The notes beneath the pieces are model-generated. The model saw only the letters and a program-made list of their open reading frames with translations, made no database searches and was not told the DNA's origin. From the NCBI RefSeq assembly GCF_000355905.1, contig NZ_APLF01000011.1, positions 1 to 64,000 of the forward strand: DNA of 64,000 nucleotides, in the 5' to 3' direction. The translations under genes were made by a program, and so were the position numbers. Shown here piece after piece: positions 1 to 64,000 of the stretch (positions within the stretch are counted from its first letter, which is position 1; every line of letters begins with the position of its first letter). Origin of the DNA: Psychroflexus gondwanensis ACAM 44 (GTDB lineage: Bacteria; Bacteroidota; Bacteroidia; Flavobacteriales; Flavobacteriaceae).

Positions 1-58
1 TGCTTTCGTTATTTTAATTCCTAAGTTGCTTTAACAAATGATTGAAACAACTTATCAT

Positions 59-811
59 TTAGTTTATTGTATGAGGAAAAGAACTCTCAATATCAGCAAT
101 AACCGCATCGATTTTAACCAAAAGTGAGTCTGCTCTAGGCAACAAACTTGTATATCCTGCTTTTTTTGTAAACACAATACCTTGAAAAGCAAGCATTAAT
201 TTATTCTTGTCAAAACTTTCCCATAATAATTCATTTTCCTTATTTGAATACAAGGAATTGTCCATAGGCATAGGATATTGAAATGAATATTCACTTAGAT
301 TGTTTCTGTAAAACTCACCAACACTTTCCTGTGTTTTTGTTAAATCGTTCATTCTGAAACTTATATTGATCATCTGGATAGAAAGATTGTCTGGTACTAA
401 TCTCAATTGATTGTTCGAAACTAGTGAGATGTACGTATCATTCTTTAATTCCGTGAATGCATAGTAAATTGGTGAAAACTCGTATAATGCAATTTTTTTA
501 AGTGTATCAGATAATAAAACCGAAGAGTTCAATCGTTCCGTTATTTGATTTATAAATTTTAAATCTTTTTCCATTGCCAGTTTTCTACGCTCTAAATAGA
601 CGGCATTGTTTCTTAAATCTTTTATATAATTAAGGATTATGTCATCCGTGAGATTCTTTTCAATTCTTGCTTCATTCCAGTTATTCACTTGAAGTGCTAG
701 TAAAATACCAATCATTACCAACGCAATTTCTCCAATTGCGTATATCAGGTATTTGCTGAACTTATTTTCAGTCAGCATTTTTTGTCTAATTTTTCTAAAG
801 AATTTAAGCAT
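59..811 (-). CDS. DUF6090 family membrane-anchored protein
   Basis: A 250-residue protein of the DUF6090 type, common in Flavobacteriaceae and of unknown function. The N-terminus is basic (MLKFFRKIRQKML) and is followed by the family hallmark, one hydrophobic segment at about residues 22-44 ending in LLALQVNNWNE, and then a long helical, probably periplasmic part. Only one membrane span is visible and I see no catalytic motif. It stands alone; the flanks contain no partner gene. The family assignment rests on the recognisable N-terminal block, the rest is uncharacterised. Confidence 0.85.
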   Translation of the reverse strand: MLKFFRKIRQKMLTENKFSKYLIYAIGEIALVMIGILLALQVNNWNEARIEKNLTDDIILNYIKDLRNNAVYLERRKLAMEKDLKFINQITERLNSSVLLSDTLKKIALYEFSPIYYAFTELKNDTYISLVSNNQLRLVPDNLSIQMINISFRMNDLTKTQESVGEFYRNNLSEYSFQYPMPMDNSLYSNKENELLWESFDKNKLMLAFQGIVFTKKAGYTSLLPRADSLLVKIDAVIADIESSFPHTIN

Positions 812-1276
812 TGGTTAGCGGTTTGTGGTAATGAAGCACAACATCCCTATAAACCCTATTCAAATCTCAGTATAGGGTATATATCTATTTAGGACGTTGT
901 TTTATTTTATTTTAATCTAAAGTAATACTTTCATACATAGTATCCAATGGACTTTTTATCAACCACTAAAACTCAAGCATATCATCCAGCGTTTAATCGT
1001 AAAGCCATTGAATTATGGGTTTACCTTCTTTAAGGGTTTAGATGAATTGATTTTTAAGTAGCTAATCAGTTAAGGCCTTCTATATCAGCTTTAGAAATGA
1101 TTGTTTTTAAAGCTCTTTCCTTTAAAACATTCAAAAATAGAATTTGATATAAACAATTTAAGAATCAACCTTGATAAGGGTCAACTTTTTATTCTTGTTT
1201 GTACGATCAGAAAGTGATTTTGAAATCTGGCTGAAGGAAATTTGAAGTGGATTTCTTAAATAGGAAACATCTAAAA
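812..1276. other. Intergenic stretch without recognised content
   Basis: About 465 bases between two minus-strand genes. All six frames are broken by frequent stops. I see no hairpin with a T-run, no RNA gene and no convincing relic. Confidence 0.4.
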
Positions 1277-1771
1277 CTATGTTTTGACTTTTTTTAAAAA
1301 ATATGACATTACATTTCCCTCTTTGTTGATGATGACTTCAAAATATTTATAATACACCACATTTTTTCCAAGAGCGGTATTTTCCCCAGCTGTTTCTTTA
1401 ATTAATTTTAATGCGATAGCCTTTTTATCTTTAAAATTGCTAGCATTTAAAAATTGTGGCTCAATAACTGATTCGCCTAAAGTGTTTATATAACCAAAAT
1501 ATACAATACCATCCTTTTCTTTTTCTATTAAGCACAGACCGTCTCTAAAAATAGGATAGGTTGCATAGTCAAATACTGTGCTTACTAAATCGCTTCTATA
1601 GTCGATAACAATGCTACCATCGGTGTCAATAATCGCCCACTGATCTCCTTTTTGGATAGCGGCTAAATCTTCATGAAATGGAGAAATGTAATCTAAATTT
1701 TCCAGTGTTTGAGATACCCCTAGAAAAGGTAAACTGAAGATGATGAAACTTATGAATTTGATTTTTCCCAT
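1277..1771 (-). CDS. Exported WG-repeat protein, short
   Basis: A 164-residue protein with a Sec-type signal peptide at about residues 1-20 (MGKIKFISFIIFSLPFLGVSQ). Residues about 38-60 and 92-108 match WG/KWG-type repeats (DQWAIIDTDGSIVIDY and FGYINTLGESVIEPQF). WG-repeat proteins form small beta modules; no enzymatic role is known for this type. With only two to three repeats it is much shorter than most family members, so it may be a trimmed version. The start codon is ATG and agrees with the signal peptide. A near-match to the TGAT-N4-ATCA motif lies about 60 bases upstream, but its meaning is unclear. Confidence 0.7.
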   Translation of the reverse strand: MGKIKFISFIIFSLPFLGVSQTLENLDYISPFHEDLAAIQKGDQWAIIDTDGSIVIDYRSDLVSTVFDYATYPIFRDGLCLIEKEKDGIVYFGYINTLGESVIEPQFLNASNFKDKKAIALKLIKETAGENTALGKNVVYYKYFEVIINKEGNVMSYFLKKVKT

Positions 1772-2432
1772 GATTTAAATATTTTAAGAATTATATCCTA
1801 AATATACTAGCCTACATAAGGTTTTGAAATGATATTCGTCATGCTTAATATCAAAACTGATCATTTACTTCAAAAGGCAATAGTTAATTAGTTATAAAGG
1901 AAGGGGGCTTGTTGAGTTGAAATTATACTACAAATAGGATAATGACTCGATTGAAAAATCAGTTGAAAGTCATTTCAACGTTCACTAAGATAAAGATCAA
2001 CTTGACTCCCATACAGTCAGCAAGGATCTTCTTCACCCAAAAGTCAATTCTGATGTGGAAGAGATTTTGGATAAGGTAGAGTATAGGGAGTTGGAAGTTT
2101 AGGTTGAAAAAAGCCAGATAAACCTTTTGTAAATAAATCAATGGCTCCGTCAGCGGAAATCAATAGCCAAGTTTAAAAGCCATTGATGAGATGTTGAAAA
2201 TTTGGTTGATAAATTTTAAATGCGAGAATTTACTCTGCGATTACATCTCAAAGCCATTCAATCCAACAATCAATTTTCTTACATTCTTTTAGCACCAATT
2301 GTTTATCTCTTCTTTCAAGCATCTAAGTGTAGGCGGCTTTCATACTTTTTGATCAAGTCCATCGGTTAAAAATACACATCTTAAGTACAATCGTTTTTTT
2401 GTAACTTACTTGCTAATTAAAACACAAGATTT
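1772..2432. other. Intergenic stretch, mostly unexplained
   Basis: About 660 bases between the divergent WG-repeat and GEVED genes. Both strands show short open stretches (for example a 60-codon frame at 1959-2141 on the minus strand) but none resembles a known protein or has a convincing start. The sequence TGATATTCGTCA at about 1830-1841 is one base off the palindrome found in the 38-47 kb stress locus. Confidence 0.35.
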
Positions 2433-3245
2433 ATGAAAAAAATTACTCTAGCACTTGCACTATTAACTTTTAGTGTTCAGGCCCAAGACTTCCCTTTACC
2501 GTATTGTGAGATTACAGATGCTAACGAGGTTTTTGTGGAAGAAATAACATCAGTTGATTTTGCAGGAACCAGCATTTCAAATACAAATTTGGGCAATGTT
2601 TTAATCGATGAAACAGCAAATGTGGTAAATATAGCTCAAGACGAAACCTATACGATAGAAGTTTCCGGTAATACATATGGTAATTTTGACAATGATATTG
2701 TTGCGTTTATTGATTGGAACCAGAATAACGTCTTAGACGATACAGGTGAAATTTACGAAATAGGGACACTTACCAACTCCACAGGTAGCGATGGGGTTTC
2801 AGTTTCTTTTGCTATTACTGTCCCAACGGATGCGGTATTAGGCACAACACGGATTAGACTCACAAAAACATATCAAGATGTTGATTCTCCTGCCGAAATA
2901 AACCCTTGTGGTATACAATTCAATCCTTTTGGACAAGGAGTTTTTCCAGGCTATGGACAAGCTTTAGATTTTACCTTACAGATAGATACATCTTTAAATA
3001 TTGGTGAGTTCGACGTTAGTGACTTAGTCGTATATCCAATGCCAGCAAAAGATGTTTTAAATATATCCTATAAATCTTCAATAAATAATATAAAGATTTA
3101 TAACCTTTTAGGGCAAGAAGTGTATTCCAAAAATACCAATTCAGATAGTTTACAACTAGACTTAGCCTCGCTTACTGTTGGCAGTTATATTGTAAAATTA
3201 TTTACGGAACAAGTTCAACATAGCTTTAAAATTATAAAGCAGTAG
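2433..3245 (+). CDS. Secreted GEVED-domain protein with T9SS type A sorting tail
   Basis: A 270-residue secreted protein. A signal peptide (MKKITLALALLTFSVQAQ) is followed by a GEVED-type beta-sandwich at about residues 75-185, recognisable from AFIDWNQNNVLDDTGEIYEI and the ending PGYGQALDFTLQI. The last 75 residues form a Por_Secre_tail (VVYPMPAKDVLNI, then IYNLLGQEVYS, ending SFKIIKQ), which directs type IX export and anchoring at the cell surface. The mature part is short and carries no catalytic domain, so a binding or structural role is more likely. A strong intrinsic terminator follows at 3281. Confidence 0.88.
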   Translation: MKKITLALALLTFSVQAQDFPLPYCEITDANEVFVEEITSVDFAGTSISNTNLGNVLIDETANVVNIAQDETYTIEVSGNTYGNFDNDIVAFIDWNQNNVLDDTGEIYEIGTLTNSTGSDGVSVSFAITVPTDAVLGTTRIRLTKTYQDVDSPAEINPCGIQFNPFGQGVFPGYGQALDFTLQIDTSLNIGEFDVSDLVVYPMPAKDVLNISYKSSINNIKIYNLLGQEVYSKNTNSDSLQLDLASLTVGSYIVKLFTEQVQHSFKIIKQ

Positions 3246-3280
3246 AAGTCGTTGAATAACAACATAAGATTAGTATTTAA

Positions 3281-3320
3281 AACGGAGACACGAAATATCG
3301 TGTCTCCGTTTTTTGTTTTT
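3281..3320 (+). terminator. Rho-independent terminator after the GEVED protein
   Basis: Perfect 13-bp stem (3281-3293 pairing with 3298-3310) with the loop AATA, followed by a T-rich tract to 3320. It lies 36 bases after the stop codon of the GEVED gene. Confidence 0.93.
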
Positions 3321-3511
3321 GAAACCCCCGAAAGTGGTGGTTAGAAAAAGCTGTAATTTTTTATTTTTTTTATAAAGTAGAGAATATAAGACTTTCAATA
3401 CACTACCAACTCTAAAACGATTAGCTATATGTTTAAAAAATATAAAATTTTCGTAAAATAGCTTGTGCATTAATTCATTTACTACATTTATAAACTTAAA
3501 ACTATACTAGC

Positions 3512-3616
3512 ATGGCAAAATCTCAAGATTCAAAGAAAAATGTAAAAAAAGAGGCAGCACTAACCCCTAAAGAAAAAAAGGCAGCAAAATTGGCTAAAAA
3601 AGCAAAGCGCACCTAA
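3512..3616 (+). CDS. Small lysine-rich basic protein, 34 aa
   Basis: The ORF starts at ATG 3512 and ends at TAA 3614-3616. It encodes 34 residues, about 40 % lysine or arginine (begins MAKSQDSKKN, ends AKLAKKAKRT) with alanine between, as in small basic RNA- or DNA-binding peptides. Tiny Lys/Ala-rich proteins starting with MAKS are common in flavobacterial genomes and are usually unannotated. A possible promoter, TTG at 3463 with TACATTTA at 3483 (17-base spacing), fits the Bacteroidota -33/-7 pattern with one mismatch. The function is unknown. Confidence 0.55.
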   Translation: MAKSQDSKKNVKKEAALTPKEKKAAKLAKKAKRT

Positions 3617-3620
3617 AGGT

Positions 3621-3845
3621 TTAATCGCTTATAATAAAACACTTTTTTTGTGAATCGAAAGATGAAATCAATCCATTTCCAAGGCTTGACTCACCTTTTA
3701 TTTTCACGATACTTAAGGTAAGAACATTGGCTTTCTTATTGATCAAACAATAGTCTTGCATAGAAAGATCTTGTCGTGACTGAGTGTCGGGGTAGGGTGA
3801 GAACTTATAACGCACGTCCGCTTCAACTGTAAGCTTATAAATCAA
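3621..3845 (-). CDS. Unrecognised 74-aa ORF downstream of the acyltransferase
   Basis: The only possible start is TTG, which overlaps the acyltransferase stop codon (TTGA), so translational coupling is conceivable. I recognise no domain, signal peptide or membrane span. It may be a non-conserved coding fragment or spurious; it is kept because of the tight overlap and lack of any other feature here. Confidence 0.25.
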   Translation of the reverse strand: MIYKLTVEADVRYKFSPYPDTQSRQDLSMQDYCLINKKANVLTLSIVKIKGESSLGNGLISSFDSQKKCFIISD

Positions 3846-4378
3846 GTGTATTCTGGAACCTTACCGACTACCCCCACATAAAACTTCTGTAACTCTTTTA
3901 AATCCTTTTTATAATCCCCTGTCGTGTAAAAGGGTTCTGAAATCTTGACCGTCTTTGTAGAGTAATCGAAGGCTACAGCAGTAATTGGGACTTTTGCATC
4001 TTGAGCGATGTAGTAAAATCCACTCTTCCATTTTTCTACCTTTTTTCTTGTTCCTTCTGGAGCTATAGAGAGATGAAATTCTTCTTTAGCGTTGAACATA
4101 CTTACAATCTGTTCCACTTTATTTTGCTTAGAGGACCGTTCGATGGGAACTCCACCCATCCACTTGAAATACCAACCCAATGGAGAATCAAAAAGCTCCT
4201 TTTTGCCCACAAAACTAATGGGCACTTTTAAAATATTCCTTGTGAATACACCAACAAAGAAATCATGCCAGCTCGTGTGAGGGAGGACTATAACTACAGT
4301 CTTTGGGGTGTCTTTATAAAATTGCCCCTTAATTGACCAACCTAAAAGAGTTTGAAATATAAATTTGGCTAATAGCAT
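3842..4378 (-). CDS. PlsC-like 1-acyl-sn-glycerol-3-phosphate acyltransferase
   Basis: A 178-residue acyltransferase of the PlsC/LPLAT superfamily. The catalytic HX4D motif is H34-TSWH-D39, the GGVPIER block binds the acceptor phosphate, and APEGTRKK is the third conserved motif. Such enzymes transfer an acyl chain to lysophosphatidic acid or related acceptors at the inner membrane; the short single-domain form of about 180 residues is frequent in Bacteroidota and its exact acceptor is uncertain. It starts with ATG and is transcribed alone or with the small ORF overlapping its end. Confidence 0.85.
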   Translation of the reverse strand: MLLAKFIFQTLLGWSIKGQFYKDTPKTVVIVLPHTSWHDFFVGVFTRNILKVPISFVGKKELFDSPLGWYFKWMGGVPIERSSKQNKVEQIVSMFNAKEEFHLSIAPEGTRKKVEKWKSGFYYIAQDAKVPITAVAFDYSTKTVKISEPFYTTGDYKKDLKELQKFYVGVVGKVPEYT

Positions 4379-4830
4379 TGTAAAGTAGTAAAGTTGTTAT
4401 GGTAATTAATTTTCTATAATCCTGTATATCTTCCACATTGCATGTGGTGTTATTTTTGTAAAAATACACCTCAAATCGATTATTATTATAATTCATAGAA
4501 TAAATTCTTTACTTGCTATCTTCTATTCAAGTCTTCATTACAACCAACTTAAACTTCAGGGCGATATCCAATAAATTGAAAACTAAATTGTCCATCAAAA
4601 AAACAACTATAAATTCAGTTTATAAATCTATAAGCCCAGAAGGATATTATTAAAAAATAATAGAGAAAAGAGATATTTTTAGCTCAGTTTTTTGATTCGA
4701 CTTATATGTCTCAGGCATATCTAAAAGGCTTTATTCCAACCCAGAGGGTGACTAAAGAAACGAATAGGTAAGGCGTTTCACTTTGTAAGTAAAGTGACTT
4801 TACGAACGTCTTAGTCTTATATGTCTCAGT
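4379..4830. other. Intergenic stretch with a 14-bp direct repeat
   Basis: About 450 AT-rich bases without coding content. The only structure noticed is the 14-mer CTTATATGTCTCAG, present at 4701-4714 and again at 4816-4829, 115 bp apart in the same orientation. Confidence 0.4.
4701..4829 (+). repeat. Pair of 14-bp direct repeats
   Basis: CTTATATGTCTCAG at 4701-4714 and 4816-4829 are identical. The second copy ends just before the stop codon of the small membrane protein gene on the opposite strand. They may be target-site duplications or protein-binding sites; no element is recognisable between them. Confidence 0.5.
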
Positions 4831-5004
4831 CTATGAGTTTTCTAGCTCTTTCTTTTTATTGTATCCAATGCGCCCAGCAACAGCTGAAATTAATAACATG
4901 ACTGGCATTGCCAACTTCCAGTGGGGACAAGAAAAATAGGCGCAAATCATAAGCCCAAAAGCTAGCCCGCTTACCCAAAAAAGTATGATGTGAAGTTTAA
5001 GCAT
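4831..5004 (-). CDS. Small membrane protein, 57 aa
   Basis: An ORF of 57 codons from ATG at 5004 to TAG at 4831. The protein has two hydrophobic segments (about residues 5-23, LHIILFWVSGLAFGLMICA, and 32-45, AMPVMLLISAVAG) separated by YFSCPHWK, and a charged tail NKKKELENS. This hairpin-like topology and the basic tail look like a genuine inner-membrane peptide. There is no close neighbour on this strand. I do not recognise the family. Confidence 0.5.
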   Translation of the reverse strand: MLKLHIILFWVSGLAFGLMICAYFSCPHWKLAMPVMLLISAVAGRIGYNKKKELENS

Positions 5005-5176
5005 AAAATATAAACTAAATTTTAAAGGCGTTTCCCTAAAAACAAAATGTCAATGCGTTTATCGGCTTTAGCTTATGGGAATCATTGTAAAATAAACATT
5101 TCAAATAAAAGTCTGATTATAAAAGTATTTAAATTATAAGTTAATAAATCTACTGAAGAAAAAGCTCTTTTCTACT

Positions 5177-5896
5177 TCAACTCTTCTTAAAATCTTCACT
5201 ATTTAAATTGTGATCAATGGCTAAAAAAAGTTGACCATTAGGACCCTCATTTTCGATTAAAACTGGAGCAAGTGCTCCTGGTAAAACCTCTTCTACAGCA
5301 TAATCAGCACTTGAACCCCCTAAATCAGTTCGCAACCAACTAGGATCCAGCCTATTTATTCTCACACCTGTGTTTTCGAGCTTTACGGCAATATCATCAG
5401 TAAGTTTATTAACAGCCCACTTTGAAGCACCATAAGGGGCAAGTTCGGGCTGATCTTCTATTCCAGAAGTAAGATTGACTACACGTCCGAAACCATTTTC
5501 TATCATTATTGGAATGAACGCCGAAGACAATTTATACATTGCATAGACATTGACTTTAAAACTAGTCATCCAATCCTCAAAACTATGGCTCCAAAAGTCA
5601 TGACGATAAGGAGACATGATCGCTGCATTATTGTATAAAATATCAACACTGATTTTAAGGTCTTTTACCTGTTCTATCAAGTCATCTAATTGTGACTCAT
5701 CAGATAATTCTCCATAGACACAGTGAGCGTTTACTTTAAACTTTTCCAACATCTTGAGGGTTTTAGAACAACTTTCTGGGGATCTTCCATGTATGATAAT
5801 GTTGCAACCTAAATTTGCCAATCCTAGGGCGACTTGTTGGCCTATTCCTCGACTTGATCCTGTTATGAGGGCGTTCCTATTTTTTACCTGAATCAT
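5177..5896 (-). CDS. SDR-family NAD(P)-dependent oxidoreductase
   Basis: A 239-residue classical short-chain dehydrogenase. The Rossmann motif TGSSRGIG lies at about residues 12-19, NNAA near residue 90, the catalytic serine in VNLTSG, and the YxxxK pair in YGASK. The length matches the classical family (about 250). The arginine after the glycine motif (SSRGIG) points toward NADP(H). The substrate cannot be told from sequence. It is divergent from the lectin gene at 6.1 kb and not in an operon. Confidence 0.88.
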   Translation of the reverse strand: MIQVKNRNALITGSSRGIGQQVALGLANLGCNIIIHGRSPESCSKTLKMLEKFKVNAHCVYGELSDESQLDDLIEQVKDLKISVDILYNNAAIMSPYRHDFWSHSFEDWMTSFKVNVYAMYKLSSAFIPIMIENGFGRVVNLTSGIEDQPELAPYGASKWAVNKLTDDIAVKLENTGVRINRLDPSWLRTDLGGSSADYAVEEVLPGALAPVLIENEGPNGQLFLAIDHNLNSEDFKKS

Positions 5897-6148
5897 AATA
5901 ATTTTTAAGTGAAAATTTAATTAATCAGAATTTAAGCTAACGTTAAAAGCTCAAAATTCTTTTATATTCTGTAATATATGTAATGTAATGAATCCCATAA
6001 TGTCTCTTACCTTGAAAAGTCACAATTTCAACGATGTGATATCTCAGCATTGCTTTTTCGAACTACTAATTGATTGCACTGTTTTTACGATTTTTGCACA
6101 GCTATTTTAAATGTAATATATTGTTAGGCTATTCATAAAAGTAAACCC

Positions 6149-8173
6149 TTGCACTTAAAGTCTTACCTTTCTCTGTTAATTATATTGTGCTGTGTTAGTC
6201 AGGCCGATGCACAGTTGAATGCACAAGTCACTGGTGATGCGATCGACCAAGGTAATAATTGCTACACTATCACTAAAGACCAAGAGTTTCAAGTTGGCGG
6301 GGTATGGTATAACAACCCTATTGATTTTGATACAGATTTTACTATTTTCTATCAAAATAATTTTGGGTTTAGAGATTTTGACGGAGCAGACGGTATGGCC
6401 TTAGTATTTAAGGATAATCCTACTCCCATTTTAGGGGATCCAGGAGGAGGTTTGGGCTATTCAGGCATAACTCCTTCTTTGACTATTGAATTTGATACTT
6501 TCCAGAATACCGACTTTGGCGATCCTGTTGGTGATCATATCTCAATAATGCGCAATGGAAATCCCGATCATAATTCAGGTGATAATTTAGGAGGACCTGT
6601 TTTGGCTAATGGGACAAATCAAAATATAGAAGATGGTATTGCACATGAAGTAAGAATCGAGTGGGATGCCTTTACCAACACCTTAAGTGTATTTTTTGAT
6701 TGTCTGTTGCGCCTTACCTTCACTGCTGATGTGAAAAACACTATTTTCTCAGGTGATGATACAGTTTTCTTCGGTTTTGTGGGCTCTACAGGAGGTAATA
6801 CTAATATCCATGAGGTATGTTTTAATCGGGTCTCTTTTGTGGATAATCTACAACTGGATGATGAGGTTATTTGTGAAAATGGAGCTGTCCAAGTAGATGC
6901 TAGTATTCCTAGCGGATTTACCTACAGTTGGACTCCTACTAATGGGGTAAGTGATCCAAATAGTCCAAATCCAGTCTTGTCGCCTGCCGCAACTACAATC
7001 TATACAGTGACTATTAGCGATGTTTGTGGAGAAACGACCACAGAAGAATTAACGGTTACAGTAAAACCATTCATCACTACGGAACCTGTTTTTAATCCTG
7101 TTCCGCCCATCTGCCAGGGGGACTCCTTAAATCCGTTACCCACAACATCAATGGATGGGATTACTGGAACATGGTCACCTGAATTGAATAATTCTATAAC
7201 TACGACTTATACATTTATGCCTTTAACTTCGGAATGTGCGCCTGAAACCACTCTGGTTATTGAGGTTATTCCTTCTGAGATTCCTATCTTCACTCCTGTT
7301 GATCCCGTTTGTCCTGGTGAGTTTTTAGCAGATTTACCTATAACTTCAAACAATGGTATTACGGGGACTTGGACACCCGGTATAAATAATATGGTAACGA
7401 CAGTCTACACCTTCACACCAGACTTAGGACAAGGTTGTGCGACGCTTACAACGCTTGAAATTCTTATAACCGATCCCGATATTCCCACATTTAATCCCAT
7501 TGATCCTATTTGTGTAGGAGAAACCCTCGAAGAATTGCCCACCACTTCCAATGAAGGGATTACGGGATCCTGGTCACCGGCATTAAATAATAGGGTCACC
7601 ACCTTCTATTCATTTGAGCCAAATCCTGGTCAGTGTGCTTCTGATAACGTAAGCCTAGAAATTCAAGTCATTCCTATAAGCCAACTTTCTATAGATATCG
7701 ATCTTAGTTCAGAAGCGTTTAGTGAAAACCAAGTTGCAGTCATTAATGTTTTTGGAGGAACAGGTGCTTATGAGTTTCAGTTGAATAATGGCGATTGGGT
7801 AGAAGAGAATACCTTTAGTCAGCTTCAAGGTTGTGAAGAATATGAAATAAGAGTTCGTGAAATTTCAGGCTGCAGTAATATCGCGATTGAGAACTTCCGA
7901 GTTTTAGATTATCCTAAGTTTTTTACACCTAATGGGGATTCTAGAAATGACAGTTGGAATATTGAGTGCTTAAAAGATCAAGTAGGTGCAAGGATTAGTA
8001 TTTATGATCGCTATGGTAAATTGCTAGCTTCTATAAACCCAAGTCGTTTGGGCTGGGATGGTACTTACAACGGCGCTTTTATGCCAACAAATGACTATTG
8101 GTTTAGAGTGGAATACCTCAACAAGGAAGGCCAGCCAAAAGTCTTTACTTCAAATTTCACCCTAAAGCGCTAA
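6149..8173 (+). CDS. Secreted L-type lectin-like protein with type B (CHU_C) T9SS tail
   Basis: A 674-residue surface protein. The start is TTG: an in-frame stop at 6125 rules out an upstream start and the signal peptide (LSLLIILCCVSQADAQ) begins right after it. Residues about 25-230 form an L-type (legume-like) lectin domain, with DGADGMALVFKDNP and LTIEFDTFQN. A PKD-like module (about 238-306) follows, then three tandem repeats of about 65 residues at about 312-376, 380-442 and 447-508, each with a P.C.G motif, GITG(T/S)W and TTxYxF. The last 87 residues are a gliding-motility-type sorting domain (FFTPNGDSRNDSWNI to the end). It is predicted to be exported by the type IX system and to bind glycans outside the cell. 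Confidence 0.88.
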   Translation: MHLKSYLSLLIILCCVSQADAQLNAQVTGDAIDQGNNCYTITKDQEFQVGGVWYNNPIDFDTDFTIFYQNNFGFRDFDGADGMALVFKDNPTPILGDPGGGLGYSGITPSLTIEFDTFQNTDFGDPVGDHISIMRNGNPDHNSGDNLGGPVLANGTNQNIEDGIAHEVRIEWDAFTNTLSVFFDCLLRLTFTADVKNTIFSGDDTVFFGFVGSTGGNTNIHEVCFNRVSFVDNLQLDDEVICENGAVQVDASIPSGFTYSWTPTNGVSDPNSPNPVLSPAATTIYTVTISDVCGETTTEELTVTVKPFITTEPVFNPVPPICQGDSLNPLPTTSMDGITGTWSPELNNSITTTYTFMPLTSECAPETTLVIEVIPSEIPIFTPVDPVCPGEFLADLPITSNNGITGTWTPGINNMVTTVYTFTPDLGQGCATLTTLEILITDPDIPTFNPIDPICVGETLEELPTTSNEGITGSWSPALNNRVTTFYSFEPNPGQCASDNVSLEIQVIPISQLSIDIDLSSEAFSENQVAVINVFGGTGAYEFQLNNGDWVEENTFSQLQGCEEYEIRVREISGCSNIAIENFRVLDYPKFFTPNGDSRNDSWNIECLKDQVGARISIYDRYGKLLASINPSRLGWDGTYNGAFMPTNDYWFRVEYLNKEGQPKVFTSNFTLKR

Positions 8174-8291
8174 TCGGACCTAAGCCGTATTGCTTTTCGA
8201 GACTCAAGTTTGATTTTCATCGCGTTTAGTTGCAAACGAAAGAACAAAAGAGATAAATTTTAAGTAGTTTCATCTTTAAATCGGCACAATT

Positions 8292-8819
8292 ATGAAAAAG
8301 GTCATCATCGCTTCAAAGAATCCCGTCAAAATCCAATCCGTTAAAAATGGATTTGAAAAAATGTTCCCTGACCAAGAATTTGAATTTAAAGGAGTTTCAA
8401 CGCCTTCCGGTGTTGCCGATCAACCTTTTAGCAATAGCGAAACTTTTCTCGGAGCCAAAAATAGAGCAAATACTATTTTTACGAAATTTGAAGACGCCGA
8501 TTTTCATGTTGGAATTGAGGGTGGAATAGAACATTTTGAAAATGAAATGGAAGCTTTTGCATGGGTCTTCATCATATCTAAGGAGAAGTGTGGAAAAGCG
8601 AGAACAGGAACTTTTTTTCTTCCCAATGAAGTAGTTAAGCTCATAAAAGAGGGGAAAGAACTCGGGGATGCCGATGATATCGTTTTTAACCGTCGTAACT
8701 CCAAACAAGAGAATGGGGCTGTAGGAATTTTGACAGGAGATGTTATCGACAGGACCAAGTATTATACAGAAGCGGTAATTTTAGCCCTTATTCCATTTAA
8801 GAATGTGGATTTGTATTAG
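8292..8819 (+). CDS. yjjX: Inosine/xanthosine triphosphatase, YjjX family (DUF84)
   Basis: A 175-residue protein matching YjjX over its whole length. The N-terminus KKVIIASKNPVKIQSVKNGF and the block GVSTPSGVADQPFSN are diagnostic, followed by GAKNRA and GIEGGIE. Family members hydrolyse (deoxy)inosine and xanthosine triphosphates to monophosphates and so clean the nucleotide pool in the cytoplasm. Start ATG. It is a single gene, with about 200 bp to the next one. Confidence 0.93.
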   Translation: MKKVIIASKNPVKIQSVKNGFEKMFPDQEFEFKGVSTPSGVADQPFSNSETFLGAKNRANTIFTKFEDADFHVGIEGGIEHFENEMEAFAWVFIISKEKCGKARTGTFFLPNEVVKLIKEGKELGDADDIVFNRRNSKQENGAVGILTGDVIDRTKYYTEAVILALIPFKNVDLY

Positions 8820-9031
8820 AGATTTTTGTCTTTTTATAACTTACTTTCCTATGTTCATTGCACCATTAGACTCTCCTTGCTTCAGTCATCGAGATCTATA
8901 ACAAGACCTAATCAGTTTTGTAATTGGATGAGGTTTGGCTCTGTTTTTTTTGAAAAACTCGTTATATCTCTCTGGTTTTACATCACAAAACAATAGTTTA
9001 GAGTGATTTTTAAAGAAATAATAAGAAAACA

Positions 9032-10525
9032 ATGATCACAAAACTTATCGTCCTATCCGTTTATGTCGCTATTCTATTTTTAATCGGAATACTCGCTTCA
9101 CGGAGAGTTAATAGTATGAGCGATTACTATCTAGGAGGTAAAAAAATGGGCTTTTGGGCGGTTGCTTTTTCGGCTAGAGCAACCGGTGAATCTGGATGGC
9201 TATTAATAGGTCTTACGGGAATGGGAGCCATTGCTGGATATTCTGGTTATTGGGTGGTTGCCGGTGAAGTCCTCGGTGTTTTTCTGTCTTGGCAGTTTAT
9301 GGCCAAAAAATTCAAAAGGAGAACAGACGACTACAATTCTATTACCATTCCTGACTATCTCCAAAGTCATTTCAAATCTTCTACCAATACGCTCCGAATT
9401 TTATCGGCCTCTATTCTAGTGGTTTTCGTCGTCATTTACGTCGCCTCCCAAATGGATGTTACAGGAATTGCATTCGAATCCATGCTCAATATTGACTATC
9501 GAATTGGCGCCTTAGTCGGTTTTGGCATTGTTCTTCTCTACATTTTCATTGGTGGCTTTGTGGCTGCAGTTTGGTCGGATATGTTTCAGGGTATTTTAAT
9601 GTTTTTTGGCTTGGTTTTAATCCCCATTGTGGTTTGGTTTTCCATGGACCATGGTGCTGGAGTTACTGAAGGCTTAAATGCAATTGACCCCACTCTCACT
9701 CAAATAATGGGCAGAAGTGAAGACGGATGGATGAACTTCTTTACAATTCTTGGTTTCTCTATGATTGGTTTGGGCTTCTTAGGATCACCTCAAGTTTATG
9801 TTCGCTTTATGTCTATTGAAAGTGAGAAAGAGATAGATAAAGGGAAGTGGGTAGCCTTGCTTTTTACGCTCTTAACCGATGCTGCAGCAGTAACGATAGG
9901 TATTCTAGCCCGAATTTATTTTACTAAAGAAGGGCAAGACCCTGAAGCCATATTGGGAACTGGCGGCGAAGATGTTTTGAGCATGATCACCCATGAGTTT
10001 TTACCCACCATTCTAGTAGCGATCTTTATTGCTATTGTGCTTTCAGCCATTATGTCGACTATCGACTCTCTTCTCATTCTGGCCTCTAGTGCCGTGACTC
10101 GCGATTTCTATCAGAAAATATTCAGACCAGATTTAAAAGATAAAGACTTAACGAAACTTTCAAGACTCGTTACTGTTGCCATGGCCATGGCTGCCCTTGG
10201 CATCGCTATTTTATTATATAACCTGTATCCGGACAGACAGGTTTTCTGGATTATGATTTTTGGATGGTCTGGAATTGCTGCTACGTTCTGCCCTGTCATT
10301 ATTCTATCCCTTTTCTGGAAAGGCTATTCAGAACAAGGCGCGATTGTTTCTATGATTACCGGGTTTGTCTCAGTGATTCTATTCAAATTTGTATTTGCCA
10401 ATTTGGAAGGAATAGGACCCTATTTTCAAGAATTAGATGTTCTGGCACCCTCTTTTGCGTTGGCAATGATGGCAGGATATATCGCTTCAAAAATATATCC
10501 TCCCAAGCCTAGTCATGTCACATAG
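9032..10525 (+). CDS. Sodium/solute symporter, PutP-like (SSS family)
   Basis: A 497-residue integral membrane protein with about 13 hydrophobic segments. The N-terminus aligns with the sodium/proline symporter PutP: SDYYLGGKKMG, then SARATGESGWLLIGLTG (PutP has SAxASDMSGWLLMG), then YVASQMDVTG and YIFIGGFVAAVWSDMFQG. The length equals PutP (about 500). Proline is therefore the leading substrate, but other amino acids or organic acids are possible, so no gene symbol is given. It has no operon partner. Confidence 0.85.
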   Translation: MITKLIVLSVYVAILFLIGILASRRVNSMSDYYLGGKKMGFWAVAFSARATGESGWLLIGLTGMGAIAGYSGYWVVAGEVLGVFLSWQFMAKKFKRRTDDYNSITIPDYLQSHFKSSTNTLRILSASILVVFVVIYVASQMDVTGIAFESMLNIDYRIGALVGFGIVLLYIFIGGFVAAVWSDMFQGILMFFGLVLIPIVVWFSMDHGAGVTEGLNAIDPTLTQIMGRSEDGWMNFFTILGFSMIGLGFLGSPQVYVRFMSIESEKEIDKGKWVALLFTLLTDAAAVTIGILARIYFTKEGQDPEAILGTGGEDVLSMITHEFLPTILVAIFIAIVLSAIMSTIDSLLILASSAVTRDFYQKIFRPDLKDKDLTKLSRLVTVAMAMAALGIAILLYNLYPDRQVFWIMIFGWSGIAATFCPVIILSLFWKGYSEQGAIVSMITGFVSVILFKFVFANLEGIGPYFQELDVLAPSFALAMMAGYIASKIYPPKPSHVT

Positions 10526-10714
10526 AAGGCTCCTCATGAAAGGCTCTTCATGAAAGGCTTCCAAGTGATGAAAATTAAAAACCGAAGATTCTATTGTGGA
10601 CTTTATAATGTGATATAAACATATAATCACAGTGGTTTACCTAAAATATTTACAGCTAAACGTGTATTATTGTTTAATATAATGAGTTGCGACGGATATT
10701 GACCCTACTGAGAA

Positions 10715-11761
10715 ATGAAATTCAAAAGCTTTATTCTTACTATTCTGTTTTTTTGTTTTATTTCTAATGCGCAAAAGTTTGAACCAGAAGATGGTAAATG
10801 CCTGGTTTTTATTGGACAAGATTTAGAGGCAACCGGCGGTTTAAATGATTATAACGAAGGATATACAGATTTCTTTGATACTCCAGCAGGAGTAAGCCTA
10901 TATACAAACTTATCCCCTGGAAATGAATCCTATGGACACTACAATAAAGGACTAGATGGAATTACAACCAAAGCCAATTGGGGTGCTGGGGATTCTTGGG
11001 CTAATCTATATTTACAAGATTCTACTTATCAAAATAGTGCTATTGCCATTGGATTGTCTTTTGTAAATAATGAAAGAAACGTTTCTAAAGGAAAGCATGA
11101 TTCCTTATTTGAAGATCTTGCTGGTTGGATTAAACTTTCAAAACGACCGGTATTTTTAAGAATTGGATATGAGTTTGATGGTTGGGATTTGAATCATTAT
11201 AAAAAGAAGCATTATTTGAATGCTTGGAAAAGAATTCACTCAATTTTCAAAAATTTGCAAGTAGATAATGTCGCCTTTGTATGGCAATCTAAAGGAACAG
11301 GGTCTGACCAAAAGACTCTAGAAGAATGCTACCCTGGTGATGATCTTGTAGATTGGCGCGCATATTCTTACTTTGGACAACCAGACCAAGAAATGCTCAT
11401 TTTTGCAAGAAAACATAATAAACCTGTATTTATTTCAGAAGCAACACCTGTAAGACAAATAGATAATTTGTACTTTAATAGTGATTTGAAAAATAAAAAA
11501 TTAGAAAAGAAAATATGGAAGGAATGGTTTGAACCTTTTTTCAAGATCATAAATGAGAACTCAGACGTAATCAAAGCCTTTAGTTACATAAATTCAGATT
11601 GGTATTCCCAACCTATGTGGGTTACTAACCCAACATTCAATAAAGTGGACTCTAGAATACAAGTAAGTACATATGTTTCTCGGAAATGGAAAGAAGAAAT
11701 GGAAAAATCACAATACCTGAAAGCATCTGATGTATTATGGGATAAAACAGATAAAAACTAA
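10715..11761 (+). CDS. Exported GH26-like glycoside hydrolase
   Basis: A 348-residue protein with a signal peptide (SFILTILFFCFISNAQ). The fold looks like a TIM-barrel hydrolase related to GH26: a conserved strand VFLRIGYEFDGW with the putative acid/base glutamate at about residue 152, and a late strand KPVFISEATP with the putative nucleophile near residue 241. GH26 enzymes act on beta-mannans and related glycans; the exact substrate is not predictable. No SusC/SusD pair is nearby. It could equally be annotated as 1,4-beta-xylanase-like; the hydrolase call is firmer than the family number. Confidence 0.7.
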   Translation: MKFKSFILTILFFCFISNAQKFEPEDGKCLVFIGQDLEATGGLNDYNEGYTDFFDTPAGVSLYTNLSPGNESYGHYNKGLDGITTKANWGAGDSWANLYLQDSTYQNSAIAIGLSFVNNERNVSKGKHDSLFEDLAGWIKLSKRPVFLRIGYEFDGWDLNHYKKKHYLNAWKRIHSIFKNLQVDNVAFVWQSKGTGSDQKTLEECYPGDDLVDWRAYSYFGQPDQEMLIFARKHNKPVFISEATPVRQIDNLYFNSDLKNKKLEKKIWKEWFEPFFKIINENSDVIKAFSYINSDWYSQPMWVTNPTFNKVDSRIQVSTYVSRKWKEEMEKSQYLKASDVLWDKTDKN

Positions 11762-11837
11762 GCCTTTCCCTGGTTTTTTCTAAAAATAATCGACACTTTT
11801 ATTTAGAGTTGGGCGAGTGGTGACTTTTGAAATAAAA

Positions 11838-12040
11838 TAATTCCGCGGGTTCTAGCCCGCAACTAAATAGTAATGCTAATCAGCAAGTTTACGGATGCTT
11901 AGCAAGAATTAAAATTCCATGCCATCTCCTCCTATGGTATTGAAGGCTTTTGAATCATCCCTTTTGAAGTTCACAACAGTCATAAATAGAAGTCTTAGGC
12001 CTTAAGGAAAATGAAGCGCAAAATGACAATAAAAGTGGTT
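11838..12040 (+). pseudogene. Decayed fragment of a second copy of the cbb3-operon gene at 16529
   Basis: Positions 11894-11970 align without gaps to 16634-16710 inside the intact gene; by hand I count 59 identical bases out of 77. A second block of 18 identical bases (11998-12015 against 16739-16756) lies at nearly the same distance, one base short. Read in the ancestral frame the fragment has a TAG replacing AAA and a TGA replacing CGT, so it is not functional. Weaker similarity continues upstream to about 11838. It sits directly upstream of the Rrf2 regulator of that same operon. Confidence 0.85.
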
Positions 12041-12050
12041 ATATAAAATT

Positions 12051-12074
12051 AACTCGGATAACTTTATCCGAGTT
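12051..12074. promoter_or_regulatory. 24-bp palindromic operator in front of the Rrf2 gene
   Basis: Perfect inverted repeat with arms AACTCGGATAA (12051-12061) and TTATCCGAGTT (12064-12074) and a 2-base centre. A -7-like element TATATTTA at 12087-12094 places the palindrome at the -33 region, where a dimeric Rrf2 repressor would block RNA polymerase. No T-run follows, so it is not a terminator. I found no second copy in the window. Confidence 0.8.
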
Positions 12075-12113
12075 TAAAAATAATAGTATATTTACATTCT
12101 ATAAATACAAAGA

Positions 12114-12554
12114 ATGTTTTCTAAAAGTTGTGAATACGGAATAAAAGCTACACTCTTCATTGCGCAAAAATCGCAATGGGGAGAACGCGTTAGTTTAAAA
12201 GAAATCGCCACAGCGATAGATTCTCCTATTGCATTTACAGCGAAGATTTTACAAGTGCTTGCCAAGGCAAATATTATCACCTCTACCAAAGGTCTCCGTG
12301 GCGGTTATCAAATAGAGAAAGAACGTTTACCTAAGATTAATCTTAGACAAATAGTGGAAGCTATAGATGGGAATAGCCTGTTTCAAGGTTGTGCTTTAGG
12401 TCTCAACAAGTGTAATGCTAAAGAACCTTGCCCTTTGCACGATCAATTCGTAGCTATAAGAGATGAACTTAGTGTGGCACTTTCATCCTCCAATTTACTG
12501 GACGTGGCGATGGATCTTAATCTAGGCATATCAGTACTCAAAAGACAACGGTAA
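12114..12554 (+). CDS. Rrf2-family transcriptional regulator with Fe-S cysteines
   Basis: A 146-residue Rrf2-type winged-helix regulator. The N-terminus FSKSCEYGIKATLFIA and the recognition region SPIAFTAKILQVL, then TKGLRGGY, are typical. Three cysteines (C93, C100, C106) lie in the loop where IscR, NsrR and RsrR carry a [2Fe-2S] or [4Fe-4S] cluster. Such proteins sense NO, oxidants or iron-sulfur status. It is the first gene of the respiratory gene cluster and probably represses it through the palindrome at 12051. NO sensing is attractive because of the truncated haemoglobin in the cluster, but it is an inference. Confidence 0.92.
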   Translation: MFSKSCEYGIKATLFIAQKSQWGERVSLKEIATAIDSPIAFTAKILQVLAKANIITSTKGLRGGYQIEKERLPKINLRQIVEAIDGNSLFQGCALGLNKCNAKEPCPLHDQFVAIRDELSVALSSSNLLDVAMDLNLGISVLKRQR

Positions 12555-12566
12555 ATCGAAAATATC

Positions 12567-12890
12567 ATGAAACGGAAAAATTACGATACGGTGACTGAAG
12601 CTGTGGCTGACTTAAAAAAACTTGGCTATACCATTGATTTTTCAATATTAACTGAAAAGGAATGCCTTATTTGTCACTCAACAGCAACCGAATTGTCACC
12701 AGAGGATTTTGAAATTGACCAATTCTACAGATTTGAAGGGGAGAGCGATCCAGGTGATCAAATGATTGTTTATGCCATTTCCTCAAATAAAAATAATGTC
12801 AAAGGAGTTGTAGTAAACGCTTATGGAATTTATGCTGATAATGAGTCTTCGGCAATAGTAAAAAAGTTAAATACGAATCCAATTCAATAA
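12567..12890 (+). CDS. Small conserved Bacteroidota protein (often mislabelled phosphoribosylpyrophosphate synthetase)
   Basis: A 107-residue soluble protein that starts 12 bases after the Rrf2 gene. The pattern YDTVTEAVADLKKLGY, ending VVNAYGIYAD, belongs to a small family widespread in Bacteroidota whose database name refers to PRPP synthetase although the length and motifs do not fit that enzyme. Two cysteines (ECLICH) might bind a metal. The function is unknown; its place between the regulator and the oxidase suggests a role in the same stress response. Confidence 0.75.
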   Translation: MKRKNYDTVTEAVADLKKLGYTIDFSILTEKECLICHSTATELSPEDFEIDQFYRFEGESDPGDQMIVYAISSNKNNVKGVVVNAYGIYADNESSAIVKKLNTNPIQ

Positions 12891-12893
12891 ATT

Positions 12894-13169
12894 ATGGATA
12901 TATTTAATAACATAATTCACTATTTCAAAAACAAAAGCGACACAGATGAAGGGTCTTCACCAACAGGCACTTGTCCTGTTTGTTGGGGATACCAGGAGTA
13001 TGATAAAAAAATTAAAGAAGTAATTGAAGACAAGCAAATAGATATTAATAATCATAAAGACAGTTATATGATTATTCAAGAATTTATGAAACACCATATC
13101 GACGGAGTGAAATTGAAAGAAGGTAAAGTCACAAAATGTCCAAGCTGTTCGACAGATAATCTTAGGTAG
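12894..13169 (+). CDS. Small zinc-ribbon-like protein, 91 aa
   Basis: A 91-residue protein with two CxxC pairs, CPVCWG near residue 28 and CPSC near residue 84, likely to form one metal site. The middle is charged and helical (EYDKKIKEVIEDKQIDINN). It starts 3 bases after the preceding stop and is clearly co-transcribed. A small family of this kind, often beside the preceding protein, exists in Bacteroidota; the function is unknown. Confidence 0.75.
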   Translation: MDIFNNIIHYFKNKSDTDEGSSPTGTCPVCWGYQEYDKKIKEVIEDKQIDINNHKDSYMIIQEFMKHHIDGVKLKEGKVTKCPSCSTDNLR

Positions 13170-13240
13170 ATAACCTAAACTATCGAAGCTTCAAAAAAAA
13201 TTAAAGTAAAATCAGATAAAAAGGTCTTTATATCCAAATT

Positions 13241-15022
13241 ATGAAAAATAATTTATTACTTATTCTTCAAACCTCAGAGATTACATCAGAAAATTGGCTT
13301 TCGAGTCCAGGCGTTATTGGAACCATCGTCCTAATATTCATCGTCCTTTTTTTAGGAATATTTATTTTTATAAAGCGCCTCAATAGATATGTGGATGTTT
13401 TAGAAGATAATAAAAAGGACTTATCAGAAGAAGACTTTGAAAGACGACTCATCAACCTCGATAAGGCGGAAGTTGATCATATTCTAAAAGCGCGTCAGCA
13501 GGGTTTTAAAGATGAAGAAAAACCAGCAGATACTGTTGAAGCCCCTTCAAAATATAGCGGATTTATTAAAAAAATTATAGATCCTGAAAATCCATTATTT
13601 GACGAGAAAGCACGATCCACAACCCAAATAAAAATTTCAAAAGAACTTAAACAAATCATTGTCTGGTACTTGGGTGCAGGGATATTCTGGTTAGTTTTTG
13701 GAACCTTAGTAGGACAATATTTAGGGATGAAGTTTATCTGGCCAGACCTGGACAAGATCAGTTGGTTGTCGTTTGGTAGGCTACGTCCCGTGCATACAAA
13801 TACTGTATTTTGGGGCTGGGCATCCTTGGCTATGGTAGGATTGGGGCATTACGTTGTGTCAAGAACATCCAATCGAGAAATCTTTAATTATAAATGGTCT
13901 AAAATTGCTTTCTGGTTAATCAATTCTTGCGTCTTTATAGGTAATATTTTTTTAATGGCAGGCATCAATAATGGTGGTGGAGAATACAGAGAATACATTT
14001 GGCCAATTATGGCGCTATTTGCTATTGGGCTTATCATTATCTTTTTCAATTTTTATAAAACCGTTGCAACACGAAAAATTTCAGAGATATACATATCCAA
14101 CTGGTTTATTCTTGCATCGCTTATTTGGACGATTGTACTTGCCATTATTGGTTACTTCCCCAGCTACCAAGATGGTTTGGGAGAAACCGTCATCCAAGGC
14201 TATTATATGCACCAAGGTGTTGGGATGTGGTTTATGACCTTCACGTTGGGACTGGTTTATTATTTTCTACCATCAGCTCTAAACAAACCTATTTATTCCT
14301 ATTCGCTGGGAGTGCTAGCATTCTGGACGCAAATGTTGTTTTATACTCTCATAGGAACACACCATTTTGTATTTAGTCCCCTGCCATGGTGGTTACAAAC
14401 GGTTGCTATCGTATTCAGTGCGGGAATGTTTATCCCCGTATTTGCAGGTACGACTAACTTTCTTATGACCATGCGTGGCAGTTGGAATCATATATCGAAA
14501 AGCTATGTGCTTCCCTTCTTCTTGGTAGGTGTTGTATTCTACTTTGTCGGTTCGGTACAAGGAAGTTTCCAGGCGTTCCGATTTACGAACTACCTATGGC
14601 ATTTTACAGATTTTAATGTAGCGCACTCGCATATGACGATGTACGGTATCATTACCTTTTTAATGTGGGCGTGTATTTACGCACTGCTTCCAAAAATAAC
14701 AGGTAAAGAACCACCTCAAAATCTTGTAGGAGCTCATTTTTGGTTAGCATTTATTGGACTCATCGCTTATATGGTTTCCCTAATGGTTGGAGGAACATTG
14801 AAAGGATTAAGCTGGATTGAAGGCAATCCCTTTATAGAATCTGTTATACTAATGGAGAATTATTGGGTATGGCGTGCCGTAGGTGGTACTCTTATGTTTA
14901 TATCGCATATCATTTTCGCCTATAATTTCTACCTGATGGTAAGAAAGAAAAAAAAGGTTAAGCATTCCTTCCTACCGGACAGGCAGGCGCAAAAAGAAAC
15001 CTTAAATACACAATCAAATTAA
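13241..15022 (+). CDS. ccoN: cbb3-type (CcoN-like) haem-copper oxidase subunit I with N-terminal extension
   Basis: A 593-residue catalytic subunit. Residues about 1-140 are an extension with one membrane span (IGTIVLIFIVLFLGIFIFI) and a charged soluble part. The 12-helix core follows: FGRLRPVHTNT carries a haem ligand, HQGVG the CuB histidine, GTHH the CuB pair, and VAHSHMTMYG the two haem ligands. The tyrosine that cross-links to the CuB histidine in C-family oxidases is present (FWTQMLFY, 44 residues after that histidine). This argues for O2 reduction rather than NO reduction. The C-terminus SFLPDRQAQKET is non-conserved. It is followed after 10 bases by the CcoO fusion. Confidence 0.9.
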   Translation: MKNNLLLILQTSEITSENWLSSPGVIGTIVLIFIVLFLGIFIFIKRLNRYVDVLEDNKKDLSEEDFERRLINLDKAEVDHILKARQQGFKDEEKPADTVEAPSKYSGFIKKIIDPENPLFDEKARSTTQIKISKELKQIIVWYLGAGIFWLVFGTLVGQYLGMKFIWPDLDKISWLSFGRLRPVHTNTVFWGWASLAMVGLGHYVVSRTSNREIFNYKWSKIAFWLINSCVFIGNIFLMAGINNGGGEYREYIWPIMALFAIGLIIIFFNFYKTVATRKISEIYISNWFILASLIWTIVLAIIGYFPSYQDGLGETVIQGYYMHQGVGMWFMTFTLGLVYYFLPSALNKPIYSYSLGVLAFWTQMLFYTLIGTHHFVFSPLPWWLQTVAIVFSAGMFIPVFAGTTNFLMTMRGSWNHISKSYVLPFFLVGVVFYFVGSVQGSFQAFRFTNYLWHFTDFNVAHSHMTMYGIITFLMWACIYALLPKITGKEPPQNLVGAHFWLAFIGLIAYMVSLMVGGTLKGLSWIEGNPFIESVILMENYWVWRAVGGTLMFISHIIFAYNFYLMVRKKKKVKHSFLPDRQAQKETLNTQSN

Positions 15023-15032
15023 TTGTTAGCAA

Positions 15033-16034
15033 ATGTTGAACTTACATAAAGACCATAAAAATCTCGTACTTATCGCTTTTAGTGTTTTTGTGGCACTTAG
15101 CATAGGGGTTGCAATTATACCTGCATACCAGATGCAAGAGTATGAGCCTATTCCAGGACAAAAGGACTTAACTAATTCTGAAAGAAAAGGTCTCGGGATT
15201 TATGTTTCTGAAAATTGTGTGGCCTGTCATACACAACAAGTGAGAAATATAGAAATGGATGCCGTTTGGGGCGATAGGCCCTCATTACCTTCAGATTATT
15301 TTTACAGCAAACAACGAATGGGTATTTGGAGGCAATCCCCATCGCTATTGGGAAGTGAACGGACAGGACCTGATCTTACAGACATTGGAAATAGGCAACC
15401 GAGTGACCAATGGCATTTATTGCATCTTTATAACCCAAGGTTAGTTGTAGAGGCTTCTATAATGCCAAGATATTCTTGGTTGTTTAGAAAAACAGATACC
15501 ACAGCTATACAAGATGGCGATATTACCTTACCACGTGGCAATACACAAATGGAAGGTAGTGAAGTTATGGTTGCAAAAGAAGATGCTTTACACCTTGTAG
15601 CTTATTTAAAAAGTTTAAAGCAATTTTCTTTTGAAGATGCATCCCCTACAGAATTTATACCTGCCTTACCTAAAAAAGAGGGTAGCAATGCAACATCAAC
15701 AAAATCAGAGCAATCTATGGGTGCCAATTTATACCAAAATAACTGTGCAGCCTGTCATCAAGGAAACGGACGTGGTGTGAAAGGTGCTTTTCCACCCCTT
15801 AATGGGAGCCTTATCGTTAATGATGAAAATCCAGAAATGCTCATCAAGATTATTTTAATGGGCTATGATGCGCGACAAGAATATGGAATGATGCCAGCGC
15901 TCGCAGACAATTTAACCGATGAAGAAATTAAGGCAATAGTAGATTACGAAAGATCCAGCTGGGGGAATAGCGCTCCAAAAGTACCAAAAGAAATCATTAC
16001 CAGATTGAGAGATTCAATTTCAAATTTACCATAA
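15033..16034 (+). CDS. ccoO: CcoO-type dihaem fusion: cbb3 subunit II plus a second cytochrome c domain
   Basis: A 333-residue membrane-anchored cytochrome. One N-terminal helix (residues about 10-28) is followed by a CcoO domain with haem site CVACH and conserved SERTGPDLTDIG and ASIMPRYSWL (axial Met). A linker of about 40 residues then leads to a second cytochrome c domain (CAACH, with GMMPALAD as likely Met ligand). The fusion would supply electrons to the CcoN-like subunit without a separate CcoP. No ccoP, ccoQ, ccoG, ccoI or ccoS gene is in the window, so assembly factors must come from elsewhere. Confidence 0.9.
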   Translation: MLNLHKDHKNLVLIAFSVFVALSIGVAIIPAYQMQEYEPIPGQKDLTNSERKGLGIYVSENCVACHTQQVRNIEMDAVWGDRPSLPSDYFYSKQRMGIWRQSPSLLGSERTGPDLTDIGNRQPSDQWHLLHLYNPRLVVEASIMPRYSWLFRKTDTTAIQDGDITLPRGNTQMEGSEVMVAKEDALHLVAYLKSLKQFSFEDASPTEFIPALPKKEGSNATSTKSEQSMGANLYQNNCAACHQGNGRGVKGAFPPLNGSLIVNDENPEMLIKIILMGYDARQEYGMMPALADNLTDEEIKAIVDYERSSWGNSAPKVPKEIITRLRDSISNLP

Positions 16035-16036
16035 GG

Positions 16037-16267
16037 ATGGAGATAGATTTTTTAGATAACTTACAGAGTAGCTTTCTGGCCAAAGGCAGAAAACTTGCAT
16101 TTAGCAAAAAATCAATTGTGAATATGCAGGCCTGCACCAATATCCTTAAAGAATCATGGTCGGAATATATAGGAGATACAACACGACTTGAAGCATTTTC
16201 TCTGCCTTTAGTGATAGAGTTTAAAACCATTGTTCACTCAAATAATTATAGAAAAAATGAAATATAA
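16037..16267 (+). CDS. Possible small protein, 76 aa, in the oxidase operon
   Basis: An ORF that starts two bases after the CcoO stop (preceded by AAGG) and ends 11 bases inside the next gene. No hydrophobic segment, haem motif or known domain is visible. The tight position favours translation, but the lack of recognisable features and the overlap leave it doubtful. Confidence 0.4.
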   Translation: MEIDFLDNLQSSFLAKGRKLAFSKKSIVNMQACTNILKESWSEYIGDTTRLEAFSLPLVIEFKTIVHSNNYRKNEI

Positions 16268-16529
16268 ACTGTTTACAATTCTAGCTCTACTCATAAGTGC
16301 AGTAGGCCTCGCCTGTCCTGTTTGCGAATCTAAACAGCCTAAAGGGTTTGAGAACATTACCCACGGCGAAGGACCCGAGGGAGATATTGATTATATTATA
16401 ATGTTGACTGCGGTAGTAATTGTGGGATACACGCTTATAATGAGTATAAAGTATCTCGTAAAACCAAAGGAAAAGAATGAAAACCACATCAAAAATTTGG
16501 TTCTAAACGAAGAAAATCTTTCAGACTAA
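16257..16529 (+). CDS. Small membrane protein with CPVC motif
   Basis: A 90-residue protein. I choose ATG 16257 over the upstream in-frame ATG 16230 because it is directly followed by a signal-like segment (KYKLFTILALLISAVGLA). The mature part begins with CPVCESKQPKGF, a CxxC pair just after the membrane or cleavage site, and then has a single span (IIMLTAVVIVGYTLIMSIKYL). A periplasmic CxxC next to an oxidase may bind copper or be redox-active. It ends in a TAATG overlap with the next gene, so the two are coupled. Confidence 0.75.
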   Translation: MKYKLFTILALLISAVGLACPVCESKQPKGFENITHGEGPEGDIDYIIMLTAVVIVGYTLIMSIKYLVKPKEKNENHIKNLVLNEENLSD

Positions 16530-16951
16530 TGGAGAATAAAAGAAAAGTAACCGTGTTTCTGGATGACGAGAAAGTACCTTTTGGCGTGTTTGAGCCACCA
16601 GCGCAATTGGTGCTAGATACTACCAAGATTGCCGATGGTAAACACGAATTAAAAATAAAGGCTGTTTCTTCCAACGGTATTGAAGGCGTGCGTATCATCC
16701 CTTTTGAAGTACGGAATGGACCAGAAATTGCGGTGGTTGGCCTTAAGGAAAATGAAATCATAGAATCGAATACAGTAATAACCGTAAATGCCTATGGAAG
16801 CGAAACTTCAGAATCCTTTATCATTCGTGGTTCGGAAACCCCAAAGGCAGTTCCCTCTTGGGTTTGGGCGTGTATTATAGCCTTCGTGGGCTTTGCTATC
16901 TTTTATTTTATAACCCATTGGACGATGGATACTTATAAATCATTTTTTTAG
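16529..16951 (+). CDS. Ig-like, C-terminally anchored protein of the cbb3 cluster
   Basis: A 140-residue protein. About 105 residues form a beta-rich domain of Ig/FixH-like appearance (VTVFLDDEKVPFG, then IADGKHELKIKAVS), followed by one C-terminal helix at about 111-133 (VPSWVWACIIAFVGFAIFYF). The start overlaps the preceding stop by one base (TAATG). It may be an accessory or assembly subunit of the oxidase; the precise function is unknown. A decayed duplicate of this gene lies at 11.84-12.04 kb. Confidence 0.75.
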   Translation: MENKRKVTVFLDDEKVPFGVFEPPAQLVLDTTKIADGKHELKIKAVSSNGIEGVRIIPFEVRNGPEIAVVGLKENEIIESNTVITVNAYGSETSESFIIRGSETPKAVPSWVWACIIAFVGFAIFYFITHWTMDTYKSFF

Positions 16952-17332
16952 ATGAACGACATTACAAACAGAAAGGATATAGAATTAATGGTAGATACTT
17001 TCTATGGTTCAGTTCGGGAAGATGATCTTTTGGGTCCTATATTTAATAGGGTGATAAGAAATAATTGGCCCAAACATCTGGATACTATGTACCGCTTTTG
17101 GCAAACAGTGCTTTTACACGAATTTGCTTATAAAGGATCGCCCTTTGTCCCACATAGAAAATTACCAGTTGAAGCCCATCATTTTGAGCGCTGGATATAT
17201 CATTTCAATTCTTCCATGGATGAGAATTTTGCTGGCAAAATAGCTGAAGAAGCAAAACTGAGAGCTCAGAAAATGGCTGAAATGTTTATGTACAAATTGA
17301 ATACTAACAGTAACAAAAAAAGAAATACATGA
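16952..17332 (+). CDS. Group III truncated haemoglobin
   Basis: A 126-residue 2-on-2 haemoglobin. Diagnostic features are the N-terminal DITNRKDIELMVDTFYGSV, FNRVIRNNWPKHLDTMYRFW, and the proximal histidine region LPVEAHHFERW. Group III members have been linked to microaerobic growth and to handling NO or peroxide. The start codon directly abuts the preceding TAG, which indicates translational coupling with the oxidase genes. Confidence 0.93.
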   Translation: MNDITNRKDIELMVDTFYGSVREDDLLGPIFNRVIRNNWPKHLDTMYRFWQTVLLHEFAYKGSPFVPHRKLPVEAHHFERWIYHFNSSMDENFAGKIAEEAKLRAQKMAEMFMYKLNTNSNKKRNT

Positions 17333-17670
17333 AAACCGCATCACTTACAGAGAATCTTGTTTACAACGAAAAAAAACCTAGTATATCTATTTTGATAGAG
17401 ACAGAAACCTCTAAAGAAATCCGGATTATTTTCAAAAAGGGCCAATTGATGAAAGAACACAAAACACCGTTCCCAATTGTTGTTGAGGTTTTTAAAGGCG
17501 CCATAGATTTTGGTGTTAATGGCACTAAACATCACCTCAAAGCTGGAAATCTTATCGCGTTGCAAGGTGGAGTTCCACATGATTTAATTGCCACAGAGGA
17601 AAGTACAGTTAGGTTATCTCTTTCTAAAAAAGATAAGCTTGAACGTGTCCAAAATGTTGAAACGTCTTAA
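17329..17670 (+). CDS. Cupin-fold protein
   Basis: A 113-residue single-domain cupin with the two motifs KEHKTPFPIVVEVFKGAIDF and AGNLIALQGGVPHDLIA. Metal ligands are not complete: one histidine in the first motif and one in the second (PHD), so binding of metal is uncertain. It overlaps the haemoglobin stop by four bases (ATGA). A small cupin next to a group III haemoglobin is a recurring arrangement in flavobacteria as far as I recall; a sensor or detoxification role is inferred. Confidence 0.85.
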   Translation: MKTASLTENLVYNEKKPSISILIETETSKEIRIIFKKGQLMKEHKTPFPIVVEVFKGAIDFGVNGTKHHLKAGNLIALQGGVPHDLIATEESTVRLSLSKKDKLERVQNVETS

Positions 17671-17682
17671 ATAGAGTATAAT

Positions 17683-18126
17683 ATGTCTTTTAGTCAAAGA
17701 GTAGGGGTTACCATACCAATCTTGTGGCTTGGCTTTGTGCTTTCTATTTCATTTATGGAAGCTTGGCTTAAGTTTCAAGCAGAAGGTGTTACACAGGTTA
17801 TTGGGCTGAGTATTGGAAGGCTGGTCTTTGGTGTATTGAATAAAGTAGAGCTATTTTTTATGATAGCTCTTCTTTTTTCAACCTTAAAAGCTTACGGATT
17901 TAAAATAAATAAAACCTTAAAAACTATATTGATTTCGTTGTTGGTTATTTTGCTAGCGCAGACCTTTTATTTACTGCCTATGCTAGATCAACGAGCAGTA
18001 ATGATAATCGATGGCACAATACCTGATTCAACATATTTGCATTTTTATTATGTTTTTTTAGAACTGCTTAAAGTTATATTATTAGCCATTTTTTCACATC
18101 AAATGTTATCCAAATACAAAGGGTGA
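17683..18126 (+). CDS. Four-helix integral membrane protein
   Basis: A 147-residue membrane protein with four predicted spans at about residues 10-27, 45-67, 80-100 and 120-142. The first helix carries IPILWLGFVLSISFMEAW; conserved-looking polar positions (E25, K30, E57) sit in or near helices. The layout recalls DUF4149/CopD-like four-helix proteins, but I am not certain of the family. It is the last gene of the operon, 12 bases after the cupin gene. Confidence 0.7.
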   Translation: MSFSQRVGVTIPILWLGFVLSISFMEAWLKFQAEGVTQVIGLSIGRLVFGVLNKVELFFMIALLFSTLKAYGFKINKTLKTILISLLVILLAQTFYLLPMLDQRAVMIIDGTIPDSTYLHFYYVFLELLKVILLAIFSHQMLSKYKG

Positions 18127-18263
18127 TACTAAATAAATTGGGCTGAAAGAAAATAAATAGTGAAGGATCTAGGATACGAAATCCAATCCATCAGTTTACC
18201 TACAAAACTTTAAAACAACTCCTATAAAGTTTAAGTCTATAATGTTTCCATTTCGAGTAATTA

Positions 18264-18365
18264 TTAAAAAATAGGAGAGGGAACCAAACAATTGAGTAAA
18301 ATAATAAGCAAAACACCTAAGAAAGCTAGGAGTAGGTAAAACTTAAGGTCTTTTATTTTATCCAT
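18264..18365 (-). CDS. Tiny single-span membrane peptide, 33 aa
   Basis: An ORF of 33 codons starting at ATG 18365, ten bases after the stop of the UspA gene on the same strand, so it would be the last cistron of the sigma-54 operon. The sequence is a charged start (MDKIKDLKFY) and one hydrophobic helix (LLLAFLGVLLIILLNCLV) ending SPIF. Size and shape resemble small oxidase- or stress-associated membrane peptides, but no family is recognised. Confidence 0.4.
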   Translation of the reverse strand: MDKIKDLKFYLLLAFLGVLLIILLNCLVPSPIF

Positions 18366-18375
18366 TTTTAAAATG

Positions 18376-19197
18376 TTAAGTTCGTGAAGTTAAACTTGAT
18401 TGATGCCTTAGGCTTTTCATCCAAGATTGGGTTAAACCATATTTTGTCCAAAAATTAGACTTTCTTTCTGCTATAGTTATGATATAATCTGAATGACTCT
18501 TGATAAAACTTTTTAAGCTTGAAGAAGCCCCAGAATATTGAATGGAAACTGGATACTTAGTGAAGGTTTGAATTTGAGAGTAGACCTTATTTTGATTTAC
18601 CTTTTGAGTTTGTGTCATTTTGTCCTTACTAAAAAGGGAGACAATTTTAATGCTCCGACCAGCGGTGTTTGCCCAGGCATAACAATTCTTGAGTTTGCTT
18701 TTTAAAAGTTCAACCTCAAAACTAGAAGCCAGTACAAATTTTTGAGGTTTTTGTAGATGAGCAGACGTGGGTATAATCATCACAGGACATTCAGTGATGT
18801 TCTGGACGATACGCTTTGTATGGTCACTATTTCCTTTAGATTGGTCCTTTCCTAAAAGGACTACCAAATCTATGTCAAGATTTTCTATGGTTTTTCGCAG
18901 TCCTTCAATAAGGTATGTGTTTTTTGAAATAGTATTGAAATGGTGATTTTTGAGGTTGCTTTCGCCTCTGTATTTTTTGAGTATAGCTTTCAAATTCATT
19001 TCAGAATTGTACCTTGGTTTTTCAAACCAGTCGTCATCAGCCTGAAGAAGGTCTAGTGCATTTAGCCCCTCTATATTGTAAGTATATGAGTTCGAAAAAT
19101 AAAAGTGGCATTCCTCTTGTTCAAAAAGAGTAATAGCATAATCCATAGCGCTTTCATTACTGAATTCAAAGTCCAAAGGGATCAAAATATTTTTCAT
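18376..19197 (-). CDS. Universal stress protein, two-domain, degenerate ATP site
   Basis: About 273 residues, two fused UspA domains. I choose ATG 19197 (MKNILIPLDFEF), which matches the start of the other UspA proteins here; an in-frame TTG at 19212 overlaps the upstream gene. The first domain has the UspA N-terminus and the strand LDIDLVVLLGKDQ, but the G-x2-G-x9-G(S/T) ATP loop seen in its paralogs at 41-49 kb is not intact (KDQSKGNSDHTKRIV). It may therefore not bind ATP. Member of the operon under the sigma-54 promoter at 22040. Confidence 0.85.
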   Translation of the reverse strand: MKNILIPLDFEFSNESAMDYAITLFEQEECHFYFSNSYTYNIEGLNALDLLQADDDWFEKPRYNSEMNLKAILKKYRGESNLKNHHFNTISKNTYLIEGLRKTIENLDIDLVVLLGKDQSKGNSDHTKRIVQNITECPVMIIPTSAHLQKPQKFVLASSFEVELLKSKLKNCYAWANTAGRSIKIVSLFSKDKMTQTQKVNQNKVYSQIQTFTKYPVSIQYSGASSSLKSFIKSHSDYIITIAERKSNFWTKYGLTQSWMKSLRHQSSLTSRT

Positions 19198-19208
19198 TTT
19201 CCAAGGTT

Positions 19209-19598
19209 TCAATTCCGTTTATAGGCTGTTAATAATCTATAGATCGCTTTCCTTAGCTGATAGAAATTCTGCATTAATTCAGTATAAATAACTCGCTTCT
19301 TTTCATGTTCTTTTGCACGGGTTACATCGTATATTCTTTTTCCAAATTCATATTCATTATCCAATTCTTGCTCATATTTACAAAGAGTCCCCATAACTAA
19401 AGTGTTCTTTCTTCTTATTCCCATAAGAGCGGACTCTATATCTCTATCTTTTAATAACTGCTTTTCTATCAATTTCAATTGAGACAATTTATCATTTAGG
19501 ACAGTAAGAGTATCGATCCACTGGGTGAGTTCGATGAGGTCTTTTTTGATACAGAGTCTTCTATGAATATCCTCTCTATATGATAAATCGATTTCCAA
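19209..19598 (-). CDS. Helical protein, paralog of the gene at 19612
   Basis: A 129-residue, wholly helical, charged protein. There is no ATG; translation appears to start at TTG 19598, seven bases after a strong GGGGAG Shine-Dalgarno sequence, which is unusual in this genome and decides the start. It shares a pattern with the upstream neighbour: IELxxWIxxL near the N-terminus and a C-terminal YxxLxxNFYQLRKAI-like helix. It has no known domain. Probably a four-helix-bundle protein acting with its paralog. Confidence 0.7.
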   Translation of the reverse strand: MEIDLSYREDIHRRLCIKKDLIELTQWIDTLTVLNDKLSQLKLIEKQLLKDRDIESALMGIRRKNTLVMGTLCKYEQELDNEYEFGKRIYDVTRAKEHEKKRVIYTELMQNFYQLRKAIYRLLTAYKRN

Positions 19599-19611
19599 AA
19601 ATAAACTCCCC

Positions 19612-20034
19612 TCAAGAGGGTTTTTTTAGCAAAGTAAATTGGCCTTGTACTTTATTAAAAAACTCATCTTTTAATCGTCTGTATTTATCCAGGTGATACA
19701 AATAACCTCTTCTGTAACTTTCGTGTTCGCTTATGTAAATCATATCGCACTGCATGTCTTCACATTCTATGATATCTCGCCTTGCACTCATATATTTTTG
19801 AAGAGCGCTAAGTAAAGCATCATTTTCTAAAGCTTTCTTTTGAAATTTTTCAAATATACTTTCATCATCCAGTTTACCATTCAAATCGTTGGAGCAAAGC
19901 CCAATAAGATTGGCCAGCTCTTTTTTGATATACTTCAAGTGATTGATCCAATTTTCCAATTCAATGGTATTGATTTTATGAGTCACATCCACCTCGGTAT
20001 CGTGATTATATATTTCTGTTTCTAAAGGTTCCAT
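19612..20034 (-). CDS. Helical protein, paralog of the gene at 19209
   Basis: About 140 residues; ATG 20034 is preferred to the TTG two codons upstream. Mostly helical and charged, with NTIELENWINHLKYIKKEL near the N-terminus, a central EDMQCDMIY-SEHESYRRGYLYHLDKYRRL region, and no recognisable catalytic motif. The similarity to the next gene indicates a tandem duplication. The context (Gre-type factor, UspA, glutamate dehydrogenase) suggests a stress or stationary-phase role. Confidence 0.7.
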   Translation of the reverse strand: MEPLETEIYNHDTEVDVTHKINTIELENWINHLKYIKKELANLIGLCSNDLNGKLDDESIFEKFQKKALENDALLSALQKYMSARRDIIECEDMQCDMIYISEHESYRRGYLYHLDKYRRLKDEFFNKVQGQFTLLKKPS

Positions 20035-20043
20035 TTTCAATTT

Positions 20044-20463
20044 TTATATGGGGATTTCAATTTTTTTATGAGTAAGATCCTGAGTTACAGCTACAATTTT
20101 AAGATGTTGTTTGCCCGAAGGAAAATCCCACACTATAGAATCTCCTTCAGAATACCCAAAAAGAGCAGCGCCCATAGGGGTGAGAATAGAGATTTTATTT
20201 TGCTTAAAATCTTTCTCTGAAGGGATAACAAGTTGTATTGTCCTTTCCCAGCCATTTTCGGAAGACACCCTTATTTTGCTATTAAAGCGTATAACGTCCT
20301 TAGGGATTTTAGCATCATCAACTATTTCAGCATTTTTCAATTCTTCGCTAAATCGTCTAAGAGAGTTTTGTATTTCAACATCTTCGGCATATCCCGAGAT
20401 GTTGAGTATGCGCTTCAAATACACATACTCTTTTTTCTCTAATATTAAACTACCATATTTCAT
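20044..20463 (-). CDS. GreA/GreB/Rnk-family transcription-associated protein
   Basis: A 139-residue protein with the C-terminal FKBP-like domain of GreA/GreB: SILTPMGAALFGYSEGDSIVWDFPSGKQHLKIV corresponds to the GreA block ISxxSPLGxALLGKxxGD. The N-terminal region is short, lacking the full coiled coil, and so is closer to Rnk. Such proteins bind the RNA polymerase secondary channel or compete with Gre factors. It is in the same operon as glutamate dehydrogenase. Confidence 0.85.
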   Translation of the reverse strand: MKYGSLILEKKEYVYLKRILNISGYAEDVEIQNSLRRFSEELKNAEIVDDAKIPKDVIRFNSKIRVSSENGWERTIQLVIPSEKDFKQNKISILTPMGAALFGYSEGDSIVWDFPSGKQHLKIVAVTQDLTHKKIEIPI

Positions 20464-20488
20464 GCTAATTTCTATTTTAATTATGTTA

Positions 20489-21790
20489 TCAAGGAAAAAT
20501 ACCTCTTTGTATATAGGCCTTTTCTATTCTTTTAATGGCGATACAATAAGCTGCAGTTCGGAAATCCATTGCTTCTTTTTCTGAATATTCGTAAACTTTA
20601 TTAAATGATTCGAGTAGCTTTTTATCCAGCTTTGGCATCACTTCATCAAGTTGCCAAAATTCACCGTTTCTGTTTTGTAGCCATTCAAAATAGCTTGCTA
20701 CAACACCTCCAGAGTTACATAAGATGTCAGGTATAATGGTGACACCACGTTCTATTAGTATTTTTTCTCCATCTACATCGGTAGGGCCGTTTGCGCCTTC
20801 AGCAACTAATGTAGCCTTAACTGTCATTGCATTGTCTTTGGTAATCTGTCCACCAAGCGCAGCTGGGATACAGATATCACATTCAGTTCCAAAAAACTCA
20901 TCTTTATTTGAAGCTTCGGCATCTGGAAAATTAACTAAGCTACCGTTGTTCGATTCTGTGTAATTGAAAAGATCTTCAACTTTAATTCCATTTTGGTTTT
21001 CAATACTGCCAAAAGCATCTTGAACTGCAACTAATTTCGCACCTTCTCCTTCTAAAAAGTGAGAGGCCCAGTAGCCTACATTTCCAAAGCCTTGGACGAT
21101 AAACGTCTTTCCTTCTAGGGTTTCATTTTTGCGTTCAAACCAAAATTTAATAGTGAGGAAAACGCCGTATCCTGTTGCTCGATCACGTCCTTCAAGACCG
21201 CCACTCCCATCTGGTTTTCCAGTGACTACGTGCTGGTTTGCAGTTCGTTCTGCTGGTGGTCGCGTACTCATATAAGTATCTGCAATCCATGCCATAGTTT
21301 GGCTATTGGTGTTTACATCTGGCGCAGGGATATCGTGTTCTGGTCCTATGTTGTCTGCCAATGCAAAAGTGAATCTTCGCGTAATTCGTTCTAGCTCAGA
21401 TTGTGAATATTTAGAAGGATCTATCTGGATACCGCCTTTTCCTCCACCGTAAGGAAGTCCTGCCAAAGAGGTTTTCCAAGTCATCCACATAGCTAGAGCT
21501 TTTGCTGCATCAATATCTACCGTTGGGTGGTAGCGCAATCCTCCTTTGTAAGGTCCCAATGCATTATTGTGCTGTACTCTGTATCCTGTAAAGATTTCCA
21601 TATCACCGTTATCCATTTTTACAGGGAAGTGAACAATAATTTCGTTATTTGTGATTTTTAATATTTTACGGATATTGGGGTTTAAATTGATTCGATCTGC
21701 AGCAGTGTTAAACTGCGCCATCACGTTATCCATTACACCTCTTTTGGATTTAGCTTTTTCTCTAGGTAATTCAGTGGTCATTGTTGTCAT
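20489..21790 (-). CDS. Glu/Leu/Phe/Val dehydrogenase, probably glutamate dehydrogenase
   Basis: A 433-residue enzyme with the two domains of the family. The N-terminal substrate domain has KGGLRYHP and PYGGGKGGIQIDP with the catalytic lysine, and PAPDVNT follows. The C-terminal Rossmann domain has FIVQGFGNVGYWAS and AEGANGPT. It interconverts glutamate and 2-oxoglutarate plus ammonia. The length fits the hexameric class. Location behind a sigma-54 promoter agrees with the usual nitrogen or carbon-stress control of such genes. Confidence 0.92.
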   Translation of the reverse strand: MTTMTTELPREKAKSKRGVMDNVMAQFNTAADRINLNPNIRKILKITNNEIIVHFPVKMDNGDMEIFTGYRVQHNNALGPYKGGLRYHPTVDIDAAKALAMWMTWKTSLAGLPYGGGKGGIQIDPSKYSQSELERITRRFTFALADNIGPEHDIPAPDVNTNSQTMAWIADTYMSTRPPAERTANQHVVTGKPDGSGGLEGRDRATGYGVFLTIKFWFERKNETLEGKTFIVQGFGNVGYWASHFLEGEGAKLVAVQDAFGSIENQNGIKVEDLFNYTESNNGSLVNFPDAEASNKDEFFGTECDICIPAALGGQITKDNAMTVKATLVAEGANGPTDVDGEKILIERGVTIIPDILCNSGGVVASYFEWLQNRNGEFWQLDEVMPKLDKKLLESFNKVYEYSEKEAMDFRTAAYCIAIKRIEKAYIQRGIFP

Positions 21791-21822
21791 AATAAGTTTC
21801 CTTTTGTCAATGTGTTTTTGGT

Positions 21823-22008
21823 TTAAGTATACGCTATTTCTAGCTTGGGTTCTGTTCCCTTCTGTTCTCTTGGCCTGTTCTCAGAAGAGTGGTCGGTTTT
21901 CTTTTCATCAAACTCGCTGCAAGCCCAAACTTGATTTTTATGCTTAGTTAGAACACACGTACTTTGGTGTGAACAGGTTGGGCAAATATTGAATTGATTC
22001 TGACTCAT
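21823..22008 (-). CDS. Small cysteine-rich (zinc-ribbon-like) protein, 61 aa
   Basis: A 61-residue peptide with four cysteines in CPTCSHQSTC and WACSEF plus nearby histidines, probably a zinc knuckle. Similar small proteins beginning with an NICxTCxHxxTCVLT pattern occur in many flavobacteria. First gene of the sigma-54-dependent operon; its ATG lies 32 bases downstream of the -12 element, which fits a short leader. Confidence 0.75.
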   Translation of the reverse strand: MSQNQFNICPTCSHQSTCVLTKHKNQVWACSEFDEKKTDHSSENRPREQKGTEPKLEIAYT

Positions 22009-22039
22009 AGTATATTGTTATTATTTCATATACTTAAAA

Positions 22040-22054
22040 GCAAGGGGTATGCCA
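22040..22054 (-). promoter_or_regulatory. Sigma-54 (-24/-12) promoter
   Basis: On the minus strand the sequence reads TGGCATACCCCTTGCT: the -24 GG and -12 GC dinucleotides are separated by exactly 10 bases, and it matches the consensus TGGCAC-N5-TTGCW at all but one position. It precedes the 61-aa peptide and the operon running down to about 18.26 kb. The adjacent gene at 22323 encodes a sigma-54 activator. Confidence 0.9.
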
Positions 22055-22183
22055 CTAGATATTCAATTACTAGCTAGTGTGCGAAAGCCCCTGTTGATAA
22101 AAGTCTTAACGATTTTATAAGAGTTCATCAGAAAATCGAGACTGGTGCAAAATGACCCGGGTGAGAAGAATTGTGTCGATAAG

Positions 22184-22198
22184 GATTAATCAGTAATT
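22184..22198. promoter_or_regulatory. Candidate activator-binding site 1 (imperfect GATTA-N5-TAATC)
   Basis: GATTA-ATCAG-TAATT matches the perfect palindrome at 22247 in nine of ten arm positions. Its centre lies 63 bp (six helical turns) from that site and about 140 bp upstream of the sigma-54 promoter. Confidence 0.55.
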
Positions 22199-22246
22199 GA
22201 AGAATGTTGTTGTTTACGAGCCTTTTGTCTTTTGGTGAGTTTTGCT

Positions 22247-22261
22247 GATTACATTGTAATC
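22247..22261. promoter_or_regulatory. Candidate activator-binding site 2 (perfect palindrome)
   Basis: GATTACA-T-TGTAATC is a perfect 7+1+7 inverted repeat about 200 bp upstream of the -24 element, the usual distance of an NtrC-type enhancer. It lies between the activator gene stop codon and the operon it would control. Confidence 0.6.
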
Positions 22262-22322
22262 TACTTGAAAAGAGAAAGTTTACACTAAAAATAATTTTGA
22301 TTAAAGAAATGATTTAAAAGTG

Positions 22323-23651
22323 CTAATCTTCTAGCTTTAGCCTCAACGTTTTTCGGTCAATACCTAAAATATCTGCTGCCTTTGTTTTATTATTATTTGA
22401 AGCATTTAATACTTTTTGGATGTAGCGTTTCTCCATTTCTTTGAGAGGGACCAATTCATCTTTCGGAAATTTAATAGTAAATTTTAAAGCATCTGGCAGG
22501 TGCTCTACTTCAACAAGTTTGTCGCACATAATTACGGCATGTTGAATTACGTTTTCCAATTCTCTAATATTTCCTGGCCAATCATAACGTTGTAAAATAG
22601 CTGAGGCTTCTGGACTTATCTTCATAAAACGATCTTTATACTCTACTCCATACTTAAACAAGAATTTTTCAACCAGTAACGGAATGTCTTCTTTTCGCTC
22701 TCTTAGGGGAGCTACGTTTATTTCGACTACTGTAAGACGGTAATACAAATCCTCTCTAAAGCTCTCTTTGCGTATCATATCCTTTAGATTGCTATTGGTC
22801 GCTGCAATAACACGCACATCAACTTTCTCGGCTTTTTGAGCACCTATTTTTACGACTTCTTTTTCTTGAAGTACGCGTAACAAGCGAGCTTGAACAGAAG
22901 GTGAAGCATTGCCTATTTCGTCTAAAAAAATAGTGCCACCATGGGCGGCTTGAAAGAAGCCATCTCGTGATTTATCGGCACCGGTAAACGCCCCTTTGGT
23001 ATAGCCAAACAACTCTGAGTCGAGAAGGTTTTCAGGAATCCCTCCACAATTCACAGCTATAAAAGGCGCTCTAGAAAATTTGCCTTGGTAATGAATGGCT
23101 CTGGCTACAAGTTCTTTTCCAGTTCCACTTTCGCCCTTTATAAATATGGTTGCTTTGTTGTTTTTTACGCGCTCTATAGTCTGGATAATCGTATTTATTT
23201 TTTCTGAATTGCCTATGATCTCTCCGTAAGCTTTATTTTTTTGAGATTCTGAAGACGGTAAGTCAGTATCAACAGTTTTTTTATTCTGAAGAGATTTTTG
23301 AACAGCCGTGCTTAATTCACTCTTGGTAAAGGGCTTGGTGAGATAGTCGACAACTCCCGACTTTATGGCGGCCAAAGAATCTTGGACCGATGGATACCCC
23401 GTCACAATTAATTTAGGGATTTCAGGATAGTGCTCCGAAATAAATTTTATGAGCTCAAAGCCATCAACTTCAGGCATCTTTAAATCTGTGATGAGTAAGT
23501 CAATTTTTGTATCGCGTAAAATCTGTACGGCTTCCTTTACAGAAACTGCTTTGAAGGTGTGGTAGTTCCATGACTGTAAATGGCGTTGAAGTAGCTCTAA
23601 GATATTGATGTCGTCATCAACAATAAGTATATTTTCCTTTTGCAATTGCAT
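22323..23651 (-). CDS. NtrC-family sigma-54-dependent response regulator
   Basis: A 442-residue regulator with the full three-domain layout: receiver (phospho-acceptor D56 in LLITDLKMPEVDG), AAA+ domain (Walker A GESGTGKE near residue 173, the sigma-54 contact loop GAFTGAD, Walker B GTIFLDEIG, and GNIRELENVIQHAV), and a Fis-type helix-turn-helix at the end (KAADILGIDRKTLRLKLED). It is separated by three bases from its kinase gene. It is the obvious activator of the promoter at 22040. Confidence 0.95.
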   Translation of the reverse strand: MQLQKENILIVDDDINILELLQRHLQSWNYHTFKAVSVKEAVQILRDTKIDLLITDLKMPEVDGFELIKFISEHYPEIPKLIVTGYPSVQDSLAAIKSGVVDYLTKPFTKSELSTAVQKSLQNKKTVDTDLPSSESQKNKAYGEIIGNSEKINTIIQTIERVKNNKATIFIKGESGTGKELVARAIHYQGKFSRAPFIAVNCGGIPENLLDSELFGYTKGAFTGADKSRDGFFQAAHGGTIFLDEIGNASPSVQARLLRVLQEKEVVKIGAQKAEKVDVRVIAATNSNLKDMIRKESFREDLYYRLTVVEINVAPLRERKEDIPLLVEKFLFKYGVEYKDRFMKISPEASAILQRYDWPGNIRELENVIQHAVIMCDKLVEVEHLPDALKFTIKFPKDELVPLKEMEKRYIQKVLNASNNNKTKAADILGIDRKTLRLKLED

Positions 23652-23654
23652 TAG

Positions 23655-24734
23655 CTAGGATTTTGGGAGTTTTACGGTAAATGTAGCGCCTTTGTCTTTA
23701 TTGTTTTCTGCAGTGATAATACCATTATGACTGGCTACTATACCGTGAACTACGCTTAAGCCCATGCCAGAGCCATCTCCTGTAGGTTTTGTAGTGAAGA
23801 ATGGTTGGAAAACTTTTTCCAAGGCTTCAGCTGTAAATCCAGTTCCCTCATCGGAAATTATGAGTATAATATAATTTTTATCCTCATGAGCTTCAATGGT
23901 TACTAATCCCCCTTTTTCAGAAAAATAGATGGCGTTTATGATCAAATTAAAAATGATTTGTGTAAGTTGGATGGTGTCTGCTCGAAGCAGAAGCGTCTCA
24001 TCTTCTATTTTAACTATATACTTTACATCAGCTTTTTTGAAAGAAGCATCGAGTAAGGAAATGGCATTTTTGATGCTTGGGACTATATTGACTTCTTGCA
24101 TTTTTTGAGGCATTTCACATGCAAAAAACATCAATTTTTTGACAACTTCTCTTGAGAATATAGCATTTTGTATGATTTTTTCCAGATCTCTAGAAACTTG
24201 AAGATCTCCTTTAAAATCGTCCTTCAATAATTCTGCAAAGCCTAAAATATTGGCTAGAGGTGTGTTTAACTCATGGGCAATACCTGCGGTAATTTCTCCT
24301 AGAATGCCCAATCGGTCTGCTCGCTCCATCTGTCTTTTGAGTGACGTCTCGTTTTGTTGTATCTCAATGCGCTCTAAAAGATTACCAACTTTTAAAGCAA
24401 TGTTATCTAGTAATTGCTTTTCTTCTTTCAAAAACGAACTCTTATCCTTTTGCAATGAAGCTAGAATAGTGCCATTGGATTTATTGAACACCTTAATTTC
24501 AGAAGTTAGGTTTAGAGATGTATTAATGTGGCCTGTTCTTATAGAACTTAACGAGGTGTCGATTGCAATTTCAGTCTGTTTGGGAAATTGAAATCCTTTT
24601 TTGAGACTTAATCCAATTGCAGTTAAGGTTTCTTGAAGCTGCTCAACATCGGTATTCATAATAATAGAGGAGATTTCATAAAGGCAAGTCAACTCCTTAA
24701 TTCGTTCTTTTAAATGGTCTTCTGTTACATTCAT
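23655..24734 (-). CDS. Cytoplasmic sensor histidine kinase
   Basis: A 359-residue kinase without membrane spans. Residues about 1-125 form a GAF-like sensor region beginning LKERIKELTCLYEISSIIMN. A coiled linker leads to the H-box LGEITAGIAHELNTPL (histidine near residue 154), then the ATPase domain with N-box LIFNLIINAIYFS, DEGTGF and GSGMGLSVV. It is an NtrB-like soluble kinase and partners the regulator that follows. The signal it senses is not evident; a cytosolic redox or metabolic cue is likely. Confidence 0.93.
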   Translation of the reverse strand: MNVTEDHLKERIKELTCLYEISSIIMNTDVEQLQETLTAIGLSLKKGFQFPKQTEIAIDTSLSSIRTGHINTSLNLTSEIKVFNKSNGTILASLQKDKSSFLKEEKQLLDNIALKVGNLLERIEIQQNETSLKRQMERADRLGILGEITAGIAHELNTPLANILGFAELLKDDFKGDLQVSRDLEKIIQNAIFSREVVKKLMFFACEMPQKMQEVNIVPSIKNAISLLDASFKKADVKYIVKIEDETLLLRADTIQLTQIIFNLIINAIYFSEKGGLVTIEAHEDKNYIILIISDEGTGFTAEALEKVFQPFFTTKPTGDGSGMGLSVVHGIVASHNGIITAENNKDKGATFTVKLPKS

Positions 24735-25120
24735 TATTCTTTAATAAGACACGTTATAGTAAACCTTTTTATTCGATGATATTTTGAAGTATTAAGTGAA
24801 ACTAATTGATTACAAATGTATACCTAGTTCGTAGATGTAAAAACTAAATTCCTGAACACTCCTTATTTTTTTTAATCTAAACTAAAAATAGATGACACGA
24901 CTCTAGACATAGGTTTTAAACCAATGAAATGTGAAATTAGGTTTATTTTTTTAGAATCATAAGTTATTATCCTCAGTGAGTTTAAAAATACAGAACCTTT
25001 TTCTTTGTTTTGCTTTTCCATTGCGCTACAAATACTCAAAATACAAATCACAATTTAACCAACTTACTTTAATGTAACCATGCGTTCATTCCAAAGTAAC
25101 CAATAAATGCTCTTTCTTAC
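24735..25120. other. Intergenic stretch upstream of the histidine kinase
   Basis: About 385 AT-rich bases. It must hold the kinase-regulator promoter, but I cannot point to a convincing -7/-33 pair. No hairpin, ORF or relic was recognised. Confidence 0.35.
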
Positions 25121-26205
25121 TTAAGCTTCAGATTTAATGTAGCTCCCTTGTTTTACAGTAGGGTACCAGTCTTCATAGGTTTTAACATCATCTATTATGC
25201 GTTTGTTAATCAAAGACCGGTTGAGTTCTGAGAGGTCAGAACATCCTGCCGCTGCAAACAGCTCAGTAAATTCTCTTAATGTTTCGGATTGATAGTTTTT
25301 TACACGTTCCCATTCATCAGAAACCACAAGCCCTCTCATAGAAGCAGGATCGTTGGACGTTACACCTGTAGGACATTTATTAGTATCGCATTTCAAGGCT
25401 TGTATACAGCCTAAGGCAAGCATCATTCCTCGTGCTGAATTGCAGACATCTGCCCCTATACAAAGCGCTTTGAAAATATCAAAAGCTGTAAAAATTTTGG
25501 TCGCTGTAATCAATTTAATATCTTTTTTAATCCGTAACCATTGAGGGTGTCGACTGCAAAAATTAAGGCTTGTTCCCAAGGCATTCCAACGTAGTTAGAA
25601 AAATCGATGGGAGCTGCTCCTGTACCACCTTCAGCTCCATCCACTGTAATAAAGTCTGGTTTAATTCCCGTTTTGAGCATTTGTTTACAGATATCAATAA
25701 ACTCTTTTTTGTTACCAATACACAATTTGAAACCAATGGGTTTTCCACCAGAAAGATGACGAAGTTTTTGAATAAAAATAATAAAACTTCAGCATCGTTA
25801 AAAGTACTATGTCCTGGAGGCGAAAGGACTTCAGTATAGGGTTCTACGCCTCTTATCTTTGCAATTTCTTCAGTTTTTTTGAGGCGGGCAACACACCACC
25901 ATGACCTGGTTTTGCCCCTTGATAAATGTATGTTCGGTGATTCCTGTCTATAGGTTTCCCGTCGGTGTCCGCTTCTATGAAATATTGATGAATTTCGGGA
26001 ACTATTATTTCCAATAAAAAACGGATATGGCCTATCACTGGAAAATTTCGAAGAATGCTATGTTCCTTTTGACTTAAGTCATAAATTCATAATCCAAAGA
26101 TAGCTATCCCCAATACTGAAAATCCATAGACTGGCCAGATAACCGTACAGCTAATTAGAGTCACAATAAGTATTATTATGAAAGTAAATTGAATTGCTTT
26201 TCTTA
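25121..26205 (-). pseudogene. Broken FMN-binding glutamate synthase-like gene
   Basis: Pieces of a glutamate synthase domain-2 protein (normally about 500 residues) appear in order in different frames. An N-terminal membrane segment is interrupted by a TGA, followed by NFPVIGHIRFLLEIIVPEIH; DRNHRTYIYQ is fused straight to GAKPGHGGVLP, so some 200 residues are deleted; then EVLSPPGHSTFNDAE, a frame change, CIGNKKEFIDICKQML with GAEGGTGAAP, another frame change, and KIFTAFDIFKALCIGADVCNSARG to the end. At least one stop, one large deletion and two frameshifts make it non-functional. Last member of a decaying operon. Confidence 0.9.
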
Positions 26206-26209
26206 TGGT

Positions 26210-26833
26210 TTATTTTCTTTGATGATATCTTTTGTGAAGCTGCTTTATGTCTTCGATTAAATCTCCTTTTGCAGGTCCTTTTATGTCAGCATCTTTTATA
26301 AGATCTTCAACTGGGATGAAATTAATAGGCGCGTCTTTTACACCAAATTCTTTTAACCATTCCCCCAGTTGATGGCTGGAATGTAAATATACCAACCCAC
26401 CAATTTTAACCCAACCATGAGCTGTTGCACACATGGGGCAATGTTCACCACTGGTATACATGGTGGTATTTTTTCTTTCTTCTTCTGAAAGGTTTTCTGC
26501 TGCCCATTTTGCCAATTCAATTTCGGGGTGTGCCAACACGTTGATCTCATTTACCCGATTGCGAGCAGTAGCGATTACTTCATCCCTTTGGTTTACCAAG
26601 ATGGAACCAAAAGGCTCATCGCCAGCCATAAGTGCATCTTCGGCTAAAATAAGGCATTGCTTAAGATACTTCAGGTCTTTTTCTGTGAGCTCAGCTTTAG
26701 AATTTTCTATATTATTCCCATCGCTAAGAGTTGAGGAGTCGAGGGAATAATTGTTTTGATTCATTTTTTTTGAAGTATTACAACCCACAACGGCTATCGC
26801 AACAAGTAAAAGGCTAATTGTTCTATATTTCAT
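26210..26833 (-). CDS. Lipoprotein nucleoside/nucleobase deaminase (CDA fold)
   Basis: A 207-residue protein with a lipoprotein signal (LLLVAIAVVGC, cysteine 18) followed by a cytidine/guanine-deaminase-type domain. The zinc motifs are HPEIE (instead of the common HAE) and HCPMC, with catalytic Glu in the first. The block GDEPFGSILVN is typical of guanine deaminase-like nucleoside deaminases. A surface-anchored deaminase is unusual, since the family is normally cytosolic. It is the only intact gene of a run that also holds an amidohydrolase and a glutamate synthase-like pseudogene. Confidence 0.82.
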   Translation of the reverse strand: MKYRTISLLLVAIAVVGCNTSKKMNQNNYSLDSSTLSDGNNIENSKAELTEKDLKYLKQCLILAEDALMAGDEPFGSILVNQRDEVIATARNRVNEINVLAHPEIELAKWAAENLSEEERKNTTMYTSGEHCPMCATAHGWVKIGGLVYLHSSHQLGEWLKEFGVKDAPINFIPVEDLIKDADIKGPAKGDLIEDIKQLHKRYHQRK

Positions 26834-26907
26834 TTTGAATTATTTTTATGATACATTGATTGTAGATTTTTCATCCGTTTCAGTTAAACTGGTTGTCTGC
26901 TTTCTCA

Positions 26908-28161
26908 TCAGAAATAAATTTTCGCCTTCTTGTTAGAAAATGTTTGTTTACCATTTTTAAATCCTGCCAGTGGTTGAGCGATTTCACGAATGACATCTAT
27001 AGCGCTTTTAGCCTCTAAAACTACAAAATTTGCGGGGGCTCCACTCTCGATAGTCACCTGCATAGATAAAAGTTGAGCGGCATTTTTAGTGATCATATCA
27101 AAGACTTCCTCTATAGCTTGGTCTTTGGAAAGTTGAGTGACATTAGCATACAGGTTTGCCATTCGAACAAGAGAGGCATCGCCAAAAGGAGTAAAGGCAT
27201 TGAGAATATTATTGCTCGAAATAGTTGTAGAAACCCGATGTTTATTCAATTCATTAGCATTTACCATCCCTCTTGGGGTTAGAGAATCTTCATTACGGCC
27301 ATTTAAAAAAATATCAGTTGCTGGTAAAACAGTAAGTGTAATTCCCCCTTCATTAAGAAGTTGGGCCATTATTTTGCGTTGTTCTCTAGACATCGCAGTA
27401 AGTTTAGTAACGTGCCCTATAGAAACACGACCTTGGTAATTTCGTTTTATGGTTTCTTCTACAACCTTTGGAATGCTAGAATGATTAGGATTTAAATCAA
27501 AATCGAGATGAAAGTCTACATTGACGTTATGTTTCTGAGCCAAGTCAAAAATCATTTCTATATGCTTTTCAGGGTCTTCATCTTTATAGGGACATCCGCC
27601 TACAAGATTGGCGCCGTTTTGTAAAGCCTCATCTAGCAGCTTGTGAGTTTTCATTTCTTGCGTAAGCCCTTCTTGGGCAAAAGCACAAATTTCTATATCG
27701 ATAGCGAAAGCATATTTTTCACGTACTTTTTTAATAGCTTCAAAAGAGCGCAACTCAGTCTTAGAATCTGTTTCTACAAAAGTACGTAGCCCCATAGTTC
27801 CTTTTTTAATAGCCTTTTCTATGACGTAGCTTGCACGAGTAAAAACATCTTTTTCTGTAAATTCTTTCTTGGCCTTTCCAGTTTCGGCAACCGCCTCGTC
27901 TAGCGTTCCTTATTCAATCGTACACCGGTCCAAAATACAGGCTTTGTCTAAGTGAATATGGCTTTCGTAAAATCCTGAGCAAACAAACTGGTGGTTGGCA
28001 TCATAGATTTTTTCAGCCAGCAAACTTCGACTTACTTCAGTATCAACATCATTGGGATTTACCAGTTCACTTATTCTACCATTTTTAACGGCAATGTGAA
28101 CGGCTTCTTGGTATTCATTTAGTAATGCATTGGTGATGATCAAATCAAAATTCTTGTCCAT
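26908..28161 (-). pseudogene. Cytosine deaminase-like amidohydrolase interrupted by one stop codon
   Basis: A single reading frame of about 417 codons from ATG 28161 to the stop at 26908, broken only by a TAA at 27910-27912 (context CTIE-stop-GTLDEAVAETG). The N-terminal part has the metal motif SHIHLDKA; the rest keeps DFHLDFD, SIGHVTKL, LPATDIF and the C-terminal amidohydrolase tail. All is in the same frame, so one point mutation separates it from an intact enzyme of the CodA/atrazine-type amidohydrolase group. Restart at the internal ATG 27795 would lack the metal-binding N-terminus. Confidence 0.88.
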
Positions 28162-28174
28162 GTTAAACTGTTTT

Positions 28175-28530
28175 ACTTTGAAATATTAAATGTACCACAA
28201 CAGTAGCAATGGAAAGAAACTCCTAAAACAGACATCCCAGCCCAACCGAAATGTTCTTAAAAATATGCTCCTAAGCTAGTGGCAGAGGCACCTCCTATAA
28301 AAAAAAACCGACCATGAAAATGATGTTAACACGGTTTCCAGACTCTGGATTTTTTCTAAAAATGATATTTTGATTTGTAATATGCAATGTTTGTATTCCT
28401 CGATCTACCAGAATTATATCTAAGATAAGACCAATAATGGAGTTCCCAGAATAGTAAAATATTACCCCGAGTAATCACCAAAATCATCGCTGAGAAAAGA
28501 ATAATTTTGTGTTAGTACCTTTTCAATTCA
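28175..28530 (-). pseudogene. Relic of an MFS transporter C-terminus
   Basis: Translating the minus strand in switching frames recovers the late helices of a major-facilitator protein: IIGLILDIILVDRGIQ, then HITNQNIIFRKNPESGNRVN, IIFMVGFFFIGGASATSLGAY and HFGWAGMSVLGVSF. At least two stops and frameshifts are present and the front of the gene is missing. It directly precedes the amidohydrolase pseudogene and was probably its substrate importer. Confidence 0.75.
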
Positions 28531-28658
28531 ATAACACAAACTACTTTGTTTTTTAGAACTATTCCGCCGTTGGTTTTTCAACAGTCTAAAAGTTTGTTAT
28601 AACTATCAAAAAGGCATAAGCTAGAAATATGTTTTTTTACTAACTTTAGAATAAAACG

Positions 28659-29441
28659 ATGCCAGAACTACCAGAAGTACAGGGTTATAAAACCTATATA
28701 GACAGCACCTCATTGCATCAACGCATTACCGAAGTAGATTGTCGGGATACCAAATTACTCAAAAAGCCCAAGGCAGATTTCGACGCTTATCTTTATAATC
28801 AAGAACTTACAGAGACCCAGCGCATTGGAAAATATTTGTTTCTTAAAACCACAGGAAAAAAAATACTGGTTATGCATTTTGGGATGACTGGACGCCCACA
28901 CTATTATAAAAATGAAGAAGATCGACCAAAATTTGGTCATTTGGAGCTAAGCTTCGAAAATGGATTTCATTTTGCCTTTGAGAATAAGCGAAAGTTTGGG
29001 TGGTGGGACCTTATAGATTCTATCGCCGATTTTAAAGCATCGCATAAACTTAGTGACGACGCTAGAGATTTAACGCTTGAAGATTTTAAGCAGTCGTTTA
29101 ATGGTCGTAAAACAGACATTAAGAAAATTATCATGGATCAAAGTGTTGCTGCGGGAGTAGGGAATTGGATGGCAGATGAAATTTTATACCAGTCGAAAAT
29201 CCATCCTACCAAAAAAGTGATAGAAATGACAGATACGGATATAAAAAGCGTCTTTGATGCTATGAAAAAAGTCATTGAGGTTGCCATTGAAAATCACGCC
29301 CATTATAAGGATTTCCCTAAAACCTTTTTGATGCACTTTAGAAAAGAAGGAGCGACCTGTTACCATACGGGTGCCCAAATAGAGAAGATAAAAGTTGGTG
29401 GCAGAACGACCTATTTTTCGCCTCAGTGGCAGGAATTATAG
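28659..29441 (+). CDS. Fpg/Nei-family DNA glycosylase with degenerate zinc finger
   Basis: A 260-residue base-excision repair enzyme. The catalytic N-terminus MPELPEVQGY has the required P2 and E3. A middle region with a conserved lysine loop and the helix-two-turn-helix block DQSVAAGVGNWMADEILYQSKIHP follow. The C-terminal zinc finger is eroded: only CYHTG remains of the first CxxC pair and FSPQWQ replaces the usual FCPxCQ, while the DNA-contacting arginine (GGRTTYFSP) is kept. It may use a zincless finger as in NEIL1-type enzymes. Upstream TAACTTTA is a plausible -7 element. Confidence 0.88.
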   Translation: MPELPEVQGYKTYIDSTSLHQRITEVDCRDTKLLKKPKADFDAYLYNQELTETQRIGKYLFLKTTGKKILVMHFGMTGRPHYYKNEEDRPKFGHLELSFENGFHFAFENKRKFGWWDLIDSIADFKASHKLSDDARDLTLEDFKQSFNGRKTDIKKIIMDQSVAAGVGNWMADEILYQSKIHPTKKVIEMTDTDIKSVFDAMKKVIEVAIENHAHYKDFPKTFLMHFRKEGATCYHTGAQIEKIKVGGRTTYFSPQWQEL

Positions 29442-29589
29442 ATACTAGAACGGTCTAGGATTCCTCAAGTTGACAAAGTAGGGGCGAAGGCAAGGCGGCT
29501 TATATTTAATTTGTTATTTGATCTTTAAACTATCACTTTTCACTTAATTGCCCGCTATTTGCGCTTAACCAAAATTGGCAAAGTGTTTT

Positions 29590-30072
29590 TTATAAATCCA
29601 AAATCCCGAATGCTTCTGTGTGAGGAATATCGATTGAGATAATTGAGAATTTTGGAGAAATCCCTCTTTTAAGAAGCTCTAATGTATTTTTGGATCTTAC
29701 ATCGGATGTAACGAAGTGAGATATCGTTTTATCAAGGTCAGCTTGGGCGAATAGCTTAGAGTCGTTTGGAATAATTGCTCGAGGAGTCAACTTTTCAATT
29801 TCCACTTTATTCTCGCTAAAAATTATATTCGCAAAAACTCCTGTTCTTTCAGCTTCTTTTAAATTGAAGGATAATATCTGAAGATTTTTTAAAGGTAAAT
29901 CTTCTAATTTTCCCATTACACAATATTCTGCAACCGAAATAGTTGAAATTTTTGTGATGATTTCATTTTCCAAAAAATACCTATAAAAGCCAACTGCATT
30001 TTTATGAAGAGGATCTTTATCGTTTAGAAGTCTAATAAAGAAACTTGTATCAAGTAGAACACTATGCTTCAT
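29590..30072 (-). CDS. PIN-domain protein, putative ribonuclease toxin
   Basis: About 160 residues with a PIN fold: LLDTSFFIRLL supplies the first acidic residue, SVAEYCV the second, and NDSKLFAQADL with TSDVRSKNTLELL the third and fourth. I start it at ATG 30072, which overlaps the end of the upstream gene; a GTG at 30078 is also possible. PIN proteins are Mg-dependent RNases, usually the toxin of a VapBC pair. The overlap with an upstream gene has VapBC architecture, but that partner is not a known antitoxin. Confidence 0.8.
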   Translation of the reverse strand: MKHSVLLDTSFFIRLLNDKDPLHKNAVGFYRYFLENEIITKISTISVAEYCVMGKLEDLPLKNLQILSFNLKEAERTGVFANIIFSENKVEIEKLTPRAIIPNDSKLFAQADLDKTISHFVTSDVRSKNTLELLKRGISPKFSIISIDIPHTEAFGILDL

Positions 30073-30841
30073 ACCCACCTCTCATATTTAATAACCATTC
30101 ATCTGCATCTATTCCTTTCCAGTTATTTTTAGCCTTATTAATTAAAGTTTTCAGATAATCATTATCAAATTTAGGATTGTAGTCTATTAACTCAACTAGT
30201 TTTAATGATTTAGTATCAACTTCTCCTGTATCCATATTTTGCTTGCCAGTTGCTCTTACACCGTAGTTTTTATATAGTAAATTATCTTCCCTTTCTTTTA
30301 AAAATTCTTCTCCAGTTTCTATAGAAAGATATCCATAGTCAGAAGTATCTATATGAATATTTGCTTTGCTTTTCCCTCCGGCATCTTTTAAAATACCATA
30401 GAAGTAAAATTCAGCATCAACCCATGTATTTTCAGTTCTAAAGAATTTCGTAGAAGGATTTATTTTCAATTCAGCATCTTTTTCTAAAGACGTTTTAATT
30501 TGAAATTCATAATTCTTTTGACGAGATATTTTTTGAATCTCTTCAATTGCTCTTGCAGTCCTTAATTCAAGAAAATCAATATTATTTTGTGATTGGATTT
30601 GCGATAAAAGAGCACTAAATCCTATGACTGCTTGAATGGATGTTTTGAAAATATGTCGAACAGACCCTTCTTGAATATCGTAGGTAATAATAGGTCTGTC
30701 TTTTTTATGAGTAGGGTATAGCAAATCTTCCACATTTTGCAGTAAATATGCAATTTGTTTAATATCATAATTATCCGGACTTAAATTAAGATTCCCGGAT
30801 TTTCCTACAACTCGAATTTCTATGCCACCAATTTTTTCCAC
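30062..30841 (-). CDS. Unknown 259-aa protein overlapping the PIN gene, candidate antitoxin-like partner
   Basis: A 259-residue soluble protein. The middle contains a helical stretch (RTARAIEEIQKISRQKNYEFQ) and a beta-rich part (ANIHIDTSDYGYLSIETGEE). I recognise no DNA-binding domain. The last residues, NWKGIDADEWLLNMRGG, resemble the short toxin-binding tails seen at the C-terminus of some antitoxins. It overlaps the PIN gene by 11 bases, so the two are co-expressed. It is much larger than normal VapB antitoxins. Confidence 0.7.
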   Translation of the reverse strand: MEKIGGIEIRVVGKSGNLNLSPDNYDIKQIAYLLQNVEDLLYPTHKKDRPIITYDIQEGSVRHIFKTSIQAVIGFSALLSQIQSQNNIDFLELRTARAIEEIQKISRQKNYEFQIKTSLEKDAELKINPSTKFFRTENTWVDAEFYFYGILKDAGGKSKANIHIDTSDYGYLSIETGEEFLKEREDNLLYKNYGVRATGKQNMDTGEVDTKSLKLVELIDYNPKFDNDYLKTLINKAKNNWKGIDADEWLLNMRGGYEA

Positions 30842-31115
30842 AAATCAAAAATACAATTATTTTAAATTGGAGTTAGAATTTTGTTGAAATATCTTGCACA
30901 ACAATCATGGTTAGCTTAAATGGAGTGGGTTAGGAACTCGGATTTGTAGGCTTCGCCTAAGTTTTGTTCTGAAGTTAATTATTTTCTTTAAAACTTATTC
31001 GACTATTTGTGATATGCGTTGTTACGTTGTAGAATCTAATTTTGAAATAAACTCTTCAAGCGTTCTTTCATCCATTCTTTCTTTTAAATCATTGGATAAA
31101 TTAATTAATCTATTT

Positions 31116-31499
31116 TCATTGAAAGCTGGATTCAAGATATCTTGAATTAACATTTTCCTTTATATTAAAAAAAACAGATTCAACTTCTAAATCAGTTGAA
31201 CTCTTTTCAGAAATATAAGGTTTGTAATTTATACCAATAGTATAATCTTGAGGATAATGTTCAAGCAGTTTTGTTTTTAATTTTTGATGAAAATTATTTA
31301 AATAGCGTTCTCGTTGACGCAAATCTGATCCTTTTGGCGAGTAGTCGGGATAGAATTCCGTCACTTCACAACCAATTTTCTTTCCTTTCCCTCTTAAGAT
31401 AAAATCAGGAGATTCAAAATCTTCAATTTCATAAGATTGATTGGACGCTTGAAGATATTTTTCAACTGCCAATCTCTCTATTTCTTTTGCTGTTAGCAT
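31116..31499 (-). CDS. PD-(D/E)XK-like nuclease fragment, probably truncated
   Basis: A 127-residue ORF whose first half looks like a restriction-endonuclease-type core: FESPDFILRGKGKKIGCEVTEF gives a PD-x(n)-E-x-T pattern, with PKGSDLRQRERYLNNF after it. The sequence ends abruptly at SSFQ. In the next frame an uninterrupted stretch continues (DILNPAFNENRLINLSNDLKE... to a TAA near 31026), so the gene may have suffered a frameshift close to 31120. Beside the PIN pair, it could be a remnant of a small defence island. Confidence 0.55.
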   Translation of the reverse strand: MLTAKEIERLAVEKYLQASNQSYEIEDFESPDFILRGKGKKIGCEVTEFYPDYSPKGSDLRQRERYLNNFHQKLKTKLLEHYPQDYTIGINYKPYISEKSSTDLEVESVFFNIKENVNSRYLESSFQ

Positions 31500-31926
31500 G
31501 ATTTGTAAATGTTACACAACTCGTTATATCAATACAACACTACACATTTATCTGAAATTACTCCTGGATAAACTAACAAAAAAAATCAGGTTTGAATAAT
31601 ATCAATACTAGGTTGTGTTTACTAAATTAATACATAAAAACTGCACCCACCACTAGAATTATCCTTTATGAGCTGTTTTTTGATCAGTAGGTCCCTTCTT
31701 TAAAATATAGTGCTATCAGCTTGCTCTTGTTTTATAACTCTCCTTCGACTCGGACTCATTTTTAAAAGCCTTGTCGCATAAACTTATAGCATAAATAGGC
31801 TTGAGGCGCTTGATCCCTAGCTTCTTTCTTTAAATGAAGCTATTGGTTCTTAATTATGAATCTTAACAACTGACCAATATCATTTCTTGCTGAGCTAAAG
31901 CCATTTACTTTTAGTCCAGATAAAGG
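31500..31926. other. Intergenic stretch without recognised content
   Basis: About 425 bases upstream of the Mla operon. It must contain the operon promoter, but no clear -7/-33 pair, hairpin or relic was recognised. Confidence 0.35.
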
Positions 31927-32709
31927 ATGATATTGGAGAAGACAAATTCTATAGCGGTCAAAACGAAACGCTTTTTCGAAGAAATAGGAGATATGACCTA
32001 TTTCGCAATTCGCTTTTTTAAAGAAGTAGTCACGTCTCCTTTTGAATGGAAGGAGTTGATTCGGCAATGCTTCCAGATGGGAAACCGTTCTTTTCTTCTA
32101 GTAGGGGTGACGGGGTTTATTTTAGGACTGGTTTTTACCCTTCAGTCCAGACCGACTTTGCTAGAACTTGGAGCTGTTTCTTGGATGCCCTCCATGGTGA
32201 GTATTTCTATTGTTCGCGAAATTGGTCCTGTTATCATTTCTTTAATTTGTGCAGGAAGAATTGGCTCTAGCATTGGAGCTGAACTTGGGAGTATGAAGGT
32301 GACCGAGCAGATTGATGCCATGGAAGTCTCAGGGACCAACCCGTTTAAATACCTTGTGGTCACTCGTATATTAGCAACCACATTAATGCTTCCTTTGCTT
32401 ATTATTATGGGCGATGCTGTGGCTCTTTTTGGATCTGCCATTGTTGAAAATTTAAAGGGAGATGTGTCTTACGTGCTTTACTTTAATAAAGTATTTGACG
32501 CCCTTAAGTTTAGCGATGTCATTCCTGCGACGGTCAAGTCATTTTTCTTTGGTTTTGCTATTGGATTGGTAGGGTGTTATAAAGGATACAACTGCTCGAA
32601 AGGAACAGTTGGTGTTGGAGAAGCTTCTAATGCCGCTGTGGTTTATACCTCTATGTTGTTGTTTGTAATCGACTTTATTGCTGTTTTTTTAACCGATATA
32701 TTCTTTTAA
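31927..32709 (+). CDS. mlaE: MlaE-type lipid ABC transporter permease
   Basis: A 260-residue permease with about five or six membrane spans. Diagnostic MlaE blocks are GFILGLVFTLQSRPTLLELGA, REIGPVIISLICAGRIGSSIGAELGSM and EQIDAMEVSGTNPFKYLVVTR. With the ATPase and MCE protein that follow, it moves phospholipids between inner and outer membrane and so preserves outer membrane asymmetry. The stop is two bases before the ATPase gene. Confidence 0.93.
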   Translation: MILEKTNSIAVKTKRFFEEIGDMTYFAIRFFKEVVTSPFEWKELIRQCFQMGNRSFLLVGVTGFILGLVFTLQSRPTLLELGAVSWMPSMVSISIVREIGPVIISLICAGRIGSSIGAELGSMKVTEQIDAMEVSGTNPFKYLVVTRILATTLMLPLLIIMGDAVALFGSAIVENLKGDVSYVLYFNKVFDALKFSDVIPATVKSFFFGFAIGLVGCYKGYNCSKGTVGVGEASNAAVVYTSMLLFVIDFIAVFLTDIFF

Positions 32710-32711
32710 AT

Positions 32712-33449
32712 ATGAAGCAGGTTGTTTTAGAACTAAAGGATTTACGAAAAAGTTTTGGTGACAATCATGTGTTGAATGGTTTTAACCTAAAACTCTACGA
32801 AGGCGAAAACCTTGTCGTTATGGGTAAATCTGGATCTGGAAAATCGGTAATGATAAAATGCTTAGTCGGTTTGATGGGTGCTGATAGCGGATCTATTAAA
32901 ATTAAAAATGACGATATTGTCTCTTTGGGCCAAAGAGAATTGGACATTTTGCGGACCGAAATTGGATTTTTATTTCAAGGAAGCGCTTTGTACGATTCTA
33001 TGACGGTTCGAGAAAATCTCGAATTCCCTTTAAGAAGAAACAAAGACAAGATAAACACCGGTCAGACGACAGAAGAGCTTGTTGTGGAAGCTTTAGAAAA
33101 TGTAGGTTTAGTGAGCGCTATCGATTTGATGCCTGCAGAGCTTTCTGGAGGAATGCAACGCCGGGTAGCTTTAGCCAGAGCCTTGATTTTGAAGCCGAAG
33201 ATTATATTATACGATGAGCCTACCACAGGTCTCGATCCTATTACCTCCAAAGAAATTATTCAGCTTATGCGAACTATACAAAAAACCTATAAAACATCGT
33301 CTTTAATTATCACTCACGATGTGGATTGTGCTCGAGTGATTAGTAATAGGATGATCTTGCTCGTTGATGGTATTAATTATGCTGAAGGCACTTTTGAAGA
33401 GCTTTCCACGTCTGAAGATCCTAAAATTAAAGCCTTTTTTAAAAATTAA
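32712..33449 (+). CDS. mlaF: MlaF-type ABC transporter ATPase
   Basis: A 245-residue ATPase with all motifs: Walker A GKSGSGKS, Q-loop FLFQGSALYDSMTVREN (the SALYDSMTVxEN pattern is typical of MlaF), signature LSGGMQRRVALARAL, Walker B ILYDEPTTGLDP and a switch histidine in ITHDVDCA. It pairs with the MlaE permease upstream. Confidence 0.95.
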   Translation: MKQVVLELKDLRKSFGDNHVLNGFNLKLYEGENLVVMGKSGSGKSVMIKCLVGLMGADSGSIKIKNDDIVSLGQRELDILRTEIGFLFQGSALYDSMTVRENLEFPLRRNKDKINTGQTTEELVVEALENVGLVSAIDLMPAELSGGMQRRVALARALILKPKIILYDEPTTGLDPITSKEIIQLMRTIQKTYKTSSLIITHDVDCARVISNRMILLVDGINYAEGTFEELSTSEDPKIKAFFKN

Positions 33450-33454
33450 GTTAT

Positions 33455-35295
<1,841 letters not shown>

Positions 35296-35431
35296 TTTTG
35301 AATCTGAATAGATTGCATCCACTATTTATAGGCGCTTTGGTAAGCCTACACGAGGCAAAGACATTCCCAAAGGCTTATCAAACGGCTTACAAGTTACAAC
35401 TCAATTGTGCTAAGTACTAAAACTTAAAATT

Positions 35432-36010
35432 ATGGAAATGACAAAGTATTCTAAACTCTATCGAATTATTCATTGGGCAATAGCAGTTTCATTTCTGTTA
35501 TTGTTAATTACGATCTTTTTGCGATTAACGTGGATGAACAAGTATAATGTGGCTGCTATCATACAAGAGTATTTGAGTGATACTGGCCAGAATTTATCTC
35601 AAGAACAACTCATTGTTTTAGCAAAAGAAATAAGACAGCCCATGTGGAACTGGCATATTTATTTAGGATATATATTGACAGGATTATTCAGTCTGCGTTT
35701 TATTCTTCCTCTTTTTGGAAAAATGAATTTTCAAAATCCTTTTGGTAAAAATCTATCCACTAAGGAGAAATTTCAAAAATGGACCTATATCATTTTTTAT
35801 GTCTGTGTTGTTATTTCGTTAGCTACTGGCCTCATAATAGAATTTGGACCAAAAGAATTAAAAAAGCCAATGGAAGAAATCCATGTACTCGGTATTTATT
35901 ACTTGATTGGATTTATCGTACTCCACGTGGCTGGTATACTTATAGCAGAATTTACAGACCAAAAAGGAATTATTTCAAGGATAGTAAGTGGCTCAAAAAA
36001 GGGAAATTAA
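35432..36010 (+). CDS. Cytochrome b561/b6-type membrane protein
   Basis: A 192-residue four-helix membrane protein. Helices lie at about residues 14-32, 72-92, 110-130 and 150-170, with haem-ligand histidines in YRIIHWAIA, WHIYLGYILTG, EIHVLGIYYL and VLHVAGILIA. Related genes often lie next to katG in Bacteroidota; here only the katG tail remains upstream. It may shuttle electrons from quinol to a periplasmic or peroxidase partner. Confidence 0.88.
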   Translation: MEMTKYSKLYRIIHWAIAVSFLLLLITIFLRLTWMNKYNVAAIIQEYLSDTGQNLSQEQLIVLAKEIRQPMWNWHIYLGYILTGLFSLRFILPLFGKMNFQNPFGKNLSTKEKFQKWTYIIFYVCVVISLATGLIIEFGPKELKKPMEEIHVLGIYYLIGFIVLHVAGILIAEFTDQKGIISRIVSGSKKGN

Positions 36011-36153
36011 AAAGCACGAAAGCACAACAAATAGCGAGTTGTATAAATACCCAAAAAAGATGGATTGATGGTTAAAAAAAAACAGATAATTGACCACTTT
36101 TTTTTGAGCTATAAAGTCAAATAATACTAAACAAATTTTATATTGAGGATGCG

Positions 36154-36364
36154 ATGTTAGATTCTACTCTTGCGATCTCTCTTATCGATAATTGGGTAAA
36201 ATTCAATTTGCGATATATCGTCGATCATAAAAAACGTAGGCTAACTCAGCATTTGCTAAACGAGGAGATTTATAAAAAAAATAAAAGAGACTGAAGGTCA
36301 AGTACGAATGGCCTCTACCACTTTAGAAGTGATTAAGATTCCTGATATAAAGAGTAGATCATAA
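36154..36364 (+). pseudogene. Possible frameshifted short gene
   Basis: From ATG 36154 a 46-codon frame (MLDSTLAISLIDNWV..., ending IYKKNKRD) stops at 36292. At the A-rich run near 36272 the reading jumps to another frame, which continues as ETEGQVRMASTTLEVIKIPD to a TAA at 36362. The two halves look like one protein split by a one- or two-base slip. No family is recognised. The rest of 36011-36443 is empty. Confidence 0.35.
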
Positions 36365-36443
36365 GCTTCACTTTAGTTGAGAAATGTCATAGGATTTTAC
36401 AGAATTAATAGTTAAGTTTAAACTGAAATAAAAATTAAAAGCT

Positions 36444-36755
36444 ATGAATATCAATATCCAGTTTGTCAAAGTGGAGACTAGTGAAAGCTTGAGTGAGTTT
36501 ATCACCGAGAAACTTCAAAGGATTTTTAAGAAATACGAATGGATAATTCGTATAGACGTCTTTATTAAAACCGAGAATGATCCTACCGAAATGGGAAATA
36601 TCTGCGATATGGAGGTTAGCCTTCCTGGCCCAAAACTATTTGCAACCTCCAATGAAAAGAATTATGAAATGGCCGTAAAAGAAACTATTAGTGATATTGA
36701 GAGACAACTCAAAAAACGGAAAGCGAAATTTACAGATCAAAATATATCCTCTTAG
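36444..36755 (+). CDS. hpf: HPF/RaiA-family ribosome hibernation factor, short form
   Basis: A 103-residue protein of the sigma-54-modulation/S30EA family, the short form without the dimerisation domain. MNINIQFVKVETSESLSEFI, then KKYEWIIRIDVFIKTEN and AVKETISDIERQLKKRKAKF are typical. It binds the 30S A/P sites and inactivates ribosomes in stationary phase or stress. It is followed by a strong terminator and is a single gene. Confidence 0.92.
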   Translation: MNINIQFVKVETSESLSEFITEKLQRIFKKYEWIIRIDVFIKTENDPTEMGNICDMEVSLPGPKLFATSNEKNYEMAVKETISDIERQLKKRKAKFTDQNISS

Positions 36756-36791
36756 TTAAAACCAACAGCTAAGTTTTAATTATGAAAACCG

Positions 36792-36835
36792 AAAGGAGCT
36801 ACTGAATAAGTTTTAGAGTATTCAGTAGCTCCTTT
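36792..36835 (+). terminator. Terminator after the hibernation factor
   Basis: A perfect 17-bp stem (36792-36808 pairing with 36819-36835) with a 10-base loop. The right arm ends in TTT followed by ATAG, so the T-tract is short but the stem is very stable. Confidence 0.8.
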
Positions 36836-37008
36836 ATAGCATAACCTAGTTTTTGATGCTTTTGGGTGGTTTAAGCTATTCTATTCAGGCAATAACTTTT
36901 TTTTTAAAAAAACCTTATCTTGTTCTAAGTGGATTTTTAGGACTAGACATTTCTAAAACTCAACCACTAGAATGGCTATACTTCCACGACTCTCTAGTCC
37001 TATAAAAT

Positions 37009-37416
37009 CTACTCTTTCTCAAAAAGCAGCCTTAATTTTGTAATCATGATAAGTTCGCTTTTATTTGTTCCCCCCAAGGCATCAGTTATGGTTTGAGCCG
37101 TTTTTAAAATAAGACTTTTCTTTTTCTCTGTAAACAGAGTTTTATGCTCCAAATAAAAATTTACAAAGTTTTTATAACACTCTTCAGAATCCATACGCTC
37201 ATAATCAAACCAGTTAAACACGATGGAAATTTGATTAGCAGCATTGGTATTGAATTCATTATCGTAGTCGCTTTCGCTTTTCCATTCTTTTTCAACAATT
37301 TGAACTAAGGCCTTATATTCTTCTTCTTTTACGAGTTGGTCTGATGCTGAAATCGCATAGAAAAGCTCGCCAAGTTTTTGGTAAAAATATAATTCTGTCT
37401 TATGTATCTTTTCCAT
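37009..37416 (-). CDS. TerB-like helical protein
   Basis: About 135 residues. ATG 37416 (MEKIHKTELYFYQKLGELFY) is preferred: the upstream ATG at 37476 lies inside a long inverted repeat and would add a non-conserved segment. The protein is all-helical with YAISASDQLVKEEEYKALVQIV, the TerB-type pattern in which acidic residues after the first helix may bind metal. Proteins of this kind occur singly in many flavobacteria; the function is unknown. Confidence 0.7.
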   Translation of the reverse strand: MEKIHKTELYFYQKLGELFYAISASDQLVKEEEYKALVQIVEKEWKSESDYDNEFNTNAANQISIVFNWFDYERMDSEECYKNFVNFYLEHKTLFTEKKKSLILKTAQTITDALGGTNKSELIMITKLRLLFEKE

Positions 37417-37471
37417 TAGTTCTATAAACCAAGTTAGTATATAACTAGATGTGAGTTTAAGCACTTTATTG

Positions 37472-37543
37472 AGCAATTATAAACCTGTTTAAATCCGTAC
37501 ATTCTACTATCTATTGGAATTTTTAAGCAGGTTTATAATTGCT
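37472..37543. repeat. Long inverted repeat between the TerB-like and lipoprotein genes
   Basis: Perfect 16-base arms AGCAATTATAAACCTG (37472-37487) and CAGGTTTATAATTGCT (37528-37543). Pairing extends inward for about six more bases with one mismatch, leaving a loop of about 28 bases. It lies downstream of the lipoprotein gene and could end its transcript, although no T-run follows. Confidence 0.75.
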
Positions 37544-37577
37544 ATTAAAAGCATATCCTGTTGTTTACTTTACAAGC

Positions 37578-38267
37578 TTAATATTCTGTAGCACTCCAAT
37601 TAATTGGATTTGGGTTAAAGGTAGCTGTGCCGCTCATCGTATTGCCTAAAAGAGTTCCTGTAAATAGATAGTAATCGTTGTTAGTGGTATCGGTATCAAT
37701 ATCATAAGTTAGTATATTTCCATTTAAAGACCAGGTTCCATAGGAGGTATAAGTCCCAGGCGAGCTAGGTTCATCATAAAGCGTAGTTCCATCTGGATTA
37801 AAAGTGACATCGCCATTCGCTGTTTGACCATTGTCATAAGTAATTAAAAAATCCCACATAGTGCCATCTAAACTTGATGTACTAAAAGATTGTTGTGCAC
37901 CATAGCTTGTTCCTGCTGTAGATTTATTATCACTATTGGTAGCATAAATTCTAAAATAATAGGTCGTATTAGCAACTAAATCAGTAATTGTACTTGTAAA
38001 GGTATTTGATGATTCTGTAGTTTTATCGTCATCAATTGTAGGATTTTCACTAGTACTCCAGCAAACACCACGAGAAGTGATTTCATTAACTCCTTCAGAG
38101 GATACACTTCCGCTTATTTTTATTGAAGTGTAATTGGCTTCTAAATTACCACTCGTTGTTTCATTTGTTATAGTTGGAGCAAATAATTCATCTGTATCGT
38201 CTGACTCACAGCTTGAAATTGAAATGATAGATAGTAATACAAAAGCTTTAAAAATATGTTTTCTCAT
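37578..38267 (-). CDS. Lipoprotein with Fn3-like module and C-terminal beta domain
   Basis: A 229-residue lipoprotein: signal ending SIISISSC (cysteine 20). Residues about 30-130 form an Fn3-like module of the type common in Bacteroidota surface proteins (SSEGVNEITSRGVCWSTSENPT, then NTTYYFRIYATNS). Residues about 135-229 are a lipocalin-like/META-type part (LDGTMWDFLITYDNG, TWSLNGNILTYD, LLGNTMSGTATF). It is surface-exposed with an unknown ligand. Confidence 0.82.
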   Translation of the reverse strand: MRKHIFKAFVLLSIISISSCESDDTDELFAPTITNETTSGNLEANYTSIKISGSVSSEGVNEITSRGVCWSTSENPTIDDDKTTESSNTFTSTITDLVANTTYYFRIYATNSDNKSTAGTSYGAQQSFSTSSLDGTMWDFLITYDNGQTANGDVTFNPDGTTLYDEPSSPGTYTSYGTWSLNGNILTYDIDTDTTNNDYYLFTGTLLGNTMSGTATFNPNPINWSATEY

Positions 38268-38510
38268 AATTAAAATGTTTTATTGACCTACTTCAGAGTT
38301 TGATTGGCTTTTCGGCTTATTCCCAACATTATTTTAAGTCAATTTTTTATAGTTACTTTTGGCTTAAAATAATTTTAATTACGAAGTAAGTTAGTAAAAT
38401 TTTAACTAAAATTAGACGAATTGAGATGAAAGTTTGTTTTAGTCGGAATATTGGTCTCGAATTATAAGTGCCTTTAGATTATACATATCTTTTAAAATTG
38501 TAAAGAACTA

Positions 38511-38522
38511 TGATATTCATCA
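38511..38522. promoter_or_regulatory. TGAT-N4-ATCA palindrome upstream of the PAS kinase
   Basis: TGAT-ATTC-ATCA, centred 32 bases before the ATG of the histidine kinase gene. One of five perfect copies in the stress locus; this one probably mediates autoregulation of the kinase and receiver-CRP pair. Confidence 0.7.
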
Positions 38523-38548
38523 GGTTTATATTTACGTATCTTTAAAAA

Positions 38549-40057
38549 ATGGACGTATTTAAAAAAGGGACTAATATTTTTAAAATTCTTTCTGAAGCAG
38601 TTTCAGAAGGTATTGTTATCGTAAATACCTCTCACATTATCGTGGAGACCAACGACTCCGCCAATCAGATTTTCGGATATGAAAAAAAAGAATTGGTGGG
38701 GCAGCATTTGGATATTCTCATTCCCAACCAATACCGTCATGGGCATAATGAGCACGTGAGTGGGTTTATGGAAAAAGGGCAAAAGCGACAGATGGGCCGA
38801 GGGCGTGATTTATACGGCCGCCGCAAAGATGGTAGTGAATTCCCTGTTGAAGCAGGTCTTAATCCTTTTAGTGTTTATGAGAATGATTATGTGATGGCCC
38901 TAGTCATAGATATTTCGGTAAGAAAAAAAGCTGAACAGGAGTTGCAACATTGGGCAAAAATATTCAACGAATCTCTTAACGAGATTTTCATTTTTGATTC
39001 TAAAACGCTTCAATTTTTAAATGTAAATAAAGGAGCTTTAAAAAATATAGGCTATTCACTTGAAGAGCTTAAAACCATGACTCCTCTGGACATCAAGCCA
39101 GATTTTGATAAAGCTCAGTTTGTAGAAAAAATCACACCGCTGCTCGAGGATTCTCTGGAAAAGTTGAAATTTAATTCTGTCCATAAACGGAAAGATGGCA
39201 CTCTATATCCTGTGGAAGTTCACCTTCAGAAATCATCTTTGCGAGAAAATGACATGCTGGTAGCTATAATACTCGATATTACAGAGCAGGAAAAATACAC
39301 CCAGAAACTAGAGGAAACTGTTGACCAACGTACGCGTCAACTTCAAAAAGCCTTAACAAAAGAACAGGAACTAGGAGAACTAAAGACCAAGTTTTTGTCC
39401 TTGGTAGCTCATGAATTTAAAACGCCTCTTAGCGGCATAATGACCTCTGCGACTTTAGCTGGAAAATACCCCAAGGAAGAGCAGCAAGAGAAACGTGAAA
39501 AACATTTAAAAACGATTCGAGGTAAGGTCAAGTATTTGAATAATATCATCAACGATTTTTTATCCATAGAGCGTTTAGAAAGTGGAAAGTTTACTTATTC
39601 ATTTTCAAAATTTCCTATTAGCAAAGTGGTAAATGAAGTTATTTATGATGCAAACATGCTTTTAAAAGAAAACCAGCATATTGAATATCCAGACCAGATA
39701 GATGCAATTTATTTAAACTTCGATGAAAAGATTTTAGAACTTATATTAACCAACCTCATCAATAATGCTATTAAGTATTCTTCTGAAGAGTCTACCGTTA
39801 ATATTGTAGTTGAAGAAAATGAGGGTACATTAGTTTTTTATATTTGCGATGAAGGGATTGGAATTCCTGAAGCAGAACAGAAATATATTTTCAACAGATA
39901 TTTTAGAGCAGAAAACGCTCTATTGAATCAAGGAACAGGTATTGGTCTAAATATTGTAAAAACCCACCTAGAAAATTTAGGAGGGACCATTACTTTTACA
40001 AGTATTGAAGGAAAGGGCTCAGAATTTAAGGTGAGCATCCCGTTAGAGACCTCTTAA
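38549..40057 (+). CDS. PAS-PAS sensor histidine kinase
   Basis: A 502-residue soluble kinase without membrane spans. PAS1 at about residues 10-125 (IVETNDSANQIFGYEKKELVGQ), PAS2 at about 130-250, a coiled linker (ETVDQRTRQLQKALTKEQELGELKTKF), the H-box LVAHEFKTPL (histidine near 288), and an ATPase domain with NLINNAIKYSS, DEGIGIP and GTGIGLNIV. PAS domains of this type may sense oxygen or redox state through a cofactor. The gene for its presumed partner starts nine bases downstream. Confidence 0.93.
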   Translation: MDVFKKGTNIFKILSEAVSEGIVIVNTSHIIVETNDSANQIFGYEKKELVGQHLDILIPNQYRHGHNEHVSGFMEKGQKRQMGRGRDLYGRRKDGSEFPVEAGLNPFSVYENDYVMALVIDISVRKKAEQELQHWAKIFNESLNEIFIFDSKTLQFLNVNKGALKNIGYSLEELKTMTPLDIKPDFDKAQFVEKITPLLEDSLEKLKFNSVHKRKDGTLYPVEVHLQKSSLRENDMLVAIILDITEQEKYTQKLEETVDQRTRQLQKALTKEQELGELKTKFLSLVAHEFKTPLSGIMTSATLAGKYPKEEQQEKREKHLKTIRGKVKYLNNIINDFLSIERLESGKFTYSFSKFPISKVVNEVIYDANMLLKENQHIEYPDQIDAIYLNFDEKILELILTNLINNAIKYSSEESTVNIVVEENEGTLVFYICDEGIGIPEAEQKYIFNRYFRAENALLNQGTGIGLNIVKTHLENLGGTITFTSIEGKGSEFKVSIPLETS

Positions 40058-40066
40058 TATACAACT

Positions 40067-41116
40067 ATGAAAACAATACTTTTAATAGAAGATGATAGCG
40101 CATTGAGGGAGAATACAGCAGAGCTACTAGAACTCTCAGATTACACGGTACATTCAGCCGCTAATGGAAAAATAGGTATCGAAGTTGCCAAAAAACAACT
40201 ACCAGACCTTATTATTTGTGATATCATGATGCCAGAAGTCGATGGCTATGGGGTTTTGGAAGCGGTTTCTTTGGAGCCTACCACCACTCACATTCCCTTT
40301 ATTTTTCTTTCAGCAAAAACCGAACATAAAGAAATACGAAAAGGAATGGATCTTGGCGCTGACGATTACCTCACCAAACCCTTCGAAGAAGAGGATTTGC
40401 TAAGTGCTATTGAGAGTCGGCTCGCTAAAGTTAAAATTCTTTCAACGATGAAAGAAACTCCTTCCCATACTAATGAAGCTGAAGAAGATGTTCGGAATCT
40501 AAATGAGCTAAAAAATCTTTTTGATGATACCGGAGAGATTTTGAAGTTTAAAAAGGGAGAAGTTATTTTTAAAGAAAGTGCGCCGTCTCATAAAATATTT
40601 CTTATTCTCAATGGGGTTGTTAAAAGTCATAAAATGGAGGAAAATGGTAAAGAGCTTATTACAGCCTTGTACAAACCTGATGACTTTTTAGGGTTTACCT
40701 CTTTTACAGGTAATATTCCATACCAAGAAACAGCTACTGCTGTAGAAGAAGTGGAATTGGCGGGTATCTCAAAAAATGAGTTAACTGCTATTTTAGCTCA
40801 AAATCAAAATGTCTCGTTGGAATTAATGAATCTCCTTACAGAGTCTGTTTCTGAAATAAAGAAGCAGTTACTGCAAATGGCTTACAGTTCAGTGAGAAAA
40901 AAAACAGCACAAACCCTACTTCAGTTTGCTTTTCTATTGAATAAAAAACCAGAGGATGCTATAAATATTTCTAGAAGTGATTTGGCAAGCGTAGCGGGCA
41001 TAGCTCCAGAAAGTTTGATAAGAACTCTGTCTGAATTCAAGAAAAAAGGATTGATTGAAATAGCAGGCCGTAACATAAAAATTCTTCAATTGGAAAGTTT
41101 GGCAGAAGTACAATAA
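40067..41116 (+). CDS. Receiver-CRP/FNR fusion regulator
   Basis: A 349-residue fusion: a receiver domain (acidic pair E8/D9, acceptor D52 in LIICDIMMPEVDG, lysine in LTKPFEEED) at residues 1-125, a cyclic-nucleotide-type beta-barrel at about 150-265 (FKKGEVIFKESAPSHKIFLI), and a Crp helix-turn-helix at about 275-345. The recognition helix reads APESLIRTLSEF; its E-x3-R pair matches FNR/CRP, and the absence of Arg before Glu fits FNR-like reading of TGAT half-sites. There is no N-terminal cysteine cluster, so it is controlled by phosphorylation rather than by its own iron-sulfur cluster. Confidence 0.93.
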   Translation: MKTILLIEDDSALRENTAELLELSDYTVHSAANGKIGIEVAKKQLPDLIICDIMMPEVDGYGVLEAVSLEPTTTHIPFIFLSAKTEHKEIRKGMDLGADDYLTKPFEEEDLLSAIESRLAKVKILSTMKETPSHTNEAEEDVRNLNELKNLFDDTGEILKFKKGEVIFKESAPSHKIFLILNGVVKSHKMEENGKELITALYKPDDFLGFTSFTGNIPYQETATAVEEVELAGISKNELTAILAQNQNVSLELMNLLTESVSEIKKQLLQMAYSSVRKKTAQTLLQFAFLLNKKPEDAINISRSDLASVAGIAPESLIRTLSEFKKKGLIEIAGRNIKILQLESLAEVQ

Positions 41117-41125
41117 TCCTTTAGT

Positions 41126-41137
41126 TGATTTTTATCA
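41126..41137. promoter_or_regulatory. TGAT-N4-ATCA palindrome upstream of UspA (41.2 kb)
   Basis: TGAT-TTTT-ATCA, centred 48 bases upstream of the start codon of the next UspA gene. Confidence 0.7.
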
Positions 41138-41179
41138 TATTTATAAGTCGTTGACATCGATACTTTTGTTCCCACAATA

Positions 41180-42019
41180 ATGACGATGCAGCATATTTTA
41201 ATACCTACCGATTTTTCTCAGCATGCGTGGAACGCTACGAGCTATGCTTTACAGTTTTTTAAAAGTGTAAATACCACTTTTCATTTTTTACACATAGAAA
41301 CGCCAAACGACCTAAGTAAGAATCCTTTGCATTACGATGACCTTATTTCTACAAAGATAATTCCGGAAAAAAAGATTTTAAAAATGAAAGAATGGATGCA
41401 AAAAGTGTCCACTTACGATACTTCAGTCAATCATAATTTCAAGCAGGAAAGTGTAAAGTCCTTTTTTGTAGAGGCTATAAAAACGTACATCATCAAGCAT
41501 TCTATAGATTTGTTGGTTATGGGGTCTAAGGGATGTTATTGCCTTACAGGTAAGACTATTGGCAGTAAAACAGCCAAGGTTATTACACGAGTAAAATGCC
41601 CTGTGTTTATAATTCCAGAAAAAGCTGTTTTTAAAAAACCAATTCATATCGGTTTCCTTACCGATTTTAATATGGTTTATAAAAATAAGGTTATGCAGAC
41701 TTTGCTGGAGGTGTCTCAAACTTACAAATCGTCAATTAATGTCTTGCGAGTAGCAGGGGCTAAAAAAATTTTAGAGGATTCTCAAAATAACAATCGAGAG
41801 CTTCTCAAAGACCAATTGAAAGAGGTTTCTCATAGCTTTCATGTCATAGAAAATCCAAACTTGGAAACGGCGGTTCAGTCCTTCGTAGATGTTATGCAAA
41901 TTGATATGATCGCAATGATTGCCAAAAATTTAAACCTTTTTCAGCGTCTACTATTTAAACCAAAGGGTCCACAAAAAAACCATCCTATGCAGGTTCCATT
42001 TTTGGTTTTGCACGAATAA
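41180..42019 (+). CDS. Universal stress protein, two-domain
   Basis: A 279-residue protein with two UspA folds. The first domain has ILIPTDFS and the ATP loop MGSKGCYCLTGKTIGS (G-x2-G-x9-G-S intact); the second is degenerate. ATG 41186 is an alternative start, closer to the family norm. It is preceded by a TGAT-N4-ATCA site and follows the receiver-CRP gene by 63 bases, so it is a likely target. Confidence 0.92.
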   Translation: MTMQHILIPTDFSQHAWNATSYALQFFKSVNTTFHFLHIETPNDLSKNPLHYDDLISTKIIPEKKILKMKEWMQKVSTYDTSVNHNFKQESVKSFFVEAIKTYIIKHSIDLLVMGSKGCYCLTGKTIGSKTAKVITRVKCPVFIIPEKAVFKKPIHIGFLTDFNMVYKNKVMQTLLEVSQTYKSSINVLRVAGAKKILEDSQNNNRELLKDQLKEVSHSFHVIENPNLETAVQSFVDVMQIDMIAMIAKNLNLFQRLLFKPKGPQKNHPMQVPFLVLHE

Positions 42020-42042
42020 AAAATGCATTGCATAGGCGATTA

Positions 42043-42054
42043 TGATATTTATCA
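42043..42054. promoter_or_regulatory. TGAT-N4-ATCA palindrome upstream of the UspA pair
   Basis: TGAT-ATTT-ATCA, extended to the 14-bp palindrome ATGATA-TT-TATCAT (42042-42055). It lies about 170 bases before the next UspA start. Confidence 0.7.
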
Positions 42055-42222
42055 TTTTACAATCGACAGAGGTGAGTAATTTTAATCCCCTATTAAGGAT
42101 TTAAAGCTCTATGCTACAAGTCAGACTTTCCAAGGTTGAGCTCGAAATTGTGAAATTAGGTGACGAATTCATCTTTGGTCGGTTCGTCTTAAAGTTCTTG
42201 AATAAACTTAAAAAATAACAAC

Positions 42223-43068
42223 ATGCTAAAGATATTGATTCCTACAGACTTCTCCGAAACTGCAAAAAATGCAATACAATATGGTTTGGAGCTATTCAAA
42301 CATCAGGAGAGTGAATTTATAATTATGCATGCTTATGCAGATGAGGTGTATAAGAATGGGATGGAAATGGATCAAGAATCGTTCAATGTGTTCAAAGAAA
42401 ACACCTGTCTGAAAGCGGAAAGTCAGCTACAAAACGAGGTGATAGAATTTTCTGAGCTTTCTCCAAATTCTAAACATACCTTTACTTACGAAGCCTGTTT
42501 TGGAAGCTTAGTGGATGAGACCAATGATAGTGTAGAAAGGGAAAATATCGACCTTGTGATTATGGGAACCAAAGGGGAGACCAACAATAAAGAGATCTCT
42601 TTTGGTAGCCACACACTCCAAGTTATAAAATATATTAAATGCCCAGTTTTAGCAATTCCAACAGGCTTTAAAGAGACCTCTCTTCACACTATCGGTTTTG
42701 CGACCGACTATATGCTTCCTTTTAAAAAGCGAGAGTTAAGATTACTGAGCACCTTGGCGATGCAGCTCTATGCCGTTATTTACATGGTATTTATCTCAGA
42801 TTATAAAAGCTTATCTCGAAGACAACAAGACAATCGTTCCTTTTCAGAATACTGTTTAAGAGAAAACAAAACAGACTTTATCCAGGAAACTGGGAAAAAT
42901 ATTACTGAAGGAATAAATAAAGTATTACAAGAACAAAATTTCGACATGTTAGTGATGGTGAATCAAAGGCATTCGTATCTAGAAAACTTGCTTTATCATT
43001 CTACTATTGAAAAAATAGGCTTACAAATTAAGATTCCCTTTTTAGTCTTACAGAATCTAAATCGCTAA
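42223..43068 (+). CDS. Universal stress protein, two-domain
   Basis: A 281-residue two-domain UspA. The start MLKILIPTDFSETAKNAIQYG and the ATP loop MGTKGETNNKEISFGS (G-x2-G-x9-G-S) are intact in the first domain. The second lacks the loop. It is separated by 16 bases from the following UspA gene and so is co-transcribed with it. Confidence 0.93.
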   Translation: MLKILIPTDFSETAKNAIQYGLELFKHQESEFIIMHAYADEVYKNGMEMDQESFNVFKENTCLKAESQLQNEVIEFSELSPNSKHTFTYEACFGSLVDETNDSVERENIDLVIMGTKGETNNKEISFGSHTLQVIKYIKCPVLAIPTGFKETSLHTIGFATDYMLPFKKRELRLLSTLAMQLYAVIYMVFISDYKSLSRRQQDNRSFSEYCLRENKTDFIQETGKNITEGINKVLQEQNFDMLVMVNQRHSYLENLLYHSTIEKIGLQIKIPFLVLQNLNR

Positions 43069-43084
43069 CTCAACACTTGATATC

Positions 43085-43933
43085 ATGAAACGAATACTCT
43101 TGCCTACAGATTTTTCTGATAATGCCTATAACTCCATACAATACGCATTGCAAATGTTCAAAGAGGATAGTTGTGAATTTTTTATTCTACACACCTATAC
43201 TCCTGTCATGATTTCATCTGGAAGCATGTTGGATAGCGAAACAGCATTATCTCTTCATACCATAGCAGAAAAAAGTGCTCAAAAAAAGATGAATGCTCTT
43301 TTGGATAAGATTCAGAGTCAGTTTCCAAACCCAAAACACAGGACAAAAGGGCAGGTTTCCTTCAATTTACTGCTCCCTGAAATGGAGAACTTGATTAACG
43401 AAAAGAATATAGGTGTTGTAGTGATGGGTACTCAAGGAGCTACAGGAGCTAAAGAGGTCTTTATAGGAACACAAACCATGTATGCCATCAAGAAATTGAA
43501 TTGTCCTTTATTGGCCGTACCTGCGAATTTTGACTACGAAGCTCCCAAAGATATTTTGTTTCCCACAGACTTTAATCTAAGGAAAACCAACACATATTTA
43601 ACGATGCTTCGCGAACTTTGTAATAGTCACGTTTCTCGTTTGCATATTTTAAATGCGTATTATGGTTATCCACTCACTGATGCTCAACTTGAAACCAAAT
43701 CTTTTTTAGACCATTATTTCATCCATACCGCACACTTATTTCACCTAGGTGAAGGCGGAGACGTACTTGAAGCTATACAGCAATTTCAGATAAAGATTAA
43801 GACCAATCTGATGGTAATGATTCATAATAAACATAATTTTTTAGAAAATATGCTTTTTAGACCTGTTATCAATCAAGTTGTATATCACACTCAGGTCCCC
43901 TTTTTAGTGATTCCTTCTGAAGAAAGACAATAA
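43085..43933 (+). CDS. Universal stress protein, two-domain
   Basis: A 282-residue two-domain UspA, starting MKRILLPTDFSDNAYNSIQYA, with the ATP loop MGTQGATGAKEVFIGT intact in domain one. Domain two begins near ILFPTDFNLRKTN and is degenerate. It is the third UspA in a row; the differences between the three are too large for a recent duplication. Confidence 0.93.
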   Translation: MKRILLPTDFSDNAYNSIQYALQMFKEDSCEFFILHTYTPVMISSGSMLDSETALSLHTIAEKSAQKKMNALLDKIQSQFPNPKHRTKGQVSFNLLLPEMENLINEKNIGVVVMGTQGATGAKEVFIGTQTMYAIKKLNCPLLAVPANFDYEAPKDILFPTDFNLRKTNTYLTMLRELCNSHVSRLHILNAYYGYPLTDAQLETKSFLDHYFIHTAHLFHLGEGGDVLEAIQQFQIKIKTNLMVMIHNKHNFLENMLFRPVINQVVYHTQVPFLVIPSEERQ

Positions 43934-44335
43934 GGTCAGTTTTCAATCTTAGAAGGCTATTTTGAAATACATTAGTATTCCTAGAAATCAATTGATATGG
44001 CTAATGGAGACTGATAAATATCATAGTTCACAAGACGTATCTATTATATTTTTAATGCTATAAATACTAATGAAGGGTGTCTTTGAAAAAGAGCTTTTAT
44101 GATCACTATGCCTAAAAGAAATTAAGGACGTTTCCGTGACTAGAATCTAATCTATTTTTAGAGGCTTTTGCTTAAAGGGGTTTGTTTTCCTAAGATTTTG
44201 TAGCCTTAAAAAATTTGATCTTGATAAAGAGACCTTAAATTTTTAGCATTTGTTTTTTCAGTTTTCTTATAACATCATAAATACAAATATCACCTTCATT
44301 TTTTGTCATTTTTACGAGTTTAATAGTTTAAAATC
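43934..44335. other. Intergenic stretch upstream of the ATP-cone nuclease
   Basis: About 400 AT-rich bases with one TGAT-N4-ATCA palindrome at 44012. No ORF, hairpin or relic was recognised. Confidence 0.4.
44012..44023. promoter_or_regulatory. TGAT-N4-ATCA palindrome upstream of the ATP-cone nuclease
   Basis: TGAT-AAAT-ATCA; with its flanks it is the reverse complement of the 42043 site at 13 of 14 positions. It is about 315 bases from the next start codon, further than the other sites. Confidence 0.6.
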
Positions 44336-45172
44336 ATGAAAGATAAAAGCTTTAAAATCATCAAGTCTTCTGGGGAAAAGGCAGATTTCTCTTTGTCTAA
44401 GCTAAGGAGGAGCTTATTCAGTAGTGGCGCCGATGAATTAACGGTAGATAATATCCTTAATGTTGTTCGAGACGAATTGTATCAGGGTATTTCTACTAAG
44501 GAAATTTACAATAGGGCTTTCGCCTTATTAAAGAAAAGTAAATCGATTTATGCCTCTAAGTATAAATTGAAAAAAGCCATCTACGAATTAGGGCCTACTG
44601 GATTTCCTTTTGAAAAATTTGTAGGTGCACTAATGACCTATTCTGGCTACAGTGTAAAAATTGGAGAAGTTTTACAAGGGAAATGCGTCTCACACGAAGT
44701 GGATATTGTTGCTATAAAAAACGGAGAACATATTGTAGCTGAATGTAAATTCCATAGTGCAAAAACAAACACTTGTAATGTAAAAGTACCCTTGTACATC
44801 AACTCGAGGTATCAAGATATTATCGCTGAAAAAAAGAATACAAAAGAATGTCCTAACGAGGGGTGGGTAGTAACCAATACACGTTTCACTTTAGATGCTA
44901 TCACCTTTGGCTCATGTGTTGGACTTTATTTATTAAGCTGGGATTATCCCAAAGACAACGGCTTAAAAGATCGCATAGATAGGTTAGGCTTATATCCCGT
45001 TACCGTCTCCACACTTATCACTAATAGAGAAAAACAATTTTTATTGAGCAGAGATGTCGTGCTCTGCCGTCAATTATTAAACGATAGTTTTTACCTAGAT
45101 CATTTGGGTATTTCAGAAACGAGGAAAACAAAAATACTATCTGAAATTTCAATGCTCTGTAACACACATTAA
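44336..45172 (+). CDS. ATP-cone plus restriction-endonuclease-like protein
   Basis: A 278-residue fusion. Residues about 5-90 are an ATP-cone (IKSSGEKADFSLSKLRRSLFSSGA, then IYNRAFALLKK), the nucleotide-sensing module known from NrdR and class I/III ribonucleotide reductases. Residues about 95-210 have a Mrr/PD-(D/E)XK core: FEKFVGALMTYSGYSVKIG, HEVDIVAIKNGEHIVAECKFH (D-x(n)-E-x-K). This would make a nuclease gated by ATP/dATP levels. It stands one base upstream of a beta-CASP hydrolase gene. Confidence 0.88.
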   Translation: MKDKSFKIIKSSGEKADFSLSKLRRSLFSSGADELTVDNILNVVRDELYQGISTKEIYNRAFALLKKSKSIYASKYKLKKAIYELGPTGFPFEKFVGALMTYSGYSVKIGEVLQGKCVSHEVDIVAIKNGEHIVAECKFHSAKTNTCNVKVPLYINSRYQDIIAEKKNTKECPNEGWVVTNTRFTLDAITFGSCVGLYLLSWDYPKDNGLKDRIDRLGLYPVTVSTLITNREKQFLLSRDVVLCRQLLNDSFYLDHLGISETRKTKILSEISMLCNTH

Positions 45173-45173
45173 A

Positions 45174-46544
45174 ATGAACACTATAAAAATCCATTTTTTA
45201 GGAGCTTCAGAAACAGTAACAGGATCTAAATTTCTATTGGAAACTCCTGAGCAAAACATACTTGTAGATTGTGGGATGTTTCAAGGTATAAAAGCCCTTA
45301 GAGAGCAAAATTGGCAGGACCTACCTTTTGAGGTTTCTTCAATTGACGTGGTCTTATTAACCCATGGTCACTTAGACCACACCGGTTATTTGCCAAGACT
45401 TGTAAAGCAGGGTTTTAAGGGCAAAATCATCGGGACCTTGCCTACGTTGGAAATTACTAAAATTATCCTGTTGGATAGTGCCAAGATCAATGAAGAAGAT
45501 ACAGAACGCGCTAATAAGGAAGATTATACCAAACACCATCCAGCTTTACCGTTTTATACCATAAAAGATGCGGAGCGGACTTTAAAGATGTTTAGCTCAA
45601 CAGAAAAAGATAAATGGTACACACTTTCAGAACATATAAAATTCCGATTCAAATATAATGGACATATCATCGGTGCCACTTTTATTGAGCTAGAGATGTT
45701 TGGTGAAATGTTTGTGTTTTCTGGAGATATAGGAAGACAAGAAGATTTGCTTCTTAGGCCTCCACAAAAGCCTCAACGAGCAGATTACCTGTTTTTAGAA
45801 AGCACCTATGGTAATAAGCTTCATCCAAGAGATAGTGTGTCTGAAAAACTTATAGAACTCATCAACAAAACAGTTCATAATAAGGGGATTTTGATTATTC
45901 CATCCTTTGCTGTCGAACGCCTCCAAACCTTAATGTTTCTGTTATGGAAGCTTCATGATGAACACCGAATTCCAAATATCCCCATTTTTATAGATAGCCC
46001 GATGGGTAATAATGTACTTGGTGTTTTTGAACGGTTTGCAGCTTGGCATAAAATTCCACCTGCCGAATTTTTTGCTATGAAACACCGAATGAATATTATA
46101 GCCTCCTATAAAGAAACTTGGGAAACTATAGATGACCCTAGACCCAAAATAGTGATTGCAGGCAGCGGTATGGTGACTGGAGGTAGAGTATTGACTTACC
46201 TTAAGCAGCTCGTCGATAAGAAAAATACAAGTATTTTATTGGTGGGATACCAGGCTGAAGGGACTCGTGGTCGACAATTGTTGGAGGGGGCTCATGAATT
46301 GAAATTCTACGGAAAATATTACGATGTAAATGCCGAAGTTCACCATATAGAGAGCTTGTCTGCCCATGCAGATCAGGCCGGTATTTTGGATTGGTTAAGC
46401 GAACTCAAAAACACTCCCAAACGTACATTTTTAATTCACGGAGAGCCTACAGCTCTTCAAACCCTTAAAGTTAAGATTCAGGATACTTTTTCTTGGGAAG
46501 TGACGATTGCAAAACACAATCAAGTTTTGGAAATTTCGGTCTAA
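45174..46544 (+). CDS. Beta-CASP metallo-beta-lactamase-fold hydrolase (RNA-processing type)
   Basis: A 456-residue MBL-fold enzyme. The metal motif is LTHGHLDHTG, followed by a beta-CASP insertion and the late motifs VFSGDIGR, LESTYGN, IPSFAVER, IAGSGMVTGGR and VHHIESLSAHAD, as in bacterial CPSF73-like RNases. It probably acts as an RNA endo/exonuclease. It starts right after the ATP-cone nuclease stop (TAAAATG), so the two are one unit. Confidence 0.9.
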   Translation: MNTIKIHFLGASETVTGSKFLLETPEQNILVDCGMFQGIKALREQNWQDLPFEVSSIDVVLLTHGHLDHTGYLPRLVKQGFKGKIIGTLPTLEITKIILLDSAKINEEDTERANKEDYTKHHPALPFYTIKDAERTLKMFSSTEKDKWYTLSEHIKFRFKYNGHIIGATFIELEMFGEMFVFSGDIGRQEDLLLRPPQKPQRADYLFLESTYGNKLHPRDSVSEKLIELINKTVHNKGILIIPSFAVERLQTLMFLLWKLHDEHRIPNIPIFIDSPMGNNVLGVFERFAAWHKIPPAEFFAMKHRMNIIASYKETWETIDDPRPKIVIAGSGMVTGGRVLTYLKQLVDKKNTSILLVGYQAEGTRGRQLLEGAHELKFYGKYYDVNAEVHHIESLSAHADQAGILDWLSELKNTPKRTFLIHGEPTALQTLKVKIQDTFSWEVTIAKHNQVLEISV

Positions 46545-46696
46545 ATCTTTTTAGAAAATCTCTTTATTTCCTTTTTAGTCGAAGAAGCTAAATTGCTTTT
46601 AGTAGTCTCAACAGATTATCTATAGCGGTTTAATTAATTCACCAGGTTGAATTGCTTTTTTAGTTCAATTGGTATTTCAGATAAGTGTCTCTAAAC

Positions 46697-46708
46697 TGAT
46701 AATTATCA
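46697..46708. promoter_or_regulatory. TGAT-N4-ATCA palindrome upstream of Hsp20
   Basis: TGAT-AATT-ATCA, centred about 71 bases before the Hsp20 ATG. A spacing of this order suits activation from a CRP-type site. Confidence 0.7.
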
Positions 46709-46773
46709 TTTTTAAACTACTGATTATAAGCTATTTTTAGGTAAACTAGTAGTAACCCTAAAATTTAAGCCTT

Positions 46774-47220
46774 ATGTCTTTAGTAAACTATAACAGTAGA
46801 AGAACTCCGTGGTTTAATGGCGGGGTTGAAAAATGGTTAGGAAATGAGGAGATCTTTCTCGACACTTTCTTCGACCGAAAAGCCAAATTGCCAGCGATGA
46901 ATATAAAGGAAAATCCTATTCATTTTGAAATAGAATTGGCCGTACCTGGCTTCGATAAGGAGGATATTGAAGTGAGCTTGGAGAACGATATCTTGCATAT
47001 TCGAGCAGAAAAGAAAAATGAAATGGAAGAGGAAAATGAAAATGGCTATACCCATAAGGAGTTTAGTTACCATCCCCTAAAGCCTAAACTTCAGATACCA
47101 AAATCGGTCAACCAAAACAAAGAAGTGAAGTCCAACTACAAAAATGAAGTGCTCAAACTCCAACTCACCAAAAATGAGGACGCTTCAAAACCAACTAAAA
47201 AGAAAATAGAGGTAGTCTGA
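46774..47220 (+). CDS. Hsp20/alpha-crystallin small heat shock protein
   Basis: A 148-residue sHSP. The alpha-crystallin domain runs from about residue 40 to 132 (FEIELAVPGFDKEDIEVSLEND, then LHIRAEKK), with a lysine-rich C-terminal tail; the usual G-x-L is replaced by NEVLKLQL. It is an ATP-independent chaperone. Its position in the Usp locus behind a TGAT-N4-ATCA site suggests control by the receiver-CRP protein rather than a heat-shock factor. Confidence 0.92.
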   Translation: MSLVNYNSRRTPWFNGGVEKWLGNEEIFLDTFFDRKAKLPAMNIKENPIHFEIELAVPGFDKEDIEVSLENDILHIRAEKKNEMEEENENGYTHKEFSYHPLKPKLQIPKSVNQNKEVKSNYKNEVLKLQLTKNEDASKPTKKKIEVV

Positions 47221-47284
47221 AAATATCTCATCGACATAAAAATATAAATGATGCTTTAAAAAAAAGCAGAGCAGAAGTTTTTCC

Positions 47285-47917
47285 ATGAGATATTTAATCG
47301 TTTTTATAAGTGTTTTAAGCTTCGCTACTTTTTTGATAGGGTGCCGTTCTGCGACACTTATCCATGATTATAAAAACCAAGATATCAAAAGTTTTCAGGC
47401 TAGTAGACTACTTGTCGTTGGGATTTCAGCAGATAAAGAGGCAAGGCAATTGTATGAAACAACACTGGTCGAATCTTTAAAAAAAGAAGGGGTAAATGCT
47501 TTAAAAAGCATCACCTTCTTTGAAAACTCCTTTACAGACCAAAAGCAATCTCTTCAACAACTTAAAGCCATTGAGAAAAAGTTACTTAGGGCTAGGGTTG
47601 ATGCCGTCTTATTTACAAAAATCACAAATCGAAAAGACAGAGTCACTTTGGTAAACGCTTATCAAAACTTCGCACAATCTTATCAAACCTTTAAAAATTA
47701 CTATTATAATAATCAAAGTGCTTACTTAGAGAATAAGCATGAACAAGTCTATACCATTGAAACCTCTCTTTTTTGTATTTGCCCCGGACAAGAGCGCGAA
47801 TTAATATGGCGAGGAGAGATGGAAGTTATAGAGAGCAAAAGACTAAGTCGAAATATACATCGCTATAAATCTTTACTTTTTAAAACCCTCAAGCAAAAAA
47901 AACTAGTATTGAACTGA
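47285..47917 (+). CDS. Lipoprotein of unknown function
   Basis: A 210-residue lipoprotein with signal FISVLSFATFLIGC (cysteine 20). The mature part alternates strands and helices (SRLLVVGISADKEARQLYETTLVESLKKEGVNA), similar to periplasmic proteins that begin with a regulated-turnover or CsgG-like fold, but I cannot name the family. The stop overlaps the start of the dehydrogenase gene, which indicates coupling. Confidence 0.7.
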   Translation: MRYLIVFISVLSFATFLIGCRSATLIHDYKNQDIKSFQASRLLVVGISADKEARQLYETTLVESLKKEGVNALKSITFFENSFTDQKQSLQQLKAIEKKLLRARVDAVLFTKITNRKDRVTLVNAYQNFAQSYQTFKNYYYNNQSAYLENKHEQVYTIETSLFCICPGQERELIWRGEMEVIESKRLSRNIHRYKSLLFKTLKQKKLVLN

Positions 47918-48906
47918 TGAATGTATTGATTTACAGTGCGAAGCCTTTCGAAATTTCCTTGATAAAAGAAGAGAATAAAGGTAGGTATGCAGTAAGCTTT
48001 ACAGAGAAACGGTTAAGCTTAGTTACCGCTAAGCTAGCTATGAACTATGATGCGATTTCAATCTTCTCTGCAGATGATGCTTCTTCTGAAGTCCTCGAAA
48101 AGTTAAAAGCTATGGGGATTCACTACATCACCTTGAGATCTACGGGACACGATAATATCGATTTGAAAAAGGCAAGGCAGTTAGGCCTTAAAGTGGCTAA
48201 TGTGCCAAGTTATTCCCCAAATTCTATTGCAGAACACGCTATAGCACTATGTTTGACTTTCAACAGAAAGATTGTTAAGGCACAACACCAAACCTTAGAA
48301 TATAACTTTCTCTTAGATGATTTGATTGGCTTCAATCTACATCAAAAAAAGGTGGGAGTAATGGGAACAGGGAGTATTGGTGAAGTGCTCATCAAAATAT
48401 TACATGGCTTTGGATGTTCTATTTTAGCAAATGATATACATAAAAATGAACAGTTGATAAAGGATTATAAGGTTCAATACGTCACTAAAGAAGTCATTGC
48501 TGAAAGCGCAGATATCATTTTTATATGTTTGCCTCTCAATAGTAATACTCGTTATCTTATTGATAAAGATTATTTGCATCAGTTGAAAAAGAAACCAGTT
48601 CTTATAAATATTGCGAGGGGAGCCATCGTGCATACAGAGGAACTTTTAAAAGCTTTGGACGCCAATGTGATAAGCGGTTATGCCACGGATGTATACGAAT
48701 TTGAACACGGGGTGTTTTTTTATGACCGTTCTAAGGAGATACCCGAAGATCCAATATTACACCAACTGCTTTGTCATTCTAAAACACTAGTCACCCCACA
48801 TCAAGGCTTTGCGACTAATGAAGCTTTACAAGCTATTATTTCAACAACTTTTAAAAACTTGAACGCTTGGGAAGCAGGAAAAGATTCTGCTTATGAATTG
48901 TCCTAA
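47917..48906 (+). CDS. D-2-hydroxyacid dehydrogenase (D-lactate dehydrogenase-like)
   Basis: A 329-residue NAD-dependent dehydrogenase. The cofactor motif GVMGTGSIGEVLI is at about residue 145, and the catalytic triad Arg (NIARGAIV), Glu (VYEFEHG region) and His (VTPHQGFATNEAL) can be seen. It probably reduces pyruvate to D-lactate, serving fermentation or redox balance under low oxygen. A paralog lies at 56.3 kb. It converges on the UspA gene, with overlapping stops. Confidence 0.9.
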   Translation: MNVLIYSAKPFEISLIKEENKGRYAVSFTEKRLSLVTAKLAMNYDAISIFSADDASSEVLEKLKAMGIHYITLRSTGHDNIDLKKARQLGLKVANVPSYSPNSIAEHAIALCLTFNRKIVKAQHQTLEYNFLLDDLIGFNLHQKKVGVMGTGSIGEVLIKILHGFGCSILANDIHKNEQLIKDYKVQYVTKEVIAESADIIFICLPLNSNTRYLIDKDYLHQLKKKPVLINIARGAIVHTEELLKALDANVISGYATDVYEFEHGVFFYDRSKEIPEDPILHQLLCHSKTLVTPHQGFATNEALQAIISTTFKNLNAWEAGKDSAYELS

Positions 48907-49745
48907 TTATCCTTGTGAAGAAATAGTAATGGGATAAGAGTTCCGTAAGCTAATTGCGAAGTGTCTGAGCCAAAGAATAAGCGCTTAAGGAAAGTTTCCT
49001 TTTCAATACTTACAGCATGAAGGTCTATTTTCAATAGTTGTGTAGTCGTATTTAAGACGATCAATCCAGGGATGGTGTTGAGGTGAAAGTAGGTGTAGGG
49101 ATAATCTTGAAAAAGCTTTTGGATACTTTGGTTATCTTCTTTTTCACTTGCTTCTGTTTGGCTGGTATCATCTAATTGGAGAACATTGAGTTGACACTTA
49201 TGCATAGTTAAGATGTCCTTGAAAATATCTATCCCCTTAAAGGTCAATTTCTCCTCATCTTGCATAGAGAATAAGACTTCTTTAATACTTGAGTATGAAT
49301 AATGTTCTGGGACCGTGAGTGTTGGGCAATCGACGTATCTTATCACTTGTAATGTATTACTCCCGAAAATCACCTCCGAGGCATCTGAGGCGCCGTTATT
49401 GCCCATTATGATGAGGTCTATAGCATTAAGCTCAACGGCTTGCTTGATGGCCGATACAAAATCATCATAATCAAACAATTCATGAAAAGTATAGGCTTGA
49501 GATTTGGTTTTTTTACTCAAAGCTTTGACTAAATTGTGAATTAAAGCTTTATTATTTTTTGAGATGCTGTCGTAAACGCTATCACTTTGTGAACCTGCAA
49601 CGAGATCCGCAGTGATGTATTCTGACGACTTTTGAATATTGAGGATGTAGAAATGGCACTCTTCATTTTCGAAAAATTTCATCGCATATTCTATTGCGTT
49701 CTTAGAATTTTTTGAAAAGTCTGTAGGTAAAAGGATGTTTTTCAT
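48903..49745 (-). CDS. Universal stress protein, two-domain
   Basis: About 280 residues. ATG 49745 (MKNILLPTDFSKNSKNAIEYA) is preferred; an in-frame ATG four codons upstream is possible. The first domain keeps the ATP loop MGNNGASDASEVIFGS. It is transcribed toward the dehydrogenase gene. A near-match TGAT-AATA-GTCA at 49798 lies at about the same distance from its start as the site in front of the 41.2 kb UspA gene. Confidence 0.92.
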   Translation of the reverse strand: MKNILLPTDFSKNSKNAIEYAMKFFENEECHFYILNIQKSSEYITADLVAGSQSDSVYDSISKNNKALIHNLVKALSKKTKSQAYTFHELFDYDDFVSAIKQAVELNAIDLIIMGNNGASDASEVIFGSNTLQVIRYVDCPTLTVPEHYSYSSIKEVLFSMQDEEKLTFKGIDIFKDILTMHKCQLNVLQLDDTSQTEASEKEDNQSIQKLFQDYPYTYFHLNTIPGLIVLNTTTQLLKIDLHAVSIEKETFLKRLFFGSDTSQLAYGTLIPLLFLHKDN

Positions 49746-49797
49746 TTGTTGAAACATTTATACTATATAAAAGTACTATTTAAAATTTAGCTACACA

Positions 49798-49809
49798 TGA
49801 TAATAGTCA
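49798..49809. promoter_or_regulatory. Near-match to TGAT-N4-ATCA upstream of UspA (49.7 kb)
   Basis: TGAT-AATA-GTCA, one base off the palindrome, about 46-58 bases upstream of the two possible starts of the UspA gene on the minus strand. Confidence 0.4.
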
Positions 49810-49856
49810 GTGAAGAATAGAATCTTAAATCGAAATTTGTCCTCAGTGTATAATGT

Positions 49857-49891
49857 AAAACCCAGGTAGAGTAGGTTCTACCTGGGTTTTT
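49857..49891 (-). terminator. Terminator after dabA
   Basis: A perfect 14-bp stem (49857-49870 with 49877-49890) with loop GTAGGT and T/A runs on both sides, so it can act in either direction. It lies about 100 bases beyond the dabA stop codon and upstream of the UspA gene. Confidence 0.85.
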
Positions 49892-49987
49892 GTATGATCC
49901 TTTGGAAAGTTTGGCTAATTCCAACATGGATCATAATTAACAAGAAATAACTCTGTAAAAAGGACATTCATAATAGAGGTTATTTTG

Positions 49988-52321
49988 CTAATTGAGGATT
50001 GCTTCTTGAGTCGAGGCAACCCAATTCATACCCTTTTGGTAACGAACGATAACATTTTTATCGGTTGGGTCCATCACCAAGAGGTAAATCCATTCATTAT
50101 CTAATAGGGATTTTAAATTTTCATTTTTGTTTAAAATTTCTTGTATTCTTTGCTTCGGAGCTTGAATTAAGACCGAAAGTCGCAGGGGTTGATGGTAGGC
50201 TTTTTCATCGGTTTCATTTACCGACTGCAGAGGAAGACCAATCTTTAGATCTCCGCCGTTTCCTTGGACTACCCCAAACTTACCCGTGATATTATGAGTA
50301 ATTTTAGAGCCTCCTCCGTAGGTTTCGTTATCGACAGATGAGAAATAATAGTGATTGTTGATCCATTGTGTAACGACCATAGGGCCTTGCATAATCCCTT
50401 CTAAGGCACCACCTGTTGTATCCAGTTCCCAGTTATAAGAATGAAGAAAACAATTGCCGTTCAAGTTCATCGTTTTGGTAAGTGAACGAGGACCTACAAT
50501 AAACCCTGCGTTTTTCGCTAAACCCCATTCTGGACGTGTTTCAGACCAATCGTTTGTTTTTTTATGTGCTGCCTTTACACTACCCAATCCTGAGCCTAAA
50601 CGCTCTTCAGTAGCAGTTTGCTGGGCACGTTGCAAATCGATTTTCAATCGATCTAATTTTTCTTTATGAGAGTTTGGAACTTCAGAATCGAACACTACGA
50701 TTTCATCTGTGGTGGTGTTGTGCTCTGCTCCAATGAAGACGGTTTCTTTTGGGATAGTGATTCCTTCTTCCTCTTTTAATAGAGTTCTAACTTCAGGAAG
50801 GTTAGCTAATTTAGCCAGCATTCTTGCATTATGCCTCCCTGGACTAGCTGCACAGGCGCCGCAATCCAAACTTGATCCAAATGGATTATTAGCTGAATGG
50901 CTGCCGTGTCCCACAAAAAGAACTAGTGGTGAAAACTGTCTCCATCCCATAAGAGCGAAGGCGGATTTTACAATAGCTACTTTTTCTTCTATGGGGATCC
51001 CATCGTCCGACGTATCTTTATTTTCAATGGGGTTGATCTTAGGCTCACAGCTCCCTTCGTGGGATAGTTTATTATCCTTATCAGGATGGTATAATTGTCC
51101 TGGAATTAGGGTGCGAGCAAGTAAAGAAATTCCATAAAAAACACCTGAACCTTCTACATAACCAAAAGCTGAGGGGAGCATGTTTTTCATGCGTTTCAAA
51201 AAGTAATCGGTGAATTTTTGGGTTTCCAGTCGTTTTTTATAGGCCGTCAATTCATGGCCTTTATCGGCTTGAGCAAATTCTGATACCGAATATGCAGAAT
51301 TTAAAATAGGAGGGCATGATTTTCTGATGATCTCATTATCCAAAGGCTTATAGTCCATGGCGATTCCAAAAAAACCTGCGTAACCGAAGGTTTCATAATG
51401 GCCTTTAGATTCCACGTTTCTCCGGATTAGCTCAGACCGGGTATCGATGCAGAACACAAGTTGAGCCTCTGGAAGGGCATTCACTTTTTTCTCTTTGGGT
51501 TTATTTTTCAGGCCAGTTTCTAGTTTGTTTTGCCAGCTTTTTTCCCAAGCTTTTAGCCAAACATAGGAGAGGTCTATTGAAGAATTCCTATTTTCTGGAT
51601 TGGGTTTAGTTGGAAGTATGTTGGCATCGATGTGGTTGGCTATCCATAAACGAACGGCTAAGTAATCTTCGAGCGTGATTTTACAATTTTGCTGCCAGAT
51701 CGAATTTTCTTCTGCTCTATATTTTATATATCCAGTCCAGCCAGGTAAAGCAGCTAAGTGACTTTGAATAATCGTAAGACACTCTTCTTCAGAATACTTT
51801 TCTAAAATTTGAAGCAGAACCTCTTCACTAGTTTTAGGAATTTCAGATATAGATCGCACACGAACTTGGTTATCGTATGGAATCAAGTGTCTCCAAGCAT
51901 CAAAAAAACCTTCGCTTTTATTGGGGAGTTCCCATTCTGCTAGCCCTTCATCGAGGAAAGCCATGAGCCATTTCAAAACCATCCGGTCCAAGTCGCCATT
52001 GGTATTTTGGGTTGGCTCGGACTTGTGAGAAGCCATTTCAGTAAGGCACTCTTCTGGAGATTGTTTTATATGATGTTCAGATAGAAGCGCGATTAATTCT
52101 TCGTTGTTTATTTCTCCTTGTTCCCAAGCTTCACGAAATACTGATGCCTTCGGGAAGGATTTCCCCCCGAGTAAGTGTTCAGCATCTCCTGCAGCTTTTT
52201 TGAAGTGAGCCTTCTCATAACCCGATAATGGATTTGAAGTCACAAAAGAATATAACGGCCAGGTTTTACCTACTACTCTGGAAGCTGTCTCAATCGTGTT
52301 TTGAAGCTGTTCTTTTGTCAT
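49988..52321 (-). CDS. dabA: DabA: inorganic carbon uptake subunit (DUF2309)
   Basis: A 777-residue DUF2309 protein, the beta-carbonic-anhydrase-like subunit of the DAB (also MpsB) bicarbonate/CO2 accumulating complex. The zinc and catalytic residues are recognisable: FCIDTRSE (Cys and Asp, about 289/291) and GHGSH...CGACAA with His and Cys 15 residues apart (about 472/487), the spacing known in DabA. With DabB it hydrates CO2 vectorially using the proton or sodium gradient. It starts four bases after the dabB stop. Confidence 0.94.
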   Translation of the reverse strand: MTKEQLQNTIETASRVVGKTWPLYSFVTSNPLSGYEKAHFKKAAGDAEHLLGGKSFPKASVFREAWEQGEINNEELIALLSEHHIKQSPEECLTEMASHKSEPTQNTNGDLDRMVLKWLMAFLDEGLAEWELPNKSEGFFDAWRHLIPYDNQVRVRSISEIPKTSEEVLLQILEKYSEEECLTIIQSHLAALPGWTGYIKYRAEENSIWQQNCKITLEDYLAVRLWIANHIDANILPTKPNPENRNSSIDLSYVWLKAWEKSWQNKLETGLKNKPKEKKVNALPEAQLVFCIDTRSELIRRNVESKGHYETFGYAGFFGIAMDYKPLDNEIIRKSCPPILNSAYSVSEFAQADKGHELTAYKKRLETQKFTDYFLKRMKNMLPSAFGYVEGSGVFYGISLLARTLIPGQLYHPDKDNKLSHEGSCEPKINPIENKDTSDDGIPIEEKVAIVKSAFALMGWRQFSPLVLFVGHGSHSANNPFGSSLDCGACAASPGRHNARMLAKLANLPEVRTLLKEEEGITIPKETVFIGAEHNTTTDEIVVFDSEVPNSHKEKLDRLKIDLQRAQQTATEERLGSGLGSVKAAHKKTNDWSETRPEWGLAKNAGFIVGPRSLTKTMNLNGNCFLHSYNWELDTTGGALEGIMQGPMVVTQWINNHYYFSSVDNETYGGGSKITHNITGKFGVVQGNGGDLKIGLPLQSVNETDEKAYHQPLRLSVLIQAPKQRIQEILNKNENLKSLLDNEWIYLLVMDPTDKNVIVRYQKGMNWVASTQEAILN

Positions 52322-52325
52322 TTTA

Positions 52326-53804
52326 TTACTTTTTGTAAGTGAGGACTGTTTTATGATGAGGCTGAGACAAGTTGAGCAGCTTAACGTAGAGCCATGGTAT
52401 TTTTCTGTACACTCCCAATTTCATAATAAAGAAACCGAGTAGGAAGATGATACCGAAAGTGATTTGTAACACGGTTAGAGAATGCGGGACTTCAATCATT
52501 GGCATTTCTATCATGATCGAGGTAACTACATTAAATAAAAGTGCATAAAGTCCTATCCCAGCTATAAATACTGCACTGGGTACTATTACTTTTTGTACAA
52601 ATGTGAGACTTTGTTCTTTCACAATATTGTAGGTGGCTTGCCCAACGGTAATGGCGACGATAAGCGTTAAAAATATACTGCTATCGGTTAAGTTGGTTTT
52701 TCCTGTAAGTAAAGTAAATAACCCAGCACCTAGCGCTCCGAAAATCAATACCACTACAATTTGCATTGGATTGATTTTAAGGTCTATTGGCTTTCGAGGG
52801 GCGTTATTTGCAATTTCTTCTCCAGAAGATAAAAATAGATAGGCTTTATAGAAGCCGTGTAAGATCAAGTGGACCACTGCAGCATTAAAAAAGCCGAGTC
52901 CGCATTGCATAATCATAAATCCCATTTGGGCGATGGTAGAACAAGCCAATTTCTGCTTAACATTTACCTGAAGTAATTTTGTGAACTGCGCTATGATAGC
53001 GGTCAGTCCTCCGATGATAAAAATAAGAGTTAAGGTGTTGGAGGCAATGACTACTGTGGAAAACAAGGCCAATAATATCCCCGAACCATTTACAAAACCT
53101 GCATGCATCAATGCAGAGGCTGGAGTTGGAGCAGTCATTGCAGAAAGCAGCCAACGGTGAAAGGGATAAATAGCCGACTGTATAATGGCAGCTGTGATGA
53201 TAAGTAGAGCGGCAATAAGAAGAAAATAAAAGGGTATTGACTCTAAATTATCGACAATGCCTGATAATGTATAGTGATTGGTTAAAAAGGCAAGCAAAAT
53301 AACCCCAATACTCAAAAGCAGCGTTCCTGCTAGGAAAAACTTTTGAGAAAACTTTTGAGCCTCTCTGGCCTCTCCCCAATCTGAATTGACGCCTATCAGT
53401 CTTGCCATAAAAACACCCATGGCAAACCAAGATAGCAATAGAGCTAAAATATGATTCGACATGACGAAGACCATAACAGACCCCGTAAATCCCAAACTTA
53501 ATAAGGTGAAGCGCTTGTGATACTTAAAGCCTTTGAGGTAATTTTTGGAATAAGTGCTTACAATTGCACTGAAAAAAGTGACAGTCGCCCAGATGAGAAG
53601 TGTAAATCCATTGATTCTGAAGGTATCAGTCCAATTCCATTGAGGTGTCTCGATCTGGTAATAGATAAGTGCACCCAAACTGGCTAGAAATAAGAGCCAA
53701 AGTAGGGGAGCAGCAATTTTAGAAATAACAGGATTTGAAGAGGTTTTAACAGGAGAGGTTAAAACTGATGGTGTTAGTGTGTTTGAGCTGGTATTCAAAG
53801 CCAT
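52326..53804 (-). CDS. dabB: DabB: NuoL-like membrane subunit of the DAB complex
   Basis: A 492-residue polytopic protein related to complex I NuoL / MrpA with about 13 helices. Typical proton-channel features include LLSAMTAPTPASALMHAGFVNGSG split over helices 7-8 and KLACSTIAQMGFM. Adjacency and order with dabA identify it as DabB and not a respiratory subunit. It drives the carbonic-anhydrase-like DabA with ion flux. Confidence 0.92.
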   Translation of the reverse strand: MALNTSSNTLTPSVLTSPVKTSSNPVISKIAAPLLWLLFLASLGALIYYQIETPQWNWTDTFRINGFTLLIWATVTFFSAIVSTYSKNYLKGFKYHKRFTLLSLGFTGSVMVFVMSNHILALLLSWFAMGVFMARLIGVNSDWGEAREAQKFSQKFFLAGTLLLSIGVILLAFLTNHYTLSGIVDNLESIPFYFLLIAALLIITAAIIQSAIYPFHRWLLSAMTAPTPASALMHAGFVNGSGILLALFSTVVIASNTLTLIFIIGGLTAIIAQFTKLLQVNVKQKLACSTIAQMGFMIMQCGLGFFNAAVVHLILHGFYKAYLFLSSGEEIANNAPRKPIDLKINPMQIVVVLIFGALGAGLFTLLTGKTNLTDSSIFLTLIVAITVGQATYNIVKEQSLTFVQKVIVPSAVFIAGIGLYALLFNVVTSIMIEMPMIEVPHSLTVLQITFGIIFLLGFFIMKLGVYRKIPWLYVKLLNLSQPHHKTVLTYKK

Positions 53805-53871
53805 TTATATAAATTTCAAGTTAAAGTTGAATATGAAAGTTGGGTAAAAGCTTTATCCTTTTTGTTTTAAG

Positions 53872-54180
53872 CTAATCGGCTATACTCAAATTCAAAATGC
53901 CGTTAATTTTTAAATTCTTTCCTTTTGCCTTTAGTTTAGCAATAAATTCTTCCGCAAGTCTTTTTTCTTTTTCCAATTCGTTTATGCGATTGCTTAACGG
54001 CTTTGGGTCATTGTTATGATCTCTTTCCCAAAGTTGCAGACCTTCTATCTTGTGGTAGTTGATTTTCTGGTTAATCAAAGCAGAGATAATGTCAGAAGCT
54101 TGAGAGGGTGTGAACTCGCCATCGACCAACTGGATGTTTTGTACTTTGACTTCCTTTGAAATTGTATTTTTTGTTTCCAT
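53872..54180 (-). CDS. Small helical protein ahead of dabBA, about 102 aa
   Basis: ATG 54180 (METKNTISKEVKVQNIQL) is chosen over an upstream frame start because it begins the conserved-looking part. It is a soluble protein with SQASDIISALINQKINYHKIEGLQLWERD and a coiled coil (RINELEKEKRLAEEFIAKLKA). It precedes dabB by 67 bases in the same direction and is divergent from the LysR gene. Function unknown, but its place suggests an accessory or regulatory subunit for carbon uptake. Confidence 0.7.
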   Translation of the reverse strand: METKNTISKEVKVQNIQLVDGEFTPSQASDIISALINQKINYHKIEGLQLWERDHNNDPKPLSNRINELEKEKRLAEEFIAKLKAKGKNLKINGILNLSIAD

Positions 54181-54240
54181 AGGTTTTGATGATAAAATGA
54201 TCACTGCAAATATTATATTTTTTAAACATTTATTTTTATT

Positions 54241-54248
54241 TATATTTG
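54241..54248 (+). promoter_or_regulatory. -7 promoter element of the LysR gene
   Basis: TATATTTG is a perfect TAnnTTTG Bacteroidota -7 element, 24 bases before the ATG of the LysR gene. The intergenic region of 92 bases must also hold the dabBA promoter and the LysR-binding site. Confidence 0.6.
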
Positions 54249-54272
54249 CAATGGTTTATATAAAAATTATTT

Positions 54273-55202
54273 ATGAAATATACTTTACATCAACTTCAAA
54301 TATTCTTGGAAATATCACAGTGTAAGAGCATAACGAAGACAGCAGAGACTCTTCATTTATCTCAGCCAGCAGTATCCATACAGTTGAAGAATTTACAGGA
54401 TCAGTTTTCTATTCCTTTAACTGAAGTTGTTGGCAGAAAGCTATACGTTACTGAGTTTGGAATGGAAATCGCTAAAGCTGCTCAGAAAATCATCGAGGAA
54501 GTGGATGCCATAAACTATAAGTCTTTATCCTATGCTGGTAAACTTTCAGGTAAGATTAAAATCTCCGTTGCCTCCACGGGTAAATATGTGATGCCCTATT
54601 TTTTATCAGATTTTATGAACAAACATAAGGGCGTAGATTTGATCATGGACGTGACCAATAAAACTAAAGTCCTAAGGAGTATGGAGCGTAATGAAGTGGA
54701 TTTTGCCCTCGTGTCTGTCCTTCCTAAAAAACTAAAAGTAAACTCCGTAGAACTTATGCAAAACCAATTGTACTTTGTAGGGGGCAGCCAACTCGAACTA
54801 GAACAAGTCCCTACCCAAAAAGAATTGTTTACTAAGTTGCCACTCATCTATCGAGAAGAAGGTTCTGCTACACGAAATGCCATGGAGCAATTTATAACTA
54901 AACATAGTTATCAAGTACGGAAAAAAATAGAACTGACTTCCAACGAGGCTGTTAAACAAGCTGTTCAGGCAGGCTTGGGATTTTCAATTATGCCACTGAT
55001 TGGAATTAAAAATGAACTTAAGGAAAAAGAGTTACAAATTATTCCTGTAAAAGGTTTACCAATTTCTACCACATGGCAAGTCATTTGGCTAAGCTCTAAG
55101 AATCTTTCTCCTGCCGCAAAAACTTATCTAGAGTATCTAAAATTGAATAAAGAGCGTATTATTGAGTCACATTTTTCTTGGATTAAAAACTACCAATCAT
55201 AA
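54273..55202 (+). CDS. LysR-family regulator, divergent from dabBA
   Basis: A 309-residue LysR-type regulator. The N-terminal helix-turn-helix is TLHQLQIFLEISQCKSITKTAETLHLSQPAVS, followed by the effector-binding domain with KIKISVASTGKYVMPYFLSDFM. It resembles the CbbR/CysB group found beside carbon-concentrating genes. Divergent placement relative to dabBA makes it the probable regulator of inorganic carbon uptake. Confidence 0.92.
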   Translation: MKYTLHQLQIFLEISQCKSITKTAETLHLSQPAVSIQLKNLQDQFSIPLTEVVGRKLYVTEFGMEIAKAAQKIIEEVDAINYKSLSYAGKLSGKIKISVASTGKYVMPYFLSDFMNKHKGVDLIMDVTNKTKVLRSMERNEVDFALVSVLPKKLKVNSVELMQNQLYFVGGSQLELEQVPTQKELFTKLPLIYREEGSATRNAMEQFITKHSYQVRKKIELTSNEAVKQAVQAGLGFSIMPLIGIKNELKEKELQIIPVKGLPISTTWQVIWLSSKNLSPAAKTYLEYLKLNKERIIESHFSWIKNYQS

Positions 55203-55267
55203 GAGGGTGGTGTAAGAATTCTGGTTTTTTTTAGACTATTATAAAATATAAACTTAAAACCTAAACG

Positions 55268-56002
55268 ATGATGGATCAAAACTTTAAGGGCTTAAAGGCC
55301 ATTTTTCTAAACTGTACACTCAAAACATCACCTCAAAAAAGCCATACCCGTTTACTGATGGATGTCTCTGTAAATATCATGAAAAAAGAAGGAGTAGAGG
55401 TTGAGGTTTTGAGACCTGTAGATTTCGACTTGCCAGTTGGTGTGCAGCCAGATATGAAAGAGCAAGGTGCAAATAAGGACGATTGGCCTCAGCTTTATAA
55501 AAAAATCATAGGCGCCGATATTTTAATTTTGGGAACTCCAATTTGGCTTGGAGAACGATCTTCAATCGCCTCCAAAGTTATAGAGCGTCTCTACGCTATG
55601 AGTGGCTATCAAAACGATAAAGGTCAATATGTGTATTACGGTAAAGCAGGGGGGTGTATCATTACTGGGAATGAAGATGGGGTAAAACATTGTGCAATGG
55701 GCATGCTTTACGCTTTACAGCACCTTGGTTATAGCATACCACCACAAGCAGATGCAGGATGGATAGGTGAAGTGGGGCCTGGCCCAAGTTATGGAGATAC
55801 AGAATGGGATGGAAAAACATTGGACGAACCACAAGGGGTAAATTCCAATTTTACCAATAGGAATACGACCTTTATGACTTACAACTTGTTGCACCTAGCC
55901 AAAATGCTTAAAGATAAAGGCGGATACCCTTCTTATGGGAACTCACGGAAAGACTGGGATGCCGGAACCCGTTGGAATTTCGAAAATCCTGGATATAGAT
56001 AG
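55268..56002 (+). CDS. Flavodoxin-like NAD(P)H-dependent oxidoreductase
   Basis: A 244-residue FMN reductase. A flavodoxin fold is indicated by KAIFLNCTLKTSPQKSHTR, the phosphate-binding region LGTPIWLGERSS and the loop GKAGGCIITGNEDG. Family members reduce FMN or quinones with NADPH. It is 66 bases from the LysR gene and in the same direction; a shared transcript is possible. Confidence 0.87.
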   Translation: MMDQNFKGLKAIFLNCTLKTSPQKSHTRLLMDVSVNIMKKEGVEVEVLRPVDFDLPVGVQPDMKEQGANKDDWPQLYKKIIGADILILGTPIWLGERSSIASKVIERLYAMSGYQNDKGQYVYYGKAGGCIITGNEDGVKHCAMGMLYALQHLGYSIPPQADAGWIGEVGPGPSYGDTEWDGKTLDEPQGVNSNFTNRNTTFMTYNLLHLAKMLKDKGGYPSYGNSRKDWDAGTRWNFENPGYR

Positions 56003-56261
56003 CTGGAAGAAGGTATTAATTCTTTTTTTAAGTAAGAAAAATGCATAATTTATAGAAATATAAATGGGCGTTCAAATTTAATAGGATAGGCTTCTTAAGC
56101 GGAGATATGGATGAGAATCAGAAACGTTTGTTAAAGATATTCATAAGCTGCAAACCTAATGCTGTTCATCAATTGAAAAATATCGATATTGGTTTATATT
56201 ACTCATATAGATAATTCGATTGTCTAATTTTTTTAAAGTGAGACAGCAATACGATAATGAA

Positions 56262-57251
56262 ATGAAAATAGCAGTATTTAGCACAAAAACCTATGATCAA
56301 GATTATTTTGAAAAATATGCTGAAGACTATAACTTTAAGTTTTCATTTTTTGAAACCTACTTAAATAAAGAGACTGCCAACCTAAGCATCGGTTTTGAAG
56401 CGGTTTGTATTTTCGTTAACGACACTGTCGACAGGGAAACTATAAAACGGCTATCTGAAAACGGCGTAAAACTTATTGCTTTGCGCTGCGCTGGCTTTAA
56501 TAATGTAGATGTGGAAGCAGCTAAAGAGTATGATATCAAAGTGGTTCGGGTGCCTGCCTACTCACCACCGGCAGTGGCGGAACACGCCATGGCACTCATT
56601 TTGACCCTCAACCGTAAAACACACAAAGCTTACAATAGAGTAAGAGAAGGTAACTTTTCTTTAAAAAATCTTATCGGCTTCAATCTGTCTGGTAAAACGA
56701 TTGGAGTTATAGGAACCGGACAAATCGGGGCAGCCTTTTGTCAAGTCATTAAAGGCTTTGGATGTAAAGTTATCGCCTTTGATATTTCAAAATCTGATGA
56801 ATTGAAAGATTCTGGAGTAGAGTATTTGCCGTTGGACGACGTATTTAAACAATCTGATGTCTTATCTCTGCATTGCCCACTTAACACCCACACTCGACAT
56901 ATGGTCAATAAAGAATCAATTGCCTTGATGAAAACTGGAGTCATGATTATCAACACAAGTCGGGGAGCTCTCATCAATACTGTGGATGTTATTGAGGGAC
57001 TTTCTAATGAGAAAATCGGGTATTTAGGGATTGATGTTTATGAACAAGAAGAAAACTTATTCTTTGAAGACTTGTCGGAAAGTATTATCCAAGATGATCT
57101 CATCTTAAGATTGAATGGCTTCCCAAATGTTTTGATTACTTCACACCAAGCCTATTTTACAAAAGAAGCTATGGAACAAATCACGACAACAACTCTTGAA
57201 AATATAAAAGCTTTTGAAAACCATCTGGAATTGAACAATGAAGTCAAGTAG
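56262..57251 (+). CDS. D-2-hydroxyacid dehydrogenase, paralog of the 47.9 kb gene
   Basis: A 329-residue enzyme when started at ATG 56262 (MKIAVFSTKTYDQDYFEKYA), exactly the length of its paralog; the open frame extends 42 bases further upstream without conserved content. The cofactor motif GVIGTGQIGAAF, Arg (NTSRGALIN), Glu (VYEQEENLFF) and His (ITSHQAYFTKEAM) of D-lactate dehydrogenases are all present. Probable D-lactate formation. Confidence 0.92.
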   Translation: MKIAVFSTKTYDQDYFEKYAEDYNFKFSFFETYLNKETANLSIGFEAVCIFVNDTVDRETIKRLSENGVKLIALRCAGFNNVDVEAAKEYDIKVVRVPAYSPPAVAEHAMALILTLNRKTHKAYNRVREGNFSLKNLIGFNLSGKTIGVIGTGQIGAAFCQVIKGFGCKVIAFDISKSDELKDSGVEYLPLDDVFKQSDVLSLHCPLNTHTRHMVNKESIALMKTGVMIINTSRGALINTVDVIEGLSNEKIGYLGIDVYEQEENLFFEDLSESIIQDDLILRLNGFPNVLITSHQAYFTKEAMEQITTTTLENIKAFENHLELNNEVK

Positions 57252-57262
57252 GGGTATGTTTA

Positions 57263-57610
57263 AAAGAATACAGGTCTACACTTAAATATTTAAATAAAAG
57301 ACCTGATATTCAAACCGATAACAAACTCAATACCGCCAATCTTTAGTTTCAAAATATCGTAGAAAGCTTAAAAGATAAGTCTTTACCTGACTCTATCGTT
57401 GATTCTATTAATACAATTATCCAAGACTTAAAATCAATTTCCGACGCTGAAAACACCTAAGGTCTCAACTAAAAACCAAGCAATTTACCCTAGTTAAGTT
57501 ACTAGAAAAGCAGGTAAAAATCGTTCCTAAAACTACTATCGCAACATGTGGTTGGGTCTTGGTATGGTTACTATTGGCTCATCTATAGATCAAAAGGCTT
57601 TAAAGGAATG
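57263..57610 (+). pseudogene. Relic of a small membrane protein gene
   Basis: Pieces of one protein appear in three frames: KYLNKRPDIQTDNKLNT..., VESLKDKSLPDSIVDSINTI, QLKTKQFTLVKLLEKQVK, and YYRNMWLGLGMVTIGSSIDQ ending KALKE. Several stops and frame changes occur. GMVTIG runs straight into SSIDQKALKE, where members of this family have a glycine-rich transmembrane part, so that segment has been deleted. Confidence 0.75.
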
Positions 57611-57861
57611 ACGCCAACTCGACCTGGAAATTTAAGATTATCCCCATTCTTTGTCATAACACTTTTGTCTGTGACTTTTGAAAATCCCACGCCTGGTAAA
57701 AGAGTGATAAAAAAAGTAATTAATGCTTACACTGACATGAGATTACACTTATATTTGAGCTTTTTTAAAAACTGACTATGGTTTATAGAAATACAGTGTA
57801 ATTCCTTCGTTTAAGGACTGTATAATCTGAAGCCATATTTCAGGACTAGATCTTTAAACCT

Positions 57862-58791
57862 ATGCAACAACTTACTAGTTGTCCTATTTGTAACTCTACC
57901 TCTATAGGTTCTTTTATTGAAACATCTGCTCAGATGCATTCGGATAAGGAATTGTTCAATTTCGACCAATGTGCTGACTGTCAACTGGTGTTTTTAAACC
58001 CCAGAGTGCCTTTAGATCAACTTAAAAACTACTATACCTCTCATTACTTACCTTACAGAGGAGCAAAGGCTTGGGGGAGGTATGAGCAATTGGTCGAGAA
58101 CAGTCAGCGAAAGTTAGATGCAAAACGGGTAAAGCGAGTAAAAAAAGCTCATGCTATATCTTCGGAGTCTTTAATTTTAGATATTGGCTGTGGCAAGCCT
58201 AGTTTTTTAAAGGCTTGTCAAAAAGAGTTGAACTGTAAAACCATGGGGATCGACTTTAGTGATGAAGGGTGGAAAGACCAACCAGATCATTTCGATGGAG
58301 TAGACTTACAAATAGCAGAAATTAAAGACTTAACCAGCAGTTTGAAGCCCGATGTCATTACCATGTGGCATTATTTAGAACATGATTACACTCCGCTTGA
58401 AAACCTATCTTATCTCAAATCCATTTCGAAGCCATCCACAACACTCGTCATTGAAATTCCCAATTTCGATTCCACCAGTAGAAAAAAATATGGCGAAAAC
58501 TGGGCAGGTTGGCATACCCCCCGTCATATTTCATTATTCTCACCGAACAATATCGAGTTATTACTTCAGAAAAGTGGTTGGAAAGTCACTAAACTAATGG
58601 CTTATGGAACTATGAATCATTATATGCTTTATTGGATGAGTGAGATGGAGCAAAAAGGAATCAAGTGGGATAAAAATATGCAAGATGAGTTTTGGGAGTT
58701 TATGCGGGGGATGATACTCTTTATGCCGAAAAAATGGAAGGAGAAAAAATCTTCTCTTGGAATTATGACAGTTATTGCAACCCCACAATAG
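57862..58791 (+). CDS. SAM-dependent methyltransferase with N-terminal zinc ribbon
   Basis: A 309-residue class I methyltransferase. The N-terminal four-cysteine ribbon is CPIC near residue 8 and CADC near residue 37, followed by QLVFLNPRVPLDQLKNYY. The SAM motif I is LILDIGCGKPSFL near residue 110, and TMWHYLEHDYTP is the post-I motif. Proteins of this layout often methylate sugars, lipids or small metabolites in surface glycan pathways; the substrate is not clear. Confidence 0.87.
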   Translation: MQQLTSCPICNSTSIGSFIETSAQMHSDKELFNFDQCADCQLVFLNPRVPLDQLKNYYTSHYLPYRGAKAWGRYEQLVENSQRKLDAKRVKRVKKAHAISSESLILDIGCGKPSFLKACQKELNCKTMGIDFSDEGWKDQPDHFDGVDLQIAEIKDLTSSLKPDVITMWHYLEHDYTPLENLSYLKSISKPSTTLVIEIPNFDSTSRKKYGENWAGWHTPRHISLFSPNNIELLLQKSGWKVTKLMAYGTMNHYMLYWMSEMEQKGIKWDKNMQDEFWEFMRGMILFMPKKWKEKKSSLGIMTVIATPQ

Positions 58792-58886
58792 AGTCTTAAT
58801 TTGGTATTATTTCGGATAAACGCTTATTTCCAGGGAGATATAACTAGTTTTAGAAGATATATTTCAATCCAATAGACCACAAATCC

Positions 58887-59477
58887 ATGATTGATGAAAC
58901 TTACTTTAAGCATTTTCCAACCTTAGAAAGTGAAAGACTTTTATTAAGAAAGTTAGAATTGACCGATGCTCCAGAGATACAATCTATTCGTTCGGATGAA
59001 AGGGTTATGAAATATATGGACTCTGAAAGACAATCGACAGTAGGACAATCTGAGCGATTTATTTCTATGAAGCTGAAAATGTATCAAGAAAATACCGGAA
59101 TCTTTTGGGCTATCATCGAGAAATCGACCAATACATTTATAGGGGATTTTTCATTTTTTAAAATGGATCATAAAAATTCTAGAACGGAGATAGGATATAC
59201 TTCAAAACCAGAATTCTGGGGGAAAGGCTATATGCAGGAAGCCATGACTTCTATTTTTAATTTTGGCTTTGATAAGTTAAACCTCCATAACTTAGAAGCC
59301 AATATCAATCCTGGAAATGATAAATCTCGGGCGATATTGACAAAAATGGGATTTCAGAAAGAAGCCTATTTCAGAGAGAATTATTATTACGACGGAAAGT
59401 ACCTGGATAGTGAAATTTATTCGCTACTCTCCTCTGACTTTAAAACTGATAACACAAAGGCTGAGCTAAGGACTTAA
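58887..59477 (+). CDS. GNAT-family N-acetyltransferase (RimJ/RimL type)
   Basis: A 196-residue acetyltransferase. LESERLLLRKLELTDAPEIQ is the typical RimJ/RimL start; IGYTSKPEFWGKGYMQEAM and NLEANINPGNDKSRAILTKMGFQ carry the acetyl-CoA-binding motifs A and B. It may modify ribosomal proteins or amino groups of other small acceptors. Single gene. Confidence 0.92.
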   Translation: MIDETYFKHFPTLESERLLLRKLELTDAPEIQSIRSDERVMKYMDSERQSTVGQSERFISMKLKMYQENTGIFWAIIEKSTNTFIGDFSFFKMDHKNSRTEIGYTSKPEFWGKGYMQEAMTSIFNFGFDKLNLHNLEANINPGNDKSRAILTKMGFQKEAYFRENYYYDGKYLDSEIYSLLSSDFKTDNTKAELRT

Positions 59478-59581
59478 TTTAATATCGGTGATTATAAATA
59501 GCAGGTAATTCATTAAGAATTAGGATTAAAGGTTTATTTTTAGGTGTCTATAACAATCTGGCCAACTAAATAATACAACCT

Positions 59582-60595
59582 ATGAATATAGATTTAAAGC
59601 TTCAAAAGAACTTGATTATATTCGGAATACCCTTGTTAATCGTAGGTATAATGGTAGCCATTGCGAAATCTCCCATTTTTATTGCAAACCCGAATAGTTT
59701 ATCGATTGGAATTACTTTTGATTTACTTCTAACTGTCCCTCTTGTTTATTTTTTGCTCATCAGAAAAACAAGTATTCCAAAGACAACGCTAGTTCCTTTT
59801 TTAATCTTTGGAGTTATCATCTGTTCGTTCATACTTCCAATTGAACATCAAACTTATCTTAGCCTTTTTAAGATTTGGGTGCTCCCCGTTGTTGAATTAT
59901 CGATTTTATCATTTGTTATTTTCAACGTCCGTAAGGGAATAAAGCGCTTTAGGCTAAACAAAAACGAATCTTTCGACTTTTTCACAACTTTGAAAAGCAC
60001 CTGCTATGAGATTCTTCCCAGAGGAATAGTTATGCCAGTGGTTACTGAAATGGCAGTTTTCTATTATGGATTTTTGAATTGGAGAAAAAGAGAATTAAAG
60101 AATAATGAATTTACTTACCATAAAGACAGTGGGACAATCGCCTTATTGATTGTAGTCATTTTTATCGTAGCTATTGAGACTTTCGTTATTCATATTTTAG
60201 TACAAAGATGGAATAATACCGTCGCTTGGATTTTGACTTTTTTGAGCATTTACTCTGCCATCCAAATATTAGGGCTTTTAAGATCAATGCCTAAAAGACC
60301 AATATCGATAGAAAACGCTAAGCTTTATCTTCGTTATGGAATTATGAACGAAACCACTATCGAATTCAATAATATTGAATCGGTTGAACTTTCATCTAAA
60401 GATATTGTATCCACTAAAGGGACACGACGATTATCGATTTTGGGAGAATTAGAAAGTCATAACCTAGTCATTCGTCTAAAAGAGGAAAACATCCTTTATG
60501 GGCTTTATGGCATTAAAAGAAAATACAAAGTTCTAGCTCTATATGTCGACAATAAAGAAGAGTTCCAAAATCAAGTGAATAAATACATTCAATGA
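59582..60595 (+). CDS. Conserved multi-span membrane protein
   Basis: A 337-residue protein with about six or seven hydrophobic helices in the first 240 residues (LIIFGIPLLIVGIMVAIA, then FDLLLTVPLVYFLLI and later ILTFLSIYSAIQILGLL). A soluble beta-rich tail (PHb/PH-like: KLYLRYGIMNETTIEFNNIESVELS) follows. I recognise no catalytic motif. Possibly a membrane stress or lipid-binding protein. Confidence 0.7.
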   Translation: MNIDLKLQKNLIIFGIPLLIVGIMVAIAKSPIFIANPNSLSIGITFDLLLTVPLVYFLLIRKTSIPKTTLVPFLIFGVIICSFILPIEHQTYLSLFKIWVLPVVELSILSFVIFNVRKGIKRFRLNKNESFDFFTTLKSTCYEILPRGIVMPVVTEMAVFYYGFLNWRKRELKNNEFTYHKDSGTIALLIVVIFIVAIETFVIHILVQRWNNTVAWILTFLSIYSAIQILGLLRSMPKRPISIENAKLYLRYGIMNETTIEFNNIESVELSSKDIVSTKGTRRLSILGELESHNLVIRLKEENILYGLYGIKRKYKVLALYVDNKEEFQNQVNKYIQ

Positions 60596-60813
60596 CTAAG
60601 CATAAGTTGGATTGGTATAACCTGAAAATTATCGCCTCCGGCAGCTTACGTTTGATAGCTGGCAGGTGTTGCGATCTTAAACAGAAAAATTAAATAACAA
60701 ATCTAAAAAATACTTTTTTTAGAATATTTTCAATAAATTGCTATTCAAATAATGAGAATAAACGATCAAATAATTTATAAAAGCATAATTCAAGCACCAA
60801 ATATTTAATAACC

Positions 60814-61122
60814 ATGGAAAACCAAGACTTTAAGATTAGCATTAAGACAGTTTGGGTTTTAGTGATTGGGAATTCTTTATTAACTATTCTAGGGGCATTT
60901 GCCAAAGTACAGCATTGGGAATTTTCTCAAGTAGTTTTGACAATTGGACTAATTATTTTTTTCTCAACTTGGATAATTGTTTTTAGTGATATGGCAAAGA
61001 ATAGAATAAATAATAAGTCCTTTTGGATGATTTCTATGTTCATTCTTCCATCCATCTCACCTTTAATTTATTTGATACAGAGAAATAAATTAATTAAACT
61101 TGAGAACAGTTTTAGTCTATAA
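60814..61122 (+). CDS. Small membrane protein with GldL-N/PLDc_N-like helices
   Basis: A 102-residue protein with three hydrophobic segments (WVLVIGNSLLTILGAFAKV, VVLTIGLIIFFSTWIIVF and FWMISMFILPSISPLIYLI). The stretch ILGAFAKVQHWEFSQVVLTI recalls the first helices of GldL, although no gld partner is near. The last helix pair resembles a PLDc_N module. Function unknown. Confidence 0.65.
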   Translation: MENQDFKISIKTVWVLVIGNSLLTILGAFAKVQHWEFSQVVLTIGLIIFFSTWIIVFSDMAKNRINNKSFWMISMFILPSISPLIYLIQRNKLIKLENSFSL

Positions 61123-61131
61123 AAAATTAAT

Positions 61132-61800
61132 TTATACCAACTTCTCCACCAATTCCTTTAAATCCTTTACTACCAAACTAAGCCCGGGCGACTTAGGATA
61201 TAAAAACTTTCCTGGCCGTTGGACAAAGGCGGTTTGTAAACCTACACGTTGAGCACCAATAATATCCCAAGCATGAGCTGCTACTAGCATGGCTTCATTG
61301 GGTTTTGCCTCCTCTTGGGATAAGACATAGCCATAGGTCTTAGGATGGGGTTTAAAACGCTTAACTACTTCTACGCTATAAAGACTATCAAAATAAGATT
61401 CCAACCGGGAAAACTGCATCTGTTGTTCCAAAGTGCTTTGTCCGCCATTGGTTAAAGCTACGAGTCTAAAGCCTTGTGCGGATAGTTGCTCCAAACCTTC
61501 CATCACATCGGGGTGAGGCTGGAGTTGAATGATGATGGAAAGGGTGTCTTTGATTTCTTGCTCCGAGAGGGAAACCGACAGCTGTTGGGCTGTCATCTCC
61601 AGCGTCGCTGCACCAATGTCTCCAAAATCTCGGTAGGTACCGGTAAGCGTCTCCACCATAGCATATTGCAATAACTTAGGAAACCAAAGATCAAAAGCAA
61701 GGGTAGAGTTTAGCTTGGTGTTGATGCGTTCTTTTAAAGGCGTGAGGTCTAGTAAGGTTTCGTTCACGTCAAAGACGAGAAGTTTGGGTGCGGTGTCCAT
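61132..61800 (-). CDS. HAD-superfamily haloacid dehalogenase, type II
   Basis: A 222-residue HAD hydrolase. Motif I is LLVFDVNETLLDLTPL (nucleophile Asp), motif II TNGG, motif III with lysine in KRFKPHP, motif IV VAAHAWDIIGAQRVGL, as in type II haloacid dehalogenases. The last acidic residue in AHAWD and the tryptophan are conserved. The biological substrate may be a 2-haloacid or a phosphate ester. The next gene on this strand is 18 bases upstream. Confidence 0.9.
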   Translation of the reverse strand: MDTAPKLLVFDVNETLLDLTPLKERINTKLNSTLAFDLWFPKLLQYAMVETLTGTYRDFGDIGAATLEMTAQQLSVSLSEQEIKDTLSIIIQLQPHPDVMEGLEQLSAQGFRLVALTNGGQSTLEQQMQFSRLESYFDSLYSVEVVKRFKPHPKTYGYVLSQEEAKPNEAMLVAAHAWDIIGAQRVGLQTAFVQRPGKFLYPKSPGLSLVVKDLKELVEKLV

Positions 61801-61817
61801 GAATTTGAGTGTTGCGT

Positions 61818-62606
61818 TTACATCGCTCGGTGATGCTCGGTTTGGGTTTTATAAGCCTTATATTTCTCTTTTACGTTTTTATCGAACTCCAGCGGGTGAT
61901 TCAAGTTAGTCTCCACATCCTTTAAGCGTTGCTCGCCTCCCAAGATCACATCGATCTTCTTTTGTAAAAGGCCTTCGATAGATTTTTGAGCGACCAGCTC
62001 TGCACTATCCATATTCTCCATCTTGGCCGTGATCATCATATCGGTATCCGTGGCGGTTGGGTAAACCGTCATCACATGAATGTTTTCAAAAATAAGCTCT
62101 CGGCGCATGGCTTCAGAAAAATGTCTTACGCCAGCTTTGGTAACGGCATACACCGAATAAAAGGGTTTGGCGATATAGCCAAGTCCGGAGGATATATTCA
62201 TCAAGCCTGCCTCTTTGCTTTTTAATAAAAGCGGCAAGCTTTTCTTCGTGAGTAAAATTAGTCCGGTTAAATTGATATTGATTTGGTTAACGATATCGGC
62301 ATCAGACAAGTCTTGTAAAGCTCCAGTACTTATTACACCAGCATTATTAATCAACAAATCGATATGATCCCATCTGGTGCTGACGGTCTTAATGATACGC
62401 TCGACATCTTCGAGTTGAGAAACATCGGCAGCGATAAGAATAAATTCAGCTTGCGGAAAATCTACCTTAAGCTTTTCTAGTTTGTCCTGACGTCTTCCTA
62501 CCACTGCAAATTCTTTTACACCGTGCAAAATCAATTCGTGGATGAGAGCTTTTCCTATACCAGCGCTTCCGCCAGTAATGAGTACTTTTTTATGACTAAG
62601 ATTCAT
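61818..62606 (-). CDS. SDR-family oxidoreductase, DltE-like
   Basis: About 262 residues. ATG 62606 (MNLSHKKVLITGGSAGIGKAL) is preferred; another in-frame ATG lies six bases upstream. Motifs: TGGSAGIG, LINNAGV, catalytic Ser in MNISSG, and YAVTK (YxxxK). The length fits classical SDRs. Context with the HAD gene 18 bases downstream suggests a two-gene operon; the substrate is unknown. Confidence 0.88.
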   Translation of the reverse strand: MNLSHKKVLITGGSAGIGKALIHELILHGVKEFAVVGRRQDKLEKLKVDFPQAEFILIAADVSQLEDVERIIKTVSTRWDHIDLLINNAGVISTGALQDLSDADIVNQININLTGLILLTKKSLPLLLKSKEAGLMNISSGLGYIAKPFYSVYAVTKAGVRHFSEAMRRELIFENIHVMTVYPTATDTDMMITAKMENMDSAELVAQKSIEGLLQKKIDVILGGEQRLKDVETNLNHPLEFDKNVKEKYKAYKTQTEHHRAM

Positions 62607-62612
62607 GAGCAT

Positions 62613-62976
62613 TGATTTTGATGATTATACTAATTTAAGCTTATAATGTCGCCAAAAATCGTTTTACTGAAACGAATTCGGCACCTGCTTTTTTCGCTTG
62701 TTTTTTATTAAAAAACCTGTGCTGAGCTACGTCTTAGTATAATTCAATTTATTTATACGGCATTATAAAAATAATTCGATAATAAAGATAAGCGGAAGTT
62801 CCTAGCCAGTTCTGCATAGGTCTGTCTTTCACGTTTATTTAACCTGCTGATTTTTATTTAGACTTAACGTAAAACTATCTTCTTTAAAAGTATAAGCCTT
62901 AAAAAACCTTCAGCATAAAAAAAGCCCTGAATTCATCAGGGCTTTTTAAAAATTATTTTGAATAGCTTATTCGATA
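62613..62976. other. Intergenic stretch with the OmpA terminator
   Basis: About 365 bases between two minus-strand genes. Apart from the terminator at 62918-62948 I see no structure or relic. Confidence 0.4.
62918..62948 (-). terminator. Terminator after the OmpA lipoprotein gene
   Basis: A 10-bp stem AAAGCCCTGA (62921-62930) and TCAGGGCTTT (62936-62945) with a 5-base loop; on the minus strand it is followed by a run of T. It lies about 30 bases beyond the stop codon. Confidence 0.92.
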
Positions 62977-63810
62977 TTAGTCATCACCTAACATAGCAAA
63001 AAACTTATCTAGATTTGGCATAATCACGATTTGTGTTCTTCTGTTTTTTGCCATATTGTCTTTAGTACTGTTTGGTACTAAAGGATCATAACTAGATCTC
63101 CCAGCGACAATCAACTGCTCGGAAGCGACTCCAAATTTATCTTCAAGTCGTCTCACAATTGCAGCACTTCTTCTAGCACTAAGATCCCAGTTATCTACAA
63201 TATAACTATCCTTTTTTACAGTTCTACTGTCGGTGTGTCCTTCTACCAAAACTTCTAGGGAAGGCTCAGACTTTACAACTTCTGCAATTCTGGATAGGAT
63301 TTCGTCTGCATCACTCCCAACTCTAAAGCTGCTGTCACCAAAAAGTAGGTTGTCGTCAATATTGATTTTCACCATAGTTTCTTCAATGGAAACGTTGAGG
63401 TCACCCACAGACTCTCCCATATTTTTAGAAATGTTGTGAGCAATAGCGATGTTCAACGAATCTTTTAAAGACTTAGCACCTGCGAGTTTAGCAGCAGGAA
63501 CGTCTTTTAAAGTTTTTCGCATTGCAGCTTTGTTCTTTTCAGATAGGACTAAGCTTTCGTTTGGCACTTGCACCATCATTCCTTCTTTCTCTGTACTTAA
63601 GGAGGCTATTTTGTTATTGTAACGCTCCACGCGCATTTCAATCTGCTCCATTTGATTTTCCAGATCTTCTTTTTCTACACGCGTTTGCATGAGCTCAGAT
63701 TTCGTCTCATCCAAATTACCCTCTAGTTCTGTATATTTCTTTTTGGATACACAGCTAGCAAGAATAGCAGATAGACTCACGGCCAAAAATAATGTTCTTT
63801 TTTTCATCAT
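62977..63810 (-). CDS. OmpA-family peptidoglycan-binding lipoprotein
   Basis: A 277-residue protein with a lipoprotein signal (LFLAVSLSAILASC), a coiled coil at about residues 25-80 (ELEGNLDETKSELMQTRVEKEDLENQ and on), and a C-terminal OmpA domain at about 150-277. The peptidoglycan-binding motif VLVEGHTDSRTV and the arginine block KNRRTQIVIMP are intact. It ties the outer membrane to the cell wall. ATG 63810 and the next codon are both ATG. It has its own terminator. Confidence 0.92.
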   Translation of the reverse strand: MMKKRTLFLAVSLSAILASCVSKKKYTELEGNLDETKSELMQTRVEKEDLENQMEQIEMRVERYNNKIASLSTEKEGMMVQVPNESLVLSEKNKAAMRKTLKDVPAAKLAGAKSLKDSLNIAIAHNISKNMGESVGDLNVSIEETMVKINIDDNLLFGDSSFRVGSDADEILSRIAEVVKSEPSLEVLVEGHTDSRTVKKDSYIVDNWDLSARRSAAIVRRLEDKFGVASEQLIVAGRSSYDPLVPNSTKDNMAKNRRTQIVIMPNLDKFFAMLGDD

Positions 63811-64000
63811 AGTTTTATTTAAGTTGACGTAAATAACGGCATTTTGCTAAAACATGTTGTCATGTGATACTTAGTATTTTGTTAAAATTAGTGAATAAAA
63901 TCTAAAAGCATACAGTTATAAGCCTTTCTATACGAGGGTTTAAGGCCTGCCTTTGAAAAATAAATATCCTATATTTTATTTCAATTTTTGGACGAGATGT
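63811..64000. other. Upstream region of the OmpA gene to the window end
   Basis: About 190 bases; no ORF or repeat recognised. It presumably contains the OmpA promoter. Confidence 0.3.

Follow-up and report, generated by a model that had tools for sequence, protein, structure and literature searches.

A probable low-oxygen regulon of a FixL-like kinase and a receiver-CRP fusion protein in Bacteroidota

The FixL-FixJ-FixK cascade of rhizobia consists of the PAS kinase FixL, the separate NarL-type regulator FixJ, which activates the separate FixK gene, and cbb3 oxidase genes as targets. The FNR and ANR proteins of Proteobacteria have an E-x3-R recognition helix, a TGA-N6-TCA palindrome in class II position and microaerobic targets. 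DosR and OsdR are regulators of the NarL/LuxR type. To our knowledge, the control of gene expression by oxygen in Bacteroidota seems little mapped. In the OsdR-OsdK system of Streptomyces, most usp genes cluster around osdK and osdR (PMC5069765). NmpRSTU of Myxococcus xanthus is a hypoxia-induced, heme-dependent kinase pathway that controls a cbb3 oxidase, Usp and a hemerythrin gene (PMC11841059). CRP/FNR homologs of Flavobacteriales have been treated as MalR-like, and the word receiver is absent from the accessible part of that article (PMC8510549). No description of a receiver-CRP fusion of the present kind, or of a motif for it, came up in searches of openly licensed literature.

Genes for a sensor histidine kinase and a receiver-CRP fusion adjoin each other in the window, the 64-kb stretch of DNA analysed here (Table 1). 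This pair likely governs a low-oxygen regulon of the form FixL-(FixJ receiver + FNR/FixK), in which the fusion is the main user of the sites in this lineage. The initial annotation had proposed a previously undescribed regulon of this protein; the regulon is real, but it reaches beyond this genome, since 73 of the 148 genomes sampled in the class encode the fusion. The cNMP_binding and HTH_Crp_2 domains exceed the Pfam cut-offs, which places the protein in the CRP/FNR superfamily, and its predicted model, of low pTM (0.40), resembles the structures of CRP, FixK2 and FNR. The receiver is complete (E8, D9, D52 and K104 invariant, T103 nearly so), and a kinase match lies within 400 bp upstream at 53 of 56 fusion loci, so that the protein counts as a response regulator by both receiver and neighbouring kinase. 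E315 and R319 of the recognition helix PESLIR are invariant in alignments of 20 and 24 sequences, window included, which bears out the earlier reading of an E-x3-R helix without a preceding Arg. The FNR-type half-sites read earlier are upheld as well. With the TGA..TCA palindrome this amounts to FNR-like specificity, the sites being tied to the protein by association only. Because no Cys apart from C51 of the receiver is invariant across both alignments and an N-terminal cysteine cluster is lacking, the fusion is FNR-like but not an Fe-S FNR.

Table 1. Sites and genes in the window; positions of -7 boxes are counted from the start of the site
Feature	Position	Strand	Remarks
Additional site	1830..1841	-	minus reading TGAC-N4-ATCA; start 70 bp ahead of gene 1277-1771; -7 box TATATTTA at +35
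Additional site	31871..31882	+	TGAC-N4-ATCA; -7 box TACTTTTA at +35
One-mismatch site	36378..36389	+	TGAG-N4-GTCA; 66 bp ahead of HPF; TAAGTTTA at +35
HPF (ribosome hibernation promoting factor, Ribosomal_S30AE), probable target	36444..36755	+	Pfam
TerB-like protein, probable original target of 38511	37009..37476	-	38-50% identical to seven divergent genes of relatives
Reversed-polarity site	38511..38522	-	-7 box degenerate, TATGTATA at +35
Sensor histidine kinase	38549..40057	+	Pfam PAS-PAS-HisKA-HATPase_c; first PAS FixL/DosP-like, candidate heme PAS (His66, Arg86)
Receiver-CRP fusion, proposed activator	40067..41116	+	Pfam Response_reg + cNMP_binding + HTH_Crp_2
Site	41126..41137	+	54 bp ahead of UspA1; -7 box TACTTTTG at +35; class II
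UspA1, target	41180..42019	+	Pfam
Site	42043..42054	+	180 bp ahead of UspA2-UspA3 start codon; -7 box TAATTTTA at +34
UspA2 (42223-43068) and UspA3 (43085-43933), targets	42223..43933	+	Pfam
Site	44012..44023	+	324 bp ahead of start codon of ATP-cone/nuclease unit; -7 box at +35
ATP-cone protein, target	44336-45172	+	Pfam, 25.6 bits (cut-off 25.8)
Beta-CASP metallo-beta-lactamase nuclease, target	45174-46544	+	Pfam
Site	46697..46708	+	77 bp ahead of Hsp20; -7 box TATTTTTA at +35
Hsp20, target	46774..47220	+	Pfam
UspA4, target	48903..49757	-	Pfam
Additional site	49798..49809	-	minus reading TGAC-N4-ATCA; start 52 bp ahead of UspA4; -7 box TACTTTTA at +34

Within the window, TGATNNNNATCA has exactly five matches (38511, 41126, 42043, 44012 and 46697), at the positions first reported. 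The chance expectation, put earlier at about two, was computed as 1.98 (sd 1.39), and the count is only suggestive because five or more matches occurred in 6 of 100 dinucleotide shuffles (not significant at 5%). All five perfect copies are intergenic, as judged against a list of 59 open reading frames; non-coding DNA makes up 21.8% of the window (0.218^5 = 0.0005). For the relaxed pattern TGAYNNNNRTCA, 14 matches were counted where 4.35 were expected, and 0 of 100 shuffles came up to 14; 10 of these matches are intergenic (binomial P 0.0001). Throughout the genome, 126 matches to the plain 8-base pattern compare with 64 to the reversed pattern. With only this twofold excess the plain pattern alone is no clean regulon marker, and such counting was rejected as proof. 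True sites are set apart by a -7 box at a fixed distance. At the intergenic sites 1172 and 26070 a box at the right distance was looked for and not found, and both were left out.

The -7 box is the Bacteroidota element TAnnTTTG with at least five of its six fixed bases, its distance being counted from the start of the site. Conservation in relatives, named beforehand as a test, was found in every gap between the receiver-CRP and Usp genes: TGAY-N4-RTCA, to which the motif is now corrected from TGAT-N4-ATCA, is present in 32 of 32 gaps, 48-69 bp ahead of the Usp gene (measured to where the Usp match begins), and a box starts at +35 in 31 of them. These gaps, two of which come from a single genome (G004), remained after 24 of 56 fusion loci without a Usp match within 600 bp downstream had been dropped. 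The same box at +35 occurs in 31 of 36 fixI promoters. Among 2,816 palindromes counted in the 32 gaps, TGAT-N4-ATCA ranked first with 17 (runner-up 6); 300 shuffles gave it a mean of 0.26 and a maximum of 2. In four sets, a site and box 23 bp apart were matched 28, 44, 15 and 5 times, whereas 35 other spacings average 0.51, 0.29, 0.66 and 0.06; one other spacing also reaches 11 matches in set C (distant Bacteroidota). The composite promoter (site, 23 bp, -7 box) has 333 matches in 60 genomes versus 4 for the control. The genomes compared are related, so that counts across them are not independent. Near the fusions of loci L080-L090, 44 of 45 composite promoters have a reading frame downstream, at 45-191 bp in 43 cases and 257 bp in one, and 32 of the 44 genes encode Usp (22), TerB-like proteins (7) or HPF (3). 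Judged from sequence, the arrangement of site and box is the class II activator layout. In several relatives ATTGATTTAAATCAAT recurs roughly 6 kb beyond the fusion; it was rejected, and at L069, the one locus examined, it lies within a 940-aa frame that resembles infB by eye.

Membership of the regulon is wider than the five palindromes that had been listed: the sites at 1830, 31871 and 49798 and the one-mismatch site at 36378 also belong to the window. Site 31871 lies 56 bp ahead of an MlaE-ABC-MlaD-peroxidase-cytochrome b561 gene run, and the MlaE gene at L080 (94% identical) is likewise behind a composite site. The HPF genes of L080, L084 and L085 have a full composite site in front. Site 38511 had been assigned to the kinase/receiver-CRP unit, but in seven relatives its counterpart serves, from class II position, a TerB-like gene that runs divergently. 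Its placement ahead of the kinase gene is misleading, because both polarity and counterpart spacing point to the divergent gene, which, rather than the kinase operon, it probably served. The product of the window's copy of this gene, which we take to be TerB-like, gave no hit in a Pfam search, and a lipoprotein gene (37578-38267) now separates it from the site.

The window's genome contains three E-x3-R CRPs, namely the fusion, a stand-alone FNR homolog and a third CRP on C19. The FNR homolog (C3:9778-10473) is intact, with four Cys and an E-x3-R helix, and is divergent to fixI; the C19 cluster contains four composite promoters and a ScdA/hemerythrin repair protein, with a globin and a hemerythrin recognized by eye. 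Since intact FNR and the third CRP could use the motif, ownership of the sites is ambiguous in this genome. FNR-carrying genomes, too, bear the motif at fixI (13 of 15 with fixI beside FNR; in one at 139 bp), so that it does not mark the fusion alone. It is a plausible, if tentative, reading that the fusion and FNR, perhaps with the C19 CRP, share motif and regulon, FNR reading the Fe-S state and the fusion reading the kinase, with both summed at the promoters. The presence of three such CRPs in one genome favours it, as does the same composite promoter ahead of the cbb3 genes and within the C19 cluster; it is inapplicable to relatives that lack FNR. This reading overlaps the best explanation and differs from it only for genomes with both regulators. 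With 12 of 88 genomes that matched only via the fusion itself removed beforehand, the 148 class genomes comprise 37 with both proteins (a further point for sharing), 36 with the fusion only, 39 with FNR only and 36 with neither (Fisher P 1.0). A set of 60 related genomes (both in 2, the fusion only in 24, FNR only in 15, neither in 19; P 0.003) had suggested that the two exclude each other, but general mutual exclusion was rejected on this class sample. Because fusion and FNR are independent in the class, replacement of FNR appears confined to this genus and was perhaps a single event.

The signal proposed initially was general stress; low oxygen is more likely, given the relatives of the first PAS domain and the sites ahead of cbb3 oxidase genes. 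Among its 14 PDB matches at E<=1e-6, 13 are FixL, DosP/yddU or a named heme PAS sensor. Of 54 aligned rows, 48 (one misaligned) retain the His and 33 the matching Arg; PAS domains for which heme is unproven also commonly carry the heme-PAS His. The gene fixI, for cbb3 maturation, was matched in 46 of 60 genomes, and 43 loci were taken; two of these, G039 and G048, lacked fixI and were left out. Of the other 41 loci, 37 have such a site within 300 bp upstream; among the four without one, G013, G023 and G055 carry a site with one mismatch at 62-68 bp. In the window's own genome, fixS-ccoN is preceded by a composite-promoter site. The kinase is probably oxygen-sensing and would switch on the adjoining fusion. 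A different signal (redox, NO or another ligand) serving a general stress regulon would be compatible with the site assignment, and we regard it as possible but rather unlikely: Arg86 is replaced in part of the kinase family, heme PAS domains can bind NO or CO, and Usp and Hsp20 are general stress markers, but the sites ahead of fixI and fixS-ccoN speak against it.

That the sites in the window's genome belong to FNR, with the fusion regulating other genes or just co-binding, is improbable. FNR has the cysteines, the helix and a divergent fixI with the same motif, but at E<=1e-40 none of the 26 relatives in the same genus has it (several of these genomes are incomplete, 52-90%), and the sister species holds a remnant. 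The fixI site is kept in 24 of 26 FNR-less genomes with an available fixI locus; the UspA1 site also persists without FNR and is tied to the 3' flank of the fusion gene. Two FNR-less genomes (G020 and G022) each have two HTH_Crp_2 proteins over the cut-off, with E-x3-R in the fusion only, as searched with the PF13545 model. Since FNR is missing in the genus relatives yet the sites stay, the fusion is the likely user there, and it is on these relatives that the window sites could be assigned to it; the earlier attribution to the receiver-CRP protein holds to that extent, and is qualified by the other CRPs in its own genome. Chance matching is very improbable, the shuffles that reach five and the modest genome-wide excess being outweighed by conservation (already at 41126) and the fixed -7 spacing, an argument weakest for 38511 and for intergenic 1172 and 26070 (both without a -7 box).

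In the preferred model, the neighbouring kinase would sense low oxygen through its putative FixL-like heme PAS and phosphorylate Asp52 of the fusion's receiver, upon which the fusion may dimerise on its long CRP helix. The FNR-type dimer, in this lineage mainly the receiver-CRP fusion, would bind TGAY-N4-RTCA, with its centre some 40 bp ahead of the point where transcription starts, and recruit RNA polymerase to a Bacteroidota promoter that would need only the -7 box (TAnnTTTG, 23 bp past the site). The presumed effect is activation, turning on Usp proteins, Hsp20, HPF, the TerB-like protein, the ATP-cone/nuclease unit and cbb3 oxidase genes. The circuit would equal FixL-FixJ-FixK with the FixJ receiver joined straight to FixK, and its targets a DosR-like low-oxygen survival set. 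A bolder proposal, on which our judgement is evenly balanced, is that of a phosphorylation-switched FNR: receiver-FNR fusion and heme-PAS kinase would form a two-protein low-oxygen master regulator in about half of the sampled class, which in one genus took over the whole Fe-S FNR regulon with its sites unchanged, the displaced FNR surviving as a remnant in one species. Nature would here offer an example in which one regulator has apparently been exchanged for another at unchanged DNA sites, and the sister species with the FNR remnant can be compared directly with the window's species and its intact FNR. The defined promoter layout lends itself to scans of any genome in the phylum, and the frequency of the candidate regulator in the class points to a widespread circuit.

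The locus resembles FixL-FixJ-FixK in its FixL-like PAS kinase, receiver, CRP/FNR-type activator and cbb3 oxidase genes among the targets. It differs in that receiver and CRP part form one protein in place of separate FixJ and FixK, that no intermediate regulator gene is present, as receiver and FixK-like protein are joined, and that the targets centre on Usp, TerB-like, HPF and Hsp20 genes behind a Bacteroidota promoter. Helix, palindrome, class II position and microaerobic targets are shared with FNR/ANR, whereas the fusion has an N-terminal receiver instead of the cysteine cluster, Ile318 in place of the Ser of FNR, and often C or A, not T, at the outer base of TTGAT. The DNA-binding part is HTH_Crp_2 (CRP/FNR) with another DNA site, unlike the NarL/LuxR-type DosR and OsdR. 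With DosS/DosT-DosR (DevR) of mycobacteria and OsdR-OsdK (PMC5069765), it would share the regulation of Usp and heat-shock genes by a two-component system that responds to low oxygen. NmpRSTU (PMC11841059) has a protoglobin-type sensor, a four-protein phosphorelay and an NtrC-like regulator, unlike the fusion circuit, but is likewise a heme-dependent sensor kinase pathway (heme being only predicted here) with cbb3 oxidase and Usp targets.

The usual gene order in relatives is kinase, receiver-CRP fusion protein and Usp. Fifty-six fusion loci were taken, and the 32 with a Usp match at most 600 bp downstream formed the gap set, in which all palindromes with 4-base arms and a spacer of 0 to 10 were counted. 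TGAT-N4-ATCA was the commonest (17 of 32 gaps; the runner-up, 6), whereas shuffled gaps gave a mean of 0.26 and a maximum of 2 (300 shuffles). The remaining 15 gaps carry the same palindrome with C replacing T beside the spacer in one arm or in both; TGAY-N4-RTCA is therefore present in 32 of 32, 48 to 69 bp upstream of the start of the Usp match. The palindrome from which the initial annotation had read a receiver-CRP stress regulon is thus kept in relatives, and its true form is the broader TGAY-N4-RTCA.

A search of the window recovered all five TGATNNNNATCA copies at the positions first reported. The about two copies predicted by chance agree with shuffles of the window sequence (average 1.98), 6 of 100 of which hold five or more. 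All five are intergenic, though non-coding DNA makes up 21.8% of the window. Genome-wide, the 126 matches exceed the 64 of the reversed pattern, but the observation, although correct, would not support a regulon by copy number alone. TGAY-N4-RTCA has 14 matches in the window (expected 4.35), a number reached in none of 100 shuffles.

The -7 box, whose Bacteroidota consensus we take to be TAnnTTTG, was called at five or more of the six fixed bases. It starts exactly 35 bp past the site start in 31 of 32 UspA1 gaps and 31 of 36 fixI promoters. Whole loci were scanned for TAnnTTT(G/A) 23 bp after a site and at 35 other spacings. Spacing 23 gave 28 matches in loci L060-L079 (mean elsewhere, 0.51), 44 in L080-L090 (0.29) and 5 in the window (0.06); 17 distant loci gave 15 against a mean of 0.66, though one other spacing reached 11. 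Across 60 genomes, the composite TGAYNNNNRTCA-N23-TANNTTTG has 333 matches (reversed control, 4), and a looser form lacking the final G occurs 11 times in the own genome (control, 1). Class II activators bind sites centred near -40, the place that the sites of the composite promoters occupy by sequence.

Palindrome sites and related genes of the window
Feature	Position	-7 box	Remark
Site	1830	+35	fits layout; absent from initial annotation
Site	31871	+35	fits layout; absent from initial annotation
HPF site		TAAGTTTA at +35	one mismatch; 66 bp upstream of HPF
HPF	36444-36755
TerB-like gene	37009-37476
Lipoprotein gene	37578-38267
Site	38511	decayed, TATGTATA	TGATNNNNATCA copy
Kinase	38549-40057
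Fusion	40067-41116
Site	41126	+35	TGATNNNNATCA copy
UspA1	41180-42019
Site	42043	+34	TGATNNNNATCA copy
UspA2-UspA3	42223-43933
Site	44012	+35	TGATNNNNATCA copy
Beta-CASP nuclease	45174-46544
Site	46697	+35	TGATNNNNATCA copy
Lipoprotein gene	47285-47917
UspA4	48903-49757
Site	49798	+34	upstream of UspA4; fits layout; absent from initial annotation
DabA and second gene	49988-53804	 	same direction; second gene presumably dabB

The asymmetric flanks of site 38511 are reversed, which is at odds with its assignment to the kinase operon. In seven relatives (L080-L086), a composite site occupies this position and is oriented towards a divergent TerB-like gene at 53 to 75 bp, 38-50% identical to that of the window, where a lipoprotein gene intervenes. 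The kinase gene of L083 is itself preceded by a composite site at 48 bp, and kinase control is therefore possible outside the window. Full composite sites lie upstream of HPF orthologs in L080, L084 and L085. DabA and the second gene adjoin UspA4, and the best site-like match upstream of these two genes has two mismatches. In the sister species G025 (L060, 12324-12842), the ATP-cone, MBL nuclease, Hsp20 and lipoprotein genes are without a match; site 12324 is kept, but a truncated dehydrogenase match comes directly after it, as a deletion would leave it.

Around the fusions of L080-L090, 45 composite promoters were identified, 44 with a reading frame downstream (43 at 45 to 191 bp, one at 257 bp). 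These genes encode Usp (22), TerB-like proteins (7), HPF (3) and one each of Hsp20, MlaE, CcoN, kinase and a lipoprotein resembling that at 47285-47917; seven had no match to reference proteins, two being thioredoxin-like by eye. Of 41 genomes for which the fixI locus was available, 37 have a site upstream of this gene, and another lies upstream of fixS-ccoN in the own genome. The set therefore combines low-oxygen respiration with dormancy-type protection. Perfect TGAT-N4-ATCA copies before the ribonucleotide reductase large subunit (C18:42023) and hemA (C1:180135), both outside the composite-promoter list, may mark further members. The ATP-cone/beta-CASP nuclease pair is also found in L063, L080, L084, L086 and L087; the best models for the nuclease are type VII CRISPR Cas14 and aCPSF1, with scores far below cut-off.

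The own genome encodes four HTH_Crp_2 proteins. Besides the fusion, these are an FNR homolog adjoining fixI, a third E-x3-R protein, on contig C19, and one with another helix. With several E-x3-R CRPs, own-genome sites cannot be assigned from sequence alone. Close to the C19 protein lies a second cluster with four composite promoters (L249-L252), encoding cytochrome c, a ScdA/hemerythrin repair protein and, by eye, globin and hemerythrin; it resembles a regulon for nitric oxide or denitrification. Among 26 same-genus relatives, the FNR homolog (E <= 1e-40) occurs in none and the full fusion in 23, the other three being 52%, 79% and 86% complete. The fixI site is retained in 24 of 26 FNR-less genomes for which the locus was available (25 of the genus plus G033). 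In G025 only a remnant is left at the place of FNR, covering residues 3-34 split over two frames, and the adjacent site is intact. In G020 and G022, with 8 and 7 composite promoters, the fusion is the only E-x3-R HTH_Crp_2 protein. Because FNR is absent while sites and fusion are retained, the fusion is most likely the user of the sites in this genus. A general fusion-FNR relation was rejected: in 148 class genomes, the occurrence of the fusion (73 genomes) is independent of that of stand-alone FNR (76; E <= 1e-30, fusion matches removed), with both in 37.

In two alignments, with 20 and 24 sequences, the fusion receiver keeps the residues expected of a working receiver (E8, D9, D52 and K104), and the FNR-type recognition helix described initially keeps E315/R319. 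The fusion has no conserved cysteine cluster and was rejected as an Fe-S FNR; FixJ was likewise rejected. Its AlphaFold model (mean pLDDT 81.7, pTM 0.40) contains the receiver, a CRP fold whose long helix spans 247-290, and an HTH; the nearest structures are of the CRP family, FixK2 and FNR being among the 50 matches listed. For kinase PAS1, 13 of 14 structure matches at E <= 1e-6 are of FixL/DosP type. The heme His and Arg of these PAS domains align with PAS1 residues; among 54 aligned rows the His is conserved in 48, one of which is misaligned, and the Arg in 33.

The sites, their spacing and their conservation are established, whereas binding, phosphorylation, the part of heme and the direction of control are inferred; the probable mechanism is as follows. 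Low oxygen would free the candidate heme PAS and activate the kinase, which would phosphorylate the receiver of the fusion. The CRP dimer, formed or freed thereby, would bind TGAY-N4-RTCA in place of the -33 contact and recruit polymerase to the -7 box.

A full-text search of open-licence literature found no paper on the receiver-CRP fusion or its motif; the architecture is surely in domain databases. At the DNA end, the circuit would work like FixL-FixJ-FixK and FNR. In gene set it resembles DosR/OsdR (PMC5069765) and NmpRSTU (PMC11841059). The former source places most usp genes of Streptomyces around the two-component pair, and the window circuit likewise has usp genes grouped round its own.
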